Source: Tetraselmis striata (Eukaryota; Chlorophyta; Chlorodendrophyceae; Chlorodendrales; Chlorodendraceae). Taken from it: a stretch of DNA of 64,000 nt. The stretch is from the NCBI GenBank assembly GCA_006384855.1, contig VCJN01000570.1, positions 1 through 64,000 on the forward strand, read 5' to 3'. Made by a program: the position numbers and the translations under genes. Positions 1-64,000 of the stretch are shown piece after piece (positions within the stretch are counted from its first letter, which is position 1; each line of letters starts with the position of its first letter). The notes under the pieces were generated by a model, which had not been told where the DNA came from, did no database searches, and worked only from the letters and a program-made list of their open reading frames with translations.

Positions 1-386
1 GGGGGTTCATGAACCGCTCATAACATCTACAAGCGAAGTGGGTTTGAACACTCGCAACCTACTGGACTTCTGGGTGCCTTCCTACCCCCACTATAAATCG
101 CCAGTTTCGAGGTGTATTGCGTTCCAAAGTGGCGATTGTTTTACTCAACCACACCGGCACTCGGGGTTTGTCGCCCAAGTTGCTACACTTACGCACTTTC
201 GGGTGAGTATTTACCGTCCAGTCAAGAATGGGTTAATAGCCACATTGGCAACATCCGGATAATACCCGGTTGCGGGTGTATCAATGCAAGCAGGTGGACA
301 TCGATGGGGCTGCGCATTTCTGCCTGCAACGGTTGCCGTCTTCGTGTATACTCTGCCAGTTGCAATCAGCGTGCTGTTCACCTCAC
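1..386. other. Left edge, probably intron of the TPR gene
   Basis: This follows the GT donor after exon 12 of the minus-strand TPR gene. No TPR-like codons, repeats or RNA structure are recognisable, so I read it as part of an intron that runs out of the window. Confidence 0.4.
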
Positions 387-3300
387 CTCGACGTGTGACT
401 GGCCCAGCACTTGCTCGCGGACCGTGAGCGCGTTCCTGAGGTGCGGCTCTGCCCGTTTGTAATCGCCCTTCGCCATCAGCAGCGCGCCCAGGTTGTTCAG
501 CGACTGCGCCACCAGGATGTGCCCACGTCCCAGTTTGCTCTGCCGGATCTGTCAGGAGGCAACATGCCGAGCTTAGAATCTGACATCACACGCGCGCGCG
601 TGCTTGCCGCACATTTTCAATAAGAACGGCCACGATAGTACATAGTTACTCCTTCCTCGCCACCTACAAGTGGTGACAAGAGTGCCGGCACATCGTTGAG
701 CTTGTCCTCCAGGAAAGGTTAAACGGTCATGCCCGTTCAACATCAGCATCAACACCGCCTTGCACACTCTGCCGACTTCACTTCCGGGCAAACACTTCCT
801 AAACCTGATCACCGATTCGTAGATGAGCCTGTCAAGGCTGCCTTGGTTGCATGCAATGTACTTGCCATGGTTGTTTGTTTTTACTCAGTGCCTGCGGCGC
901 CCTCACCTTGAGTGCCCTCCGAAGCATGGGCTCCGCCTCCGCATACCACCCTGCAGCCTTGGAAACCGCCGCCAAGTTGTTGAGAGAGGAGGCCACGTCC
1001 TGGGTACCGGATAAACAGCAAAGAGCACACAGGTTGGGGGGGGGGGGGGGGGTTATTCAGAGTCACCACGTCACATGGTGACCGCTCTGAGCCACACAGA
1101 GGCGCTCCTTACCACGTGGTTGGGAGGCAGCTTGGCTTCACGGATGGCGAGCGCGCGTCGAAAGCAGCCCTCCGACTCCTCCAGCTGCCCGAGCTCAAAG
1201 AGGACCGAGCCCAGGCTTGTCAGGCTGGCCGCCACCTGAGCGTGAGAGATCCAACGTAGAGCCGGTGTCAGTTCTGTCCTGAATGCCCTACCTGCGGCCC
1301 ACAATCTCTCTGGGCAAATTTGGCAGCCAGTAACAAAAGAGCACTTGCGTGCGCCTCACAGAATGACAATGCATAACAAACTGTGGGATAGCAACGCAGG
1401 CATTTATGCGTATGCTGAGGGGGGTGAGGGCAGATGGGCGGCGGGGAGGGAACGGCGCCGGGGGGGGGGGGGGGGGGGTTGTGGGTCAAGCATACCTCCA
1501 GGTTGTTTGGTCCGTAGTGCTTTTCGCGGATTCCAAGCGACCTCCGCGACAACGCCTCGGCCTCCGGGAGCTTGAAGCTGCCAGACGACAGAGGGCGCCG
1601 TTAGCTACCTAGGCTTTATCTCGCTCAGCTCAATGTGGCGGCTGCGGTGAACCTGTTCACGGTCGTGACACCCCATGCACGCACATCGCGGATGGCGCAG
1701 CCTGCTGGGTCCGCACCAATGGCGCAGGTAGCCAGCCCAGTTGCCAAGCGCGGTGGCATAGTCCGGGTGATCCACCCCCTTCTCTTCCTGGTACGACCAA
1801 CAGAGCAGGCAGACACCACTGAGAAAGAACACCGGGTTTGGCGGCAGGAATGAACTCATGTGCGCCGCATGTTCTCGCGCCACACGCATCGTGCTAACGT
1901 GACACCAGTGCACAAGCAGCGCTGCGGAGGTGTGGGGAATCCATCAGCGCACACTCGCGCCTTCAAAGGGTGCGCACCTCGATGATGGATGTTGACTGCT
2001 GGTACAAGCGGTTCGCCTCATCCGATCGATCGAGCGCCGTTAGCACAATCGCCAGATTGTTCAGCGCTTGAGCCACGTCGCTGTGCGATGCGCCCAGGTT
2101 CTGGCCAGGGAGAGCCGTCAGTGATCAGCGGGAGTGACGGCGCCGGACACACCAAGGGCAGCCTGGGCCTTGTGCTACCACACCAGTGTGACCATCGTTC
2201 TTCCACAATGCTCGCGAGGGACCCGCTCACCTTCTCCCGGATTGCGAGCGCTCTTTTCAGCAGCGGCAAAGCTGCAGTGAACTGATGGCGGATTTTGAGG
2301 AGAGCTCCCAGGTTGTTCAGCGTGGTGGCAACTTCCTGGGAAGGGATGCGGGGGGGTGGTGAGGGGGGCTGTTGGGTCAGCGCTGGCTGTTGGGGCAGCG
2401 CGTGCGGAGCGGAGAGCCGGGGAGAGGGAGGGCCCCGCAAGGGGACGCGGGGTGACTGCGCACGCAGGTGCTCCGCACCTTGTCGTGGTGGCCAAAGTGG
2501 CCCTCCAGGATGCGCAGCGCGCGGCGGTACAGAACCTCCGCCTCGTCCAGCTCCCCGTCGCTGTGCAGGGCCGCCGCCATGTTGTTCAGCGAGGCGGCGC
2601 AGTCGGGGTGCTCCTGCCCCTGGCAGACCTCGCGAATGTGCAGGGCTTGGCGGTACAGCGCCCTGGCTTCGTCCAGCCTCCCCAGCGAGTGCAGCATCGC
2701 CGCCAGATTATTGGCACTTGTGGCCACCTCCCTGGATAGGCGATGGACGATGCGTCAGGGCTCCCATTCACGGATTCCCAGGGTCCATAGGTGTTTATAC
2801 CCATTCCTTTTCTCTCCCCTGTCAGCCGGGCCCGTCCCATGCATTGCCCAGCTTACCGATGCTCCAGCCCGTAGACACACTTTTCGATGGCCAGCGCGCG
2901 CTTGTACTGCTCCACCGCCTGCTCCGTGGCCCCTCTCCTGTTCTAAACGCTCCGGAGCAAAGCGCTTGAGTCAGCCACCGCCTCTACAAGGGCGTCTCCG
3001 CAGTTAGTGTGGCATTGCTACGATGCACATTGCGCAGGATTGCGGGGCGCAGGCAGAATTCACCATGATGGCGCCGAGCGTGGACAGACACTCCGCCACG
3101 AGGTGGTGATTCTGGCCCAGTGCTTGCTCTCGCAGCTGCAGTGCTCTTCAAGAAGGGTGCCGATGACACCGAAGTGATGATATCCAAGTGTCAGCGCTAA
3201 CAACCCGCGTGTGCCAACATCCGCAATCCAAGGCAACATCCAATGCGCCCATCATAGTAGGCCTACCCGCCGTGTGTGAATTTGTGTGGGTATGTGCATG

Positions 3301-4117
3301 GCTTGCGGACTGGCGGTGTGCGCACGTGCGTGCGTGCGTGCTTCGTACGTGTGGCGCTGGCGCACCTGGCGCAGAGCTGCTCCGCTTCTGCAAGGACGTC
3401 CGCACCCGAACCGCGCGCCTTGCGCAGCATCGCGACATCGCTCCGCTCCATCAGGGCTGCCAGCTCGTGCAGCGACTCCGCCACGCCGAGGGTGTCGCCT
3501 GCGCCGCTGCGCGTTCGCAGCTCCGCCTCCAGCCGACGAAGCCCTGCTTCGACGTCGGCAGAAAACTGCACCACAAGCCTAATGACGTCAGGCTGTCGCA
3601 GCCTTTGTGTTGGGTTTGATTACAGGGATAGCGTCCAGAGAATGGGCGGAAAAAAACTGTTGAAGGGAAAAACATAGCCTTTGTCCCCGTTACGGTCGAT
3701 CCCACTTGCCTCCCCGCCCCCCCCCCCCCCCCCCCCCCCCCACTCGCCCTTTACAACCCCCGCTCGCCCTCTCGACGTACACAACCGGCCGTGCGCGTAC
3801 GGATGGACATGCACGCACGCGCACACGCACGCGCATACGCACACGCATGCAGGGAGACGCACGCACTCGTACAAGCACGCGCACACCCACGCACGCACGC
3901 ACCCCTGCACGAAAAACATGCAAGCACGCACCTGGGGCCTGGACATGGGCTTGCCGCCTTCTCCCGGCAGCGGCCCTCCGAAGGCATACAGATCATCTCT
4001 TTTAGCCGTCGACCTCCCTGTTTGAGGTATCCGTCCTTCGGCCGGCATGCCCGCGCTGCCGGTTGTCCACGGTACTGAAGTGTCCGGCGACCGGGGCGAG
4101 GTGCGGCGGCCCGCCAT
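387..4117 (-). CDS. Kinesin-light-chain-like tetratricopeptide repeat protein, 3' end missing
   Basis: I assemble 12 exons on the minus strand: 4117-3932, 3565-3366, 3145-3064, 2942-2857, 2731-2479, 2335-2231, 2100-1978, 1787-1717, 1577-1496, 1235-1113, 999-907 and 548-387. All junctions are GT-AG and the frame stays open, giving 522 codons so far. After a 62-residue basic, Pro/Gly-rich N-terminus come repeated 42-residue units of the kinesin light chain (TPR_12) kind, with hallmarks such as ALxIRE, LGxxHxxVA and LNNLAxxL. Such repeats form a helical scaffold for protein binding; no catalytic domain is visible, so the partner is unknown. The start is the first ATG of exon 1. Introns hold G/C homopolymers and GCAC-type microsatellites. 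After the donor at 387 I find no further exon, so the gene probably continues past the left edge. The family call is firm; the function is not. Confidence 0.85.
3717..3930. repeat. Homopolymer and GCAC-type microsatellite in intron 1 of the TPR gene
   Basis: A run of more than 20 C on the plus strand is followed by about 120 bases of CACG/CGCA-like simple repeat. It lies wholly inside the first intron of the TPR gene. Long proline or Arg/Thr-rich open frames here are artefacts of low complexity. Confidence 0.85.
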
Positions 4118-4575
4118 GAGAAAAGCCTACTCGTATTTTGCAGCGACACGCGGGCCTATCATAATGCCTCCCTCTGCGGGGATATCAGATAACCCCCGGG
4201 GGTCAGCTCGACCACAACTGTGGTATCTTGATAGTCACTGCATCTGGCTCCCCAAGCTGCCCCAACCACGTTCCCTGTATCCAGCCCTCGCGTCCGCAAG
4301 CTCTCGCGTGCTGCTGCTGCTGCTGCTGGGGGTCGTATGTCGTATGTTATATATAAAACGATAACGTACCTGAGCGTGCCGATGATGCGGGGCGGTCGAT
4401 GACGGGGGCGGCCATCAGGCAAGCAACCGCTACTACCGCCCCGTATCGTACCGTTTAGTGGCGGCCGCCCCGTCGCGTACCCGTAACCTACGTATCTAGC
4501 ACAAATACCGGTACCCAGGTACAGATATTTGCATGTAGCAGTATTACCGCCGATACTGCGGTACGGCGGGACATG
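4118..4575. other. Intergenic region upstream of the TPR gene
   Basis: This should contain the TPR gene promoter. A short CTG run (about 4311-4327) is the only pattern I see. I recognise no TATA box or other promoter element with confidence. Confidence 0.4.
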
Positions 4576-4581
4576 AGGAGT

Positions 4582-4650
4582 ACCTTGTCCGCTCGGTTGA
4601 GCGGTCGGCGTCTCGAACGCGAGAGGTCCCGGGATCGAATCCTGGCCGAG
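4582..4650 (+). repeat. tRNA-like head of a SINE-like repeat, plus-strand copy
   Basis: The segment has a tRNA layout: a D-arm-like GCTCGGTTGAGCGG, a short stem around TCTCG/CGAGA, an AGAGG variable region, then a T-arm with stem CCGGG/CCTGG and seven-base loop ATCGAAT, close to a polymerase III B box. No convincing acceptor stem is present and a near-identical copy sits in reverse nearby, so a tRNA-derived SINE head is likelier than a working tRNA gene. Confidence 0.55.
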
Positions 4651-4659
4651 GTAAAAAGT

Positions 4660-5113
4660 AAAGTAAAGTTCGCCCCGGGACGTCGGCCGAAGCCGCCCCA
4701 GCACTGGACCTCTTGCGCCAAGTGCAGTCCTAGGTCTAGCATAGCCCGTAGACCATTGCCTCATTCGAACCCCGAAAGGCTAATGCATCAACCGGGTAAA
4801 CCAAGGACACGCCGGGACGAAATTGCCGGAAATGCATCGGCCAGGATTCGATGCCCGGACCTCTTGCGTACGAGACGACCGCTCAGCCGAGCGGACAAGG
4901 GATGTACCTTAAATGTGGCCGAGGTATTTCGGCAATATCGGTCTGGGGTGTCCCGGGTTTACCCGGTTGATGCATTAGCCCTTCGGAGTTATTCGAATGA
5001 GGCAATGGTCTTAGTAGGAATATGCCATACCTACGACTGCAGTTGGTGCAAGAGGTCAAGTGCTGGGGCGGCTTCGGCGGCCGAAGATGTCCCGGGGCGA
5101 ACTTTACTTTGAC
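4660..5113. repeat. Inverted repeat made of two SINE-like bodies
   Basis: The left arm (about 4660-4811) and right arm (about 4947-5113) are imperfect reverse complements. Shared blocks include ACCCGGTTGATGCATTAGCC and CCCGGGGCGAACTTTACTTT on the right arm, matched in reverse on the left. The arms flank the minus-strand tRNA-like head. Transcribed, this would make a hairpin with a stem of about 150 bases. Confidence 0.7.
4836..4902 (-). repeat. tRNA-like head of a SINE-like repeat, minus-strand copy
   Basis: On the minus strand this matches the head at 4582-4650 over most of its length (CTTGTCCGCTCGG, AGAGGTCC, ATCGAATCCTGGCCGA) with scattered substitutions. It runs on into a body that contains the left inverted-repeat arm. 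Two diverged copies of a tRNA-related unit in opposite orientation suggest a nested pair of SINE insertions. Confidence 0.55.
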
Positions 5114-5339
5114 GAGAAATACCGTTTCAACGAATGCAAGAAAAATACTTTATACGTGGAATTATGCGCATATAGTACGAATAATTTCCGTGATATTTAC
5201 TGACACATCCTCAATGCTACCGCCCAATGGCGGTGTGCTTTTCTTATGAAGTAACTTGACAGTTGAATCAGCGATGCGTCGATTTTTCAGAAAATTTTAA
5301 AAGAACGGGTTCCATATCACTGGCCTACAGTTCCATGAA

Positions 5340-5605
5340 TTGCACTGCCAAAGCTGCTTTGAAGTACCAGACAGCAGCGAGCGTTTGCATTGCCAGCGCT
5401 TTGAAGTACCAGAGCTTTTTTTCCATTACCAGCAACGAGTAGCGAGTAGCAAGTACCAGTACCATCAGTCCCAGCAGTACCAGCACCGAGCGAGTAGCGA
5501 GTACCAGTATCAGCAGCGAGCGTTCGCATTGCCAGCGCTTTGAAGTACCAGAGTTTTTTTTTCCATTACCAGCAGCGAGCAGCGAGTACCAGTACTCATA
5601 GCCTC
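5340..5605. repeat. Degenerate tandem repeat, period about 139 bases with smaller CAG/TAG sub-units
   Basis: A block GCATTGCCAGCGCTTTGAAG followed by TACCAGAG, a T run and CCATTACCAGCA occurs at about 5387 and again at about 5526. Between them are many short units like GCGAGTAGC and TACCAG. The frames through it are repetitive and do not resemble a known protein. Confidence 0.75.
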
Positions 5606-7120
5606 CCAACCGTGAGATCGTAATCGGACGGCTGTGTAATTAAGGGCCGTGGGCGGGCGGGGGGGTGGGTGGGTGGATTACAGTACTTAGTAGTACATTC
5701 CAGTAGATAAGCGCTTTAGTCATGCACATATAGGCCCGATCCGCTGCACTATACGGGTACCCGTACGGCAATAAAGCTCACCGCCGAAAAATCGACGCTT
5801 CGCTGGATAATACATTTCAAGAATAGCAGACATATCCAAATTGGCTTTATGAGGCGACTGAAAGCATATCTGCCTGTTGTTTAAGGTGCCCCCTTTTATA
5901 TTGCCCACCTTTTTTATAATCTACTTTTAAGCTGATGTAATGCCAAACTGTGAATGGGTTGTTTGCACGCTTATTGTGGCTTAGAATGAGTCTATATCCT
6001 GGAGCAACATAAACAACCATATATTCATGGCCAAACAACAACAATAGCAACAACCTTATTACGACGAAAGCATTCATTATAATACAAATGGCAACCAATA
6101 GAGTGCAAAAATTTAATAGTAGAGAGCATGATTACAAGTTGTGGTTGCTACGCATGTGACCCGGCCTCATGGCCTTCTATCTAGAGCTGACTGGTGACTG
6201 ATGACAATAATGTAAAAGACATCGATCCCGATGTTGCATACTGCCTCACAGAGGAATACCTCATAACATGATGCTTTGCACGCCTTGTTTGCCAGGTGCT
6301 GTTTCCGCTCCGGGTATATTACGCCGCTTCTGAGCTCTGCGTGGTTGTTGTGCTGGTGGCTCCTCCTCCTCCTTGCGTGCTTGCTTGCGTCCATGCGCCA
6401 AACCCGCCTCGCGTGCTGCATTACATGCAACGACGGCAGCTCGCTCCTCGCCGATATACCTCATGGAACGCACCACATGCTTGGCTGCTTTCCCGGAACA
6501 GTTGCGGCCACACACACGACGTGGCACAATATGCCACTGAAGATATGTGAAGATATGTGGACACCACGCCGGACTTGAATGTTGTTCCAACACAGTATGC
6601 ACAGAGATTATTGATGGCATCAAACCATACAGCAGACTTGCGTTGTTGCTGCGCGAGTAGTACTCGAACTCCGCGGGTGTTGAGCACTCAATGTTGACTT
6701 AGGTGATGAAGGTGGTATCACAGTCGACGGCATCTTGTAATTGTTGCTTGGCCAACGCCATGCACGCTGCGATCTCGGCTGGAGTTGGCGTTGTAAACTC
6801 ACCATAGCCCTCTTGGCGGTAGAGTAATGGTTCCATCCGCTGCGGCGTCGACTTCGAGTATAGATGCAGCGCGGCCGCATGCAGTCCTTGCACTGCACAA
6901 CAGCCCGACGTACATGGCCTTCAGCAATGTTGGGCACATCTCGCTGGTGGTCATGATGTCATCAGTCATGCGATGCATGATTGTCCCTCCATCCGCAATC
7001 TGGGCTGAAGGTTCATGCGCTCCTGCCGCTTGATAAACGATAGTTGGTGCTCGTTGGTATAGGCGTGCTCGATAGCCTTCCGGAAGGGCAGGTGATGCTG
7101 GCCATTGTCACTGTCAGGAC
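5606..7120. other. Gene-free, AT-richer spacer
   Basis: The base composition drops relative to the gene blocks. Only short open frames without recognisable motifs are present. It may belong to the decayed transposon to its right, but I see no boundary. Confidence 0.35.
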
Positions 7121-8794
7121 CTAGTACTTATCTACCATCTCATGATATGCTGCTCGTGGCATGATCAGCGGCTCCCACATGTCCTTCTCACATGTTGGAC
7201 AGTGGCATGGAGTGACTAGTGGTTGTTTTAGGTACTGCCGAATGTAGGGGCCTCCCCGGGTGTGGTTGTCGATGACCATCACCATCCCAAGATTTTTGTC
7301 AATAGTGCTCAATGTCATGTCCATCTCATGCAGCGTCGGGTCGATTTTATGCAGCACTTCAAGCACAGCTCCAACCGCCGTGTCCGTAGCAGGCTGGAGG
7401 ACTTTGATATGCTGACCACACCGTACTAGCCTACCAAGAAGGTTATCTAAATTGGAAAGCAGAGGGTCAAGGGCGGGCATGACGATATTCCTCAACAAAA
7501 GGTTTGCTCTGGAGCAAGCCTAATGGGGGCGCCTCGGCGGCGGTGCTTGTGGGCTGCTCCTAGTTGTTACCGCCGCTTGGCGGTGGGGCATAGGCACACA
7601 CCATAGCACCATCATGGAATCAGTAATTCAAGTTGACAACCAAACAAGTGAGACAGCATCAGCAATTAGGCAGCAACAACACTAACCTGCGCCGATTGCT
7701 TGAATTAATCACGTCCACGTCCATGTCGCTCATGCCCTCCTCCCCATCCGAGTCATGTGACATGATGGCGGCGGTGGCTAGAGGCTGAGGCGCATGGGCT
7801 GGGGGGTCCTCTTCCGTTATTGCCACCACCCCATCATCATCGTTGGTGCTAAGGCCGGTGTGCACCATCTCTTCCGGCTCAATAATCACGGACGAGGCCG
7901 CGTCCTCGTTCGTGTCGGCATCGTCATCCTCGTACGGGTCCACCATATAAGGGACCTCCTGATCCAAACCCGTCCCCGACTCAGTTGGCGCCTCCTCCCC
8001 CCCATCGTTGGTGTCGGCGCTGGTTTTGGGGGTGGCCGTTGTTCCAAATGCAACTATGCCACCTGGAGATATACCATGCTTGACGGCGGCGGGAGCTACG
8101 TGATGCAGCTCCAGACACTTTGCAGCGTTATGCATGGCGCTCATGTTGTTGACCTTAGCCATCACCAAACAAAGGCGTTGTTTTGCAGTCCGAGTTTCGG
8201 CACGCTCATGACGCGCAAACAGGGGTTGGCATAGCTCTGTGGCGGTGCAGTTATTGCGATGCCTAGAGAGTCATGACCGGAGGCGGTGAAGTATGCCAAC
8301 TTGGCGTCGATGTTGGTGTAGAAGGCACATTTCTGGTTTGGGCCACCATCAAAGTAGGTAGCGGCGACAGCCGGTGCCTCGCCATCTCGCTCTTCCATCC
8401 CATGGGCAAACTCGGTCGCATGCCGAGATGGACAAGAAGGCTGGAAGACTGAGTCCTTCAGTGTGCATGCCCTGCGACATCATCAACCGGCAACTATAGT
8501 AGTCTGTACCGGCATAGTAGTGATCAGCATTGGCAGCTCAATAGCAACAACAGCAACAACAACCGCAGCCCGCTCACTCTGATAGAAGCTTTGCATGATA
8601 TTGCCGTCCTCGTCATCCTCTCGCAAAATGACCCCGAGCGTGGCCGTGGGAGTGATCGGGACTTTGTGAAAGTCGTGGTCAAGCGCAATCCCGATGACAT
8701 CACTAGAAAAGATGATGGCTTTGCCACGACCACCGATGCCGATGGGCAGATTGGCTCTACCTACGTTCACCTTGGCCTTGTCATCCGTTGACAA
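7121..8794 (-). mobile_element. Remnant of a DDE-type transposase-like element
   Basis: Minus-strand open pieces at about 8794-8483, 8398-8162, 8168-7659 and 7498-7121 together look like a decayed element. The first carries STDDKAKVNVG; the second carries YFDGGPNQK and further on NPCLRVMSV followed by LGLQN. I recall these from memory as hallmarks of a large uncharacterised transposase-like family seen in sponge and cnidarian genomes (DDK..., DGGP..., NP-x-x-R-x-M-S). The third piece is acidic and the fourth has a CxxC pair (CHCPTCEKD). The fragments are not in one frame and I see no clean ends, so the copy appears dead. Assignment rests on motif memory only. Confidence 0.5.
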
Positions 8795-11700
8795 GAAGAC
8801 TACCTTAGCTGCTGCCTCCTCAGGTCATGTATGGCTTCTGATCAGGTGCACGTAGAAGACCATCGCTTCTCTGATGTATTTGAACTGCGCCGCACAATCA
8901 GGAATCGATGTGCTTTGCTCCCGGAGGTCTGATAGGAATCGCGTGCGTCACGTTCATCTTATTTCCTGGAGCACACACAGACCCTGCAAACACAGTCACT
9001 ATCAGGGATTGTGATCATGTCCGGCACTATATATCAACAACAATTGGCAGGTTGGCACCGACCTACTAAGAAGTGCAACTTGCTGGCACGGTGGCTTGGA
9101 TTCTTGGGGGCGAGCTGGTTTTGAACCAATGCGCGGCTTGGGATGTGGATGCCCGCCTTCTCTATAGGCCTCATGGGTACTTACCCTCCAGCTTCTCAAC
9201 GATCTGCTTCACCATACCTCGTACAAAGATCCAGTGAGCAAAGAAGCGCTGACATCCCCTAGAGGCAGAATGCATGATCATGGGTGTAAGTTACCCATGA
9301 ATAACATTGTAAACATGTGGCACATACTTAGGCATCAGTGAGGCATCAACAACATGGATTGCTTACCCCATAGTCTGTCATGTGCAACGGACTTCTCCTC
9401 CACAATCTCGGCAAGTATCTCTCAGAATAGGTCGAAGTGAGGGTCCGCGATCCGCCCGTTCAGCTCTCGCAGGTCGGTGATGATATCGAAATCTTGCATG
9501 CTGAGGGCCGGTTGCGTAAGGGCGATGGCGCCGGCTCGGTCGGTGCTACGCTGCGCCGGGGCTGGTGGTGCGCATGGTCGTCCACACTGGCACTGCATCC
9601 GCCGCTGTGAGGTACGGGCGCGCCCCTTTTCGCGCCTCCCACTCACCACCAACCACCCGCCCAAAGCCCAATAGAGGAGATGTCGGCAGCTCTCCCGCCC
9701 GATGACACACGCCCCATAGTGCTAGTGGGGGAAATAGCCGAGGTCGCAACCGTGGCGGGTTTTCGAGTTGCGCCCTAAGCCCTTCGCATTGCGTTCCTTT
9801 GTCACGGAGGGTTAGAGGCTGAAATCTCGCCGCGCCGACGAAGCGACGCAGTGGCATGGCTCGCCGAGAAAACTGCGGTCGCTGCATTTTGGCCATCGCG
9901 GCCAACCAACCGGCCGCTACCGAATCGTGCAGGCAATGCGCCCGATTAACCTGCCTTGGAGCCATGATACTCGTTGACGAGGTGGTGTTGATCGCGACGA
10001 TTCCGGATGTACTCCACTAGCGCTGCAACACCCAGCACATGCAGGCGGCGAGAAGATCGCGACGGCTAACTTGCTAGTATCAAGAAGTATCCCGGGCGAC
10101 TTGCTAGTTGCACTTTGCAAGGCGCGACCAAGACTGTGGCGCTTGGTCAAGGACACCACCAACCGCAATGGGAAGCAGGTGGTCCGCTACGTGAGGTTCC
10201 GGTCCGATACGTATGAGGGCGTTGCGTCGGTTCTCTTCTTCCATGAGAAACATGGCGAACCTCCGAACCACCGGAAGCATAAGAACGCGCTGCGGGCTGC
10301 TCGGCATGAGCACGTCGCGCGGTACGTGAGGCGCGGGGCGCCCGTAGCGGAGTGCGAATGACGGACAACGGCCACGTCGTCACTGTGTTGCACCCGCTTG
10401 CGTTGGAGGTCACGGAGACCCCGTGCGTACGGCAACGGGAGCAAGTTACACGAGTCGACAGGGATGAGCGTGCTCTTCCACAGTACCGGCGTGGTGGTTG
10501 CAAAGCAAGACACGGAGCTTGAGCTGCCGGCCGTCCGGCTACCCATGGACACAACTGATCCTTATAGGCATGGACCGGCTTGCCCCCCTACGATGATCCC
10601 CATGCATACGCCAAGTTGGAGCTAGTGAAGGCGCACTTCATGCACATGGTTGGTGCCTCGGATAAAAGCGATGCATTGCAGACCATCCTTGATTGGGACT
10701 GCATCGCGCCGATTCCACCACCACTTCCCATGCAGGTTGGGCGCTCATTCTTTAGGTGGGAGGGCCCGCCTGGAGAGAGTGTATAGCGGACAAATTAGAG
10801 AGGGATGCTATATGGGCAGTGCGCCCAAAGGAGCAGGGTGAGCTGCGCGAGCGTGATGCGAAGCTGCGTGCTGAGGAGAGGCGGATGCTTATGGAGCGTT
10901 AATAGTGCGAGCATCGGTAGCGACACAGAGGAGGAGGGCAAGTCGTCACCGCACACCCCGGATAACGTTTCCAGCATTGATAGCTGGAATGCCGCACACT
11001 GTACCATGCGGTGCAGAAGCACTACGAGGAGAAGAAGGGCGGAGACTGCGGAGGCGACGGCGGGCGATGGAGGTGGCGCAAGACGTTGAGGAGGCGGCTG
11101 GGGATGGAGTAGGATTAAGTCATCGCAATCTTCGTTACAAGGTGGTGTATGGCAGATCTAGCAAGAGGGGGGTCGCTAGATAGATGCAATGCACACTCTA
11201 ATTATGCTTATTGCGCTTGGTAGCCCGCTTTGCTATCTCGATCTTGCGCTTGCCTGCCAACTCGGCCATCTCCCTCTTCACCTCATCCGCCTTGGGCTTG
11301 GGCATCTGGGGCTGGAAACGCTTGGGGAGGGAGGGGCATGCATATCACGATGGTTTGCAATCCGCGTGCTGCGCTTGACATCCTGGCCGGTCCGGGATAG
11401 CGTCACCTTGCCGCTCCTCAAGAGGCATTGCGGCTGGTGGTTGGAACGAACCCCGACGGAAGCCCTCCTTCATCTCCCGCCGATTGCAGTGCTCCATGGC
11501 GCTGTAGTAGTGGTCGATGAGCCGTGCAGCTCCATCCGACCATCCACCTCGGGAAGTGCCATGCCACTATATGCATTTCTGGCGAGATGTAGTCCTTGCT
11601 TGGCCGTCGCAATGTCCATCAGGAAGGCGCGAAAAACTGATGCACAGCGTTCCGCAATGCCCATGTTGCACGCTTCCGGCTATCCGTGTCGTTATTGCCA

Positions 11701-12600
11701 GGATCCAGTTTCCACGACGCTCTCATAGCGATGTAGGTATCCCAGACCTTCTTAAGCTCGGGCCGGATACGATCAGAGCTAGAGATGACGGCATCCATCA
11801 CCACCTCGTGGCCCTCGATCATCCTTTTCACCTCCGCTCCTCTAAGCATGAAGGCAGGCAGGTCACCCTTGGTGACTGACTGCATGTGCCCTTGCCGCTC
11901 TGTGCCTTCAGCTCCCTCCCCGGCAGTCCGATGAGCGCCATCGCGTCCATGGCTGCTTGCGCGGCCTCCTTGTTCTTGCACCGCTGCTTGATAGAATGCC
12001 ACACCACATGCGGGCACATCTGGATGCGCTTGCATGCATTGTGTCGCCGATCATGTCATCTGGCTCAGCCATCACGACCGCATGTGGGCATTTATGGCAC
12101 TGTCCGAAGTGTGAGTACTGGTAGTCTTGTCTCGGTTCCGGGGTAGTGTCAGCGGGGGATAAGTCGCCATGGCATTGGATGTTTTCACCTCAGCATGGGC
12201 ATGGCTAGGCCTTAGTCAAGCCACAATCCTCCCCCAGCATCGCATGCGCCAACATGGATGCATAGACGTACGGTGGTCTTTGTCATTGGCTTAGTCACGC
12301 CCTTCCGCTCGTAGGGAATCTCCGTGAGATGCATGTAGTGCGCAGGCATATCACAGATCAAGCAGATGAAAATTGATGTTTACCTGGCGTGCCCATAGAC
12401 CCCATGCATACTGCCATGCCATGTCACCCCAGAGGACCATCTTGAAGGTGTAGATTTCATGATTATGCAGTCGTGAGTTTCATCCCAGACCCGTCGCAGA
12501 TGTCCGCAAGATCCTTGAGTTCAGCGTGGGCTTCAAGCTCCGGGGAAAATAGCTCCCGGTCACGACGTTAAAAGCGCAGTATACCCGTGTAGGCCGCTCT
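8795..12600. other. Gene-poor region with weak coding-like fragments
   Basis: Short frames have coding-like composition but no family I recognise: plus 10071-10361 (basic, about 96 residues), minus 11619-12035 and minus 11828-12019 (with KQRCKNKEAAQAAMDAM). They may be more debris of the transposase-like element to the left or of another one. No exon structure, RNA gene or clear terminal repeat was found. Confidence 0.35.
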
Positions 12601-12673
12601 TAGGCGGCTTTCCGGATTGCTAATCATACTTATGATATCAAACTTAAGCACTGCTTTTATGGGTGGGTTTTCT

Positions 12674-12697
12674 GGCCTCTTTTTTGTAATTCACACC
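12674..12697 (+). repeat. Recurrent GTAATTCACACC motif, copy 1
   Basis: A pyrimidine tract runs into TTTTTTGTAATTCACACC. Related sites occur at 24160-24180 (reverse), 25491-25511, 25514-25529 and 33279-33298, so this looks like the end of a dispersed repeat family. Confidence 0.55.
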
Positions 12698-13395
12698 AGG
12701 AGTACCCGTATCATCGTTGTAGTTATTGTGTTGTTCAGCAGCGCAGCGTCATATCGCCGTTGCGACCTACACCACTGTCCGCAACTTCTCGGCCACCGTG
12801 AAGCCGGAGCACATCCCTGCGGCAGACATACAGGTAGCTTAACAACCCTCACGGGTGTCCACCAGGTGACCACTTGGCAAGGCCATACAGCAGTTTTAAC
12901 GCTCAGACAGGCTCTTCCTTGCCTCACACGAACTTCCAGGGCTCACAGGTACTGCGTACTTCCCAGAGCATGCCCACCCCAAGTCGCCCCGCCGCCGCCC
13001 GCACGGCGATGGATGCCCCCCCCCCCCCCCCCCCCCCCCCCTTCCTCGCCCCCTACAGGACACATACACGCAATTCTCGTGTCCGAGTCTGGGGGAAACT
13101 GGCCCTCCCAATTCACTTACCGTTTGCCCTAACAACTCGCAGCCACAGATGAAGCCACAGGGTGTTGGGGCCATGTCCTGTCGTTGGTTGGTGGATAGTT
13201 CTGATAGTTAGCCCGGCAGAAGTGAGGCCAGCTAGGCGTATATGTCTTCTTGGGGAGGGGAAGGGGGGAAAGGGGGGGCGGGGGGGAAGCTACCAAGCAG
13301 GCTTGCAAGGGCTGACAGCAACAGTGACTGGGCTGACTTGTTTCCCAGCTTGACTGATTGCCTGGATCCCCTCCCCTTTTGGGCCGGCAGGCAGC

Positions 13396-13668
13396 ATGCC
13401 GTGGTGGAGCGGCAACAAGGCGCCGGCGGTGGGCGATGTCGCCGAGACCGCGACAGCCAAGCCCGAGGCGGATAAGCCCGCAGTGCAGCAGACGGTGGAC
13501 CTCAGCGTTATCGACTTTGGCAAGGCGGAGCCCGCGGGCGACATGATGGCGGGCTTCTGCGCGCAGGGCGATCCGGGCGAGATCCAGGCCTGCATCTGGA
13601 AGGTGGACACGGCAGCCAACGCCAAGCGCACCGTCGCCGGAGATGCCAGAATACACATAGAGTTCTGA
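13396..13668 (+). CDS. Hypothetical small protein, 90 residues
   Basis: The ATG-to-TGA frame begins MPWWSGNKAPAVGD and has Ala/Glu/Lys-rich then mixed hydrophobic composition (DLSVIDFGKAEPAGDMMAG), more protein-like than the opposite strand. I recognise no domain. It could be a single-exon gene or the last exon of a longer plus-strand gene, since an AG lies just before the ATG and G/C runs like those of nearby introns flank it. Confidence 0.3.
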   Translation: MPWWSGNKAPAVGDVAETATAKPEADKPAVQQTVDLSVIDFGKAEPAGDMMAGFCAQGDPGEIQACIWKVDTAANAKRTVAGDARIHIEF

Positions 13669-14603
13669 GGCGGTGGCTGTCTGCAGCCGCTCCCCTGGGC
13701 TGCCCTCACCGATTGCCTGCAACAATCACAGCGGAATCCAATCCCCCCTGACAACCCCCGTCTCTCACAGCAATCCGCCGTTTGCGAATGCATTACTTCC
13801 TCGGGATTGAATGCTCACTATGGCCGTGCCATCCTTGGGGCCACCTCCCCCATGGTTGTTGCTGGGGAGTCACGTCAATCAGGCTCCAGGGGGGGGGGGG
13901 GGGGGGGGGCAGTGGCTTCAGGACAGGTGCTGGTACTTGGTAGGCGCCCAAGGCAAATATTATTACATTTGCACAATTGTTTCGCTGCAAGTAGTGGAGG
14001 ATACCCTGGGAACTCCCTCTGCGGCAGCGGACTGAGGGCACCAGTCACACAGCAAGGCTTGGCTGCCAGAATGCCAGTTGGATTACTTTGCTCAGCCGGG
14101 CGGGGCGATGGCCATGGCGACGCGCTGCGCCAGGGATTGGTTGAGGGTACCGTGCGCCGCAGGGCGCCAAAGCGGCGCAGGGCTGCTACCTGCCATTGGG
14201 CGGGTGGCAGGGGGTGCGGGGCTGGGGGTATCCAAGATGGTGTTACCATACACAGCGCTGCGGCCGGGGCGGCGGCCGGGACTTGCGCCCCGTAGCGCTG
14301 GCGGCTCGCTTTTGTTTGCTGCCGCCTCGGCTGGCAGGACTGCAGGCATCGACTCTGCCCGCGCCAATCCTGCCCCTGCTGGCCTCTTGTGGGCCACCAG
14401 CCTGCGCCACCGGGCATACGTCCATGAAATCAGCGGTTGAGGTTGGAGACACCATGCATAGCGCTAGAGTGCTGGCGCTAATCCCTGATTGCTGACACAC
14501 AGCCTCCCGTGGGAAAGGCTGTGAATATGGGGAAGCCGGTCGGTAGTATGTTCTTTCCCGGTCAATTCAGCAATAAAGCTCCATTCATTTCCAAGCGGTT
14601 TAT
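13669..14603. other. Spacer with G run, no gene resolved
   Basis: It contains a run of about 20 G near 13890 and several short frames on both strands. Possible exon-like pieces near 13916 and 14078 could not be joined into a consistent model, and no protein family is recognisable. Confidence 0.3.
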
Positions 14604-16425
14604 CTATCTGCGGCATCCTAAGCCATAAAGTTTGCTGCGGTAACTCAGGATGTGGCAAGGCCGTGTTGGTAATATTTGGGGGATGGATGGCGGGCAGTAG
14701 CGGCCCGACCTGGCTGCCTCTATCCGGCGCTCTGTGTCAGGGATGTGGGAGAAGGGCGCCGCCTTGCGAGGGATGAAGGCGTAACCCCTCTTGTGCTGGC
14801 CGTTAGCGCTGCAGGTCTTAACGGATGACGACACCTCGTCCGCGTCGGCGTTCCCGATGGCCCCCCCGCTAAAGCCTGGTCCAGACTTGCAGGAAGCGGT
14901 GGAGGCGGTGCGTGACTCCCGACAAGCGGTCAGTCGGCGGTACGTGTCGGGGATGTCGCTGTAGAGAGCGGCCTTTCGGGGAATGTTGGAGCGCGCGGAG
15001 GCGATCGTGCTGCGCGACGTGGAGCCGCCGCCGCCGGTGAAGTAGCTGCTGTCGAGGGAGCGCCCCGTCTCGAGGGCGTACGGCGCGAGGGGGTGCGCGG
15101 CCTGGCTCGAGGCACACATTCGGGGCTCGAGCTTGAAGGTGGGCCGAGGACGGGGGGCAGCAGTCAGCGCAACGTGCGGCGCTAGCTCTGGGGGCTCCGA
15201 CGAAATCGCAAGTAATCGCGGCAATTTTCTGGAAGTGGGGAAGATCTAAGACCCGGGCGACCCTCGTAGACCGAGGCGACTATGACGCTGCTGCATGCAA
15301 CAGGCGTGAAAATCCAGCATACCAGTACCTTGTGCTCCGTTGCAGTGGAGGAGCCGCTGGCAGTGCTCGAGGTAGTGACCATAGCGGCACCGGTCCGAGG
15401 CATCCGCCGCTCGTGGTCGAGCATCACGTCCGTTAGATGCTCTGGTACGTCTGAGGGCGTCTTCTGATGCCCGGTTGATCTCGCCTCGCGTGACGCATCC
15501 TCGGCAGCAGTCTCCTTCCACACCCCTTTCTTCGTCGGAGGTGCCTGTCGACCCATGTCAACAGGCTACGATTAACGACACCACCTCACTCCCGCGCACT
15601 CAACTCCCAGACCCGCGCCCACGCGCCCGCCGGCAGACACAGACAAGCTGCGACCAGCGACTTGCCCGTCTAATCAGCTGCTGACTCCCCGATACCGAGA
15701 AAGCTCCATACTGCTTGGTCGGCGGCTGAGCGATCCCGGAGGTGTGGGAAGCCCGCGACCCAGCGTTGGGCCAGCTGCTGTCACTCTCGATTCGTACGTT
15801 TTTGTCCCCAGGCAGCGCCGCCAGCTTGGTCAGCAAGGGCGGCGCGTCTCCGGGGAGGTCCACCGTTGAGAACCGCTCCACCGCTTGCTGCTGCTGTCCG
15901 GCCCGCCAAAGGACCTGCTTATGGCGAGGTGCTTCCGCCATCGGATTGTACTCGCTCAACCAGCATGTGGACGCGACATCATCGTCGTCGATATCTAACC
16001 TTGCAGTGAAGGCCCCGTCGCCCAGTCCGCTGGCGCTGGCACCGGCCCCAGCAGAGGGAGGCAACCGGAGAGGCGGAACAGGTGGAGCTGCGCAGGCCCA
16101 CTCGCCGTGCATCAGTGCAAGATTGGAGGGGGGTGGGGGGGGGGGGGGGGGGGGGGGGCGGCGGGGGGAAGCTCCATGCTCCATGCAATACGCCCACCGC
16201 ACAATGAATTATCGGACCGGCTGCACCCCGACAAGCACGGGCAGATGAATTCGCACGCAGTCCAGTACCCGTACCTCCATCTGGAAGAGCCCTCGACAGA
16301 AATATATCTCGGTGCTCCAGCGGGGTAACGTTCTCTGGGACACCCGCAGGCTGCTGGTGTGGCAGCTTCTCCGGGCTCTCGCCCACCCCCTCCTGGCTGC
16401 GAAAGCAGCTGAAGAGGCAACTCAT
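14604..16425 (-). CDS. Four-exon protein of unknown function with paired IPRKAA motifs
   Basis: The exons are 16425-16275, 16087-15666, 15544-15329 and 15245-14604, giving one frame of 476 residues and a TAG stop. Junctions are GT-AG except intron 2, which uses GCAAGT, the typical GC-AG donor. The N-terminus MSCLFSCFR has the Cys/hydrophobic look of a lipid-anchored protein (inference). The middle has an acidic stretch (DIDDDD). The last exon holds two copies of a motif of the form IPRKAA-x-(Y/F)-S-x-IPDT-x-RR, about 70 residues apart, rich in Ser around them. I recognise no enzyme or domain. The first intron contains a long C run on the sense strand shortly before its acceptor. Intron 3 could use other acceptors; the chosen one is the only AG nearby that keeps the frame. 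Confidence 0.65.
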
Positions 16426-16435
16426 CGCGCCCTTG

Positions 16436-16580
<145 letters not shown>

Positions 16581-16589
16581 AAATGTTAA

Positions 16590-17574
16590 AAGCAATTAAC
16601 AGACAACATCAATTTGCCCTCGACTGATGGGGTCGCACGTCAGCGGTCCTGGGGCTGGCGGTGAAGCGGTGTCGGGTCAGGCATCGCTGGGTGCGACAGT
16701 CGGACTAAAACGTGAGACACATCAAATATTGATGACCTGAACATCATTATTAAATAAATGCCGTCAAAATTACATAACAAGTACTTCCTACGCCGCACAC
16801 CGGCACGCTGGCCTAACCACCGCGAAGCAAGAGTACCAGTCTGTGCACCAGCTAAGTATCACCGTGGGAGTGCCGGTAGCAGCGTGGACACCAGTGTCAG
16901 TGCATTGGAACCCGAGCAGCTGCGCACCTGCGGCTCCTGCTGGTAGGGTCCGCGCCGCAGTACACTGACGCCCGGCGCGTCGTGGCTGGTAGTCAGCGCG
17001 GCCGGATACCGTAGTATATATGTTGCGTCTAGCTCATATATGGCAGCGTGGGACAATGGACCAGCAGCCCGCTGGCGAATGGCGGGCGCGTGCGGGGGAG
17101 GCAGAATCTCGCCGCACTTGCCGCGGCTGTCTATATATAGTAGAGGAACGTTCACATCCAGCGCAAAGCGTGTTAGGAGTGTCCGCCTCCACCTAGTCGC
17201 TGCGGCTTGGCGAGCGGCTTCTGGGGCGGGAGGGCTGGTCTGCGCTGGGGCGTCGCATTTTGGTGACCGGCGGGTCGGGGGCGGCGGTGGCAGTCGTCAT
17301 CATCACATCGACGTCCGATATCGCATTATCACGGTACAGGCAGTAGTATAACTGTACTTACTATCTATTTACATGAGCTACCTGCAAAAGGTGATTAGGA
17401 AACAACCTATTACTGTACTGGTAGTACAGTAGTCGTCACTACTATTTGTACCGGAAGTATGAACTCCTCCTGCCTGCAGTGTTATTGATTTTTATATAGT
17501 ACTGCTTGTCTCACCGGTGGATTTGTTACGGGCATTTTTGATTCAGCATCCCATACCGGCGCTATACTACTACG
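16590..17574. other. Intergenic spacer
   Basis: No gene, RNA or repeat was recognised. It lies between the 5' side of a minus-strand gene and a LINE insertion, so it may hold that gene's promoter. Confidence 0.35.
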
Positions 17575-17590
17575 GATACTACTGTGTGTA
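17575..17590. repeat. Target-site duplication at the 3' side of the LINE
   Basis: GATACTACTGTGTGTA occurs here and again at 20676-20691, exactly flanking the LINE copy. A 16-base direct repeat at both ends marks a retrotransposition event. Confidence 0.9.
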
Positions 17591-20500
17591 CAGAACTAAC
17601 GTCAACTGTGAAAGGTTGCCAGCAAAAGAGAGACATGAGCATGAAACCAAGGTCGAGCAGGAGGACATGGAGCCAAGAACCAAGAAGGAGCCAAGGGAAC
17701 CACGAAATCACTTAGCTGCCAGGGACCAAAGGGACCCCCGCCCCGGGGTAAGCTATCAGCCGCGGCGAGGACGCTTGCAGCCAATGACCCGGGTCATAGC
17801 AACACATGCCGACGAGCGACGCGACGCAGGCGCAGGAGTACCATCACGTGCCGCACGCGCGGACGCGACCCCGCCAAGAACGTTGTCTGCATGTGCCATG
17901 TTGATGAGCAAGGAGAAACGGCGGCGCCACGCAGACAAGAGCTGGCCGATTTTTTGGCCAGTGTGTGTGTGGCTAGCTTTCGCGAGCTCCACCAAGAAAG
18001 CCTCGGCATGCGGGGCCAGCGAGCCGAACTCGGAAACGGCGAATGGAACAAAGCGAAGCATGCCGGCGGCGTTTCGGACACCCTCGTCATACTTCTGGAT
18101 TTTGTGGCGCTCTGCAGCCCTCAAAGCAGTCGTTGGATCCGAGCTTGACACGCCGAGGATGGGGGCAATGGTGGTATCGATAGCAACCGTGTTTCCGCGG
18201 ATACCGCCATACCCGAAAAGCCCAACATCGGCCGGCCGGCCGTCGCTGCCCTTCGGGAGAGAAACAAGCACCGACGGGTCCGTGAGGATCTGGACACCCA
18301 CGCCCAGCGCGGACTTCACGTCGTGGCAAATGTCGGAAAGGCCATGTGCGGCCCACTCGTGTGCGGCGTGATTGGAGACGCCCCCAGAGCAACGTGCCAC
18401 GTGATCAGCGTATGCGACCGCCCAAGTTGAAGGAGTGAACTCCACGCCAGCATCCTCAAAACGGGCCAGCATACCTTGTACCGAGAAGGAGCAAGAAGCA
18501 CAAGGGCATGGCTCGCCAAGGGAGAGGACAGGAGCCGCCGGAAGGCCAAATGGGCGGCAAGCGGCAACACGGAACATAGAATCGTAGTACTCAGGGGAAC
18601 GCTCACGGACTTCACCAAGGCGACCCTCGCTTGGAGGATCAGTCACCAGGAACGCTGTCGCAGCGCGTAAGAGGCGGCCTCGGAAGCGGTTGCTGTCAGG
18701 GCCACTTGTAGGCATACGCGCAACGAGCTTTGCGAAACGGACCGTGTGAATGCGGTGGCTCAGGGTTTCCTGTACTTTCCGCATGGAGTGCAAGGGGAAG
18801 TCCGAGTAATGCGGGATAGCTCGGAGGTCGGCCGCCGAGCGCATTGCAGACGCCGGCTCAGCCCCGGCGGCCGAGCAGCCGGCACGGGCAACGTGGGAGC
18901 GCTTGGAGGGGAGCAGCTTTAGGGCAGAGGCCAACGGCCCCGCTAGATCTTCGAGTACCGCGTCTCCACACTCCTCAACGACACGGGTATGAGCGGCGCG
19001 AAGCTCGGCAGCCCACATCGGCGCCGACGCGTTGGCGCCGGCATCGAGCTCCAACGTTGGGGTGGCCATAGCCTGGTGGATCGAGGACGCCCCAACAAGG
19101 TAGAGGCTATGAGGGCTGGATTCGCCGGACGGGTCGGAAAAGAACGCCCCGGCGTCGCTCAGGGTGGCGTGTTGAGCACGGAGGAAAGTCACAGCTTGGC
19201 CAACCACGAGGGCGGCAGCGCCGACGTGGGAGGCATCTGCTATAACCACATTATCGCCGATGCCGAGGCCCCCAAATTGGACCGGGAGGGACAGCTGCGT
19301 GCGCATGGAGGGCGTATCCAAGAGGTCGGGGCTAACACCCCATATGCCGGCAAGCGTTGAAAATGCGGCGGCGTCTGCATCTTCGAGGAAAGACGTAATA
19401 GTGTCGCCATACCCCTCGGATCGACCCAAGCCCCGAGGCGTGGAGCGGAGATGGTGGCCAAAACGACGGCCGCAAACTTGCAGCAGGCGAGTAGCAGTGT
19501 GGGAGTGGAAGTGGTCTGCCAAACCGACAAGGCGGGAGCCGAATTGGTGAAATCTTTCGACCGTTTTGTCCAGCAGTTCCCGGGCGAAAGTGGCCGAGCC
19601 CACAGGGGCCCCAAGCACCTTGATTCCGGACGAGGAGACTGCAACACCATGCAGCAAATGCCCAAATGGAAGGGCGCCGAACGGAGACGAAGAGCCAAGC
19701 TGACAATACGCCTGTCGTTTGCGAATGGTGACGCTTAACCCAACGGCGGCAAAAGCGGACGGGGCCACCCACGTAGCAAGCGCAAGACCATCACCAGTGC
19801 CGACCAGGTTGACGTCGTCTGAGAAAGCCGCCAACACTGAGTGACTGGGGGCAGCCGCGCCGATGCGAGCGTACACTCGGGCAGCGACGGCGGCGAACAG
19901 GATGAGGCCGAGGACGCAACCCTGGCGGGCCCCTCGACGGCTTGGAATCCGGAGAGAGGGACCGGGTTGGGAGCCGTCGAAAACGTACAGATTGGACTCT
20001 TGACCATAAAGCATGATCGCCGAACGCAATAGAGGCTGCCAAACAGGGTCCTCGAGCAGTGTGCGGAACATTTCGGAGCGGTAGAAGGAATTGAACGCGT
20101 TTTCGGCGTCAAGCTGCACCAAGACGAGGGATGGGTCCGAGTCTAGGAGAGATCGCACAAGGAATTGAACTAGTTCCACGCCACCCTTAACGCCAAAACC
20201 GAACTGGCCGCGGGCGGCAAGCCATTGGGCGATGGGCTCGCCATGAGCGCGCAAGAGGACGCGCATAGCGAACCGGACAAGCACGCTGCCGATGCCAATG
20301 GGTCGAACGGACCCCTTCATGTCTCCGGCACTTAGCTCCAACGCATTGCGCTCCGCCGGCGTGAGCTTATCTAGGGGAACCAAGGTAGCGGAGGAAAGGA
20401 AATGGGCGACGCCAGCAGGGACCTCCGCATTCGCGATGGCCTCGGCTATGCCACGGAGGTGGGAGCGCGAGCAGAGGGCACGGAGAGCCTCAAAGCGGAT

Positions 20501-20675
20501 GCCATCGAGGAATGGGGCAGAACCATTGGGGCTGCTGGACAACACCTCGCAAACGTCCACCGAAGCCTCAGGGAAAGTGAGGCGGTCCAACGAGAACGGG
20601 TCCGGGAGCGCGCAAGGAACAGGGTCCGGGGTCTGGGGATGCAAGCGAAGGAGCTCTTCGTGAAGCCGCGGGCCA
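17591..20675 (-). mobile_element. 5'-truncated non-LTR retrotransposon (LINE) with RT and restriction-like endonuclease domain
   Basis: The element lies between 16-base target-site duplications. It carries one open frame, stop at 17756, whose 991-codon extent begins at 20731 outside the element. The reverse transcriptase shows QLDAENAFNSF (near residue 208), GARQGCVLG (about 268) and FSDD (about 303). A CPCASC...H...C cysteine/histidine cluster starts near 742. A PD-(D/E)XK-like block follows from about 832: RPADVG, VAIDTT, and a Lys in HKIQKY. This order (RT, zinc knuckle, nuclease) is that of R2-type or related early-branching LINEs. Relative to the copies at 26.6-31.1 kb, about 850 bases with the N-terminal zinc fingers are missing. 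The RT and nuclease frame looks undamaged, so this insertion is fairly young. Confidence 0.88.
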
Positions 20676-20691
20676 GATACTACTGTGTGTA
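20676..20691. repeat. Target-site duplication at the 5' side of the LINE
   Basis: Second copy of GATACTACTGTGTGTA (compare 17575-17590). Just beyond it the LINE reading frame continues into flanking DNA on the minus strand as far as 20731. Confidence 0.9.
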
Positions 20692-21187
20692 TTCCTACTC
20701 TACGGGCGTGTGCGGCCCTATATACTACCATGGGTATGAGCAGGGGTTGCCCCTGCTGTCATCGCCCGTACGCTCGCTGGGCGGGCAGAGCGTATGTTAA
20801 AATAACATGTATATATATATGGTCGCTATCAGGTACATGAGCAATAGCTGCAAATTAAGTATAAATAACATATCACAGTCCTGGCATATAGGTACCTGTA
20901 CCAGCAGCAGGGCAGAGGTATTCTCTGGACGCTCTCCCTGTAACCAAAAAGTATATAGGGGTAGCACCTGGTAGCACCAGCCTGCTGGCACCCGGGGGCG
21001 GAAAAACACCCGCCTGACCGCGTCCCGCGCATCAACACGCAACTTCTTGTTCCGGCTGACTTAACGGGGCGGGCGCATCACCTTGTGCCAATTTGGACTA
21101 CAGCTCGCCCCCTACCTCAGCTGCTGCCACGTACCCCAGGAAAGACCCTGCGCTACCGCCGCTCAGTCGCTCGATTGCAGCAGCGGA
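20692..21187. other. Spacer and probable promoter/leader of the EGY2-like gene
   Basis: No repeats beyond short AT stretches (TATATATATAT near 20810) are visible. The AT stretch is too far from the ATG at 21188 to call a TATA box with confidence. Confidence 0.3.
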
Positions 21188-23821
21188 ATGCGCGCGATGT
21201 GCAGCCAGCAAGCGGCGCGTCGGGCAACACCATCGCGGGTCGGCGTTGCGCGCGCCAAGGGTGCGGCGGCCGCCAGGCTCTGCCCGGCAGCTGCGGCTCC
21301 CCGTGGAGCCCAACCCCGGAAAGATTGCCTGTGGCGACTGGGGCAGAGGTGGGTGTCTGACGGCGCACGATTCAGCGCGCGCTAGCCGCCACTCCGTGCC
21401 GGCCGCTGGCGGTTGCATCCCATCAACAGCGCACAGCAGAAAGCAGCTCGAGTTATTTCAAGGCGGCAGGGCGATTGGACCCTCACTTCCCCATGCTGCG
21501 CGTATTTCTCTGCAGGGGCCGGGTTAAGCTCGTTTGCCATGCCGAGCCTTCGAATGATAATGGTTCTGGGCGTGAGGACGAAGAGAAGGTGGGTCAGCCC
21601 CTCGCACAGGATAAGGGCGGACTTGCTGCAGCTGCTAATCCCCTAGATTCTTATCTCCCAGTGCCGGAATGTGTCACCAGGACGCCAATAAAGACGCCTC
21701 CTCCAATGGAGCACCCCCGGCCGAAGTCCCAGGGGGCGACGGACAGCTTGCGCTCTCAAAGGACGTCATCGACAAGCTGCGTGCAACGGTATTCACGTTT
21801 GATTCGTTTTTTGTGACGTCAGTGGAGAATTACGACGCCAATGGGGTGCTGTTCAAGGGAAACCTGCGAGGGAAGGCAACCGAATCGCAGAAGAAGCTGA
21901 AGGCTCGGCTGCAGGTGTGGCGAGCTACATCCCAGCGGCTCTCTATTGACAGCATGGAGGGTGCTTTCGCGGATGGGGGAAAGGGGGGCCAACCATGAAT
22001 GTGACAAGCTGAAAAGAGGACATTTTTTCCTCACAGGCTCAGCTGGGTGAGGATTATGTTCTATATCTACTTTCAGACCAGCAGGACAAGCCATGTGTGG
22101 CTGTCTTCCCCGCCGAAGCTATTTCAGGAGGCGCACCTTCTCCCACAGTTGAGGTATTTGGCACCTGGTGCTGACATGACCAGCCTGGTGCATCCTAGCC
22201 TGCCATCCATCATGACACATGCCTCACTGCGCCCTCTATCGCTGTCCTGGTGCGCAGGCGGGCCTGGCCGTCCTGTTGGGCCTCGCTACCCTGGGCTTCT
22301 GCCTCACCGGCAACATCGGCACCGCAACGGATGACACTGGCGCAGTGTTTGAAGCGAGCAAACTGCTGGACGGACTGCCCACGACGCTGGCACTGTTTCT
22401 GCTGCTGGGTGCGCTCTATTTGCACTCTGCCAGCATCACATGCATGCAAGCAGACTCACATGGCCCCATGCACACTCCTCTTGGCCATTCCCCCCTCTAG
22501 GCCATGCCATCTGGCTTCAGACTCAGGGGCCCAATGTCTGCAGGGGCTCACGAGGCAGGGCACATCGCGGCAGCCAGAAAGCACGGCGCAGAGCTCGCGC
22601 CGCCACTGCTAGTGCCCTCCAACCTGGGCTTTCTGGGCAGCTTTGGTGCGGTGACACGCATCAAGTCCACCCTGAAGAACCGCACACAGCTGCTGGAGGT
22701 GCGCTCTCCGGCGGGGATTGCTGCATGTTGATAGCAGTCACATTGACAGTGCAGCTGAGACATCGGCGTATCCATCGGATGGTATGGCTGACACACTCCG
22801 CCTCTGCTCCCTGTTCCCTTCACAACAGATCGGCCTCGCTGGGCCAGCTGCAGGCACTGCGGCCTCCCTGGCGATGTTGCTAGTTGGCTTTGGACTTTCC
22901 ATCGCCGGGAAGGGCAATGTGACGGTTGACTCGACTGCGTTCAACGTAAGCGGAGAAGCAGATCTCGCCCCCTCCCTTGCCACCTGCTGATGCCACGTGC
23001 ACACCCGATGAGGCTGGACAGCAAGGCGATAACAGGCCGCATGCTCTGAGAGTCCGGTCTGTGCTGTCGCTGTGGCTGTACAGGACTCCTTCCTCGTCGG
23101 CTGCCTGGGGCACCTTTTCTTGCCGCTGGACAGCACAGAGCAGGTGCAGCTGTCGCCGCTGGTGATTGCTGGCTGGGCAGGTCTTGTCATAAATGCGCTC
23201 AACTGCATCCCCATCGGGGACCTCGACGGTGGCAGGATTGCGTTCGGGATCTGGGGCCGCAGGTACCTGCGCGCACGCCACGCTCCCCTGCAGGCTAGTG
23301 GATCCGTTCATGACCGGCTCAGTGAGCGCCCAAAGCAGGGCATCCTCGGCTGAGCTGCTCGCTCGTTCCATAGGGCGGCTGGCGCCCTCCAAGTCCTGAC
23401 AACCCTCGTTCTGGGTTTGGGAGGCATCATCGACACGCTCGCGCTGTACTGGGTGCTGTTTGCTCTCTTCATTCAGCGAGGGCCGATCGTTCCCCAGGTG
23501 CTGTCTCTCCCCCCCCCCCCCCCCCCCCATCACCATCACCATCATCATCACTGTCCTTGACAACATAGCAACACAGTCTGGGCTTTTGCAGATCAGTACG
23601 CAAAGTACGTCTAGGTGCGTCATCTAAGGGAGCAGATGTTGTTGAGGCTGTGTGTGATGAAACTTCTGCTGGCAATTCCCGGCAATGTGATTGCCGCTCA
23701 GGAGGAGGAGCTAAGCGAGCCGGAGGGCGCCGCTGTGCAGGTCGGGGTGGTATTCCTCGCGCTTTCCCTCATGATTTTACTTCCTTATCCGGGCGCAGGA
23801 GATGTCCAGGAGATACTGTAA
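21188..23821 (+). CDS. EGY2: EGY2-like chloroplast site-2 metalloprotease
   Basis: Ten exons: 21188-21348, 21516-21588, 21681-21914, 22037-22153, 22258-22408, 22544-22698, 22829-22945, 23084-23262, 23374-23497, 23702-23821. All are GT-AG and join in frame to 476 residues. The product is an intramembrane zinc protease of the S2P family, thought to act in thylakoid or envelope membranes. Residues 1-55 are Ala/Arg/Ser-rich like a transit peptide. Then come the EGY motif GNLRGK, the zinc site HEAGH (start of exon 6), GSFGAVTRI, and the second metal motif in GDLDGGRIAFGIWGR. Hydrophobic segments lie in exons 5, 7, 8, 9 and 10, ending LLPYP as in plant EGY2. The match to EGY2, rather than EGY1, follows from the GSFG, DLDGGRIAF and QRGP blocks. 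All metal-binding residues are present. The small exon 2 and its borders are the least certain. The TAA stop overlaps a TGTAA poly(A) signal. Confidence 0.92.
23507..23529 (+). repeat. C homopolymer in the last EGY2-like intron
   Basis: A run of about 19 C starts a few bases after the donor of the final intron and is followed by ATCACC repeats. It is typical of the intronic G/C runs in this window. Confidence 0.9.
23817..23821 (+). terminator. TGTAA poly(A) signal overlapping the EGY2-like stop codon
   Basis: The last codon and stop (CTG TAA) create TGTAA, the usual chlorophyte cleavage/polyadenylation signal. No other TGTAA was noted close downstream. Whether it is used is inference. Confidence 0.35.
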
Positions 23822-24159
23822 AATCGGAAATGTGGAGTGGCCAAATCACCAACAGAGCGACGCATCCCGCCATCGGCACCGCCGAGGCAAATTATGGCAC
23901 GAGCATAGCACATAGCAATTTTAGCGCTGATGTAAATCAAACATGGGGGCAACCATCCGGTAAGGCAATTAAGCATGGCTATTCGACGATCCAGAGTGAG
24001 TGCATGATGCATGACCAATGCACTCGCGACCGCCGCAGATGCTACTGCGATCGGATCAATGTACTGAGGCAAATAAATCTGTGGCGATAGCGGTATAGCA
24101 TAGGGAAAATTTAAAAATATCTACAAGTGACCAGCCGCAGCAGTCTGATGATGGATAAT

Positions 24160-25529
24160 GGTGTGAATTACAAAAAGGCCTCTTACAAATCCACCTATAC
24201 CGCTAAAACATTAACACAGCGAGTACAGGTAGTGTTGATCTTCCATACCGGGTGCGGGGTTAGCGGTGCGGGGGCTTGGCAGGTAAGTGCCTTTGTACTT
24301 ACCTGCTTACTTCAAGGAACTGCGCCTTGCCCGCAAAGGACGCCAGCTGCCGAGCTGGGAGCCAGCGCTTGTTGGAGGCTGCGCGGCCAAGGAGAGAGCG
24401 GGCGGCCTTGGCTAGCGCGATGAGCTTCTCCTCGGGGGCGCGGAACTCGCCGCGCTTCAGGTCGATGATCAGGCCCAGGTGAGGGCCGACATGGGTGGGC
24501 TCCCAGACTCCCTTGTTGGGGTTGCGCAGCAGGCCCAGGCGGTCCAGCACGGTGTTTCGCCTAATGTCCGAACGATATAACGTGAACTATCACGTTCGTT
24601 CGCCACATCCGCGAAAGATGCCTTTGATCTTCCAATTGGTCTTGCAGACGCTATCCCTGCAACAATTATCCGCCGCGCCTTGCCCTGCCCGTCACCCGCC
24701 TGGCGTCTCGCGGATCGACCCCCCCTTCCCCCCCCCCCCTTGCTTGCTGGGTGTCCTTGGAGACCTCTTCACGCTGCGGCCGTTATTCTTGGAGCTTCGC
24801 GCCTGCGACCGACCTGCGACGGACCGCGCCCGCCCCTGGGTTTCTGCGCGCGCCCGTTTTCTCCTGCGGCTCCCAGGTGCGCTGCCAGCCGCCCCTTTGG
24901 CCCGGCGACCCCCTTGCCAACCTCGCCGTGCTTGGTACGTGCACGGCGAGCCCCTTCTGCGCTCCTGGCGCCTGCCGGGCTGCTGGTGGCGCAGCACGTC
25001 CAGGCCCCAGCCCCTGGGGGCGCCCCGGCCCGTAGCACATTCCGCCTAGCGCGCCGCGGGGCGGCCGCCCCCGTGCGGACATGTACCCGTACCTGTGCCC
25101 GTACAACACGCCCCGCCTGGCGGCGCGTCATCGTCATGGTCGCCGTTTTCAGTACCAGTACCTGTACTTTTAGCAGTAGGTGGAACTCGCATTACTCGAA
25201 TGGGCCGACGCCCAAACGGGTAGGGCGGACCTTTCGTGGTCAGTGCCGGGTATTTTGATGGCAGTGTTTTAGACGGTGATCCAACAGTGTTGGAAATTCC
25301 GTCACTGGCCTCCAATTAGTATTGCGAAATGCTTCGGCAATTTGCTTGATGACTATAACGGAGCGTCGCCTACCCAGGGCTTTCCGTAACTGGATTGCTG
25401 CCTAAACGGCCGTCGTAGAGACGCTGCAAGGGTTTCACTGGTGCCAGTCCTGTCCCGGGGGCGAAAAAAACAAAAGGTGGATTTTTTACTGCCCTTTCTG
25501 TAATTCACACCAGTTTTGTAATTCACACC
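24160..25529. repeat. Candidate repeat unit bounded by inverted GGTGTGAATTAC ends
   Basis: The left end reads GGTGTGAATTACAAAAAGGC (24160-24179). The right end reads CTTTCTGTAATTCACACC (about 25494-25511), with a second copy TTTTGTAATTCACACC at 25514-25529. The ends are inverted relative to each other, as at the termini of a transposable element. The interior contains a DIRS-like fossil and a GC-rich block with a C run (about 24720-24740). I see no convincing target-site duplication, so unit identity is tentative. Confidence 0.45.
24299..24550 (-). mobile_element. Fragment of a DIRS-like retroelement reverse transcriptase (fossil)
   Basis: The minus strand encodes about 80 residues with HLGL-like (GPHLGLIIDL), RWLPARQLASFAGKAQ and related blocks typical of the part just after the RT core of DIRS-like tyrosine-recombinase retrotransposons. 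Only this piece is present; it looks broken and old. No ends or recombinase part are recognised. Confidence 0.45.
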
Positions 25530-25738
25530 AATACCTGTAGTGACATCGCGCGATCCCGCGCGTAGTGGTGTGGATTTATACAAAAGCGCAAGCAAGAGAC
25601 TACCGCCAAGTACAACGTGACGGGCAACTTGGGCTTCAATAAAGGTGCATGAAGCCCACGCGAGAATGGGCGCCGCCTCCGTCTTCATGTCTTGAGACTT
25701 GTGGAGTTAGCGGTGGAATCCATACCGCTGCGCGCGGG

Positions 25739-26205
25739 GAGTCATCACCGTGAAGTGCGGACCGACAGGCGAAGATAGGTGCCGTGAAGCTGCCTCGAAC
25801 GGTGCCGCGGGTGACTCAGGGATGCGCGCCGGCGGTGGTGTGGCTGCGGGGTTGGGCAGGGGAGCGGGTGTGGTTGGGGAAAGGGGGGCGGAGGGGTGCG
25901 GCTTGGACCATGGCGGGCGGCGCGCACGCGGAGTCATCACCGTGAAGTGCGGACCGACATGCGAAGATAGGTGTTGTGAAGCTGCCTGGGACGGTGCCGC
26001 GGGTGATTCGGGGATGCGCGCCGGCGGTGGTGTGGCTTCGGCGTTTGGGCAGGGGAGCGGGTGTGGTTGGGGAAAGGGGTGCGGCTTGGACCATGGCGGG
26101 CGGTGCGCATGCGGAGTCATCACCGTGAAGTGCGGACCGACGGGCGAAGATAGGTGTTGTGAAGCTGCCTCGGACGGTGCCGCGGGTGACTTGGGGATGG
26201 GACTG
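25739..26205. repeat. Three-copy tandem repeat, period about 185-192 bases
   Basis: GAGTCATCACCGTGAAGTGC starts copies at 25739, 25931 and 26114. Each continues with GGACCGAC, CGAAGATAGGTG, GTGAAGCTGCC and a G-rich TGTGGTTGGGG block. The array is open on the minus strand as a Pro/Ser/His repeat frame (about 180 residues), but the codons follow the DNA repeat and no protein family is evident. Confidence 0.85.
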
Positions 26206-26630
26206 GTACTGGTACTTCGATCAGTCCTCGTACCTCGTACCGGCACCGCCGCCAATAATGCTAACGACTACTAGCCTTCGTACTCGTACGGGTGCCCATT
26301 ATTTGGCAGCCCCCGTCCTTATTTGAGTACCAGTAGTACTCGCCCTTATACCGGTACCCCTACGGCCGTTGGTGCTCCCTAGTGCCGCTGGTACTAGTGT
26401 TGGTACCCGTACACCAGACGGCGCTCGCTTGGTTTCTCGTTCCGGTGGCAGAGTCTATGGGCCTTCCCCCCGCGGTCTCCACCCCCTTCGAGTCGTCAAA
26501 CCATAGCCAACCAACGTAGCCAACCATTGCTGACCACCGACCCTTGGTCGTCACTGCGATGCCCCCATTGCCCTCGAGCCCTCCTCCCGAGACCCCGCCT
26601 GCCCGGTGTTGCTATCACAAGGTGCTGGGC
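26206..26630. other. Spacer before the LINE inverted repeat
   Basis: Runs of GGTAC/GTACC-like short units (for example near 26340-26410) are the only pattern. No gene was recognised. Confidence 0.35.
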
Positions 26631-28588
26631 CGAGCCATCCTTCGACCCTCCATTGCGTCAGGTGTGCTCAGCCCTATCCACACGTGAATGATTTGCGGGC
26701 ACACATGACCTCCTCGCCGGCATGTTCAGCCGCCCGGCCGGCCGACGGATGTCCAGTTCGTGACGCAGATCGGCATTTGATGTCGGCGTGCCAGCGCTGC
26801 AGCTTGTGGTTCCATGCTTCCGGCCTTGGTCGGCACCTTCGGTCCCGTGCGGCGGGGCGGCCCAGCCGGCTTCCGTCCTTCTCCCTCGCTCCGGGGGTGG
26901 GCCGCATACCGCGGCGGGTTTGGGCGACATGCCTCCGGCGGCGCGCCAGTGTTTCGATCGTGGTGCCCGCGGCGGCGCCTCGCAACTTAATTTCTTTGAG
27001 TCGACTCTCATGTCCTTCCGGTATGCTACTTGCGCTTATTTATGAATGCCCTAAGTCCGTGGTTGCCTTGGTCAAACCCCACCATGACGCCGCCCTTACC
27101 TACGCTCTCTTGTTCAAGGGCCGCGCGAGCCAATCTGAGGCTGCCCATGATGCGTGGAGTGCCTACCTCTTGTTCTTCAGGTTGATATTGTGGCCCATGG
27201 CATACTCCTCGCCGGGGTCTTTACACCCCGACCCGGTGGCGGACTACCGCAACAACCGTTTATCGCATTGGGAGCGTGGCGACCTAGACACGTTGTTCGC
27301 CCTCGCGCGTTTGCATGCATCTGCTCGGGCTACTCCTCATGAATACGTGGCTCCGGCGTCGGCCAATTGTGGGGACCCACCGCCGGTTACCAAACGCCAA
27401 GCTGCTCGGGCCTCGGCCTTGGCTGCGGTGGGCGAGTACAGCTGCGCAGCTGCCGCCCTTCACTCGGTCCCGCTCGCGCCCGCTGGTCCGCGGCTTCACG
27501 ACGAGCTCCTCCGGTTGCATCCCCAGACCCAGTAACATGTTCCTTGCGCGCTCCCGGATCCATTCTCGTTGGACCGCCTCACTTTCCCCGAGTCTTCGGT
27601 GGACGTTTGCGAGGTGTTGTCCAGCAGCCCCAATGGTTCTGCCCCATTCCTCGATGGCATCCGCTTTGAGGCTCTCCGTGCCCTCTGCTCGCGCTCCCAC
27701 CTCCGTGGCATAGATGAGGCCATCGCGAATCCGGAGGTCCCTGCTAGCGTCGCCCATTTCCTTTCCTCCGCTACCTTGGTACCCCTATATAAGCTCACGC
27801 CGGCGGAGCGCAATGCGTTGGAACTTAGTGCTGGAGACGTGAAGGGGTCCGTTCGGCCCATTGGCATCGGCATCGTGCTCTTCATGTACGCTATGCGCAT
27901 CCTCTTGCGCGCTCATGGCGAACCCATCGCCCAATGGCTTGCCGCCCGCGGCCAGTTCGGTTTTGGCGTTAATGGTGGCGTGGAATTAGTTCAATTCCTT
28001 GTGCGATCTCTCCTAGACTCGGATCCATCCCTTCTCTTGGTGCAGCTTGACGCCGAGAATGCGTTCAATTCTTTCTACTATTCCGAAATGGTTCGCACAC
28101 TCCTCGAGGACCCTGTTTGGCAGCCTCTATTGCGTCCGGCGATCATGCTTTTGGTCAAGAGTCCAATCTGTACGTTTTCGACGGCTCCCAACCCAGTCCC
28201 TCTGTCCGGATTCTAAGCCGTGGAGGGGTCCGCCAGGGTTGCGTCCTCGGCCCCATCCTGTTCGCTAGCGCCGCTGCCCGAGTGTATGCTTGCATTGCCG
28301 CGGCTGCCCCCACTCACTCAGTGTTGGCAGCCTTCTCTAACGACGCCAATCTGGTCGGCACTGGTGACGGACTTGCGCTTGTTACGTGGGTGGCCCCGTC
28401 CGCTTTTGCCGCCGTTGGGTTAAGCGTCACCATTCGCAAACGACAGGCGTATTGTGAGCTTGGCTCTTCGTCCCCGTTCGGCGCCCTTCCTTATGGGCAT
28501 TTGTTGCATGGTGTTGCAGCCTCCTCGTCCGGAATCAAGGTGCTTGGTGCCCCTGTGGGCTCGGCCACTTTTGCCCGGATCCTGTTGG
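26631..28588 (+). mobile_element. LINE copy, left arm of a giant inverted repeat (3'-truncated, dead)
   Basis: This copy of the LINE at 17591-20675 includes the 5' part missing there. It starts with cysteine/histidine fingers (CVRCAQPYPHVNDLRAHM and CQRCSLWFHASGLGRH), as in R2-like elements, then a linker and the RT. It stops inside the RT/thumb region at 28588, so it has no nuclease. The frame carries a stop (CAG TAA near 27531), a one-base loss in CATGCTTTTGG near 28147, and FSND in place of FSDD at the catalytic box, so it cannot work. A four-base TTTA near 27028 is absent from the right arm. Confidence 0.85.
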
Positions 28589-31069
28589 GCGCCAACGTTG
28601 GGGTGGCCAAAGCCTGGTGAATCGAGGACGCCCCAACAAGGTAGAGGCTATGAGGGTTGGATACGCCTGGCGGCCTGGAAAGGAACGCGCCGGTGTCGCT
28701 TAGGGTATGTAGCGTGTTGAGCACGGAGGAAAGTCACAGCTTGGCCAACCACAAGGGCGGCAGCGTCGATGTGGGAGGCAGCTACAATAACCACATTATC
28801 GCCGATACCGAAGCCCCCAAATTGGACCGGGAGGGACAGTTCCGTGCTCATGGAGGGCGTATCCAAGAGGTGGGGGCTAACAACCCAAATGACGGCGAGC
28901 GCTGAAAAGGCGTCGCCGTCTGCATCTTCAAGGAAGGACGTAATAGTACCGTCATACCCCTCGGAGCGACAAAAGCCCCGAGGCGTGGAGCGGAGGTGGT
29001 GGCCGAAACGACGGCCGCAAACTTGCAGCAAACGAGTAGTAGTGTGGGAGTGGAAGTGGTCGGCCAAACCAATAAGCCGGGAGCCAAATTGGTGAATTTT
29101 TTGTGACCGATTTGTCCAACAGGATCCGGGCAAAAGTGGCCGAGCCCACAGGGGCACCAAGCACCTTGATTCCGGACGAGGAGGCTGCAACACCATGCAA
29201 CAAATGCCCATAAGGAAGGGCGCCGAACGGGGACGAAGAGCCAAGCTCACAATACGCCTGTCGTTTGCGAATGGTGACGCTTAACCCAACGGCGGCAAAA
29301 GCGGACGGGGCCACCCACGTAACAAGCGCAAGTCCGTCACCAGTGCCGACCAGATTGGCGTCGTTAGAGAAGGCTGCCAACACTGAGTGAGTGGGGGCAG
29401 CCGCGGCAATGCAATCATACACTCGGGCAGCGGCGCTAGCGAACAGGATGGGGCCGAGGACGCAACCCTGGCGGACCCCTCCACGGCTTAGAATCCGGAC
29501 AGAGGGACTGGGTTGGGAGCCGTCGAAAACGTACATATTGGACTCTTGACCAAAAGCATGATCGCCGGACGCAATAGAGGCTGCCAAACAGGGTCCTCGA
29601 GGAGTGTGCGAACCATTTCGGAATAGTAGAAAGAATTGAACGCATTCTCGGCGTCAAGCTGCACCAAAAGAAGGGATGGATCCGAGTCTAGGAGAGATCG
29701 CACAAGGAATTGAACTAATTCCACGCCACCATTAACGCCAAAACCGAACTGGCCGCGGGCGGCAAGCCATTGGGCGATGGGTTCGCCATGAGCGCGCAAG
29801 AGGATGCGCATAGCGTACATGAAGAGCACGATGCCGATGCCAATGGGCCGAACGGACCCCTTCACGTCTCCAGCACTAAGTTCCAACGCATTGCGCTCCG
29901 CCGGCGTGAGCTTATATAGGGGTACCGAGGTAGCGGAGGAAAGGAAATGGGCGACGCTAGCAGGGACCTCCGGATTCGCGATGGCCTCATCTATGCCACG
30001 GAGGTGGGAGCGCGAGCAGAGGGCACGGAGAGCCTCAAAGCGGATGCCATCGAGGAATGGGGCAGAACCATTGGGGCTGTTGGACAACACCTCGCAAACG
30101 TCCACCGAAGACTCGGGGAAAGTGAGGCGGTCCAACGAGAACGGATCCGGGAGCGCGCAAGGAACATGTTACTGGGTCTGGGGATGCAACCGGAGGAGCT
30201 CGTCGTGAAGCCGCGGACCAGCGGGCGCGAGCGGGACCGAGTGAAGGGCGGCAGCTGCGCAGCTGTACTCGCCCACCGCAGCCAAGGCCGAGGCCCGAGC
30301 AGCTTGGCGTTTGGTAACCGGCGGTGGGTCCCCACAATTGGCCGACGCCGGAGCCACGTATTCATGAGGAGTAGCCCGAGCAGATGCATGCAAACGCGCG
30401 AGGGCGAACAACATGTCTAGGTCGCCACGCTCCCAATGCGATAAACGGTTGTTGCGGTAGTCCGCCACCGGGTCGGGGTGTAAAGACCCCGGCGAGGAGT
30501 ATGCCATGGGCCGCAATATCAACCTGAAGAACAAGAGGTAGGCACTCCACGCATCATGGGCAGCCTCAGATTGGCTCGCGCGGCCCTTGAACAAGAGAGC
30601 GTAGGTAAGGGCGGCGTCATGGTGGGGTTTGACCAAGGCAACCACGGACTTAGGGCATTCATAAGCGCAAGTAGCATACCGGAAGGACATGAGAGTCGAC
30701 TCAAAGAAATTAAGTTGCGAGGCGCCGCCGCGGGCACCACGATCGAAACACTGGCGCGCCGCCGGAGGCATGTCGCCCAAACCCGCCGCGGTGTGCGGCC
30801 CACCCCCGGAGCGAGGGAGAAGGACGGAAGCCGGCTGGGCCGCCCCGCCGCACGGGACCGAAGGTGCCGACCAAGGCCGGAAGCATGGAACCACAAGCTG
30901 CAGCGCTGGCACGCCGACATCAAATGCCGATCTGCGTCACGAACTGGACATCCGTCGGCCGGCCGGGCGGCTGAACATGCCGGCGAGGAGGTCATGTGTG
31001 CCCGCAAATCATTCACGTGTGGATAGGGCTGAGCACACCTGACGCAATGGAGGGTCGAAGGATGGCTCG
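28589..31069 (-). mobile_element. LINE copy, right arm of a giant inverted repeat (3'-truncated, dead)
   Basis: Reverse-complement partner of the left arm. Positions pair as roughly i with 57704 minus i near the centre and 57700 minus i at the outer ends. The copy extends about 527 bases further 3' in element terms (28589-29115), which forms the spacer between the arms. It shares with the left arm the early stop, the one-base loss and the FSND substitution, but differs at around ten other places I noticed. It too ends before the nuclease domain. Zinc fingers lie near 31010-30850 on the minus strand. Confidence 0.85.
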
Positions 31070-31430
31070 GCACATCACCCTCCATAGCCATTGCGAGGAC
31101 AGCCATTGCGAGGATAGCCATGAAATAGCGTGCACATGGTGTGCTAGGGCCAATGCGACGGCGCGCGCGTCGCATGGCATGCGGCCCTATTATTGTAACA
31201 AGTGTTGCACGGCCGGGTTGTGAACGGTTTGAGCGCATGGCACGCCGACATTTGCACATAAAGAACCGTGTTTTTTCTCCAATGGTCGCCGAGATACATG
31301 TGTTGGCCACCTACCCCATGCCGCGCGGCGCCTAGTTTGGAGTCTATGGTCAGCTAGCGGGCTGCATGCGACATTCACGAACAGCTGTTCGCCATGCAAG
31401 AAGCAATAATACTGCAATCACATTTTAATT
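31070..31430. other. Flank of the LINE inverted repeat
   Basis: Tandem TAGCCATTGCGAGGA units (about 31084-31122) directly abut the LINE arm and let the zinc-finger frame run on upstream. The remainder has no recognisable feature. Confidence 0.4.
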
Positions 31431-31549
31431 CATAACATTTCGGTGTTTTATCAGATTGGGTTGAGAATTAATGCGATGGAAAGCCCGTGACCTGCGCTTT
31501 TCAACGCACTAATTTACAGCCCAATCTAATACAACGCCGGAATGTTATG
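31431..31549. repeat. Foldback (MITE-like) element
   Basis: CATAACATTTCGGTGTT at the left is mirrored by AACGCCGGAATGTTATG at the right. The arms (about 50 bases) pair along most of their length, for example AGATTGGGTTGAGAATTAAT with ATTTACAGCCCAATCT. With about 119 bases in total and almost no loop, this is a classic palindromic miniature element. Confidence 0.7.
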
Positions 31550-31562
31550 GCATGTCAAAGTT

Positions 31563-31587
31563 ACCCCCCCCCCCCCCCCCCCCCCCC
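31563..31587 (+). repeat. C homopolymer
   Basis: A run of about 23 C follows directly after the foldback element. It is one of the longest homopolymers outside a gene model here. Confidence 0.9.
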
Positions 31588-33825
31588 TTGTTGTGGTATC
31601 CCAGCCAGCCCACTCACTGTGGGTGGGCGCGCATGACGGGGCATGTAATGTGCCGTTCCACGCAAACTCCCAGGCGTAAGGACCTTTTGGATATGTCTCC
31701 ATGTCGCGCGGATCCCGTCATCATTTTGGCTTTTCCACTTGGATGATGGGTCACGTGTGTTTAACTATGCGCGCAGACTTGTGCAACGGTGGCGACATTG
31801 TTATCGAGGGGGCCAGCCCGCGCTTAGCCTACGGTGCGGGCAATATAAGCATGCACCTATGGAATCGAAGGCACTTTACGTATGCTACTTTCACCCAGCG
31901 AGGCGCGGCCAACGGCGCTTATCTTGCAGCTTGGGAAATTGTGGGATGTTTGGCCCCATGCATCACGACGACGGCATTAATTATCGAACACTCTCATTGA
32001 AATGCCATGCATTGCATTGGTTAGTAGCGAGCATGGATTGGGCTCAGCAAGCTCGGTCGTCTTACAACGCATGCATACGTCCACCTACCGCTGGCAGCGC
32101 GCGGGTATATGCCGGATGGTAGCTACGCCGCCAAAAAGTTGCCCCCTATTCATCTCCCGTTTTTTCTGTGGTTTTAGCCATGTGCCACACGATGCCATCG
32201 CCGAAGAACAATTCTGAAAGTGCGATAACTGCCAGGAGAAACGGCTGCTTCATTGGCGTAGGAGGCTTGCATACACTGGATTACAAGGCTCCATGGCCTC
32301 GTGGCCCCATGGCTTGGGCACCAAGGCAAGGATACCCGCGGATTTCTATGTGCAATGACTTAATATGTGGACTGGTGTAATAAGTATACATGGATACTGC
32401 ATCATGATGTAAGTTGCAACGTGTGGTATTACTTAGTTATAGCGCCCGCCCGCTTGTGCCTACTAGCTTCAGCATCACTTGCTGACTGCTTTGTTGTCCC
32501 GTGAGGGCGAAAGGAAAGTATAAACAGACGCGCTCCCTCGCCTAGTCCGCGCGGCGCCCGCCTCCAGCGAGGTTCCCCTACCTCTTGGAATGAGCGGAGG
32601 AAAAGGAGGACCGCGTCCGAAATCGCCTGGACTACGAGAGAATCGATACCGGTTGCAATACGGTTTTATGACGGATTTTTAGGCGTCCTCCGTCCGTCCG
32701 TCCGTCCGTCCTCCGTCATACCCGCTTCGTGTATGAACCGTCATATGTTCGATTTTCGCCCGTTTGATTTCACGGTACTGGTACGAGTACGGTAAAGTTC
32801 TAAATGGATGCGCGTGTATTCTAGCCCAGGCACGCATATATCCGTCTGATACGCCAAAATAACGCGGTACCGCAGCGCGTTATTACTGCTGAATCATCAA
32901 GCGAGACTTGCCCTCTTTATTTATACAGCGACTATTCATGTAAGGTAGTCCAAGTATATCCTGTAAAATGATGCTGTAAAAAGGGGTCGTCGCGGTGCGG
33001 GGGCAGTCCGCCGACCCGGGGCCCGGCGTCCGTCGACGGACGGACGACGGTCGAACGACGGCGTCCGGCGTCCGGTGCCGGTACAGGGGGCGGGCATGGC
33101 GATTCGCGCCGTGCCCGCCCCGTAGACCTGACAACCGGCCCGACCTGCGCGGCCTCGTGCGGGATGCGGGCCGCCTGTAGGCGGCTTGTACTGTATTGCT
33201 GATCTTGTAGTGCTGCTTTTTGGGGGGGGGGGGGGGGGGGGGGGGGGAACACAACTTCTAGCGGTGGGTTGGGTACTGGCCTTTTTGTAATGCACACCAG
33301 TAGTCAGCGGCCCGCTTTTACGCGGCATGCAGATTTAATCTGTTTCATTTACAAAAAAATAATACTTCTCTTAAAAAATAAAATTACTGACAAATCTAAC
33401 GCTAAAAGCAGTATTACCCGGAAACAACAGTATTACAAGATCAACACTACAAGCCGGCTAAAATTGGCCCGCATCCCGCACCAGGCTCAACCCAAGAGGT
33501 AGGGGCACCTCCACAAATCCCCGGCGCGAAGCGCCGCTTAGTACAGGTACAGGTAGTCGAGAAAAAGCATGGTCGGGCTCCGAAACCATTCCCCCAACTC
33601 AGATCGCCGCGTGGCGCCGCCGCCCGATGAAGCTCCGACATTTGGGCGGCTCTACGGCGTGCTGCGACGAGGTTCCAAACCTACCCATTATTCGCGCCTT
33701 CCGTTTCGCGGCGAGTCGGCTCACGAAGGATTGGCAAGTGAAAAGCGATCCAACCTGCCAAAGCAAGCAGTGGCGCGTTTGTGATACACATCAGACGAGC
33801 GAGCCTTGCCGTACAAGGTCCCGTG
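31588..33825. other. Gene-free spacer upstream of the methyltransferase gene
   Basis: It holds a CCGT tetranucleotide run (about 32691-32710), a G run (about 33222-33247) and a GTAATGCACACC motif (33279-33298). Open frames here follow the homopolymers. No gene or RNA is recognised; the promoter of the gene at 33826 should lie at the right end. Confidence 0.4.
33279..33298 (+). repeat. Recurrent GTAAT(T/G)CACACC motif, another copy
   Basis: GGCCTTTTTGTAATGCACAC matches the sites at 12674 and 25491 with one change. It lies shortly after a long G run. Confidence 0.5.
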
Positions 33826-36433
33826 ATGTACAGCATGGGTCTGCTGCGAGCGCTTGGCGTCACCGGCCGTTCCGGGCGACCCGGGTGCCGCCGCCGCTCA
33901 ACCGTGCGGGCGCTGCTGCCGCCGCCCGTCCAGAACCGACAACGCCACACAGCGGGACAGCAGGTGCCGCAGCCACGCTCATATCGCTCTGCCGCGCCGC
34001 CGGCGTGTATAGCGGCTGTCGCTGGCGGGGGCAGCACTGCCGCGGAGGTCGACGAGCCGCACGTGCCGGTGTTGATGGAGCAGGTTCTGTCAAGCTTCCG
34101 GCCGCTCCAGCTCGGGGTGCGCAGGCCGCGCCGCCTCCGTATTGCCAGGCTGCACTGCCCACTCCATATTGACGACCGATCCGAAGCGACATTATTTAGA
34201 GCTCGACCTTATCCTGACGACAGGTCTACTTGGACGGCACATTGGGCGCTGCTGGGCATGCCTGCGCAGTGATGGCGGAACACCCGGTGCGCGCCTCGGC
34301 GCAGAGCATCCTTGGGCGGGGTGCTGGAGCTGATAGGATGCCTCAGCCTGATCCACCCTTGTCTCTGACACTACTCCACACCAGCGAATTCGCGCCGTGA
34401 CGCCCTTCCTGGTGGGTGAGGGAGGGGGGGAGCATCAGCATGTGGGCCTTTCTGTCCAGGCACACCTCCAGTGCCCTCCTCCATTGTCAACCTTCTAGCA
34501 TGCGGTACAATGTCCAGCTGGAACATTGGAATTAGGCGAAAGATTAGTCGGAGCATGGGAGTCAACAGGCGGTTCGATTGCGAAGCATGTGGTGAGGGAA
34601 GGTTGGCGGATTTCCCTTCAGGAGCTGCGCACTGTGGTTGGCATCGACCAAGACCCAATGGCACTGGGCATAGCAGAGGAGAAGCTCAGGGCGGCGGCGG
34701 CAGGGCGCAGCGACGCGTTGGAGCTGAAGCTGGTGAAGAGTAACTTCAGGTCAGCGGCACTGTGAACGACTACCACGTGCGGCAAGGTATCCAGTCTAGA
34801 TGCGCTCGGCTTACTGTTGTCTGGCGGCCATATGGCAGGGACATGCGGGCGGTGGTGAAGAGCCATGGTCTGGCTGACCGGGGCGTAGATGCCATCCTAC
34901 TCGACCTCGGCATGTCGTCAATGCAGGTATGAACCGAACCGAAGAAACGGCGATGCGGCGATTGTTGAGAGTGGGGAAACGGCCCAGCAGGCATCCAGCA
35001 AGGCACAGAGCGCCTGACCAGCTGGGCGCAGGTGGACTCCGCGGAGCGAGGGTTCAGCTTTATGAATGATGGCCCGTTGGATATGCGGATGGACCCGGAC
35101 GGGGAGATCACAGCTGCGGACGTGCGCCCCCCCCCCCCCCCCCCCCCCCTACATTCCACGCTCTCTGTCACCTGGCCCATCCGGCTTTCTGCGCCTCCCC
35201 CGTTGCAGTCAACCTGGACAAGGCAGAGCCCCTCAGGCAATGACCGAAACACACATCGCCCTGCGCGCCGCAGATCGTCAACGGCTGGTCGGAGCAGCAG
35301 CTGGGGCGCATCTTCCGGGACTACGGGGAGGAGAAGTACTGGCGGCAGTTTGCGCGAAGGTGTGGTTGCCTCCCCTCACCTCTCTCAACACGCTCAGTTG
35401 TCCTCCTCCTCCTCCTCCTCCTCCCCTATGGCGCAGACCCATCAGAAGGCAGGGGTGGGCCCGGGGCATGGGAGGATGTAGGTGGGGGGGGGGGGGGGGG
35501 GGGGAGGGGGCGCTCATGGTATAATATACTGAGAGCATGCTGGACGATGTCTGCAGGATCTGTGCGGCGCGGGAGACCACACAGCTGGCCTCTACCCTGC
35601 AGCTGGCCGACGCGCTTGGGCCGCCCATCTTCAAGAGGGGCAAGGGCAAGAAGGGCGGGAAGACCACGCATCCCGCGACACGCGTGTTCCAGGTGAGCGG
35701 CAGACTGGCGTGACGGACAGATGGGGACACTCACTTGGGCCTATCGCAGTTGTGGGTGGTGGGTGGTGGTGTGGGGGGGGGGGGGGGGGGGACGAGGAAA
35801 GATGAGTGGTGATCTCGTGAAGCAAGAAGGCTGCTGCGTAGTGGCGTGTGCAGGATGGAGAGGGGGGGGGGGGGGGGGGGGGGGAGGGGGGAGAGGGGGT
35901 GGAGGATTAGTGCAATGTGTGGCAGATGTTGACATTCAGTCGGCTTGTAACATGCCTTGATGGTATGCCTGCGCCGTGCCGTCGAATGATGTCCTCCGCA
36001 GGCGCTTCGGATAGCTGTCAATGACGAGCTCCGGGTCGTCGAGCAGGTGCTCCCCCCCTCCCCCGTCTGTATCCAACTCCGACCCCGCTGCTTGCGGTGG
36101 CTCGATGCCTGATGCCTGGCGCCAATTTCTTTGTGCTGATCACATCAGGTGATCCCGGAGGCGGTGCGCTGCCTAGCGCCGGGCGGTCGCCTGGGCATCA
36201 TCACCTTCCACAGTCTGGAGGATCGCATCGTGAAGAAGGCCTTTCTGGCGGCAGCGGGCCGGCCGCCCTCCGAGCTCACGGGGGCGGAGGCACGCCTGCG
36301 GCTGGAGCTGGGGCCGGAGGAGCCGGCGCAGGTGCGACTGGTTACGCGCAAGCCGATGGGGCCGTCGGAGGGGGAGATCGACGCAAACCCGCGCAGCCGC
36401 AGCGCAAAGCTGAGAGTGGTGGAGAAGCTGTGA
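33826..36433 (+). CDS. CMAL: Chloroplast-type 16S rRNA (cytosine-N4) methyltransferase, RsmH/MraW family
   Basis: Nine exons: 33826-34116, 34224-34286, 34622-34749, 34839-34926, 35032-35121, 35274-35359, 35557-35692, 36002-36046, 36149-36433. They join in frame to 403 residues. RsmH methylates N4 of C1402 (E. coli numbering) in small-subunit rRNA using S-adenosylmethionine; the plant plastid homologue is CMAL. The first 80 residues are Arg/Ala/Pro-rich like a transit peptide. Family motifs follow in order: [10 protein letters not shown], the SAM loop [79 protein letters not shown], and a closing [15 protein letters not shown]. No key residue is missing. Several introns contain C or G runs. 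The first ATG was chosen; the next Met is three codons on. Confidence 0.93.
35860..35895 (+). repeat. G homopolymer in intron 7 of the methyltransferase gene
   Basis: This is the second of two long G runs in one intron (the other is near 35773-35791). A further G run is in intron 6 (about 35485-35504) and a C run in intron 5 (about 35128-35149). Confidence 0.9.
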
Positions 36434-36639
36434 GAGGCGGCACAGCGGTACCTACGGACTGGTGCTCCGCCTCACGACGCCCGCGGCTGCTGCCACATTA
36501 CGCAGCAGCAGCTTCACATTACCATGGCGGGCTATGAGCTTGCCCACGTCCCTATCTGGTTAGGGCGCTGGGAGCGCAGAGAGCGCTATCCACCTAGGGC
36601 TTGCGGCAGCGGCACTGAGAGCGCAGATGGGGCGGACTC

Positions 36640-36644
36640 TGTAA
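36640..36644 (+). terminator. TGTAA poly(A) signal after the methyltransferase gene
   Basis: TGTAA lies about 205 bases downstream of the stop codon, a normal 3' UTR distance for green algae. Use is inferred. Confidence 0.4.
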
Positions 36645-36699
36645 AAGCATCAGCGTGTGGCTCTCCTCTGCAGTGGGTGTGCTAAGAGGGGTACCCTGG

Positions 36700-38457
36700 C
36701 CTGCTGCATGAGGCTGAGCTTGCAGCGGCCACCAATGGGGACGCTGAGCATGTGGCGAGCTCGATATTTAATTTCATGTTTGTAAACATGGGCTGACGGG
36801 ATCCTGCGTGGCCTGCTCGGCTTGTGTCAGGCCTCATGCCCCGTGCCCCATGCGCCCTTCGACCCAATGGGCTGGGTGTACACTGACAACACGGAAAGCG
36901 TTCATTGCGCGCTTACACGCCGTTGCGTGCAGTATGGCGACAGTGCTACTTGCCACCGCATGACTATGCACACATGCCACTGTGACGTTACGCAAGCAGA
37001 ACCGGATGGCTGTCCAGGGATGACCCCGGTTCTTGACGTTCATGGAGCAGTGTATCCATACAGGATACGAGCACGAGCACAGGATATCCAAAATAGTACG
37101 AGTACGAGTACTGGATGTAGCACGTCGTGCCGATATACACCCCTCCACATAAGTCCGGGTTTTGCATTTTCGATCGCAAAGCGCATGCATGGGCGAGGAT
37201 AACGCCTTCTGCATGTGCATACATGCTAACTACAGTGGGAATAGTTCGGGCGAACGCCTATTGTGCGCTTTATACCCACCCGCGCGACAACACGACCATT
37301 TGTGGGCGCCCTTGAAAAAAGCGAAATCAGTGCATGATGCGTTGGCGCCAGAAAGTTGTGGGTTGCGCCAACCGTCCAAACCTATGGAAATTGCGGCACT
37401 CGTCGCACCAAACTCGGTGGATACGGCCCTTGGCATAAGTTGCACACACCGTGCGTGTAGGCCACTGAAAGCATGTCGCTATAGGCACGACGAGACACCC
37501 CAACGACAAGTTGGCCACTACGGGGAGCAATTTTGGGGTGAAAATGCTGCCGTTTCTGTGACGAACGCACGTAGGAGAGGCGCTCGATGGCCCCCTTGGC
37601 GTAGGGCAATGCTCTACTATGGGGGCGCGTGGTGGAATGCCAGTTGCACCGTTTCGTGGGCGGGGTGGCGCGGTAGGGGCGTGGACTTTAATTAATATGA
37701 AATTCCTTGAAAAATGCTGTGGAAAATGGCATTTTGGCTGGTAGATGTGTGTATCGCTAGGAGGCGGCACATGCCAAGTGTTGGTGATTCGTGGTCATCC
37801 ACACACATAACGCTCTCGCACAGCCGAGTATGGGGCTTAGACACGCACTTGGCGCAAAGCCACGCGCCCGACATGGGTGGGCACACAAGGCAGAGAGGGG
37901 CAACTTGGATGATCATCTTTGGGGATTTTTTCGGGGGCCCCAAAAATTCGAATTTTGGATTTTGGATGATTGTTTTCGACGCAGATTTGAACGAGGAATC
38001 GCGTGGTATTTTTTAAAGGTTTTTGAGCAAACCCTGAGAAGTTAAAGCGTTTTAAAGCCAAGGGGGTGTTGCTCCGCGCGGCCGACACTGATGCCATGCC
38101 AGTATCGCAACGCGACATGTACTGGCCGCCGCCCACACGGCTGCACCCCAACCAAATGCACCCGAGCCCCTCGCCAATGTGTTTCCTCACGCGTTCATGG
38201 CCATCCCGCCGTTTGGTTGTCTATTCACGCGCGTCGGCGTGTGCGTGATACCGACCCCAGTTTTGGTGCAGTTGCAGGCGACGCCCATCCACGCACCAAG
38301 TGCAGCGTGATTCCCTAGTCAAAGGTCTTTAAGCTTCGGTTTGAGCCACTCGTCATGCAGGTTTTATAGAGCCCTCTGAGATTCCAGGGTTTCATCTCAT
38401 ATGCCCTACGTTCAGGTACCCTACTGAAGTCTTGAGACTGCCGAAAAGGGACCCCAA
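36700..38457. other. Gene-free region, start of a repeat-rich block
   Basis: Only short frames without motifs. It contains the first of four copies of a 19-base terminal-like motif (37136). Confidence 0.35.
37136..37154 (-). repeat. Terminal-like motif copy 1 (TACACCCCTCCACATAAGT)
   Basis: This 19-base sequence recurs in reverse at 38458-38476, forward at 38528-38546 and reverse at 43625-43643, with one or two changes. The strictly alternating orientation suggests paired terminal inverted repeats. Confidence 0.6.
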
Positions 38458-38568
38458 ACTTATGTGCAGGGGTGTATGATGTGATCGGGTTAGTTGCGTA
38501 TAGGTATTAATATGGCTGGTTCGTTTCTACACCCCTGCACATAAGTCTTGGGCCCCTTTTCGCCGAAT
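38446..38568. repeat. Inverted pair of terminal-like motifs, copies 2 and 3
   Basis: AAAAGGGACCCCAAACTT followed by ATGTGCAGGGGTGTA (ending 38476) is mirrored, after 51 bases, by TACACCCCTGCACATAAGTC followed by TTGGGCCCCTTTT (38528-38560). The pair is either one small palindromic element or the abutting ends of two larger ones. Confidence 0.65.
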
Positions 38569-39503
38569 TCGAGTTTAGGGCAACTTGATTAGGGTTTTTT
38601 GTCTGAAACCCTGGAACGTTGCACGTTTAGGTTAATTTGTCATCAAAACAGGGTTATTCAAGCCCTAATAGCCTAATAGTTGTGCCATACAAGCCGTCCC
38701 GGCGCAAGATTGAGCGTTTTAAATACCCCCTAAGCATATAGGTTGGTGCCCATGACGTGCCGATGCGCATACATAAATTATGGATGGTGGACTGGCCATG
38801 GATGAGTGAGAAAATTTGAAATTTGATGTTTCTTACAACTTTATTCCCACTGAGTCTCTGATGCTAAGCAGCCCAACTCTCTTACGGCCTGGCGGCACGC
38901 ACCCGCAAAAGGTCCGCTATGTGAGTACTGCGTGGCATGCAGCCCTCTGGAGGCCAGGTCCCTATCCCCCCCCTCCTAGCAGTTGGCATGGTGATTCGTC
39001 ATGGGCTAAGCCCCTCCTGTAGCACCATGTACCCAACCCCAAGCACCCCTCCTCCTCTGTTTTTGGGGGGAGTTTGTGAGGGGTACCGCCCCTCATTTTC
39101 CGTACTGCGAGGGGACCCCACCCCCTCGCCTCCGCATCCCGCTGCCATGCATGCAACATCTAGCAGAGCGGCGACATAAGAAAATAACGTGATATGCATG
39201 TGAAGTCACATTGACCTGCCCATCACCCCTGTGGCGTGGGCCATGTCCCTCTATAGGTCTTTTTCTTTGCCCTCGAGCTTATTCCTTGCCACGGCCCTGG
39301 CCTCCTTGACTGCCTTTGCAAGCCTCCGCCGCTCCTCCTGCTCTACCCCCTGGGTCTGCTAAGCCCCCTCCACCTCCGCCGCCAGCTCCGCCTCATGCCC
39401 GGTTGTCATGCGCATAACATTGTTCGTCCTGCCTGAGTCGCGGGTGGTGGTGCAACAGATGCCGGAGGCTCTGCTAGGTGAGACCGAAGAAGTGATTACA
39501 AGG
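38569..39503. other. Gene-free region
   Basis: Pyrimidine-rich stretches near 38966 and 39120 and no recognisable gene. Short frames only. Confidence 0.35.
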
Positions 39504-40308
39504 CTAGCAACCCCTCATTGATGAGGGCTGAGCAGCCGGAGCTGGAGGACTACTGGCGCTACTAGCTAGGGATGCGTACAACACGCACATAGTCTTGATG
39601 TAGTCCTCGTACGCGCGCGCCTGCGCGCGCTTATCAGCAGCGGCTAAGCGCATTAGCATTGTAATATCAAACACACTGACTGTCAGACCCCAGTTGTCAA
39701 CACCGGTGATGAGGCCGGAGATGGCAATCTCCTCGTCCTGCGGGGGCTGCGGCTCCCTGGCCGCCGCCTCCAGCGCTAGAATCGCGAATGTCCCCGCCCC
39801 TGCCTTCACCGCCATGACCTCTGGCTGGGTGGCGCATGGCGTGGAGCCTCGTGTTGAGCTGATCCAAGTTGACAATGTTCTGATCCATGCACGCCGCAGA
39901 GCACGCAGCGGTGCCGATGAGGTGCGCCGCATCTTGCACCTCCACAAGGCGCAGAGCCATCTCCTCCGGGTGTAGAGAGCCGGCATCTCCGGTCTTGTAC
40001 CTGCTCTGATGTTTCGACTGCCCCGGGCGCAGCGCCAGGGCGTCGAGGCAACCTCCCGGGTAGGACTCGGCGAATACGGACCTGGAGGCGGGGCACTTCT
40101 GCCCCGCCGAGTTGGTGCGGCCCGATGCGGGCGTCTTGTCCGACGACGCGCCTTCGGCCGAAGTCCTAGTGGTCCCGATGTCGATCGTTGCGAGCACCCC
40201 TTGCTGCGGCCCTATCGGAGCCCTTGGTCCAGCCGGTGGCGGGTCCGGAGCTAGATCGAGCGGATGTTCCGGGGCCGCCTCCTCCGGAGCTTCTGGCGGC
40301 TCGGCCAC
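39504..40308 (-). pseudogene. Coding-like remnant of unknown family, possibly from a mobile element
   Basis: Minus-strand frames here have protein-like composition, for example LITGVDNWGLTVSVFDITML and, in an overlapping frame, LVEVQDAAHLIGTAAC and IVNLDQLNTRLHAM. I recognise no family. It lies inside the 38528-43643 interval bounded by terminal-like motifs, so it may be what is left of a transposon gene; a decayed host gene is the alternative. Confidence 0.35.
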
Positions 40309-42780
40309 AGGGGCTGTCTGCCGTGCCGCTGCCCCGTCGCCGCGGTTGCCCCGACCGGAGCCACCGTTCCGCCGCCTGCTCCGAAGGGAGGTATGTTGAC
40401 ACCCCTCGCCGGCGCCGGCCAGCTATCGATTTGCGCCATACAACGCGTCGCGCCGCGCAAGAAGTCGCACTAGCGTGCACCGCGAGCCCGGCCAAGCGCT
40501 GCTTCCGAACCCGACAGCCCTTCGCTTGGCGGAGTCTGTGCACGTGAATATGATGGCTGGCATCCTCCTCGCGTACCTCTACGCATGCGGGGTGTACCTC
40601 GAGGGTCGGTGCCGGGTTCGACTCCGATTCCATTAGGTGGATAGCAGTCGTATATCGATCACGCGCAACAAGGTGAGCGGCAAAGTTCTATCGCAATACG
40701 CGTGGTGTCCGCGAAATCCTCTTCGAGGCTGCCGCAGTTCAACGCCGCTACTTGGTCCTCACCGACCGGTTTCAGCACCGGTTGCGTGTCGAGACCGGCC
40801 AGTGACCGGCCCGCTGCGGCCGCCGACGAACGCATGCGGTCCAACGCCCGATAACCGGCCCCGGTATTCAGACACTGGCTTGACACCGATCGTACTACCT
40901 CCGCGATTTCCGCGGCCGGGGGCAAGGCGTAGTATGACACGGGACCCGTGCAGATGGCTTATTTCCCGACGAGTCCACAATCGTAGAAGTCCTTGGCGAG
41001 CACCGGGTCCAGCTCTTTTCGGCGCTCCGGCAGGCCCGCGCGGTGCTCGTCTATGTGCACCAGCTCGACGAGGGCGACCCGCCGGCCTGCTTATTGGTCA
41101 TCGAACGGCACCTTCAGGAGACCGTCTCGGGTGCACTACTCCTATAGGTGTAGACGATATTTCGCGTCCATGAACTCTTGTCGCGCGCGGTCATGGCTCT
41201 TGGACGGCTTCCAGAGTTGGAGGTGGTCGATGAGTGGGGAAATATGTTAGCGAGGGAGCTAGGGTGGTTTTAAGTGGGGTGGGGGCATGTGAGGGTGGGC
41301 CACTGTACGTTATATATTGATATCATATCGCGATTGGAGTGTTGCCACGTTAACGAATGGTACAAATCAATAACCAGACATTCATGGCTCGGGGATAGCT
41401 TAGAAAACGTAAGGGTTTCCTCTGCGAAGGAACGAGCGTGGGAAACCGTGGTTTTCTACGTGTAGCTAGGGTTAGTGGGAACCCTAGCAGCATTGGGCCG
41501 CTGCGGTCCAAGTGTTGCGACGACGACGCCCGGCAGGCGCCGCCTACTGTATAGGCGGCGGCCGGGGCAGTCGGGCCTTCGGTTTGCAAAATAAGGCATC
41601 CGACATATTTTTTCTTCCGCACGCCCGGCCCGAGACAATTTGATTGCAATGATGTACTCAGTGCAGCGCCGCGGTGCTTTTTGGTCATAGTTGCGGGTAT
41701 TGTGGGATTACAAGTCAGTGGATTAAAACCAAGGTCATCGCCCACATAGGCCGGGGCGGACGGTTTCCGATATGACTTTTCCATAATGATCATGTACCTA
41801 GGTAGCGGCCATGTGGTGCGGCGGTTTGCCGTGCGCGCGCTGTAGCTTTGTACTGTCCCGGGCTATTCCGGTTTGTAATCAACACGGACCGAGGCGGGCC
41901 CCGGACGTGCGTCGCCTCACCGGCCATCCGGCCTGGCGGGCGTGTACAATCTGGGTTTTCCGCCCCCCTGTCTCCGTACATTTTGATGAGAATCTACTCT
42001 CGCCAGCGGAGATAACGATTGAAAACATGGACCATGGCCTACGCGAAAAAACAATGTTCGGGTGTTAAAATCTCGATGCATGGCGCCTAGGCACGTTTAG
42101 GCACCTTTTCGTGATTTTGTCCCCTAACGTAGTAGGTGGGAACGTGACGCGCGTTGCAACAACTGGCTACATCATCATGGGCTTTAGCACTTCACGGTGC
42201 ATGCGTCTCAATCAATACCCAATACCCGGTGATAAGGCAGTGTTTGGGATGTGCTCGCACGTGACTAACTCACATTTGGTCCGTGCCCCCTTGAAGCGAT
42301 GGGTATATGGGCGCCACGCTTTATCCCCCGTTTTCATAACGTTATTACCATCACCACCATCGAGGCAATAAAGGCCACGCGATTCTCGTGCAACTTAGCC
42401 CACGATAACGATCTATGGGCACGTGGCCATGCACTAGTATAGAAAGGCTTTGCCCTGCTACAGCAAGGAGGCCGCGACAACCCTCTCATGCTTGAGCAGG
42501 CGATGAATACAACAAGATTGTTCCTAGAATATGCTCCAAAACCAACGGAATCGATAATAGGGCTTGATACATACATACCCTGAAATTTGTTGTTACAACT
42601 GCTTCATCAAGTTTTCGTCTTCGACATAATGTATTTACCCAGCATCAGGGAAGTACCCGCTCCATGACCAACCCCGTAGGGTCGGCTAATTAAACACCGT
42701 AGGACGGGGCCTATGTAGGCCGCAAGGCTTTCTGGGCCCCGTTCACGGTTGGATATATTACAGCCGCCACCGTGCAAGGC
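40309..42780. other. Gene-free region
   Basis: GC-rich at its left end, then AT-richer. Short frames on both strands lack motifs. No RNA genes or strong repeats were seen. Confidence 0.3.
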
Positions 42781-43265
42781 TGTGCCGAGTATTGTAACGA
42801 CCCCCGTACTTGGCGGATCGCATCGAAGTACGAAAACGCGATTGTATTTCAAACATCCCGCGCGAGTCGACTGCCACCATCCGAATCGTACGTACCCCGC
42901 TCCCCACCCAAAGGCGGATCTTGGAGAGACCGCCGCAAGGCCGAGGTCGTACATGCCTACTGCCCGGCGGCGCAAGCATGCGCTACCGGGACTTCGAGTA
43001 GTACTTATGAAGGCCCCCGTGGGGCTCCCCGGTCGCCACCGATCCTCGGATCGTGCGACGACCCGTGGGGAGCCCCACGGGGGACTTCTACGGGGAGCCC
43101 CACGGGGCGCACGATCCGAGGATCGACGGCGACCGGCCACCCCGCTCAGCCCCCTACCGCACCCAGCCGAGCACGAGTCTTAGGGCCGGGTTACCAGCGC
43201 CCGCCGCGTGGGAGTCGTGCCGCCATGCCTGCCGCACTCAAAATCCTCCGCTCCTGATGGGCCGC
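42781..43265. repeat. Dispersed repeat, copy A
   Basis: It shares many blocks in the same order with about 46130-46575, for example TACGAAAACGCGATT/TACGATAACGCGATT, CTGCCCGGCGGCGC, GCCCCCGT(G/C)GGGCTCC, CCGGCCACCCCGCTCAGCC and AATCCTCCGCTCCT/GATCCTCCGCTCCT. The copies have diverged and have indels. No coding function is evident. Confidence 0.7.
43031..43134. repeat. GC-rich hairpin inside repeat copy A
   Basis: Left arm 43031-43057 and right arm 43108-43134 are 27-base near-perfect reverse complements around GATCCTCGGATCGTGCG. The loop contains two copies of GGGGAGCCCCACGGGG, and the reverse of that unit precedes the left arm, so nested alternative stems are possible. Confidence 0.8.
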
Positions 43266-46129
43266 TGCATGGTGGTAGGCGCCACATACCCTGAATAACA
43301 TAATTTCAATGCCCTACATGCATTGCTGATAGTTCGCATAGCAAGGGGGGCGTGGGATAAATATTCGGCGCCGCCAAGTGTGCCCCGTGCTACGTATGGG
43401 GATGGATAGCGCAATTGTTGGTTTTGTAGCGCTATCGTCACACACATTGTTTTGGCATAAATGAAATCGTTGATGGCATCGGCTACGTCGCGGCACTATC
43501 GGGTATATAACGCGCTGTCGCAGTATTTGAGCCAACAAGTACTAGCCGTTGCGACATGCATGCCCGCGCGCACGACCTCAAAATAACTAATTATGGGCGT
43601 TTCGACTGAATCCGTGAACCCCGTACTTATGTGGAGGGGTATACATATACGCTAGTATATAAGTTGGTGGCCTCGATGTTGATGCATGCGCATGTTGGTG
43701 CTGCATTGTCGACGTACGCTGTGTTGATGCGCGGGTGATGTAAAAACGCGGCTTATTCAATTCGTGAAATGTACTATATTCATGATTCGTTGCGCGCCTA
43801 CATGGGCACAGTGGCGCGCAGAGGCCGGCGGAACCGGGGAGGGGAGGGGGGGGGGGGGTCCCATGCATCAAGAATCTATAGTTGTATAGCACATAAGGAT
43901 TACATATTATAGGCCATCCCAGAGCGTGCCGAAATAATATAAGGTAGTCAGACGGCATATACCGATATGCATATTGCTAGCGCTATTGTCGTCACTCATT
44001 CGCTAGTAGCGCTTTACATACACATGCCCGCAAAATTCTTGCCCCTTTGTCAAGCATCAATTGTAGTTTGGCCCGTTATCATCCCTGACCTCCGTTTCCG
44101 GCCGCGCCCTTCCATGTGCCACACGTGAACATGACATCATGCGTGGGGGCAGCCCTAAATGTTTTTTTTTGGCGCTCTCAGCCATACGTCTGCGTGCCAT
44201 TGTTCAAGGTTCGAAAATAATTTGATAAACCAATGTCACAGGGACACGATTTTGTAAAGCACGTAGATGCGCTCTATGTGCACGGCTGCACGCCAAGAGT
44301 TAGCTCTATCATCGTGGAACACATATTCACAATTGCGCGCGCTCCTTGCCGTCGGCATGCAAGCAAGTGAGCAAAACCCGCGATAAAACGGCCAAGATTG
44401 CCATTACGGCCTGATCCAAAACCAGCCCACCTACAGCCGTTGTCCGCCGCATTCAATGCGCTCTTGGTAGAGCCGGGCTTCAGTCCGTACTGCGCAGGGG
44501 TGCAGCCCCCGAGTCAGCGGGCGGACGCTTATGGTCACCTGCTAGGGCATCGTCTAGGGTATGCGGTAGGCATGGCCACCAATACGCTCCCCTTAATAGT
44601 ATGCTATGGCGCCTATTAGCAGGCCCCTTCGCGAGGAAAATCCGCCCGCGCGGGGCGAGTACATCGCATTTTTATCGGGATGCAAGTCGCGCAGTGAGCC
44701 GCTGTATAAGGGTTTGCAGGATAACCTGAAAATATTTGTATCGCCCCCCCCCCCCCCTCCTACCCTTCTGGGTTATATATATGTCCACGGAGGGGCCCAG
44801 TAGGATTTGAATCTGCGCAGAGCGGAATCGCGAGCGTAACATGCATGCCCCCCTCCGCCACCTATGACATCTGAAGCCGTTTATCAACCTTTAAATTACA
44901 TTATTTATCATATTAAAATGCGCCACTCGGCGGTCGGCGACGCCAGTGTTGCGATGACGTAGTGGCGATACGGACAAATGCGTACATGGCAAGACTTACG
45001 AAGGGGACTATAGCGATGACCCAAACATTTGCTACCATGGTTGGGCTTCAGTACGGTTTCCCGTACTATAGCTTGCAGTTCAGTGCGATAGTAGTACGAA
45101 GCTTGCAAAGACACCGAAGCTTGCAAACTGCAGCCTTTCAGTCCAGCCTTAAGGTGCAGCCTTTAGTGGTTGCAGTTTCAAATGAAATTGAAATTGGTTA
45201 CAACGTGCTGCCAACATGCTCCTCTCCACCGCTCAGACTGAGATGTTCTTAGGGTGTGCTATCTCTAACTCTAGTGAGGAACACCGTGTAATTGCAGCTC
45301 GAGCTCCCGGCCGGCATCTTCCGTTACCAAGCCCCGCCTCCCTCCATCACGTTATCAGTAGCTGTGTTATTTTCCGGATAACCATGGGTAGTCGCACGTA
45401 CGAGCGATTAGACTACCGCTAAATGGCAGTACATGGATATATAATAATGCAGTGTTCGCCCCACCCCCGTGTAAACGGCTTTCATGCATGTACATTAGTA
45501 ATGCACTGCTGGTGCCGCGGAATTTACGGTCGCCGTACTGCGTCTTGGCTCCATCTTCCGACATCGCTGAAATTATCTCGCGGGTCGCGTCGGTGATCGC
45601 CCCTCCGCGTCGGCTATGGCGGTACGCCCGCCTCGGCCGCAACCCGCCGATATACATGCTGCCCCCATCGCGCCCGCCAGAGTAGCTCTTCGCGGTTGGA
45701 TCCCCAAGGGGGAATAGAGGGGGAATGGCGGGCACCAACCAATCTCCGCCCCCCCCCCCCCCCCCTCCCCGTCCGCGCGTCGTCGTTGTAGCCGCCCGTA
45801 CAGGGTCAGACCGTCGGACCCGGCTGGCCGCCAGCTGACTCCTCCCGCTACCTGGCCGCGACTTCCTCAGGGCACTCCGGCTTCTATCTCCTGGCCCATG
45901 AGTCGCCGCCATGCCCGGCCTCTCCGGCCTCATACGCCCACAACGCCTTTAAGACTTTAATGCCGGGATCAGTCCCCTCGCCGCTCGCCGCCCTCGCCCG
46001 TTCTCACGGGATGGCCGGGGAGGGTTCCTTGGGTGCTCCAAACGGATCGGCTGCAGGGCGCCGCCGAGCACTCCGTCGTACTGAGCCGGGAGATACTCGG
46101 ACTCACATGTGTAACAAATATGGGTGGAG
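43266..46129. other. Gene-free region
   Basis: It includes short C runs near 44744 and 45751 and the fourth terminal-like motif at 43625-43643. Near 44787-44860 a weak tRNA-like fold was considered and rejected. No gene was found. Confidence 0.35.
43625..43643 (+). repeat. Terminal-like motif copy 4 (ACTTATGTGGAGGGGTATA)
   Basis: Reverse of the motif at 38528-38546 with two changes, preceded by GAACCCCGT. Together they could bound a 5.1-kb unit. Confidence 0.55.
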
Positions 46130-46575
46130 GGGTACACCAACTCTTCTGCTTGTCGGGCGCGGGTCGTACCGAGGTACGATAACGCGATTTATTTCCGAAC
46201 AACTCTCGCAAGTAGGATGCCCCCGGCGTAGTCGTTCAACTCTCCTCCACACCGCCCGTAAGCGGATCCCGGAGAGGCCGACGCCGCTAGGTCAGGGTCG
46301 TACAATCGCACATTAATTATTTTCAACAGCCCCCCATACATGGTTGCTGCCCGGCGGCGCCAACAGTCGCTAACGGGACTACAGCTATTACTTGAAAAGC
46401 CCCCGTCGGGCTCCTCGGTTGTCGCGGGACCCGCCACAACCGGCCACCCCGCTCAGCCATCTACCGCACCCAACTGGGCACGGATCCTAGGCATTACCAG
46501 CACTCACCACGTGAAGGTGGAGGTGGTGCCGCCGGGCCTACCCCATCCATGATCCTCCGCTCCTTGTGGGCCGCT
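46130..46575. repeat. Dispersed repeat, copy B
   Basis: Second copy of the repeat at 42781-43265. It lacks the perfect 27-base hairpin found in copy A: the corresponding part reads GGTTGTCGCGGGACCCGCCA and then ACAACC, which keeps only a shorter stem. Confidence 0.7.
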
Positions 46576-49370
46576 GCCTGGCTGCAGGCTGCCTGGCGCC
46601 TGCAACCTTCAATGCGGTTTTCAGTGCAACGTGCAGTGCCGGCGTCGCACGCGGCGCACCCGTTGCATCCTTCTGTAGGTGGCGATGGAGAGCCGCGGGT
46701 GCATCGTAGAGCGCTGCAATCCCTGGACCCTATTTATGTCATCCGCACGGTGTTTAAAATCGGCGATATAACGAGCGTACCCGTACAAATACCACCCCAA
46801 TCCTACCCCCGAATCGGCCACTAGCAGTGCCCTCGAGGCGAACCACCAACTATTGACCACTATCACTGACACCTAAGAGGCCAGGGGTAGAATACGGGCC
46901 GAGTCGAGTGGGATTTGGTGAGCCCCGGGTGTAGAATCGTGTGATCCAGCCCGTGTCTCATCTCCGCCCAATACTAAGTTAATAATCGCTATTTCTAAAG
47001 ATTATCACAGCTACCATGCACTCCATCGGCTCCCAATGCACCTACATGCTGACGAATCGACCCATATCGGTCTTTCGCTAGCATCTAGGTACAATGGACT
47101 TCAGTAGGCGTAGGTATATGGGTGGCGCGTCGACCACGCATCTACGGGTGGTGAATGACCGGCCCCCCATTCAGCCCTTCTATCTATTCTCGGCTCAGAA
47201 ACATGGGGGGAGATGGGACAGCGCGCATCGACCACCTCATGGGCCACTCATGGGCTCTACCGCAACCCTGTGAGGTAGGCCATGTGATGATGGTATATCT
47301 GCGGTAAGCTAGATGGCAAGCTGCGGGTGGCAGGGAATGCCTATGCGGGAGGGGGTCGAGAGCGCGGAAAATCCGGGTCGGTTGGGCCCATTGGGCCGGC
47401 GTCGACCAAGATCGACATCAAATTGGCCGACGCATGCGTATGGGCCTCTGCTAGCGCTCTTACGTTCGATAAGTAGAGAGCTGCCTCAGCCGCGCCCCCG
47501 AGCCCGACATCTGCGACGCTGCCGGCGGGACGCCTCGGCTGCCTCAGCCGGTGCGCCGCAGCTCTTTTTGTGGCGAAGGGACGGGAGGGGAATGGGCGCC
47601 CATGGAAGCGTTTTAGCTGCACCCCCCGGGATAGCATGCGGCGGTAATCAGTCTGCGTGAAACGGGCGGATTCGTACAACGAGGCACTAAAAAGCCGGAG
47701 AAATGTCCTCCCGAGTGGAATAGGGTACGGGCAGGGCCGGGGAGGGGGATTACTAAAATCAAAAAAGAAAATACAAAGGAGGCGAGTTTCGCCCATTCGA
47801 TGAGGGACATGGCCTTAAATGGGTTGCACGCTACGCACGATTATATTAGTGTGCACCTTATGCGGGTTTTTGCCGCCATGGGCTGTCGAACAGCTGGCGC
47901 GCCGTCTAGCATCAAGACTAAGCGGGAAAGAGTTGCAAGAAATTTCAAATTGAAGTTGCCTTAGCCGCTCTCGTGGGAAGGGTAGTTGAGGATGGGGGTG
48001 TACTTACGAAAACGCAAGCTCCGAGATCGAACTGTTTCTTGAATCGTGGGCACATGGGGCACCGTCCATGTAGCCCACGACTTCTAGATAGGTCATTGTT
48101 TTGTATATCACCCCTATGAGATAGGCTATGAGATAGGCTATGGACCTATTATATTTCCACGGCATGTGGTGCGTGCTCGTTCGGCTCGGGCACGTGGCCG
48201 TGAGCCCCCCCCCCCCCCCCCCCCCCCCGTGAATCGAACGGGCACTGCCCGTCCGTACGTAGCTGCGGCCGACAAGAGGCTGTTTTACCGCGCTACTACG
48301 CACGATTGGGATAGAAGCAATAAACACGATACACGATTCTATACTACTAACTAACGCACCGCAAAATATGTTCATCTCTATTTCCCCGATTTGGCACCCA
48401 AGGGGTGCGCCGTGCGTATCACAAAATACGCGTGTGCATGTATAGCATGGTTAAGACTGAATGTAATGCAAAGGAACTAAGCTAGAATAACTTTTGCAAT
48501 TCATGTAATATAATCACATAATAATATGCTGTCGTCGCTGAGTAATAGTGCGCTTCCCTTATAAGGTTGCTCCTTGGTTGTCTCGGCGGAGGCGGCGGCA
48601 CCGTTGCTTGCGCCGCCTACGGATGATGGGGCCGATGGTGGAGGCGGCGGTGCCGCTCACGCCCGGCATGGCGTTGGCGGCACCGCTGTTGTTGGCATCC
48701 GGCATGGCACTAAAACATGCATGGCCGCGGTTCCCGTGGCAAAAATAAATAGCCGACGCCACTCGCTCGCCTCTTGCCTCGTGGCATGGCGCGCGCCTGC
48801 TATCTCCGCGACGCATAGGCGTAGGGATATACGCAGTGGTGAGGTTATGAGTGGGCTCTGTTTGGGATGTGACCTCCGTTGGCTGCGGGATATACATACG
48901 GATATGGTGCGTGTGTGTTGCATGGGACGGCCGAAACATGCGCCATACTCATACATGATATCCAGCGCATAACTAAGCTCCCTCTAAGCACATAACTATC
49001 CTATAGGCGATTCGGCGAAGTTTGAGTTATTGCCTTGCAACCCGTTTTCGGTCCCTACTGCATGATGCATAGCAATAGCTTAGCTGAAGGCTTCAGACAC
49101 TGAAGGATGCAATGCAATACTTAAGTAGTGGCTGCAATGCAGACACTTGCAACCCAATCTTGGTTGCCACCACAATCGCAATGTATGGACACATGCGTGA
49201 CCTTGGAGGCCGGACAACACATCAATAACACACTACTTATCAGATATTAAATTCGGCACGTGGCAACGACTGCGGAACAGTAGTATTGTGGATTCGCCGA
49301 CGTCATGACAAATAGTTAACACGAACATATGTCGAAGCATGTCCGACATCATGATAATGTGGGGGGTTTA
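46576..49370. other. Gene-free region
   Basis: A C run near 48207-48228 and a short ATGAGATAGGCT tandem (about 48115-48140) are the only patterns. Frames such as plus 47313-47660 show no family resemblance. Confidence 0.35.
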
Positions 49371-49371
49371 T

Positions 49372-49475
49372 ACGTTTCGGTACGTTATGGTACGTGACGG
49401 TACGATATGGTACGTGAGTGTACGTCATGGTACTTGACGGTACGTTCTGTTACGTGACGGTACGTTTGCTGACGT
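49372..49475. repeat. Minisatellite of GGTACGT(G/T)A-like 10-base units
   Basis: About ten units of the form GGTACGTNA(T/C)GGTACG follow one another with substitutions. Each pair contains GGTAC palindromes. Confidence 0.8.
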
Positions 49476-50084
49476 GTAATGTATATAATCAACCTGGGGG
49501 TATTTATTTCGCGCGTGGCGCGCTCGGCGGCAGTATGTAGTGGTTGTTCGCGGCATAGTGCGGTACCCGGACTTGCGGTAGCGGTGGGGGTGATTATGTA
49601 GCGACTATTTATTCATTGCGCTGGTGGATTTTATTAACATTGGGGCTTTGTCAATTATATATCCGTCAAAAAATACAATCGTCGCAGGATACGGTCTCGC
49701 TAGTACACGCCGCGCACGCAACGACGGGCGGCGGACGTGAATGAAGAGCCTCCATGCCAAGGCGAGCCCTCGTGGTAGCGAGGAGCTCTCAGTCCCCGGT
49801 AGACAAGCAGACTGCATAGCACCAGAGGGATGAATCTCAGGTGCTCGCGCTAGAGAGCGCGTGGTACAGGTGCAGCTGCTGTTGCTAACGTTCGCCATCA
49901 GGCGGCCGCGCCCGCGGACTATAAAGTACTCCCGCGGCGTTACCTACGGGAGTACAGCGTAACGTACGATACGGAGGAAGTCGGGCCGCCTGTGGAAGTA
50001 GGGGCACCGTCGGAGCGGCGTGGGGGGAGGCGCCCCGCGAGCTTAGTAGGGGGGTGGCGCCTTGCCCAGCCACCACGAGGCATC
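49476..50084. other. Upstream region of the Pmp-like/U-box gene
   Basis: No gene was recognised. It should hold the promoter of the gene starting at 50085, but I cannot identify a TATA box or other element with confidence. Confidence 0.35.
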
Positions 50085-53000
50085 ATGCAACCTCGTCTCT
50101 GGGCGGTGCTGCTGGCGGCGGCGGTGGTGCTGCAGGCGGGCGCGTACGCAGGTGAGGCCGCCCAACGGGCGCTGCATGCCGCCGCTCGTCCGCCGGGGGG
50201 CGGACCCACATGCGGGACGCTGCACGGCGGCGCGGGGCTGTGCGGTGGCCTCCCCTGCGCCATGCCTGCGCGTATTATCCTCCCTGCTGCACAAGCGACT
50301 GAGCGGCGTGGGCGGCAGGAAGTCATTTCAGAGCCGGTAGAGGGCCACATGCCGAGGGAAACGCCACCCAGCATGGGTAGCTTTCAGAAGGGCGGTTGTT
50401 TTGGTGGTGGTGGGGAGGAAGTGGGGGGGGGGGGGGGGGAGGGGGGGGTTCCCTGGTAGGCTGGACACTGGACGCTGTCTGGTCGAGACAGGTACACGGC
50501 GAAGTGGTGCTGAGCTTCAGACGATGGGATTGGTGTAGTGAGCTGGATGGTGCGGTAGCGACACGCCCCGGCTCCAGACCCTTCGGCAAGCGTCAGAACC
50601 CCGGATTTGGGCAGGGAGCTTGCTTATCAGGATGGGGGCGAGGGGAGCAGCCATAGGAGAGGAGTGGTTGCCGTCATATAGCGCTCCAGGCCTACCAGGC
50701 GATGGCTGCCTCTCACTTCTCGCTGTTGATGTGGTCTGCACGCAGTCGACGTGAGCACAGAGGGGGGGCTGCGGGAGGCGATCGCGACGGCGGGCGTCGC
50801 GGAGGTGGTTGTGCGGGAGGACCTGGTGCTCAATGGTGCGCCGTCCCTCACATCTTTTGCCCCGCCCTCAGCCCTCCACCCGCCCCCACTGCCGCCTGAT
50901 CCGCAACTGGACTGGCATTGACCCGCAGCCCCCCCCCCCCCCCCCCCCCCCTCTCCAAAGGCACTGCCCCCATCAGTGTGTCGCGCGCAGTCAGAGTACG
51001 CGGCGCCTGCGGGCCGCAGGGCACCGCTGCCTGCGAGGTCTCGCTGCACCTGGCGCTGTCGCGCCTCTTCACCATCCTGGACGGCGGTGCGCTGACTCTG
51101 AGCCAGCTCGTCATCGAGGGCGGCCGCACGCGCACCTCCAATGCGGACACCTCCAATAGCGCCAAGGGCGGCGCCATTCTGGGCCGCGCCGGCGCCATCC
51201 TCCACATGTCCGACGTCACACTGCGCGACAACATCGCCTCGGTGAGCGCCCCCTCATTCCACCCTGTCCCCAGCCAGCGCGGCTTTTGCCCCCCCCTCCC
51301 TCCCGCCTCCTCAGCGTTTCCCCTCCTGAGCCGCGCCATGGCGCCCCCACCCACAGGACGGCGGCGCGGTCTACCTAAACAACGCGCAACTCGCCACCTT
51401 CACGCGCTGCGCCTTCTCCGCCAACCGCGCCACCGGCGAGCTGACGGACCTCACCGGCTACGGCGGTGCGCTGGCTGTGTGGGACACTGCTATCGAGATC
51501 GCTAGCTGCCAGTTTCAGGGGAACTTCGCCAAGCAGGTGCGCGCGCATGCAAGCTTGCCCTCCCCCCCCCTTTCTTCTCCCCCCCTCCCCCTCTCTTCCT
51601 CCTGTCTCCAGCTTCAAGAAAGCAGGCATCGCTTTTGCGTTTGTAGCGCCCTCCCCTCCTGTCCCTTTCCCCTCAGCAAAGCCCCTAAAGGAAGCGAATG
51701 CCCTCAAAAAACAAAGAATACCCCAAACACATACACATCCGCCGAGATGCAGCTATATACTCATTCATTGGGGCAATGTGCACGGGGTCATTAAGCTAGA
51801 TCGCACATTTAGGATTATTGTCTGGCCACTTAAATCCAAGTTCAGGCTTATCGATCAGTCTAGCTCTGTCATGAAAGCCGCAGCAATTCTTTATGCCTGA
51901 CCCTTGCCCCCGCAAACTAAGGTTGCATCTGCCTGCGTGGAGGCTGGGGTTCGTATTTAGGTTTATCCGGGAAAGGTGTTGACATCCCACTGATGTGTTG
52001 ATATGCCTGTGGGTTGGTACCTGCCCTCATCTCCTGATGCCGCCTGCTCCCCGTTTTGCAGTACGGTGGTGCGGTGGCGATGCTGCATACGTCAGAGGTA
52101 TCCGTGGTGGACTCCATCTTCGAGGACAACACCGCCGCCGACAAGGACGGAGGCGCCATCTTCACCGAGCGCGACATCAAGCTCACCGGCCTGGAGTCCT
52201 CCCGGTTTGCGCGCAACACCGCGGGGCGCAACGGTGGCGCAATCTTTTACTCCAACAACCCCGCAGAGCTCAGCCTCAGCGTCCTTGCCTTCGAGGGCAA
52301 CTCTGCTGTGCGCGGAGGCGCGCTCTACGTCACCTTTGTGAGCTGCCCTCCGCGCCCAATCTGCCCCCTTGCTTGCTCAGCGTTCCCTGATTGGGTGCAT
52401 CGCACAGCCTGTGCCGCAACCACACAGCGTTGCCGTGCCCTGATGATGCAACATGGTTGATGCGTAGTTTTTCCACCACCCAGTTGGCCCATCCCCTCGC
52501 CAGCGGCGCCATGTTGTGCGTGACCCTGCGCCTCCTGCCCCCCTGGCGCGCCCTTGCAGGCTCGCCTGGTCGTGGAGCGCACCGGCTTTGTGGAGAACAC
52601 GGCCAGCGAGCAGGGCGGCGCCGTGTACACAAATGTCAGGCCCATCAGCAGCAACGCCGCCATCTTCACCTCGTGCAACTTTGAGTCCAACACGGCCAAG
52701 ACGGGCGGCGCGCTGTATGGCGGCAACACTCGCGCTCAGTTCACCCTCTCGGTGACGCCACCTTCCACTCGCTCCTCCCTGCGCTCTCTGCTCGGAATAT
52801 GCGCATGCCTGGACCACATTGTGGTGTCTTTGGGTGAACATATGCCTGTTGGGGAGATTGGACGCTTAGCATCTGACACACTTAACTCTGCACGTCGTTC
52901 AGGTTGTCACCTTTGAGCTCAACAAGGCCACGGCGGGCTCCGGCGGTGCCATCCGGCTCATGGGCTCCGCCTCCAGCATGACGTGCGCCAGCTGCAACTT

Positions 53001-56000
53001 CCGCGAGAACTACGCCACGGTGCGGTGCTCGCATCTGGTCCTGCCCGCTTCCGTTTCTGCGGCGCAACGCGTACATGCTAAAATTAGGGCCACATCAACC
53101 TATGCGTGTAGTCATACTCTATCATCAGCGTGTCGGTGTGATTTTTTCATTGTCACCACCACTGCCTTGTCACTACAGGTGCCGACTAATGCATAGGAGG
53201 CACGCTATTACTGGCCTGAACTTTGGCTTGCATGCAGCCTAGGAGACATTTATTCTGCTATGGCCTCGTCTATGTTAGCCATTTGGCAGGCAGTGTGGGT
53301 TCTTATTAGCGCATCGGCACGCGTTGCGTCTCTACGCTCTAGATGACACTTGCGATCACTGCGCGGATCCCGGACTGCCCCCTTGTTTTATCCTGGCTTG
53401 TGCGGTCGCCCGTTGCAGACCAATGGCGCGGGCATTGCGCTGACGGACGGCGTGGACGCGGGTCTACACACCACTGTGATGGGCAGCAACGTGGCGAGCG
53501 AGACCGGCGCGGGCGGGGCAATCTACCTGGCAGGGATCAACACGCGCGCGGCGCTGGTGGACTGCGTCGTGCAGTACAACCGCGCGGGCCGCGGCGGCGG
53601 CATCGCTGCGTTCAACCAGCCCACGCTGACGATCGCCAACTCGTACGTGGAGGACAACACCGCCAATGACTACGGCGGCGCGCTCTCGCTCGCGCAGCTG
53701 TCCTCGGCGCAGCTGCACAACGTGCGCGTGAGCTACAACTTTGCGCGCGTTGAGGGCGGCGCGCTGCACGTCGCCTCGGGTGGGCAGCTGGTGGTGTCGG
53801 GGAGCACTTTCTACCGCAACAGCGCAAACCAGGGCTCGATCGGAACCACATTTACCAACGCCACCGCCGGCGGCGTGCTGGCGCTCAACGCGGGCGGCGT
53901 GCTCAAGACGTCAGCCTGGTTGTTCTCAAGCCAGTTTCGCGAGAACGACGCCGACCACGGCGGCGTGCTGCACACCACGTGGGACAACCACCTGCAGGTG
54001 GAGAACTGCTCCTTCATTGACAACATTGCGCACCAGCACGGCGGCGCCGTCTACCTCACCGAGTTCGGCAGCCACATCTTCAAGAACTCCACTTTCACCG
54101 TGAACAAGGCCACCTTTGGCAACGGCGGCGCGGTAGTCATGGAGGACAACTCGGCGGTGGTCCGTGCCCCCCCTCACCCCCCCCCCCCCCCCCCCCCCCC
54201 CGCTCCCTCGATTCGCGTATGCACCCGGACCACGCACATCCTGTTAAAACCCCTGAACGGTATAACATCATCCCCAGGGGGCGGCGCCAAGTTTCCCTTC
54301 TTGTGTAGCGCAACCAAGCTCTGCGTTCGCTAATTGTTGTTGTTTTTGACACCCCCCCCCCCCCCCCCCCCCCCCCCCGCCCGGGCCTCAAAAAGAGACG
54401 AAATCTATACTCATCAGGAAATCCATCAGAGTAAAACCCGAATACAGCACGGACTCACCGATTCGATGTGCCAAACAGTTCACTACTTTTCCGACCCGCG
54501 AACCCATTTCAATTTTATACGACATGGACTAAAAATGGACTTCCAACTATAACGATTGTGCATTTGGGTGCAGGCAAGCTTCGAGAGCTGCCTCTTTGAC
54601 CGCAACCAGGCCGCGCTCACGGGCGGCGCGGTCTACATGAATTCCACCGCCAACCTGGACTCGGAATTCACCAACAACCGCTGCCTCGGCTCCAACGGGA
54701 CCTTCTACATCTGCGCTGCGGATGTGGACATGCAGGGCGGCACAGCCTACATCAGGGACATTGACAACGTGATGGTCACCAACGGTGGGTACTGGCTCCG
54801 GACAGTCCTTGCTGAGAAAGCGCACAGTGTTTTCTCTTGCATTTGTCACATAATAATTGTTATGGAATATTGATACCCGTAATAACCTCAGGCATATCGG
54901 ACCGCTGACACAAGCTCTATGATTATGAATGTACATCGGTACTGAGAATCACATGTTATTGGGAGCATACATACGGAAGCTTTTGTCAAGAAGTGTCTCA
55001 GAGTTTGATTTGCATAGGCGCTTCTTTTTCTGGACGAGCATATATCGCTGGCGCGCAGGCAGCATGTCGTGTCTCCATACAGTACAGCTACAGGTAAATG
55101 TAGTACTTATGTGACTTGTCATTGCGCTCGTGTTGTATAAGGATTATATGCGATATAACAAATTCGGCCGAGGCACTAGCTAGCGCGTAGCAGTCCCGTG
55201 CTGATGGATCCCGCGATGATGTGTAAATAAATGAAGTGATGATATTATCATATGCGCTGACAGGAGTAATCCTTACCAGGATGCGACTAGTATAATATGC
55301 GCGGACGCCAGCGATATATACACTCGTCCACATAATCGTTGTATATATACACTTATCCATATGAATACGTCATATTATCGTCGTGGGGGTGGTTGCAAGG
55401 AACACATGGCCAGCAGGCGGGCCTGGGCGGTGCCGGTCAGCGCGGGCGCCAGCAGCCGGGCCAGCGCGGAGGAGCTCCATGGATGTTTGGCATGGGCGGC
55501 AGTCACTAGAGATGGCGGCAGGACAGGTCTGCCTCAGTGGTAACACTACATCTATAAATGAATCATGTCTCTGTAATGCATCCCCCCCCCCCCCCCCCCC
55601 CCCCCGCCCCTGTTCATTGTAGGGGTGGACTCATAATAGGGTGTTTGTTTCACAGCCTTGCTCTAGGAATTCCGGGAGGGGGGGTCGCTATTTCGTACTC
55701 GAGTCCTCCGCCGGAGTACCCTCTGCGAGGGAGGCCTGCTTTTGTTGACTCTGACATCGCTCGCCACTGTGTGGCCTGCCCTGAACGAGCAGCGACCGAG
55801 GTGGAGTTTGCCTACTGCTGGCCCGTCACTTGCGTCGCCGACCTCTTCAGCCTCTCGTACTCGCAGTGCCCGCTGTCGCTCATGCCGGACGACGGCGGCG
55901 TGTGCGGCGAATTCCCCGTGTTTGCCGGCGTGACGGCCACGCTGGCGGTGGAGCGGTGGTGGGAGAACCCGCGCAACTGCGGCGAGGCCAAGAGCTGCCC

Positions 56001-56046
56001 CTCGCCGCTCCTGCTGAGCCAAGACACCTGCAGCGACCCCTGCCCC

Positions 56047-56078
<32 letters not shown>

Positions 56079-59000
56079 TCCTACGCCCATCCCGGGCCCC
56101 ACGCCGACCGCCACGCCGACCGCCACACCCATCGCGACACCGCCCGCGCAGACAGCTGGCCCGGCGCCGACGCCTGCGCCGGAGCCCACCGCGACGCCCA
56201 CCCCCACCGAGACGCCGGAGCCGACGCCCACCTTCACGCTGGGTCCCATCTTCGGCGAGCGCCTCTCGACGCTCTGGCGCTTCCGCTCCACCAGCGGCTC
56301 CTCCTTCAACGGCGGCTTTTTCCAGCAATTTGGGCTATACCTGTTCGACCTCGCCGGCGCCGAGGCTTTCTCGGACTACTACTGCGAGGGCGACCCGCTC
56401 CCGGCGGCCAACGTCACGCTGGAGCTGTCGCCCGCGCCGGGCGGCGCCGACTGGACGCTCGACCCCTCCGACTGGGCGGACGCGCCCAGCACCCCCGGCG
56501 CGGTGATCCCACTCCCGACCGCCACCCCGGCCGCCACCGCCACCGCCGCCGTCGACAACCCCATCGACTCCAACGACAACAGCACCGCCACGCCGATGTC
56601 GACGTCGACTGCCATGGCGACGGCGGCGCCCGGCAGCCCGGTGGGGCCGCCGCCGCTGTCCGACTGCCTGTACGGGGTGGACAAGCCGGCCGGCAACGCT
56701 TGCCGCTGGTTCACTTACGAGCCCCCTCAGGGCGGCTCCGCGGTGGTGTTCCGCCTCCCCGAGCCAATCGAGCTGCGCTGCGTGCGCTTCGCGGTGCCAT
56801 CCGGCGAGGTGGATGCTCCGCGGCGCTTCCCGCGCGACGGCGTGCTGGAGTATAGCCCCGATGGGCTGGGCGACATCTGGGAGGGCGCGGTGGTGTTTGA
56901 GTCGATCGACCAGGAGATGCTGGCGGTGAAGGAGCTCAGCGCGCGCGCCCCCGACCCGCCGCCCAGCCCCAGCCCACCGCCCAGCCCGCCCTCGCCGCCG
57001 TCCCCGCCGCCGTCCCCGCCGCCCAGCCCGCCGCCGTCCTCGCCGCCGCCGCCCCCCGCCGCGCTGTTGGTATCGTGGGTGCTGCCCGTGGCGCCGCCGT
57101 TTGCGGTCGCGGCCGGCTTCCCCGCCGTCTTTGGCTGGTCCGCTGCCGCCGGCTACCCGCTGGATGGCCTCACCGCGGAGGTGAGCCTGTTGCTGGCGGC
57201 CGCCGACGGCAACGAGAGCATCGTCCTGACATTCGACCCAGTCCCCCTCGGCGGCAGCCTGCTCTCGGTGGACCTACCAGCCGACCTGGCGCCCGGCCAC
57301 GACTACCGCCTCCTGCTCAAGGTACGGGCCACCGCGGGTTTGATCTCCCCCAAGTTCAAACCCCTCCTGTGGACTCCCCCCCCACAGATCCCACAACTTT
57401 GGCGTTGCGCCCTCCTACGCCTTACGGCAACCTTACGCAGCGAGCACCAGAGCAACTACCAAATAATACGCAAACCACTGTATACGTATGCCGAATATAC
57501 GTGAACGATGTGCAGATGTCCTCATACTGGGAAACTTAACGAGTTGTACAATGGCACTTTTTGAAACACATATGTTTCTCACAACCTTTTGAAGCTGAAT
57601 TTTTTTAGCCTTTGATTAATCTTTCAGCACCAGTGATGCATTGGTTTAACGCCCAGGAGCTCGAGCTTGATTAAAAATCCATTCGTTAGCAGCAACTTCC
57701 GTAGTTTCTGCCTCCTGACTACGCGCCCACTATGCGGGGCGTCTTGTGTTTGTTGTCGCAGGTGAGCGACAGCGCTGCCGCCCTCCCCGACGGTGTGATC
57801 CCGGATGCGCTGGCCGTCGAGGGGCTGCGCAGCGTGCTGATGAGTGTGCTGGAGGTGAGCGGCGAGCTGTCGGGCGGCGTGATTGCGACGCTGCGTTACG
57901 AGTCGGAGCCGCCGGAGGATCCGGCCGCGTTCCTGGCCGCCGTGAGCGAGGACGTGGGCACCGCGCTGGGCGTCGGCACCGACCGCTACGCCATTCTGGG
58001 CTACCGCTTGGGCAGCGTGCTGGTGGACGTGCTGTTCCTGCCGCCGGCGTCCGGCGCCTCGGCGGCGACGCCCACCGCGGCGCAGCTCGCGCGAGAGCTT
58101 GAGGCGCAGTCCGTCAACCCGACGAGCGCCCTGCGTACGCGCGGCCAGCTCGGTGGGGCGCTCGCCGATGGCGGCGTGGAGCTGAACATCCCGCCGCTAC
58201 CAGCCCCCGACGCCCCGCCCGCGGTCCCCGATGGTATCGTTACTTTCTCGGACGAGTTGTTGATTTTCGCGGGCGCCGCGGTGCTTCTCGAGATCCTGGT
58301 CATGCTCGTCGCGTGGCCCGTCAATCGCTACGCGCGCGCCGTTCAGCTCGCCACCGTCGCGTCGGCCACCACAAGCACACGGCCGGCCGACGACCGCGCG
58401 GGCGTGCTCGCCGGCGCAGTACGCTCCCTCAAGCTGCCGGCGGGCACGCCGCTTATGCTCGGCCCGCCACCGCGCTACAACTCCCTCTTCTCGGCGCCGC
58501 TCAGCGCGGCGCAGTTCATCGCGTTCGCCGTGTACCTCGCGCTGGTGGTCGGCCCCCGCTCCGACAGCTACCCCGCCTACCTCATCGCCGGCGCCGCCTC
58601 GCTCGCCTGCTGCTTCGTCGGCAATGCCGCCGGGGGCGCCGCGACTCTCGTCGCCGCGCAGACAGCGCTGGACGACTGGGACCGCGCCGCCTTTGCCTCG
58701 TGGTTTGCGGGCCACCGCGCCCTCACGCTCGGTACCGTGTCGCTCAGCCCCTTCCTCGGCACCTCGCTCGACATCTTCCTGCTACTCGGCTCCTATATTA
58801 GCCCCACACTGGCCGCGCCATGGGGCCAGGCCAACTACAACCGCTTGCTCGCAGCCGCCATTGGCGTCGACCTGATCACGCAGTCCATTCCGCAGGTGCG
58901 AGCGCGCTCACAACCAGCCGGGGGGCACGTCCGATCGCAGCAGTCTGCGACATGCGATATATACACATGATACATTGCTTATAGCATATGCTGTTTCCCA

Positions 59001-60568
59001 GCTGCCTGCATATTAGCCCGGCAGACAGCAATTGTACACATTTTCTACTGTGTCATGTAGCATTTGTGGATCGTAGCGGCAGTACTGAGCAGATGGCATG
59101 TCGTCTCTGCAGGTGGTGATCATCCTGCTGCTAGCGGTGGAGGACGAGAGCTCCTGGCAGCTGAGCAGCAAGGCGGCACTGCTGCTGGCCTTTGTCGGCG
59201 TGGCGCACAACCTGGGCAGCAAGCTGGTGCACTACGTCACGGAGCTGACGTCGGGCGGCACGCGCGTCAACCCGCGCAAGGACGTGATAGGCGACGGGCT
59301 GACCAACCTGGTGGAGGAGCACAAGTTTGAGGACCCCGACAAGGACATCATACCCGAGCATGACGGCGCCTATCTTGCCGACGACCTCACGCCCGAGCAC
59401 TATGTCTGCCCCATGTCTGGCCTGGTATGAACCTCCACACCACCACCACCACCATCTTGTTTTCCTACCCAGGATGCTAACTACATGGAGGGTGCATGGG
59501 GTTCAAAGTGTTGCATCTACAAGCGCCGCCACATGTCACTTGCAGTATACATATGACCCGCGGTTCCCCCTGATGGATGTCGATGTCGGCAGTGCAGCCA
59601 ATCAATAACCTAGCCAGGGTATTACACACGTCATCGCCGCTGACTTTGCTGCCCTGTCCCCTGACGCCGGCCCACGCAGATTATGCAAGACCCGGTCACG
59701 TTTGCGGACGGCCACACCTACGACCGCGCCGCGCTGGTGCACCACCTGGAGGAGCACGGCGGCGTGATGACGTCCCCGCTGACCGGCGCCAGCCTGCCCA
59801 ACACCAAGTTTGTGCCCAACACCGGCCTCGCGCTGGCCATCAAGTCGTATCTGCAGCGCACGGACCGCCCGCTCACCAAGCACATGAACCCCGGCAGTGC
59901 GCGCCCCGCCCTCCTCTCCTTGCTGCCTGCACGCAGCGCATGAGTGGACACGCATGGCTGCCAACTTGCTTATTAGCTGCCCTTGCAATCATTTGAGCCA
60001 ACTGCGGATGCTAACTACTCTCAATGATTCCCGCTTACGTCAGGGGTCTCATTTCGCGGCCTCAAAAACACTGATAGCTGTTTTGTTTTCCGCAACCACA
60101 ATTTACGCTTCCTGTTATAAGTATGAGACATGTGTTATCTATATATACTATATAGTGTATATATATGATTGTTGCCGTTCTTGACCCCACCAACAAAGAT
60201 ATTAAACTACATGTATCTGCAAATATATCAGAATAAAGCGCGAACATGGCACGGAATTCCGACTCGGTGGTTTATATTTTTCGTCGCTGAAAACAGCTCG
60301 TCCGGGCTTTACTCGCAACCCCGCTTTGTCCATGTTAGGGCACGCTGTGGTTACTCGGGGTAACCTTTGCACACTTGCCCCATTAACACCCACCGCGCTG
60401 CTTCTCCACCACCCGCAGCCATCCATGACATGTTGCATGCAGGCGTGCTGACGGTGGTTGCTGTGTCGCCCCAACTGTGCAGCCGTCCGACAGACAGCCA
60501 TGCTGGAGGGCGTCCCGGGGCAAGCCAACCAGAGCCCCGAGCCGGCTCTGCCCACCCTGACGCAGTGA
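50085..60568 (+). CDS. Pmp-like beta-helix surface protein with membrane segments and C-terminal U-box
   Basis: Fourteen exons: 50085-50151, 50746-50835, 50961-51241, 51357-51536, 52062-52337, 52560-52751, 52903-53019, 53419-54159, 54574-54784, 55667-57321, 57762-58895, 59113-59424, 59680-59896, 60483-60568. The frame is continuous for 1852 residues. Residues 1-22 are a signal peptide. About 90-720 hold some 20 GGA(I/L/V) and FxxN motifs (GGAIYL, FEDNTA, FESNTA), the signature of chlamydial polymorphic membrane proteins, expected to fold as a beta-helix. A Cys-rich part precedes a PTPAPTP linker (about 843-910), a possible discoidin-like part (about 1050-1145) and an SPPP tract (about 1148-1183). 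Hydrophobic segments lie near 1435-1456, 1517-1534, 1542-1561, 1589-1613 and 1631-1680. A U-box (CPMSGLIMQDPV, GHTYDRAAL, PNTGLALAI) follows at about 1744-1810. An E3 ligase at the membrane with an outside sensor is inferred. The last exon is less certain: reading through gives a stop at 59943. Confidence 0.85.
50929..50960 (+). promoter_or_regulatory. C-run polypyrimidine tract before exon 3 of the U-box gene
   Basis: About 22 C followed by TCTCCAAAG lead directly to the acceptor of exon 3. Here the homopolymer could serve as the polypyrimidine tract. This is inference from position. Confidence 0.5.
54160..54573 (+). repeat. Intron 8 of the U-box gene with two C homopolymers
   Basis: Two runs of more than 20 C (about 54177-54200 and 54352-54378) lie in one 414-base intron, neither next to the acceptor. 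Their position argues against a simple polypyrimidine-tract role in this intron. Confidence 0.85.
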
Positions 60569-60705
60569 TAGCTCGGGACAGTCGCGTCTAAATAAGGCCC
60601 CGCCGTTTTTTCGTATTCTTACTGGACATTAGCACCGTCGGCGCGGACGGAGGCGCCGCTGGGGCTCGGGCTCCCGGTGGCGCTCGCCCGCCGGCCCGCG
60701 GCGTG

Positions 60706-60710
60706 TGTAA
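60706..60710 (+). terminator. TGTAA poly(A) signal after the U-box gene
   Basis: TGTAA lies 138 bases beyond the stop at 60568. It supports the longer gene model ending in exon 14. Confidence 0.4.
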
Positions 60711-61169
60711 GCACTACTTTCGTGCCGCCTTGGCACCGGACACGTCAGCTGTGTCATCCGTCACCCCATCCATGCTTGGTGGTGTCACCGCTGAGCCACC
60801 TCCAACTTTGGGTACTTGAGGCGCCATCATCATTGCGGCAGCCGCAAGCCGGCCCAGGTGCAGCGCCGGCACGACTTATGGCATAGGCTCTCCGGCGTTT
60901 CGGTATCGCTACCGGTAACATACAGTCCACAACAGCGACCGGCCGCGCCGCGTGACAGCCAGCGCTGAAGCATAAACACTCGAAAGGAAACCCGTAGACG
61001 AGCAGACACACCCTCGGACACCCATAGGTAGATTCAGAGTACTGCAGTCCCATCGTATAGTACTAGACCCCCCCCCCCTTTCCTGGAGAGTGCATGTGTT
61101 TCTGAGAGTGCATATGCTCCTTTGTGCGCGATGTTGTATCTCCTGATAGCGTGTGTAGTGCCGTAATAC
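60711..61169. other. Intergenic spacer
   Basis: No gene recognised; a C run near 61069-61079 and a poorly defined flank of the LINE stub. Confidence 0.35.
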
Positions 61170-61179
61170 AAGGAATCCT

Positions 61180-61661
61180 GTAGTTTGGCTCGGTGGCCCC
61201 GCACGCCGAGGCTTTCTTGGTGGAGCTCGCGAAAGCTAGCCAAGCACACACTGGCCAAAAAATCGGCCAACTCTTGTCTGCGTGGCGCCGCCGTTTCTCC
61301 TTGCTCATCAACATGGCACATGCAGACAACGTTGTTGGCGGGGTCGCGGCCGCGCGTGCGGCACGTGATGGTGCTCCTGCGCCTGCGTCGCGTCGCTCGT
61401 CGGCATGTGTTGCTATGACCCGGGTCATTGGCTGCAAGCGTCCTCGCCGCCGCTGATAGCCTACCCCGGGGCGGGGGTTCCTTAAGTTCCTGGCTGCTAA
61501 GTGACTTTGTGGTTCCCTTGGCTCTTTCTTGGTTCTTGGCTCCCTGTCCTCCTGCTCGACCTTGGTTTCGGACTTATGTCTCTCTTCTGCTGGCAACCTT
61601 TCATAGTTGCTGTTAGTTCTGTTGTAGTGCGCTTCTGTGAAAGCCCTGATGTAATTAAGAT
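61180..61661 (+). mobile_element. Severely 5'-truncated LINE copy (3' stub)
   Basis: From TTGGCTCGGTGGCCCC onward it matches the last part of the LINE at 17591-20675: the end of the nuclease region, the stop and the 3' UTR. It continues about 40 bases beyond the 3' end of that copy through TGATGTAATTAAGAT, which contains TGTAA, so it probably shows the true 3' end of the element. AAGGAATCCT at 61170-61179 and again at 61662-61671 is a 10-base target-site duplication. The remaining frame is the C-terminal 87 residues or so. Confidence 0.85.
61650..61654 (+). terminator. TGTAA poly(A) signal in the LINE 3' end
   Basis: TGTAA lies eight bases before the 3' junction of the LINE stub, as expected if the transposed RNA was polyadenylated by the host signal. 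Confidence 0.45.
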
Positions 61662-61671
61662 AAGGAATCCT

Positions 61672-62125
61672 TTTACTGACTAGCGCTGGGACCAAAAGCC
61701 TTTTAACGGCGGTGCCTAGCCGCGCGTTTTGCCACCCGCCTTCTAGTGTTCTGTTAAATTATTCAAAACATCAACACATTTTCCTTTTCTACTCTTTTTA
61801 TGTTCTATTTCATCCATTCGTAATCTATTATTTATAACTGCCGAACTTTGATCCTCAGACTGTTTTGTCTGACTGACGGAACTGCAATAAACCGGTACAC
61901 AAAAAACGACGATTCTACGCCCCTTGATGCACCTCGTAGGCCGTGCTTGTACGTAACGAACGTCACCACGTATCACCAACGAGGCACTTGCAGCGATGGC
62001 CGTTCCGACACCAATGGGACAGTGAGCAACCACGTGCTCGACTGGGTGTCTTTCGACCACGAGTTGGTATAGGTCCGTAGTGACCCCGGCAGCCTGGGCA
62101 TCACACACGCTGAGGTCGTCCTCAT
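61672..62125. other. 3' side of the LRR gene
   Basis: AT-rich spacer between the LINE stub and the stop codon of the minus-strand LRR gene. No clear poly(A) signal or repeat was recognised. Confidence 0.35.
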
Positions 62126-64000
62126 TCACCACTCGCCGCTGCTTTCGGTCGTCCAGCTGGAGTCGTCGCTCCACTCCCGGGCGTTGTCGCCCCTGGAGCT
62201 GCCGCTGTGCCCGAGGGCAGTCAAGGTCACCGGCGCCACCGACGCCACGACGCGGCCAGACGGCAGCCGCTGCGCGAGCTGGGCGATCGCGCCTGCAGTC
62301 ACCTGCGGTACAAACCCCCATATTATACATACAGAATGAGAACGGTCAGTCTTGGCACGCACCATCAGGTGCACTGCACTCCGCACTCTGCAAAGAGAAG
62401 GGAGGTAAAACAGCGCCCCAGAGGAAGGCCGGCGCCTTCGCCCTGAGCGGCGCGGGGGGCTCGGACACCCACCCACCACCGTGCACTCCACGCGGCAGCC
62501 TACCTTGGGGCACCATTTGAGGTCCAGGCGGCGCAGGCGGGCGAGGGCGTGCAGATGCGCCGTCCCAACGTCCGTCAGCTCGTGGCAGCCGCTGAGCCTG
62601 AGCTCCCGCAGGTGGGCGGCCAGCGGCGCCAGCTTTTGCAGAGCGTCGTCGTCGAGGGACGTGCAGCGGCTCAGGTTGAGGCTGGTGAGGGCGGCGCAGT
62701 CCGGGTTGCAGCGCGGCAGCGCCAGGGCGCTGAGCCCACGGGCTGTGACTCGGTCGCACTCTGTGAGGTTGAGGGCGCGTAGCGCCGGCAGCTGCACCAA
62801 CAGCCGCAGCGCGGCGTCGCACACCAGGCTGCACTCCTGCAGGCTGAGCTCCTCCAGGGCGAGCAGGTAGCCGGCGCAGCGCAGGCCGGCCGCGGAGACC
62901 TGGCTGCACCCGCGCAGGCTGAGCCGCCGCAGGGCCGTCAGTTGCGCCAGGTGCTGCATGCCTCGGTCGGTCACGCGGTCCAGGCCGCGCAGGTTGAGGT
63001 GCGTGAGCCGGCGCATGGCAGCCAGCGCCTGCAGCCCGCCGTCCGACACCTGCGGGGCACCCACCGGCACATGCGGCTGCGCGCGTGAGAGAGGTGTCCG
63101 CCGGGTGCAAGAGGCTGCACCCTTGTAAGGCCTCGACACTTTGCCTCCCCTTCGGCAACCACGCTTTGGGTTTGCTATATGTCACCGTGTTTGACCTCTT
63201 CACCGAACATAGGAATCACTGTACACTTTTTTATTAATCAAAAATAATATTCGGCCTCCCACCTGGCAGCTGGCCAGGTTGAGCTGCTCCAGCTGCGAGA
63301 GCGCAGCGAGGGGGCGCAGGCCGGCGTCGGAGATCTGGGTGCACCAGGCGAGGCTGAGGCTGCGCAGGCCGGTGAGGGCGCACAGCTGCGCCACGGCGTG
63401 GTCCGTGGCGGACTGGCACCAGGAGAGGTCGAGCCGCGTGAGCGCCGGCATCGCCGCGAGCTGCGCGAGGTGGCGCTCCGTCAGGAGGGCCTCGCTGAGG
63501 GAGACGTCCGCCAGTGCCGGCATGGCCGCCAGCGGGGCCAGGGACTCCACCTCCACCTCCTGCAGGTGCAGCAGGCGCAGCGCGGGGAGGCCTGCCAGCG
63601 CCGCCAGCCCCCGCTGGGACAAATTGGGACACCAGCCCAGGCGCAGCGCCGTCAAGCTGGGCACCCTGGCCAGCGCCAGGAGGCTGCTGTCCGTCACCTG
63701 ACGGCAGCCAGGAGGGCAGGGGAAATTTGCATGCGGGAAGAGAGGAGCAGCAGCAGAGATGGCCCGTGGCAGAGGCAGCCCCGCAGCAGCGGAAGGCGAC
63801 TCCTGCCCATTTGTACCGCCGCCGCGTCTGCCACCCCATCAACCTGTCCCACTATCAGGTCCTGCTACCCAGCCATCAGCGGCTATGGGCAGGCCACATG
63901 ACGCACCTGGCTGCAGTACGACAAGTCCAGCCGGCTGAGCTGCGTGAGGGCCACCACCGCGCTCAGGTCCTCCACCCCCTCGCACCCGCTCAGGCTCAGG
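62126..64000 (-). CDS. Leucine-rich repeat protein of the cysteine-containing (AMN1/FBXL) type, 5' end missing
   Basis: The exons are 64000-63907 (partial), 63697-63263, 63049-62504 and 62302-62126. They join in phase 0 at GT-AG junctions and end in TGA, giving 417 complete codons including the stop. Repeats of about 25 residues read LxxLxLxxCxx(V/L)(T/S)DxGL, for example LRELRLSGCHELTDVG and LRSLSLAWCTQISDAGL. This is the cysteine-containing LRR subtype of F-box FBXL and AMN1 proteins. No F-box is seen, but the N-terminus lies outside the window. The last exon is Ser/Trp/Asp-rich (REWSDDSSW). Such proteins bind other proteins through the concave LRR face; a substrate-adaptor role is possible, not shown. 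Three of the four exons start with GTG followed by Thr, Ser or Asp, so introns cut the repeats at the same point. Confidence 0.88.

Follow-up and report, generated by a model that had tools for sequence, protein, structure and literature searches.

Plant PUB and animal CHIP U-box ligases are soluble and carry other partner domains, and ZNRF3 and RNF43 are known outside-in ubiquitin ligases. The means by which unicellular algae link contact at the surface with responses inside the cell are poorly known, and many land-plant and animal receptor families are said to be absent from them. The PA-TM-RING ligases RNF13, RNF128/GRAIL and RNF130/Goliath combine a PA domain, a transmembrane domain and a RING-H2 domain (PMC4021871). 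The cytosolic tail of fibrocystin/polyductin (PKHD1) is linked to E3 ligases (NDFIP2; SMURF1, SMURF2, NEDD4) (PMC13424714).

From the sequence of Tetraselmis striata contig VCJN01000570.1, in a window of 64,000 nucleotides, we rebuilt a gene over positions 50085-60568 of the forward strand. It has 14 exons and 13 introns, all GT-AG, with intron phases that agree and a sole stop at the gene end (60566-60568), confirming the uninterrupted spliced frame of the original prediction. The frame as first modelled encodes 1857 amino acids, or 1810-1811 with a better exon 9/10 junction. None of 2000 mononucleotide shuffles of the coding sequence stayed open, which rules out a chance open frame. A single gene running from beta-helix through U-box appears well supported by the sequence, and the positions of intron 11, which cuts a hydrophobic segment, and intron 12, which cuts the U-box, support this.

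Exon 1 (50085-50151) holds the start codon and a putative signal peptide (MQPRLWAVLLAAAVVLQAGAYA), a hydrophobic N-terminus assigned by hydropathy. Exon 2 (50746-50835) encodes the N-terminal part of the beta-helix region, and the first Pmp-type coils lie in exon 3 (50961-51241). More coils follow in exons 4 (51357-51536), 5 (52062-52337), 6 (52560-52751) and 7 (52903-53019), then exon 8 (53419-54159), with nine GG motifs, and exon 9 (from 54574), with the last coils. The ectodomain (residues 23-740) contains 22 GG[AVG][ILVAF] motifs, where 1000 shuffles average 1.3 and never exceed 8, and 16 FxxN motifs, where the shuffles average 2.4 and again reach 8 at most; the spacing is mostly about 27 residues. 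The roughly 20 GGA(I/L/V)/FxxN repeats that had been claimed lie far beyond shuffled expectation. A Pfam search of the whole protein matched Chlam_PMP (PF02415) at 79.5 bits against a curated cut-off of 20.6 (E 3.8e-23), best over residues 223-242 in exon 5, and Beta_helix (PF13229) above its curated cut-off at 60.3 bits (E 2.3e-16), in exon 8. The NCBIfam model POMP_repeat (TIGR01376) also matches exon 8 (34.9 bits, cut-off 15, E 8.3e-9). The whole-protein Pfam scan, read up to E 1, matched three families and returned neither an autotransporter barrel nor any other Pmp domain. The label 'chlamydial Pmp-like' is therefore apt for the repeats and fails for the rest of the protein, and identity as a chlamydial Pmp autotransporter was rejected for want of a C-terminal beta-barrel in that scan. 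A further Pmp coil proposed at the start of exon 10 failed its test (669 of 2000 shuffles were as good). Searches of bacterial and archaeal genomes for relatives of exon 8, and of phage records for relatives of the exon 4-7 coils, found none.

A second assembled copy of the gene, matching at ~96%, lies on a contig (C904) that we read as the other haplotype. Exons 1-9 differ from it by 17 substitutions and no gaps in 2159 aligned exon bases, 13 of them synonymous and four falling in three replaced codons, while introns 1-8, aligned over 2497 bases, carry 115 substitutions and, in addition, 54 gap columns. Exons 2, 3 and 7 are identical in the two copies, exon 1 differs at two bases and one amino acid, exon 8 has four substitutions in 741 bases, and exons 4-6 are likewise backed by the alignment. 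As judged by this comparison, the second copy confirms exons 1-9 as apparently constrained sequence with fixed borders. Exon 9 has two usable donors, at 54784 (phase 1, preferred) and 54788 (phase 2), both intact in the second copy. That copy stops within intron 9 at a point matching 55207, with about 208 extra bases there, so the join from the Pmp coils to exon 10 rests on one contig; a second copy of exons 10-14 was looked for in the genome without success.

Beyond the coils, the translated model contains the linkers and hydrophobic segments that had been claimed. Exon 10 (55793-57321), supported by codon usage, encodes a Cys-rich segment, a Pro/Thr linker (~aa 850-915), further segments, an SPPP linker (~aa 1153-1186) and, by eye, the start of an Ig-like segment. 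Exon 11 (57762-58895) continues with a juxtamembrane domain that looks SEA-like by eye, helix 1 (~aa 1440-1462), a basic loop and more hydrophobic segments. Against Pfam, the exon 10 pieces gave no match, and the linkers, Ig-like segment, juxtamembrane domain and helices gave one match below cut-off (PT-TG, E 0.12). Exon 11 has two relatives, P0001 (99% identical) and P0002 (~80%), both with intron-like tails and resembling unspliced genomic DNA. Similarity to P0002 stops at SIPQ, the donor end of the exon, which on sequence grounds confirms the likely 3' border; P0002 is uninformative on the 5' border because its own predicted start lies there. Codon usage marks that border: the 19 codons before the acceptor score -18.7, the 78 that follow it +77.8. 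A search of 8000 candidates for spliced relatives of the C-terminal part returned none, its third match being an ankyrin/U-box protein similar over 13% of the query, and among 7999 scored candidates there was no relative of 1021-3250 amino acids. At a threshold of E 0.01 the genome yielded no paralogue of the exon 11-12 membrane region, and viral contigs gave no relative of exon 11.

The gene model places the last hydrophobic segments, an acidic linker and the first part of the U-box (CPMSGL) in exon 12 (59113-59424). The remaining U-box (IMQDPV...GHTYDR...SPLTG...VPN) lies in exon 13 (59680-59896), and the C-terminal tail and stop lie in exon 14 (60483-60568), which the model supports weakly; reading through exon 13 would meet a stop by 59943, after the U-box. 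The U-box profile scores 45.0 bits against a cut-off of 21.4 (E 1.2e-11) and aligns with residues 1747-1817 over profile positions 2-70 of 73. The domain is nearly full-length, and Chlam_PMP, Beta_helix and U-box all exceed their curated cut-offs in the domain search that had been proposed. Of the 11 solved sequences matched by the U-box, PUB12 is the best, with CHIP lower in the same list. A misread RING domain was ruled out by the Pfam U-box match and by the match to solved U-box sequences; the domain has a single cysteine (C1752) and hence no C3HC4 set.

One instance of the U-box form of the Pmp-coil protein was found in the genome, and counts of relatives are lower bounds, as the per-exon Pfam genome searches miss even the window's own coils. 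There were 14 beta-helix matches, of which five on C941 and one on C2442 were seen as open frames only and left out, and three on C2001 were dropped because that contig reads as bacterial. On C2869, Pmp coils are followed in neighbouring frames by a Pro-rich linker, a helix (by eye) and a protein kinase, and this gene seems, from its open frames, to run from coils into one helix and a kinase. Three other contigs (C1728, C1081 and C1732) encode beta-helix proteins with an SPPP linker and a juxtamembrane domain, one of which aligns with that of exon 11 at 34% over 70 residues (E 1e-4, a single pair). The Cys-rich piece after the coils in exon 10 had no significant similarity to that of the kinase gene (BLASTP E 12; 319 of 5000 shuffles as good), and a genome search with it returned itself and one match at E 4.7. 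A CWPxxC motif, picked post hoc, is common to the two pieces. The kinase gene makes a modular receptor class more plausible, and the U-box protein may belong to a set of surface receptors built from modules. That algae of this lineage own such a class, with Pmp-like beta-helices on interchangeable cytosolic effectors (kinase, U-box) and outside adhesion or sensing steering ubiquitination inside, is something we infer from sequence and regard as possible, if somewhat short of an even chance.

Intron 9 (54785-55792 with the preferred borders) is the weakest link of the gene model, and the claim that one protein joins beta-helix and U-box is weak at this join, while the second copy of exons 1-9, the exon 11 relative and codon usage speak for it. 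Several features here would fit a rival reading, in which exons 1-9 form a gene for a secreted Pmp-type beta-helix protein and exons 10-14 (or 11-14) a neighbouring, separate gene for a multi-pass U-box protein. At 867 or 1008 bases, the intron in which the second copy stops is the longest of the gene, and a GC content of 0.49 puts it with the AT-richest. It holds TGTAA, the green-algal poly-A signal, at 55222 and 55572, an AATAAA/ATTAAA match at 55226 (a second such match lies in intron 10, at 57670), and a GC-rich island at ~55385-55510 with an ATG near 55408. However, TGTAA occurs three times in 12 kb, at or below chance by a rough base-composition estimate, and codon scores within the intron stay below those of exons, peaking at about +7 per 30 codons where exon 8 gives +20 to +34. 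Although the ~50 bases 3' of the exon 9 donor are the same in both copies, read-through past 54788 scores -34.5 in codon log-odds and differs by six substitutions and one gap in 82 bases, so it is not kept as a coding end. Nor do exons 10 and 11 have coding signal before their preferred acceptors. For exon 10, codon log-odds to 55950 are -7.9 from 55656 and +37.7 from 55793; its first ~45 codons as first modelled look non-coding, and the start at 55656 was set aside in favour of the pair 54784|GT and AG|55793 (or 55790), which likewise keeps the frame and gives the better fit. The coding signal sets in at about 55790, ahead of the first in-frame ATG (~55882); extended as far as the ATG at 55558, the frame scores -57.2. 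The N-out domain of exon 11 would also need an upstream signal peptide, and the kinase gene holds coils, Pro-rich linker, helix and effector together. We therefore consider two genes improbable.

Around helix 1, lysines and arginines are absent from aa 1418-1432 before it and number seven in aa 1460-1515 after it, which implies an N-out orientation that the signal peptide would explain. In our home-made positive-inside/delta-G model, with N-out fixed and five hand-chosen settings, the best odd number of helices beat the best even number in all five, by margins of 0.2 to 1.6 units. With one gene, the U-box could instead lie on the beta-helix side, for example with six helices, or the protein could sit in an inner membrane, and the U-box would then be no outside-responsive ligase. 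Kyte-Doolittle peaks allow a count of six helices, the fourth of them weak; relative to five helices, six do at worst 2.3 units less well and at best 0.1 better (seven being best in the one setting where six lead five), and the 55 residues after the last hydrophobic segment hold 13 D/E against 5 K/R. Since U-boxes function in the cytosol and odd numbers win throughout, we rate this arrangement a shade less probable than two genes. The proposed placement, beta-helix outside and U-box inside, is thus favoured by the topology prediction, with even helix numbers close behind; the model leans to a cytosolic U-box, and outside-in action is therefore likely. A further reading keeps the cytosolic U-box but makes the ectodomain a plain adhesin or wall component and the U-box a device for the protein's own turnover or quality control. 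Bacterial Pmp repeats are adhesive, and membrane E3s usually ubiquitinate themselves, but a nearly full-length U-box and a Pmp-coil kinase fit signalling at least as well. We see this as unlikely, though the readiest of the three to credit; it shares everything up to the cytosolic U-box with the account we prefer, so the two overlap and the odds do not sum to one.

That preferred account, a secretory-pathway beta-helix membrane protein from one gene whose cytosolic U-box answers outside contact, seems to us somewhat better than an even bet. The signal peptide and 14 exons would yield one chain of ~1810-1857 amino acids, a step with strong support from the sequence. By profile matches, the N-terminal ~700 residues probably form a Pmp/POMP-type right-handed beta-helix, which the Cys-rich and proline-rich linkers and the juxtamembrane domain may, from their sequence type, keep off the surface. 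An odd number of membrane helices, favoured by the model, would bring the chain into the cytosol, where it would end in the profile-supported, nearly full-length U-box. Were the beta-helix to meet a partner, matrix or microbe, the protein might cluster or move, and an E2-loaded U-box could ubiquitinate itself or nearby membrane proteins and so set their turnover, on the model of ectodomain-bearing transmembrane RING ligases. The kinase gene suggests that one ectodomain type may be swapped onto differing cytosolic effectors.

One close comparison is with that kinase gene, which shares Pmp coils, a Pro-rich linker, a membrane helix (by eye) and a cytosolic-type effector, but which, read as open frames, has one helix and a PK_Tyr_Ser-Thr kinase where the present gene has several helices and a U-box. 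The GGA(I/L/V) and FxxN coils resemble those of chlamydial Pmp autotransporters above both curated cut-offs (PF02415 and TIGR01376), whereas the algal gene has introns, a putative signal peptide and predicted membrane helices, with no barrel found by Pfam. With PUB and CHIP ligases it shares the U-box, here predicted to be membrane-anchored. Outside-in ligases are known from ZNRF3/RNF43 and PA-TM-RING proteins, which means that the principle itself is not novel. The combination of Pmp-type beta-helix and U-box appears new, in line with the original prediction's statement that no described protein was known to join the two across a membrane, and open-access papers yielded no Pmp repeat joined to a U-box. 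Like both of those groups, the algal protein is predicted to have a signal peptide, an ectodomain, a membrane helix and an E3 domain beyond the membrane, but it differs from PA-TM-RING ligases in having a beta-helix of Pmp type, several hydrophobic segments and a U-box, and membership was rejected because the Pfam scan returned neither PA nor RING. Such a combination could let a cell tag its own proteins upon touching something. A protein in which a bacterial-type adhesin fold is fused in cis to a ubiquitin ligase would, together with a kinase version in the same genome, give a candidate receptor set. Fibrocystin likewise has a parallel beta-helix ectodomain, a SEA domain (here by eye) and a membrane helix (PMC13424714), but its beta-helix is of another type, it has IPT and G8 domains, and its ligases act in trans. 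The algal protein, with its U-box fused in cis, would be the cis counterpart of that beta-helix receptor.

The candidate gene was rebuilt on the plus strand from 50085 to 60568 as 14 exons, with GT-AG borders at all 13 introns, consistent phases and, in the first model, a single frame of 1857 aa whose one stop stands at its end. In 2000 mononucleotide shuffles of the coding sequence, the frame never stayed open. GC at the third position is 0.82–0.93 across the exons, and the overall GC of the introns is 0.49–0.73. A Pfam search of the protein, suggested with the original prediction, returned Chlam_PMP (3.8e-23), Beta_helix (2.3e-16) and U-box (1.2e-11, residues 1747–1817), each above its cut-off; together with the rebuild and the shuffles, this confirms the single spliced frame with Pmp-like and U-box parts that had been claimed, the border of exon 10 being corrected. 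Exon 8 was matched by POMP_repeat (NCBIfam), and the coil motifs number 22 and 16 against means of 1.3 and 2.4 in 1000 shuffles. In the PDB, the U-box matched 11 distinct sequences, with PUB12 at the top (5.1e-7) and CHIP further down, and the ectodomain matched one, 7w5z_U2, 'Transmembrane protein, putative' (2.5e-5). Piecewise scans of the linkers, Ig-like segment, juxtamembrane domain and helices gave no Pfam match above cut-off. Adjoining the gene at 62126–63838, minus strand, is a leucine-rich-repeat type gene, AMN1-like by eye, and at 17463–31310 the two strands both carry long open frames, several in all, with near-identical stretches in common; by eye these are probably retroelement copies.

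A second copy of the Pmp part lies on another contig of the genome (C904:1-5700, ~96% to 49689–55207), which we read as the other haplotype. Over exons 1–9, 17 of 2159 aligned bases differ without a gap, 13 of the changes being synonymous and the other four falling in three replaced codons, whereas introns 1–8 carry 115 substitutions in 2497 aligned bases plus 54 gap columns. This difference shows that exons 1–9 and their borders are real and under constraint. Reading through beyond the exon 9 donor, we counted 6 substitutions and one gap in 82 bases, with a codon log-odds of -34.5; over the first ~50 of these bases the two copies do not differ. Within the 10 kb of C904 that was compared, similarity to the window begins at 49689, ~400 bases ahead of the start codon, and none was found farther upstream.

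Intron 9 is the weak point of the one-gene model. The C904 copy stops within this intron, where it has ~208 extra bases relative to the window, and no second copy of exons 10–14 was found in the genome (224 Mb in 2903 contigs). When exon 10 is begun at 55656, as first modelled, its opening ~45 codons look non-coding, and a test for an additional coil there was negative. An alternative junction from 54784 to 55793 (or 55790) keeps the frame, and its codon score to 55950 is far better, +37.7 vs. -7.9 for 55656. A codon scan of the intron found no stretch scoring like an exon; a GC-rich island at ~55385–55510, where the score rises to ~+7 per 30 codons, might represent a short additional exon or mark where another gene begins, and the intron contains two TGTAA motifs and one AATAAA-type match. 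The Cys-rich segment of exon 10 and a segment on C2869 have CWPxxC alone in common, a likeness noticed post hoc. Further downstream, codon usage at the exon 11 acceptor turns from intron-like (-18.7 over the 19 codons before) to strongly coding (+77.8 over the 78 codons after). Exon 11 has two relatives among proteins from public reads, P0001 (99% identical) and P0002 (~80%). Similarity to P0002 covers the exon and runs out at the modelled donor (SIPQ). P0002 itself is predicted to start where exon 11 does, so it is uninformative on the 5' border. Because intron 11 splits a hydrophobic segment and intron 12 splits the U-box between CPMSGL and IMQDPV, exons 11–13 are tied together. We consider it quite probable that the beta-helix through the U-box forms one gene.

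The topology model combined delta-G parameters with a simple bonus for the positive-inside rule, and the N-terminus was fixed outside. Across five settings the best helix counts were 3, 3 or 5 (equal), 5, 5 and 7, odd every time, which with this N-terminus places the U-box inside. The best even count was only 0.2 to 1.6 units worse in every setting, and six helices ranged from 2.3 units worse than five to 0.1 better. Helix 1 is strong (-0.94) and the remaining helices are marginal (1.4 and above); in P0002, hydrophobicity is somewhat higher in the segments of exon 11. The model thus leans to a beta-helix outside and a U-box inside. An outside adhesin or sensor directing ubiquitination inside, as originally proposed, is supported in part: a single gene is probable, and the topology leans the same way.

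With 63 chlorophyll a/b-binding family matches, the genome, in which the window is C448:1-64000, is that of a photosynthetic eukaryote; the contig C2001, whose long intron-less frames at 85000-105900 are bacterial-looking by eye, is likely a bacterial contaminant of the assembly. No paralogue of the exon 11–12 membrane region was present among 50 candidates scored genome-wide at E 0.01, of whose 32 matches three were exons of this gene itself and 29 fell at or around the U-box. The best U-box match, C448:118084-118296, is on the same contig, 58 kb from the gene, and resembles the UFD2/UBE4 type by eye; in the surrounding 3.2 kb the U-box alone matched the gene's C-terminal part. Besides C904, the Pmp part matched C95 (31% over ~225 aa, E 5.4e-8) and, weakly, C2869 (E 0.0014). 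The C95 locus (C95:233000-242900) has open frames of three kinds: some kelch-like by eye, some with Pmp coils (Chlam_PMP 4.6e-6) and some Cys-rich of CPAG type. At C2869:104000-113900, minus strand, one open frame has Beta_helix (2e-9) and Chlam_PMP (1.4e-8), in the next, which has no Pfam match, coils and a Pro-rich linker can be made out by eye, and the following one combines what looks by eye like a membrane helix with a PK_Tyr_Ser-Thr kinase (PF07714, 2.6e-21) that is completed in a fourth. Read from these separate frames, the locus is likely a Pmp-type receptor kinase. Profile matches to beta-helices of another type, and frames with very long SPPP linkers, were found at C1728:194000-203900, C1081:1-7500 and C1732:22000-31900; these surface proteins are reminiscent, by eye, of the TMEM2/fibrocystin group. 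The first two, which are near-identical and may represent a single locus twice, show by eye a juxtamembrane domain, one membrane helix and a short basic tail; the third shows the domain without a helix in the frames listed. In a single comparison, the exon 11 juxtamembrane domain aligned with one of theirs at 34% over 70 aa (E 1e-4). A layout of ectodomain, proline linker, juxtamembrane domain and helix thus seems to recur in the genome, and the U-box protein fits it. On a modular-receptor reading, if true, the protein would be one of a set of surface receptors.

Our best reading, from sequence, is of a putative surface protein whose U-box ligase would be controlled by, or brought close to, whatever the beta-helix binds. 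The open-access literature searched yielded no protein combining a Pmp repeat with a U-box, which does not by itself prove novelty. Membership of the PA-TM-RING family and of the chlamydial Pmp autotransporters was rejected, the defining domains of each having been sought by Pfam and not found. As ligases, the PA-TM-RING proteins are a known parallel (PMC4021871). Fibrocystin is another: the tail of this beta-helix receptor is tied to E3 ligases via NDFIP2 (PMC13424714); there the link is made in trans, whereas the T. striata protein would carry a U-box of its own.
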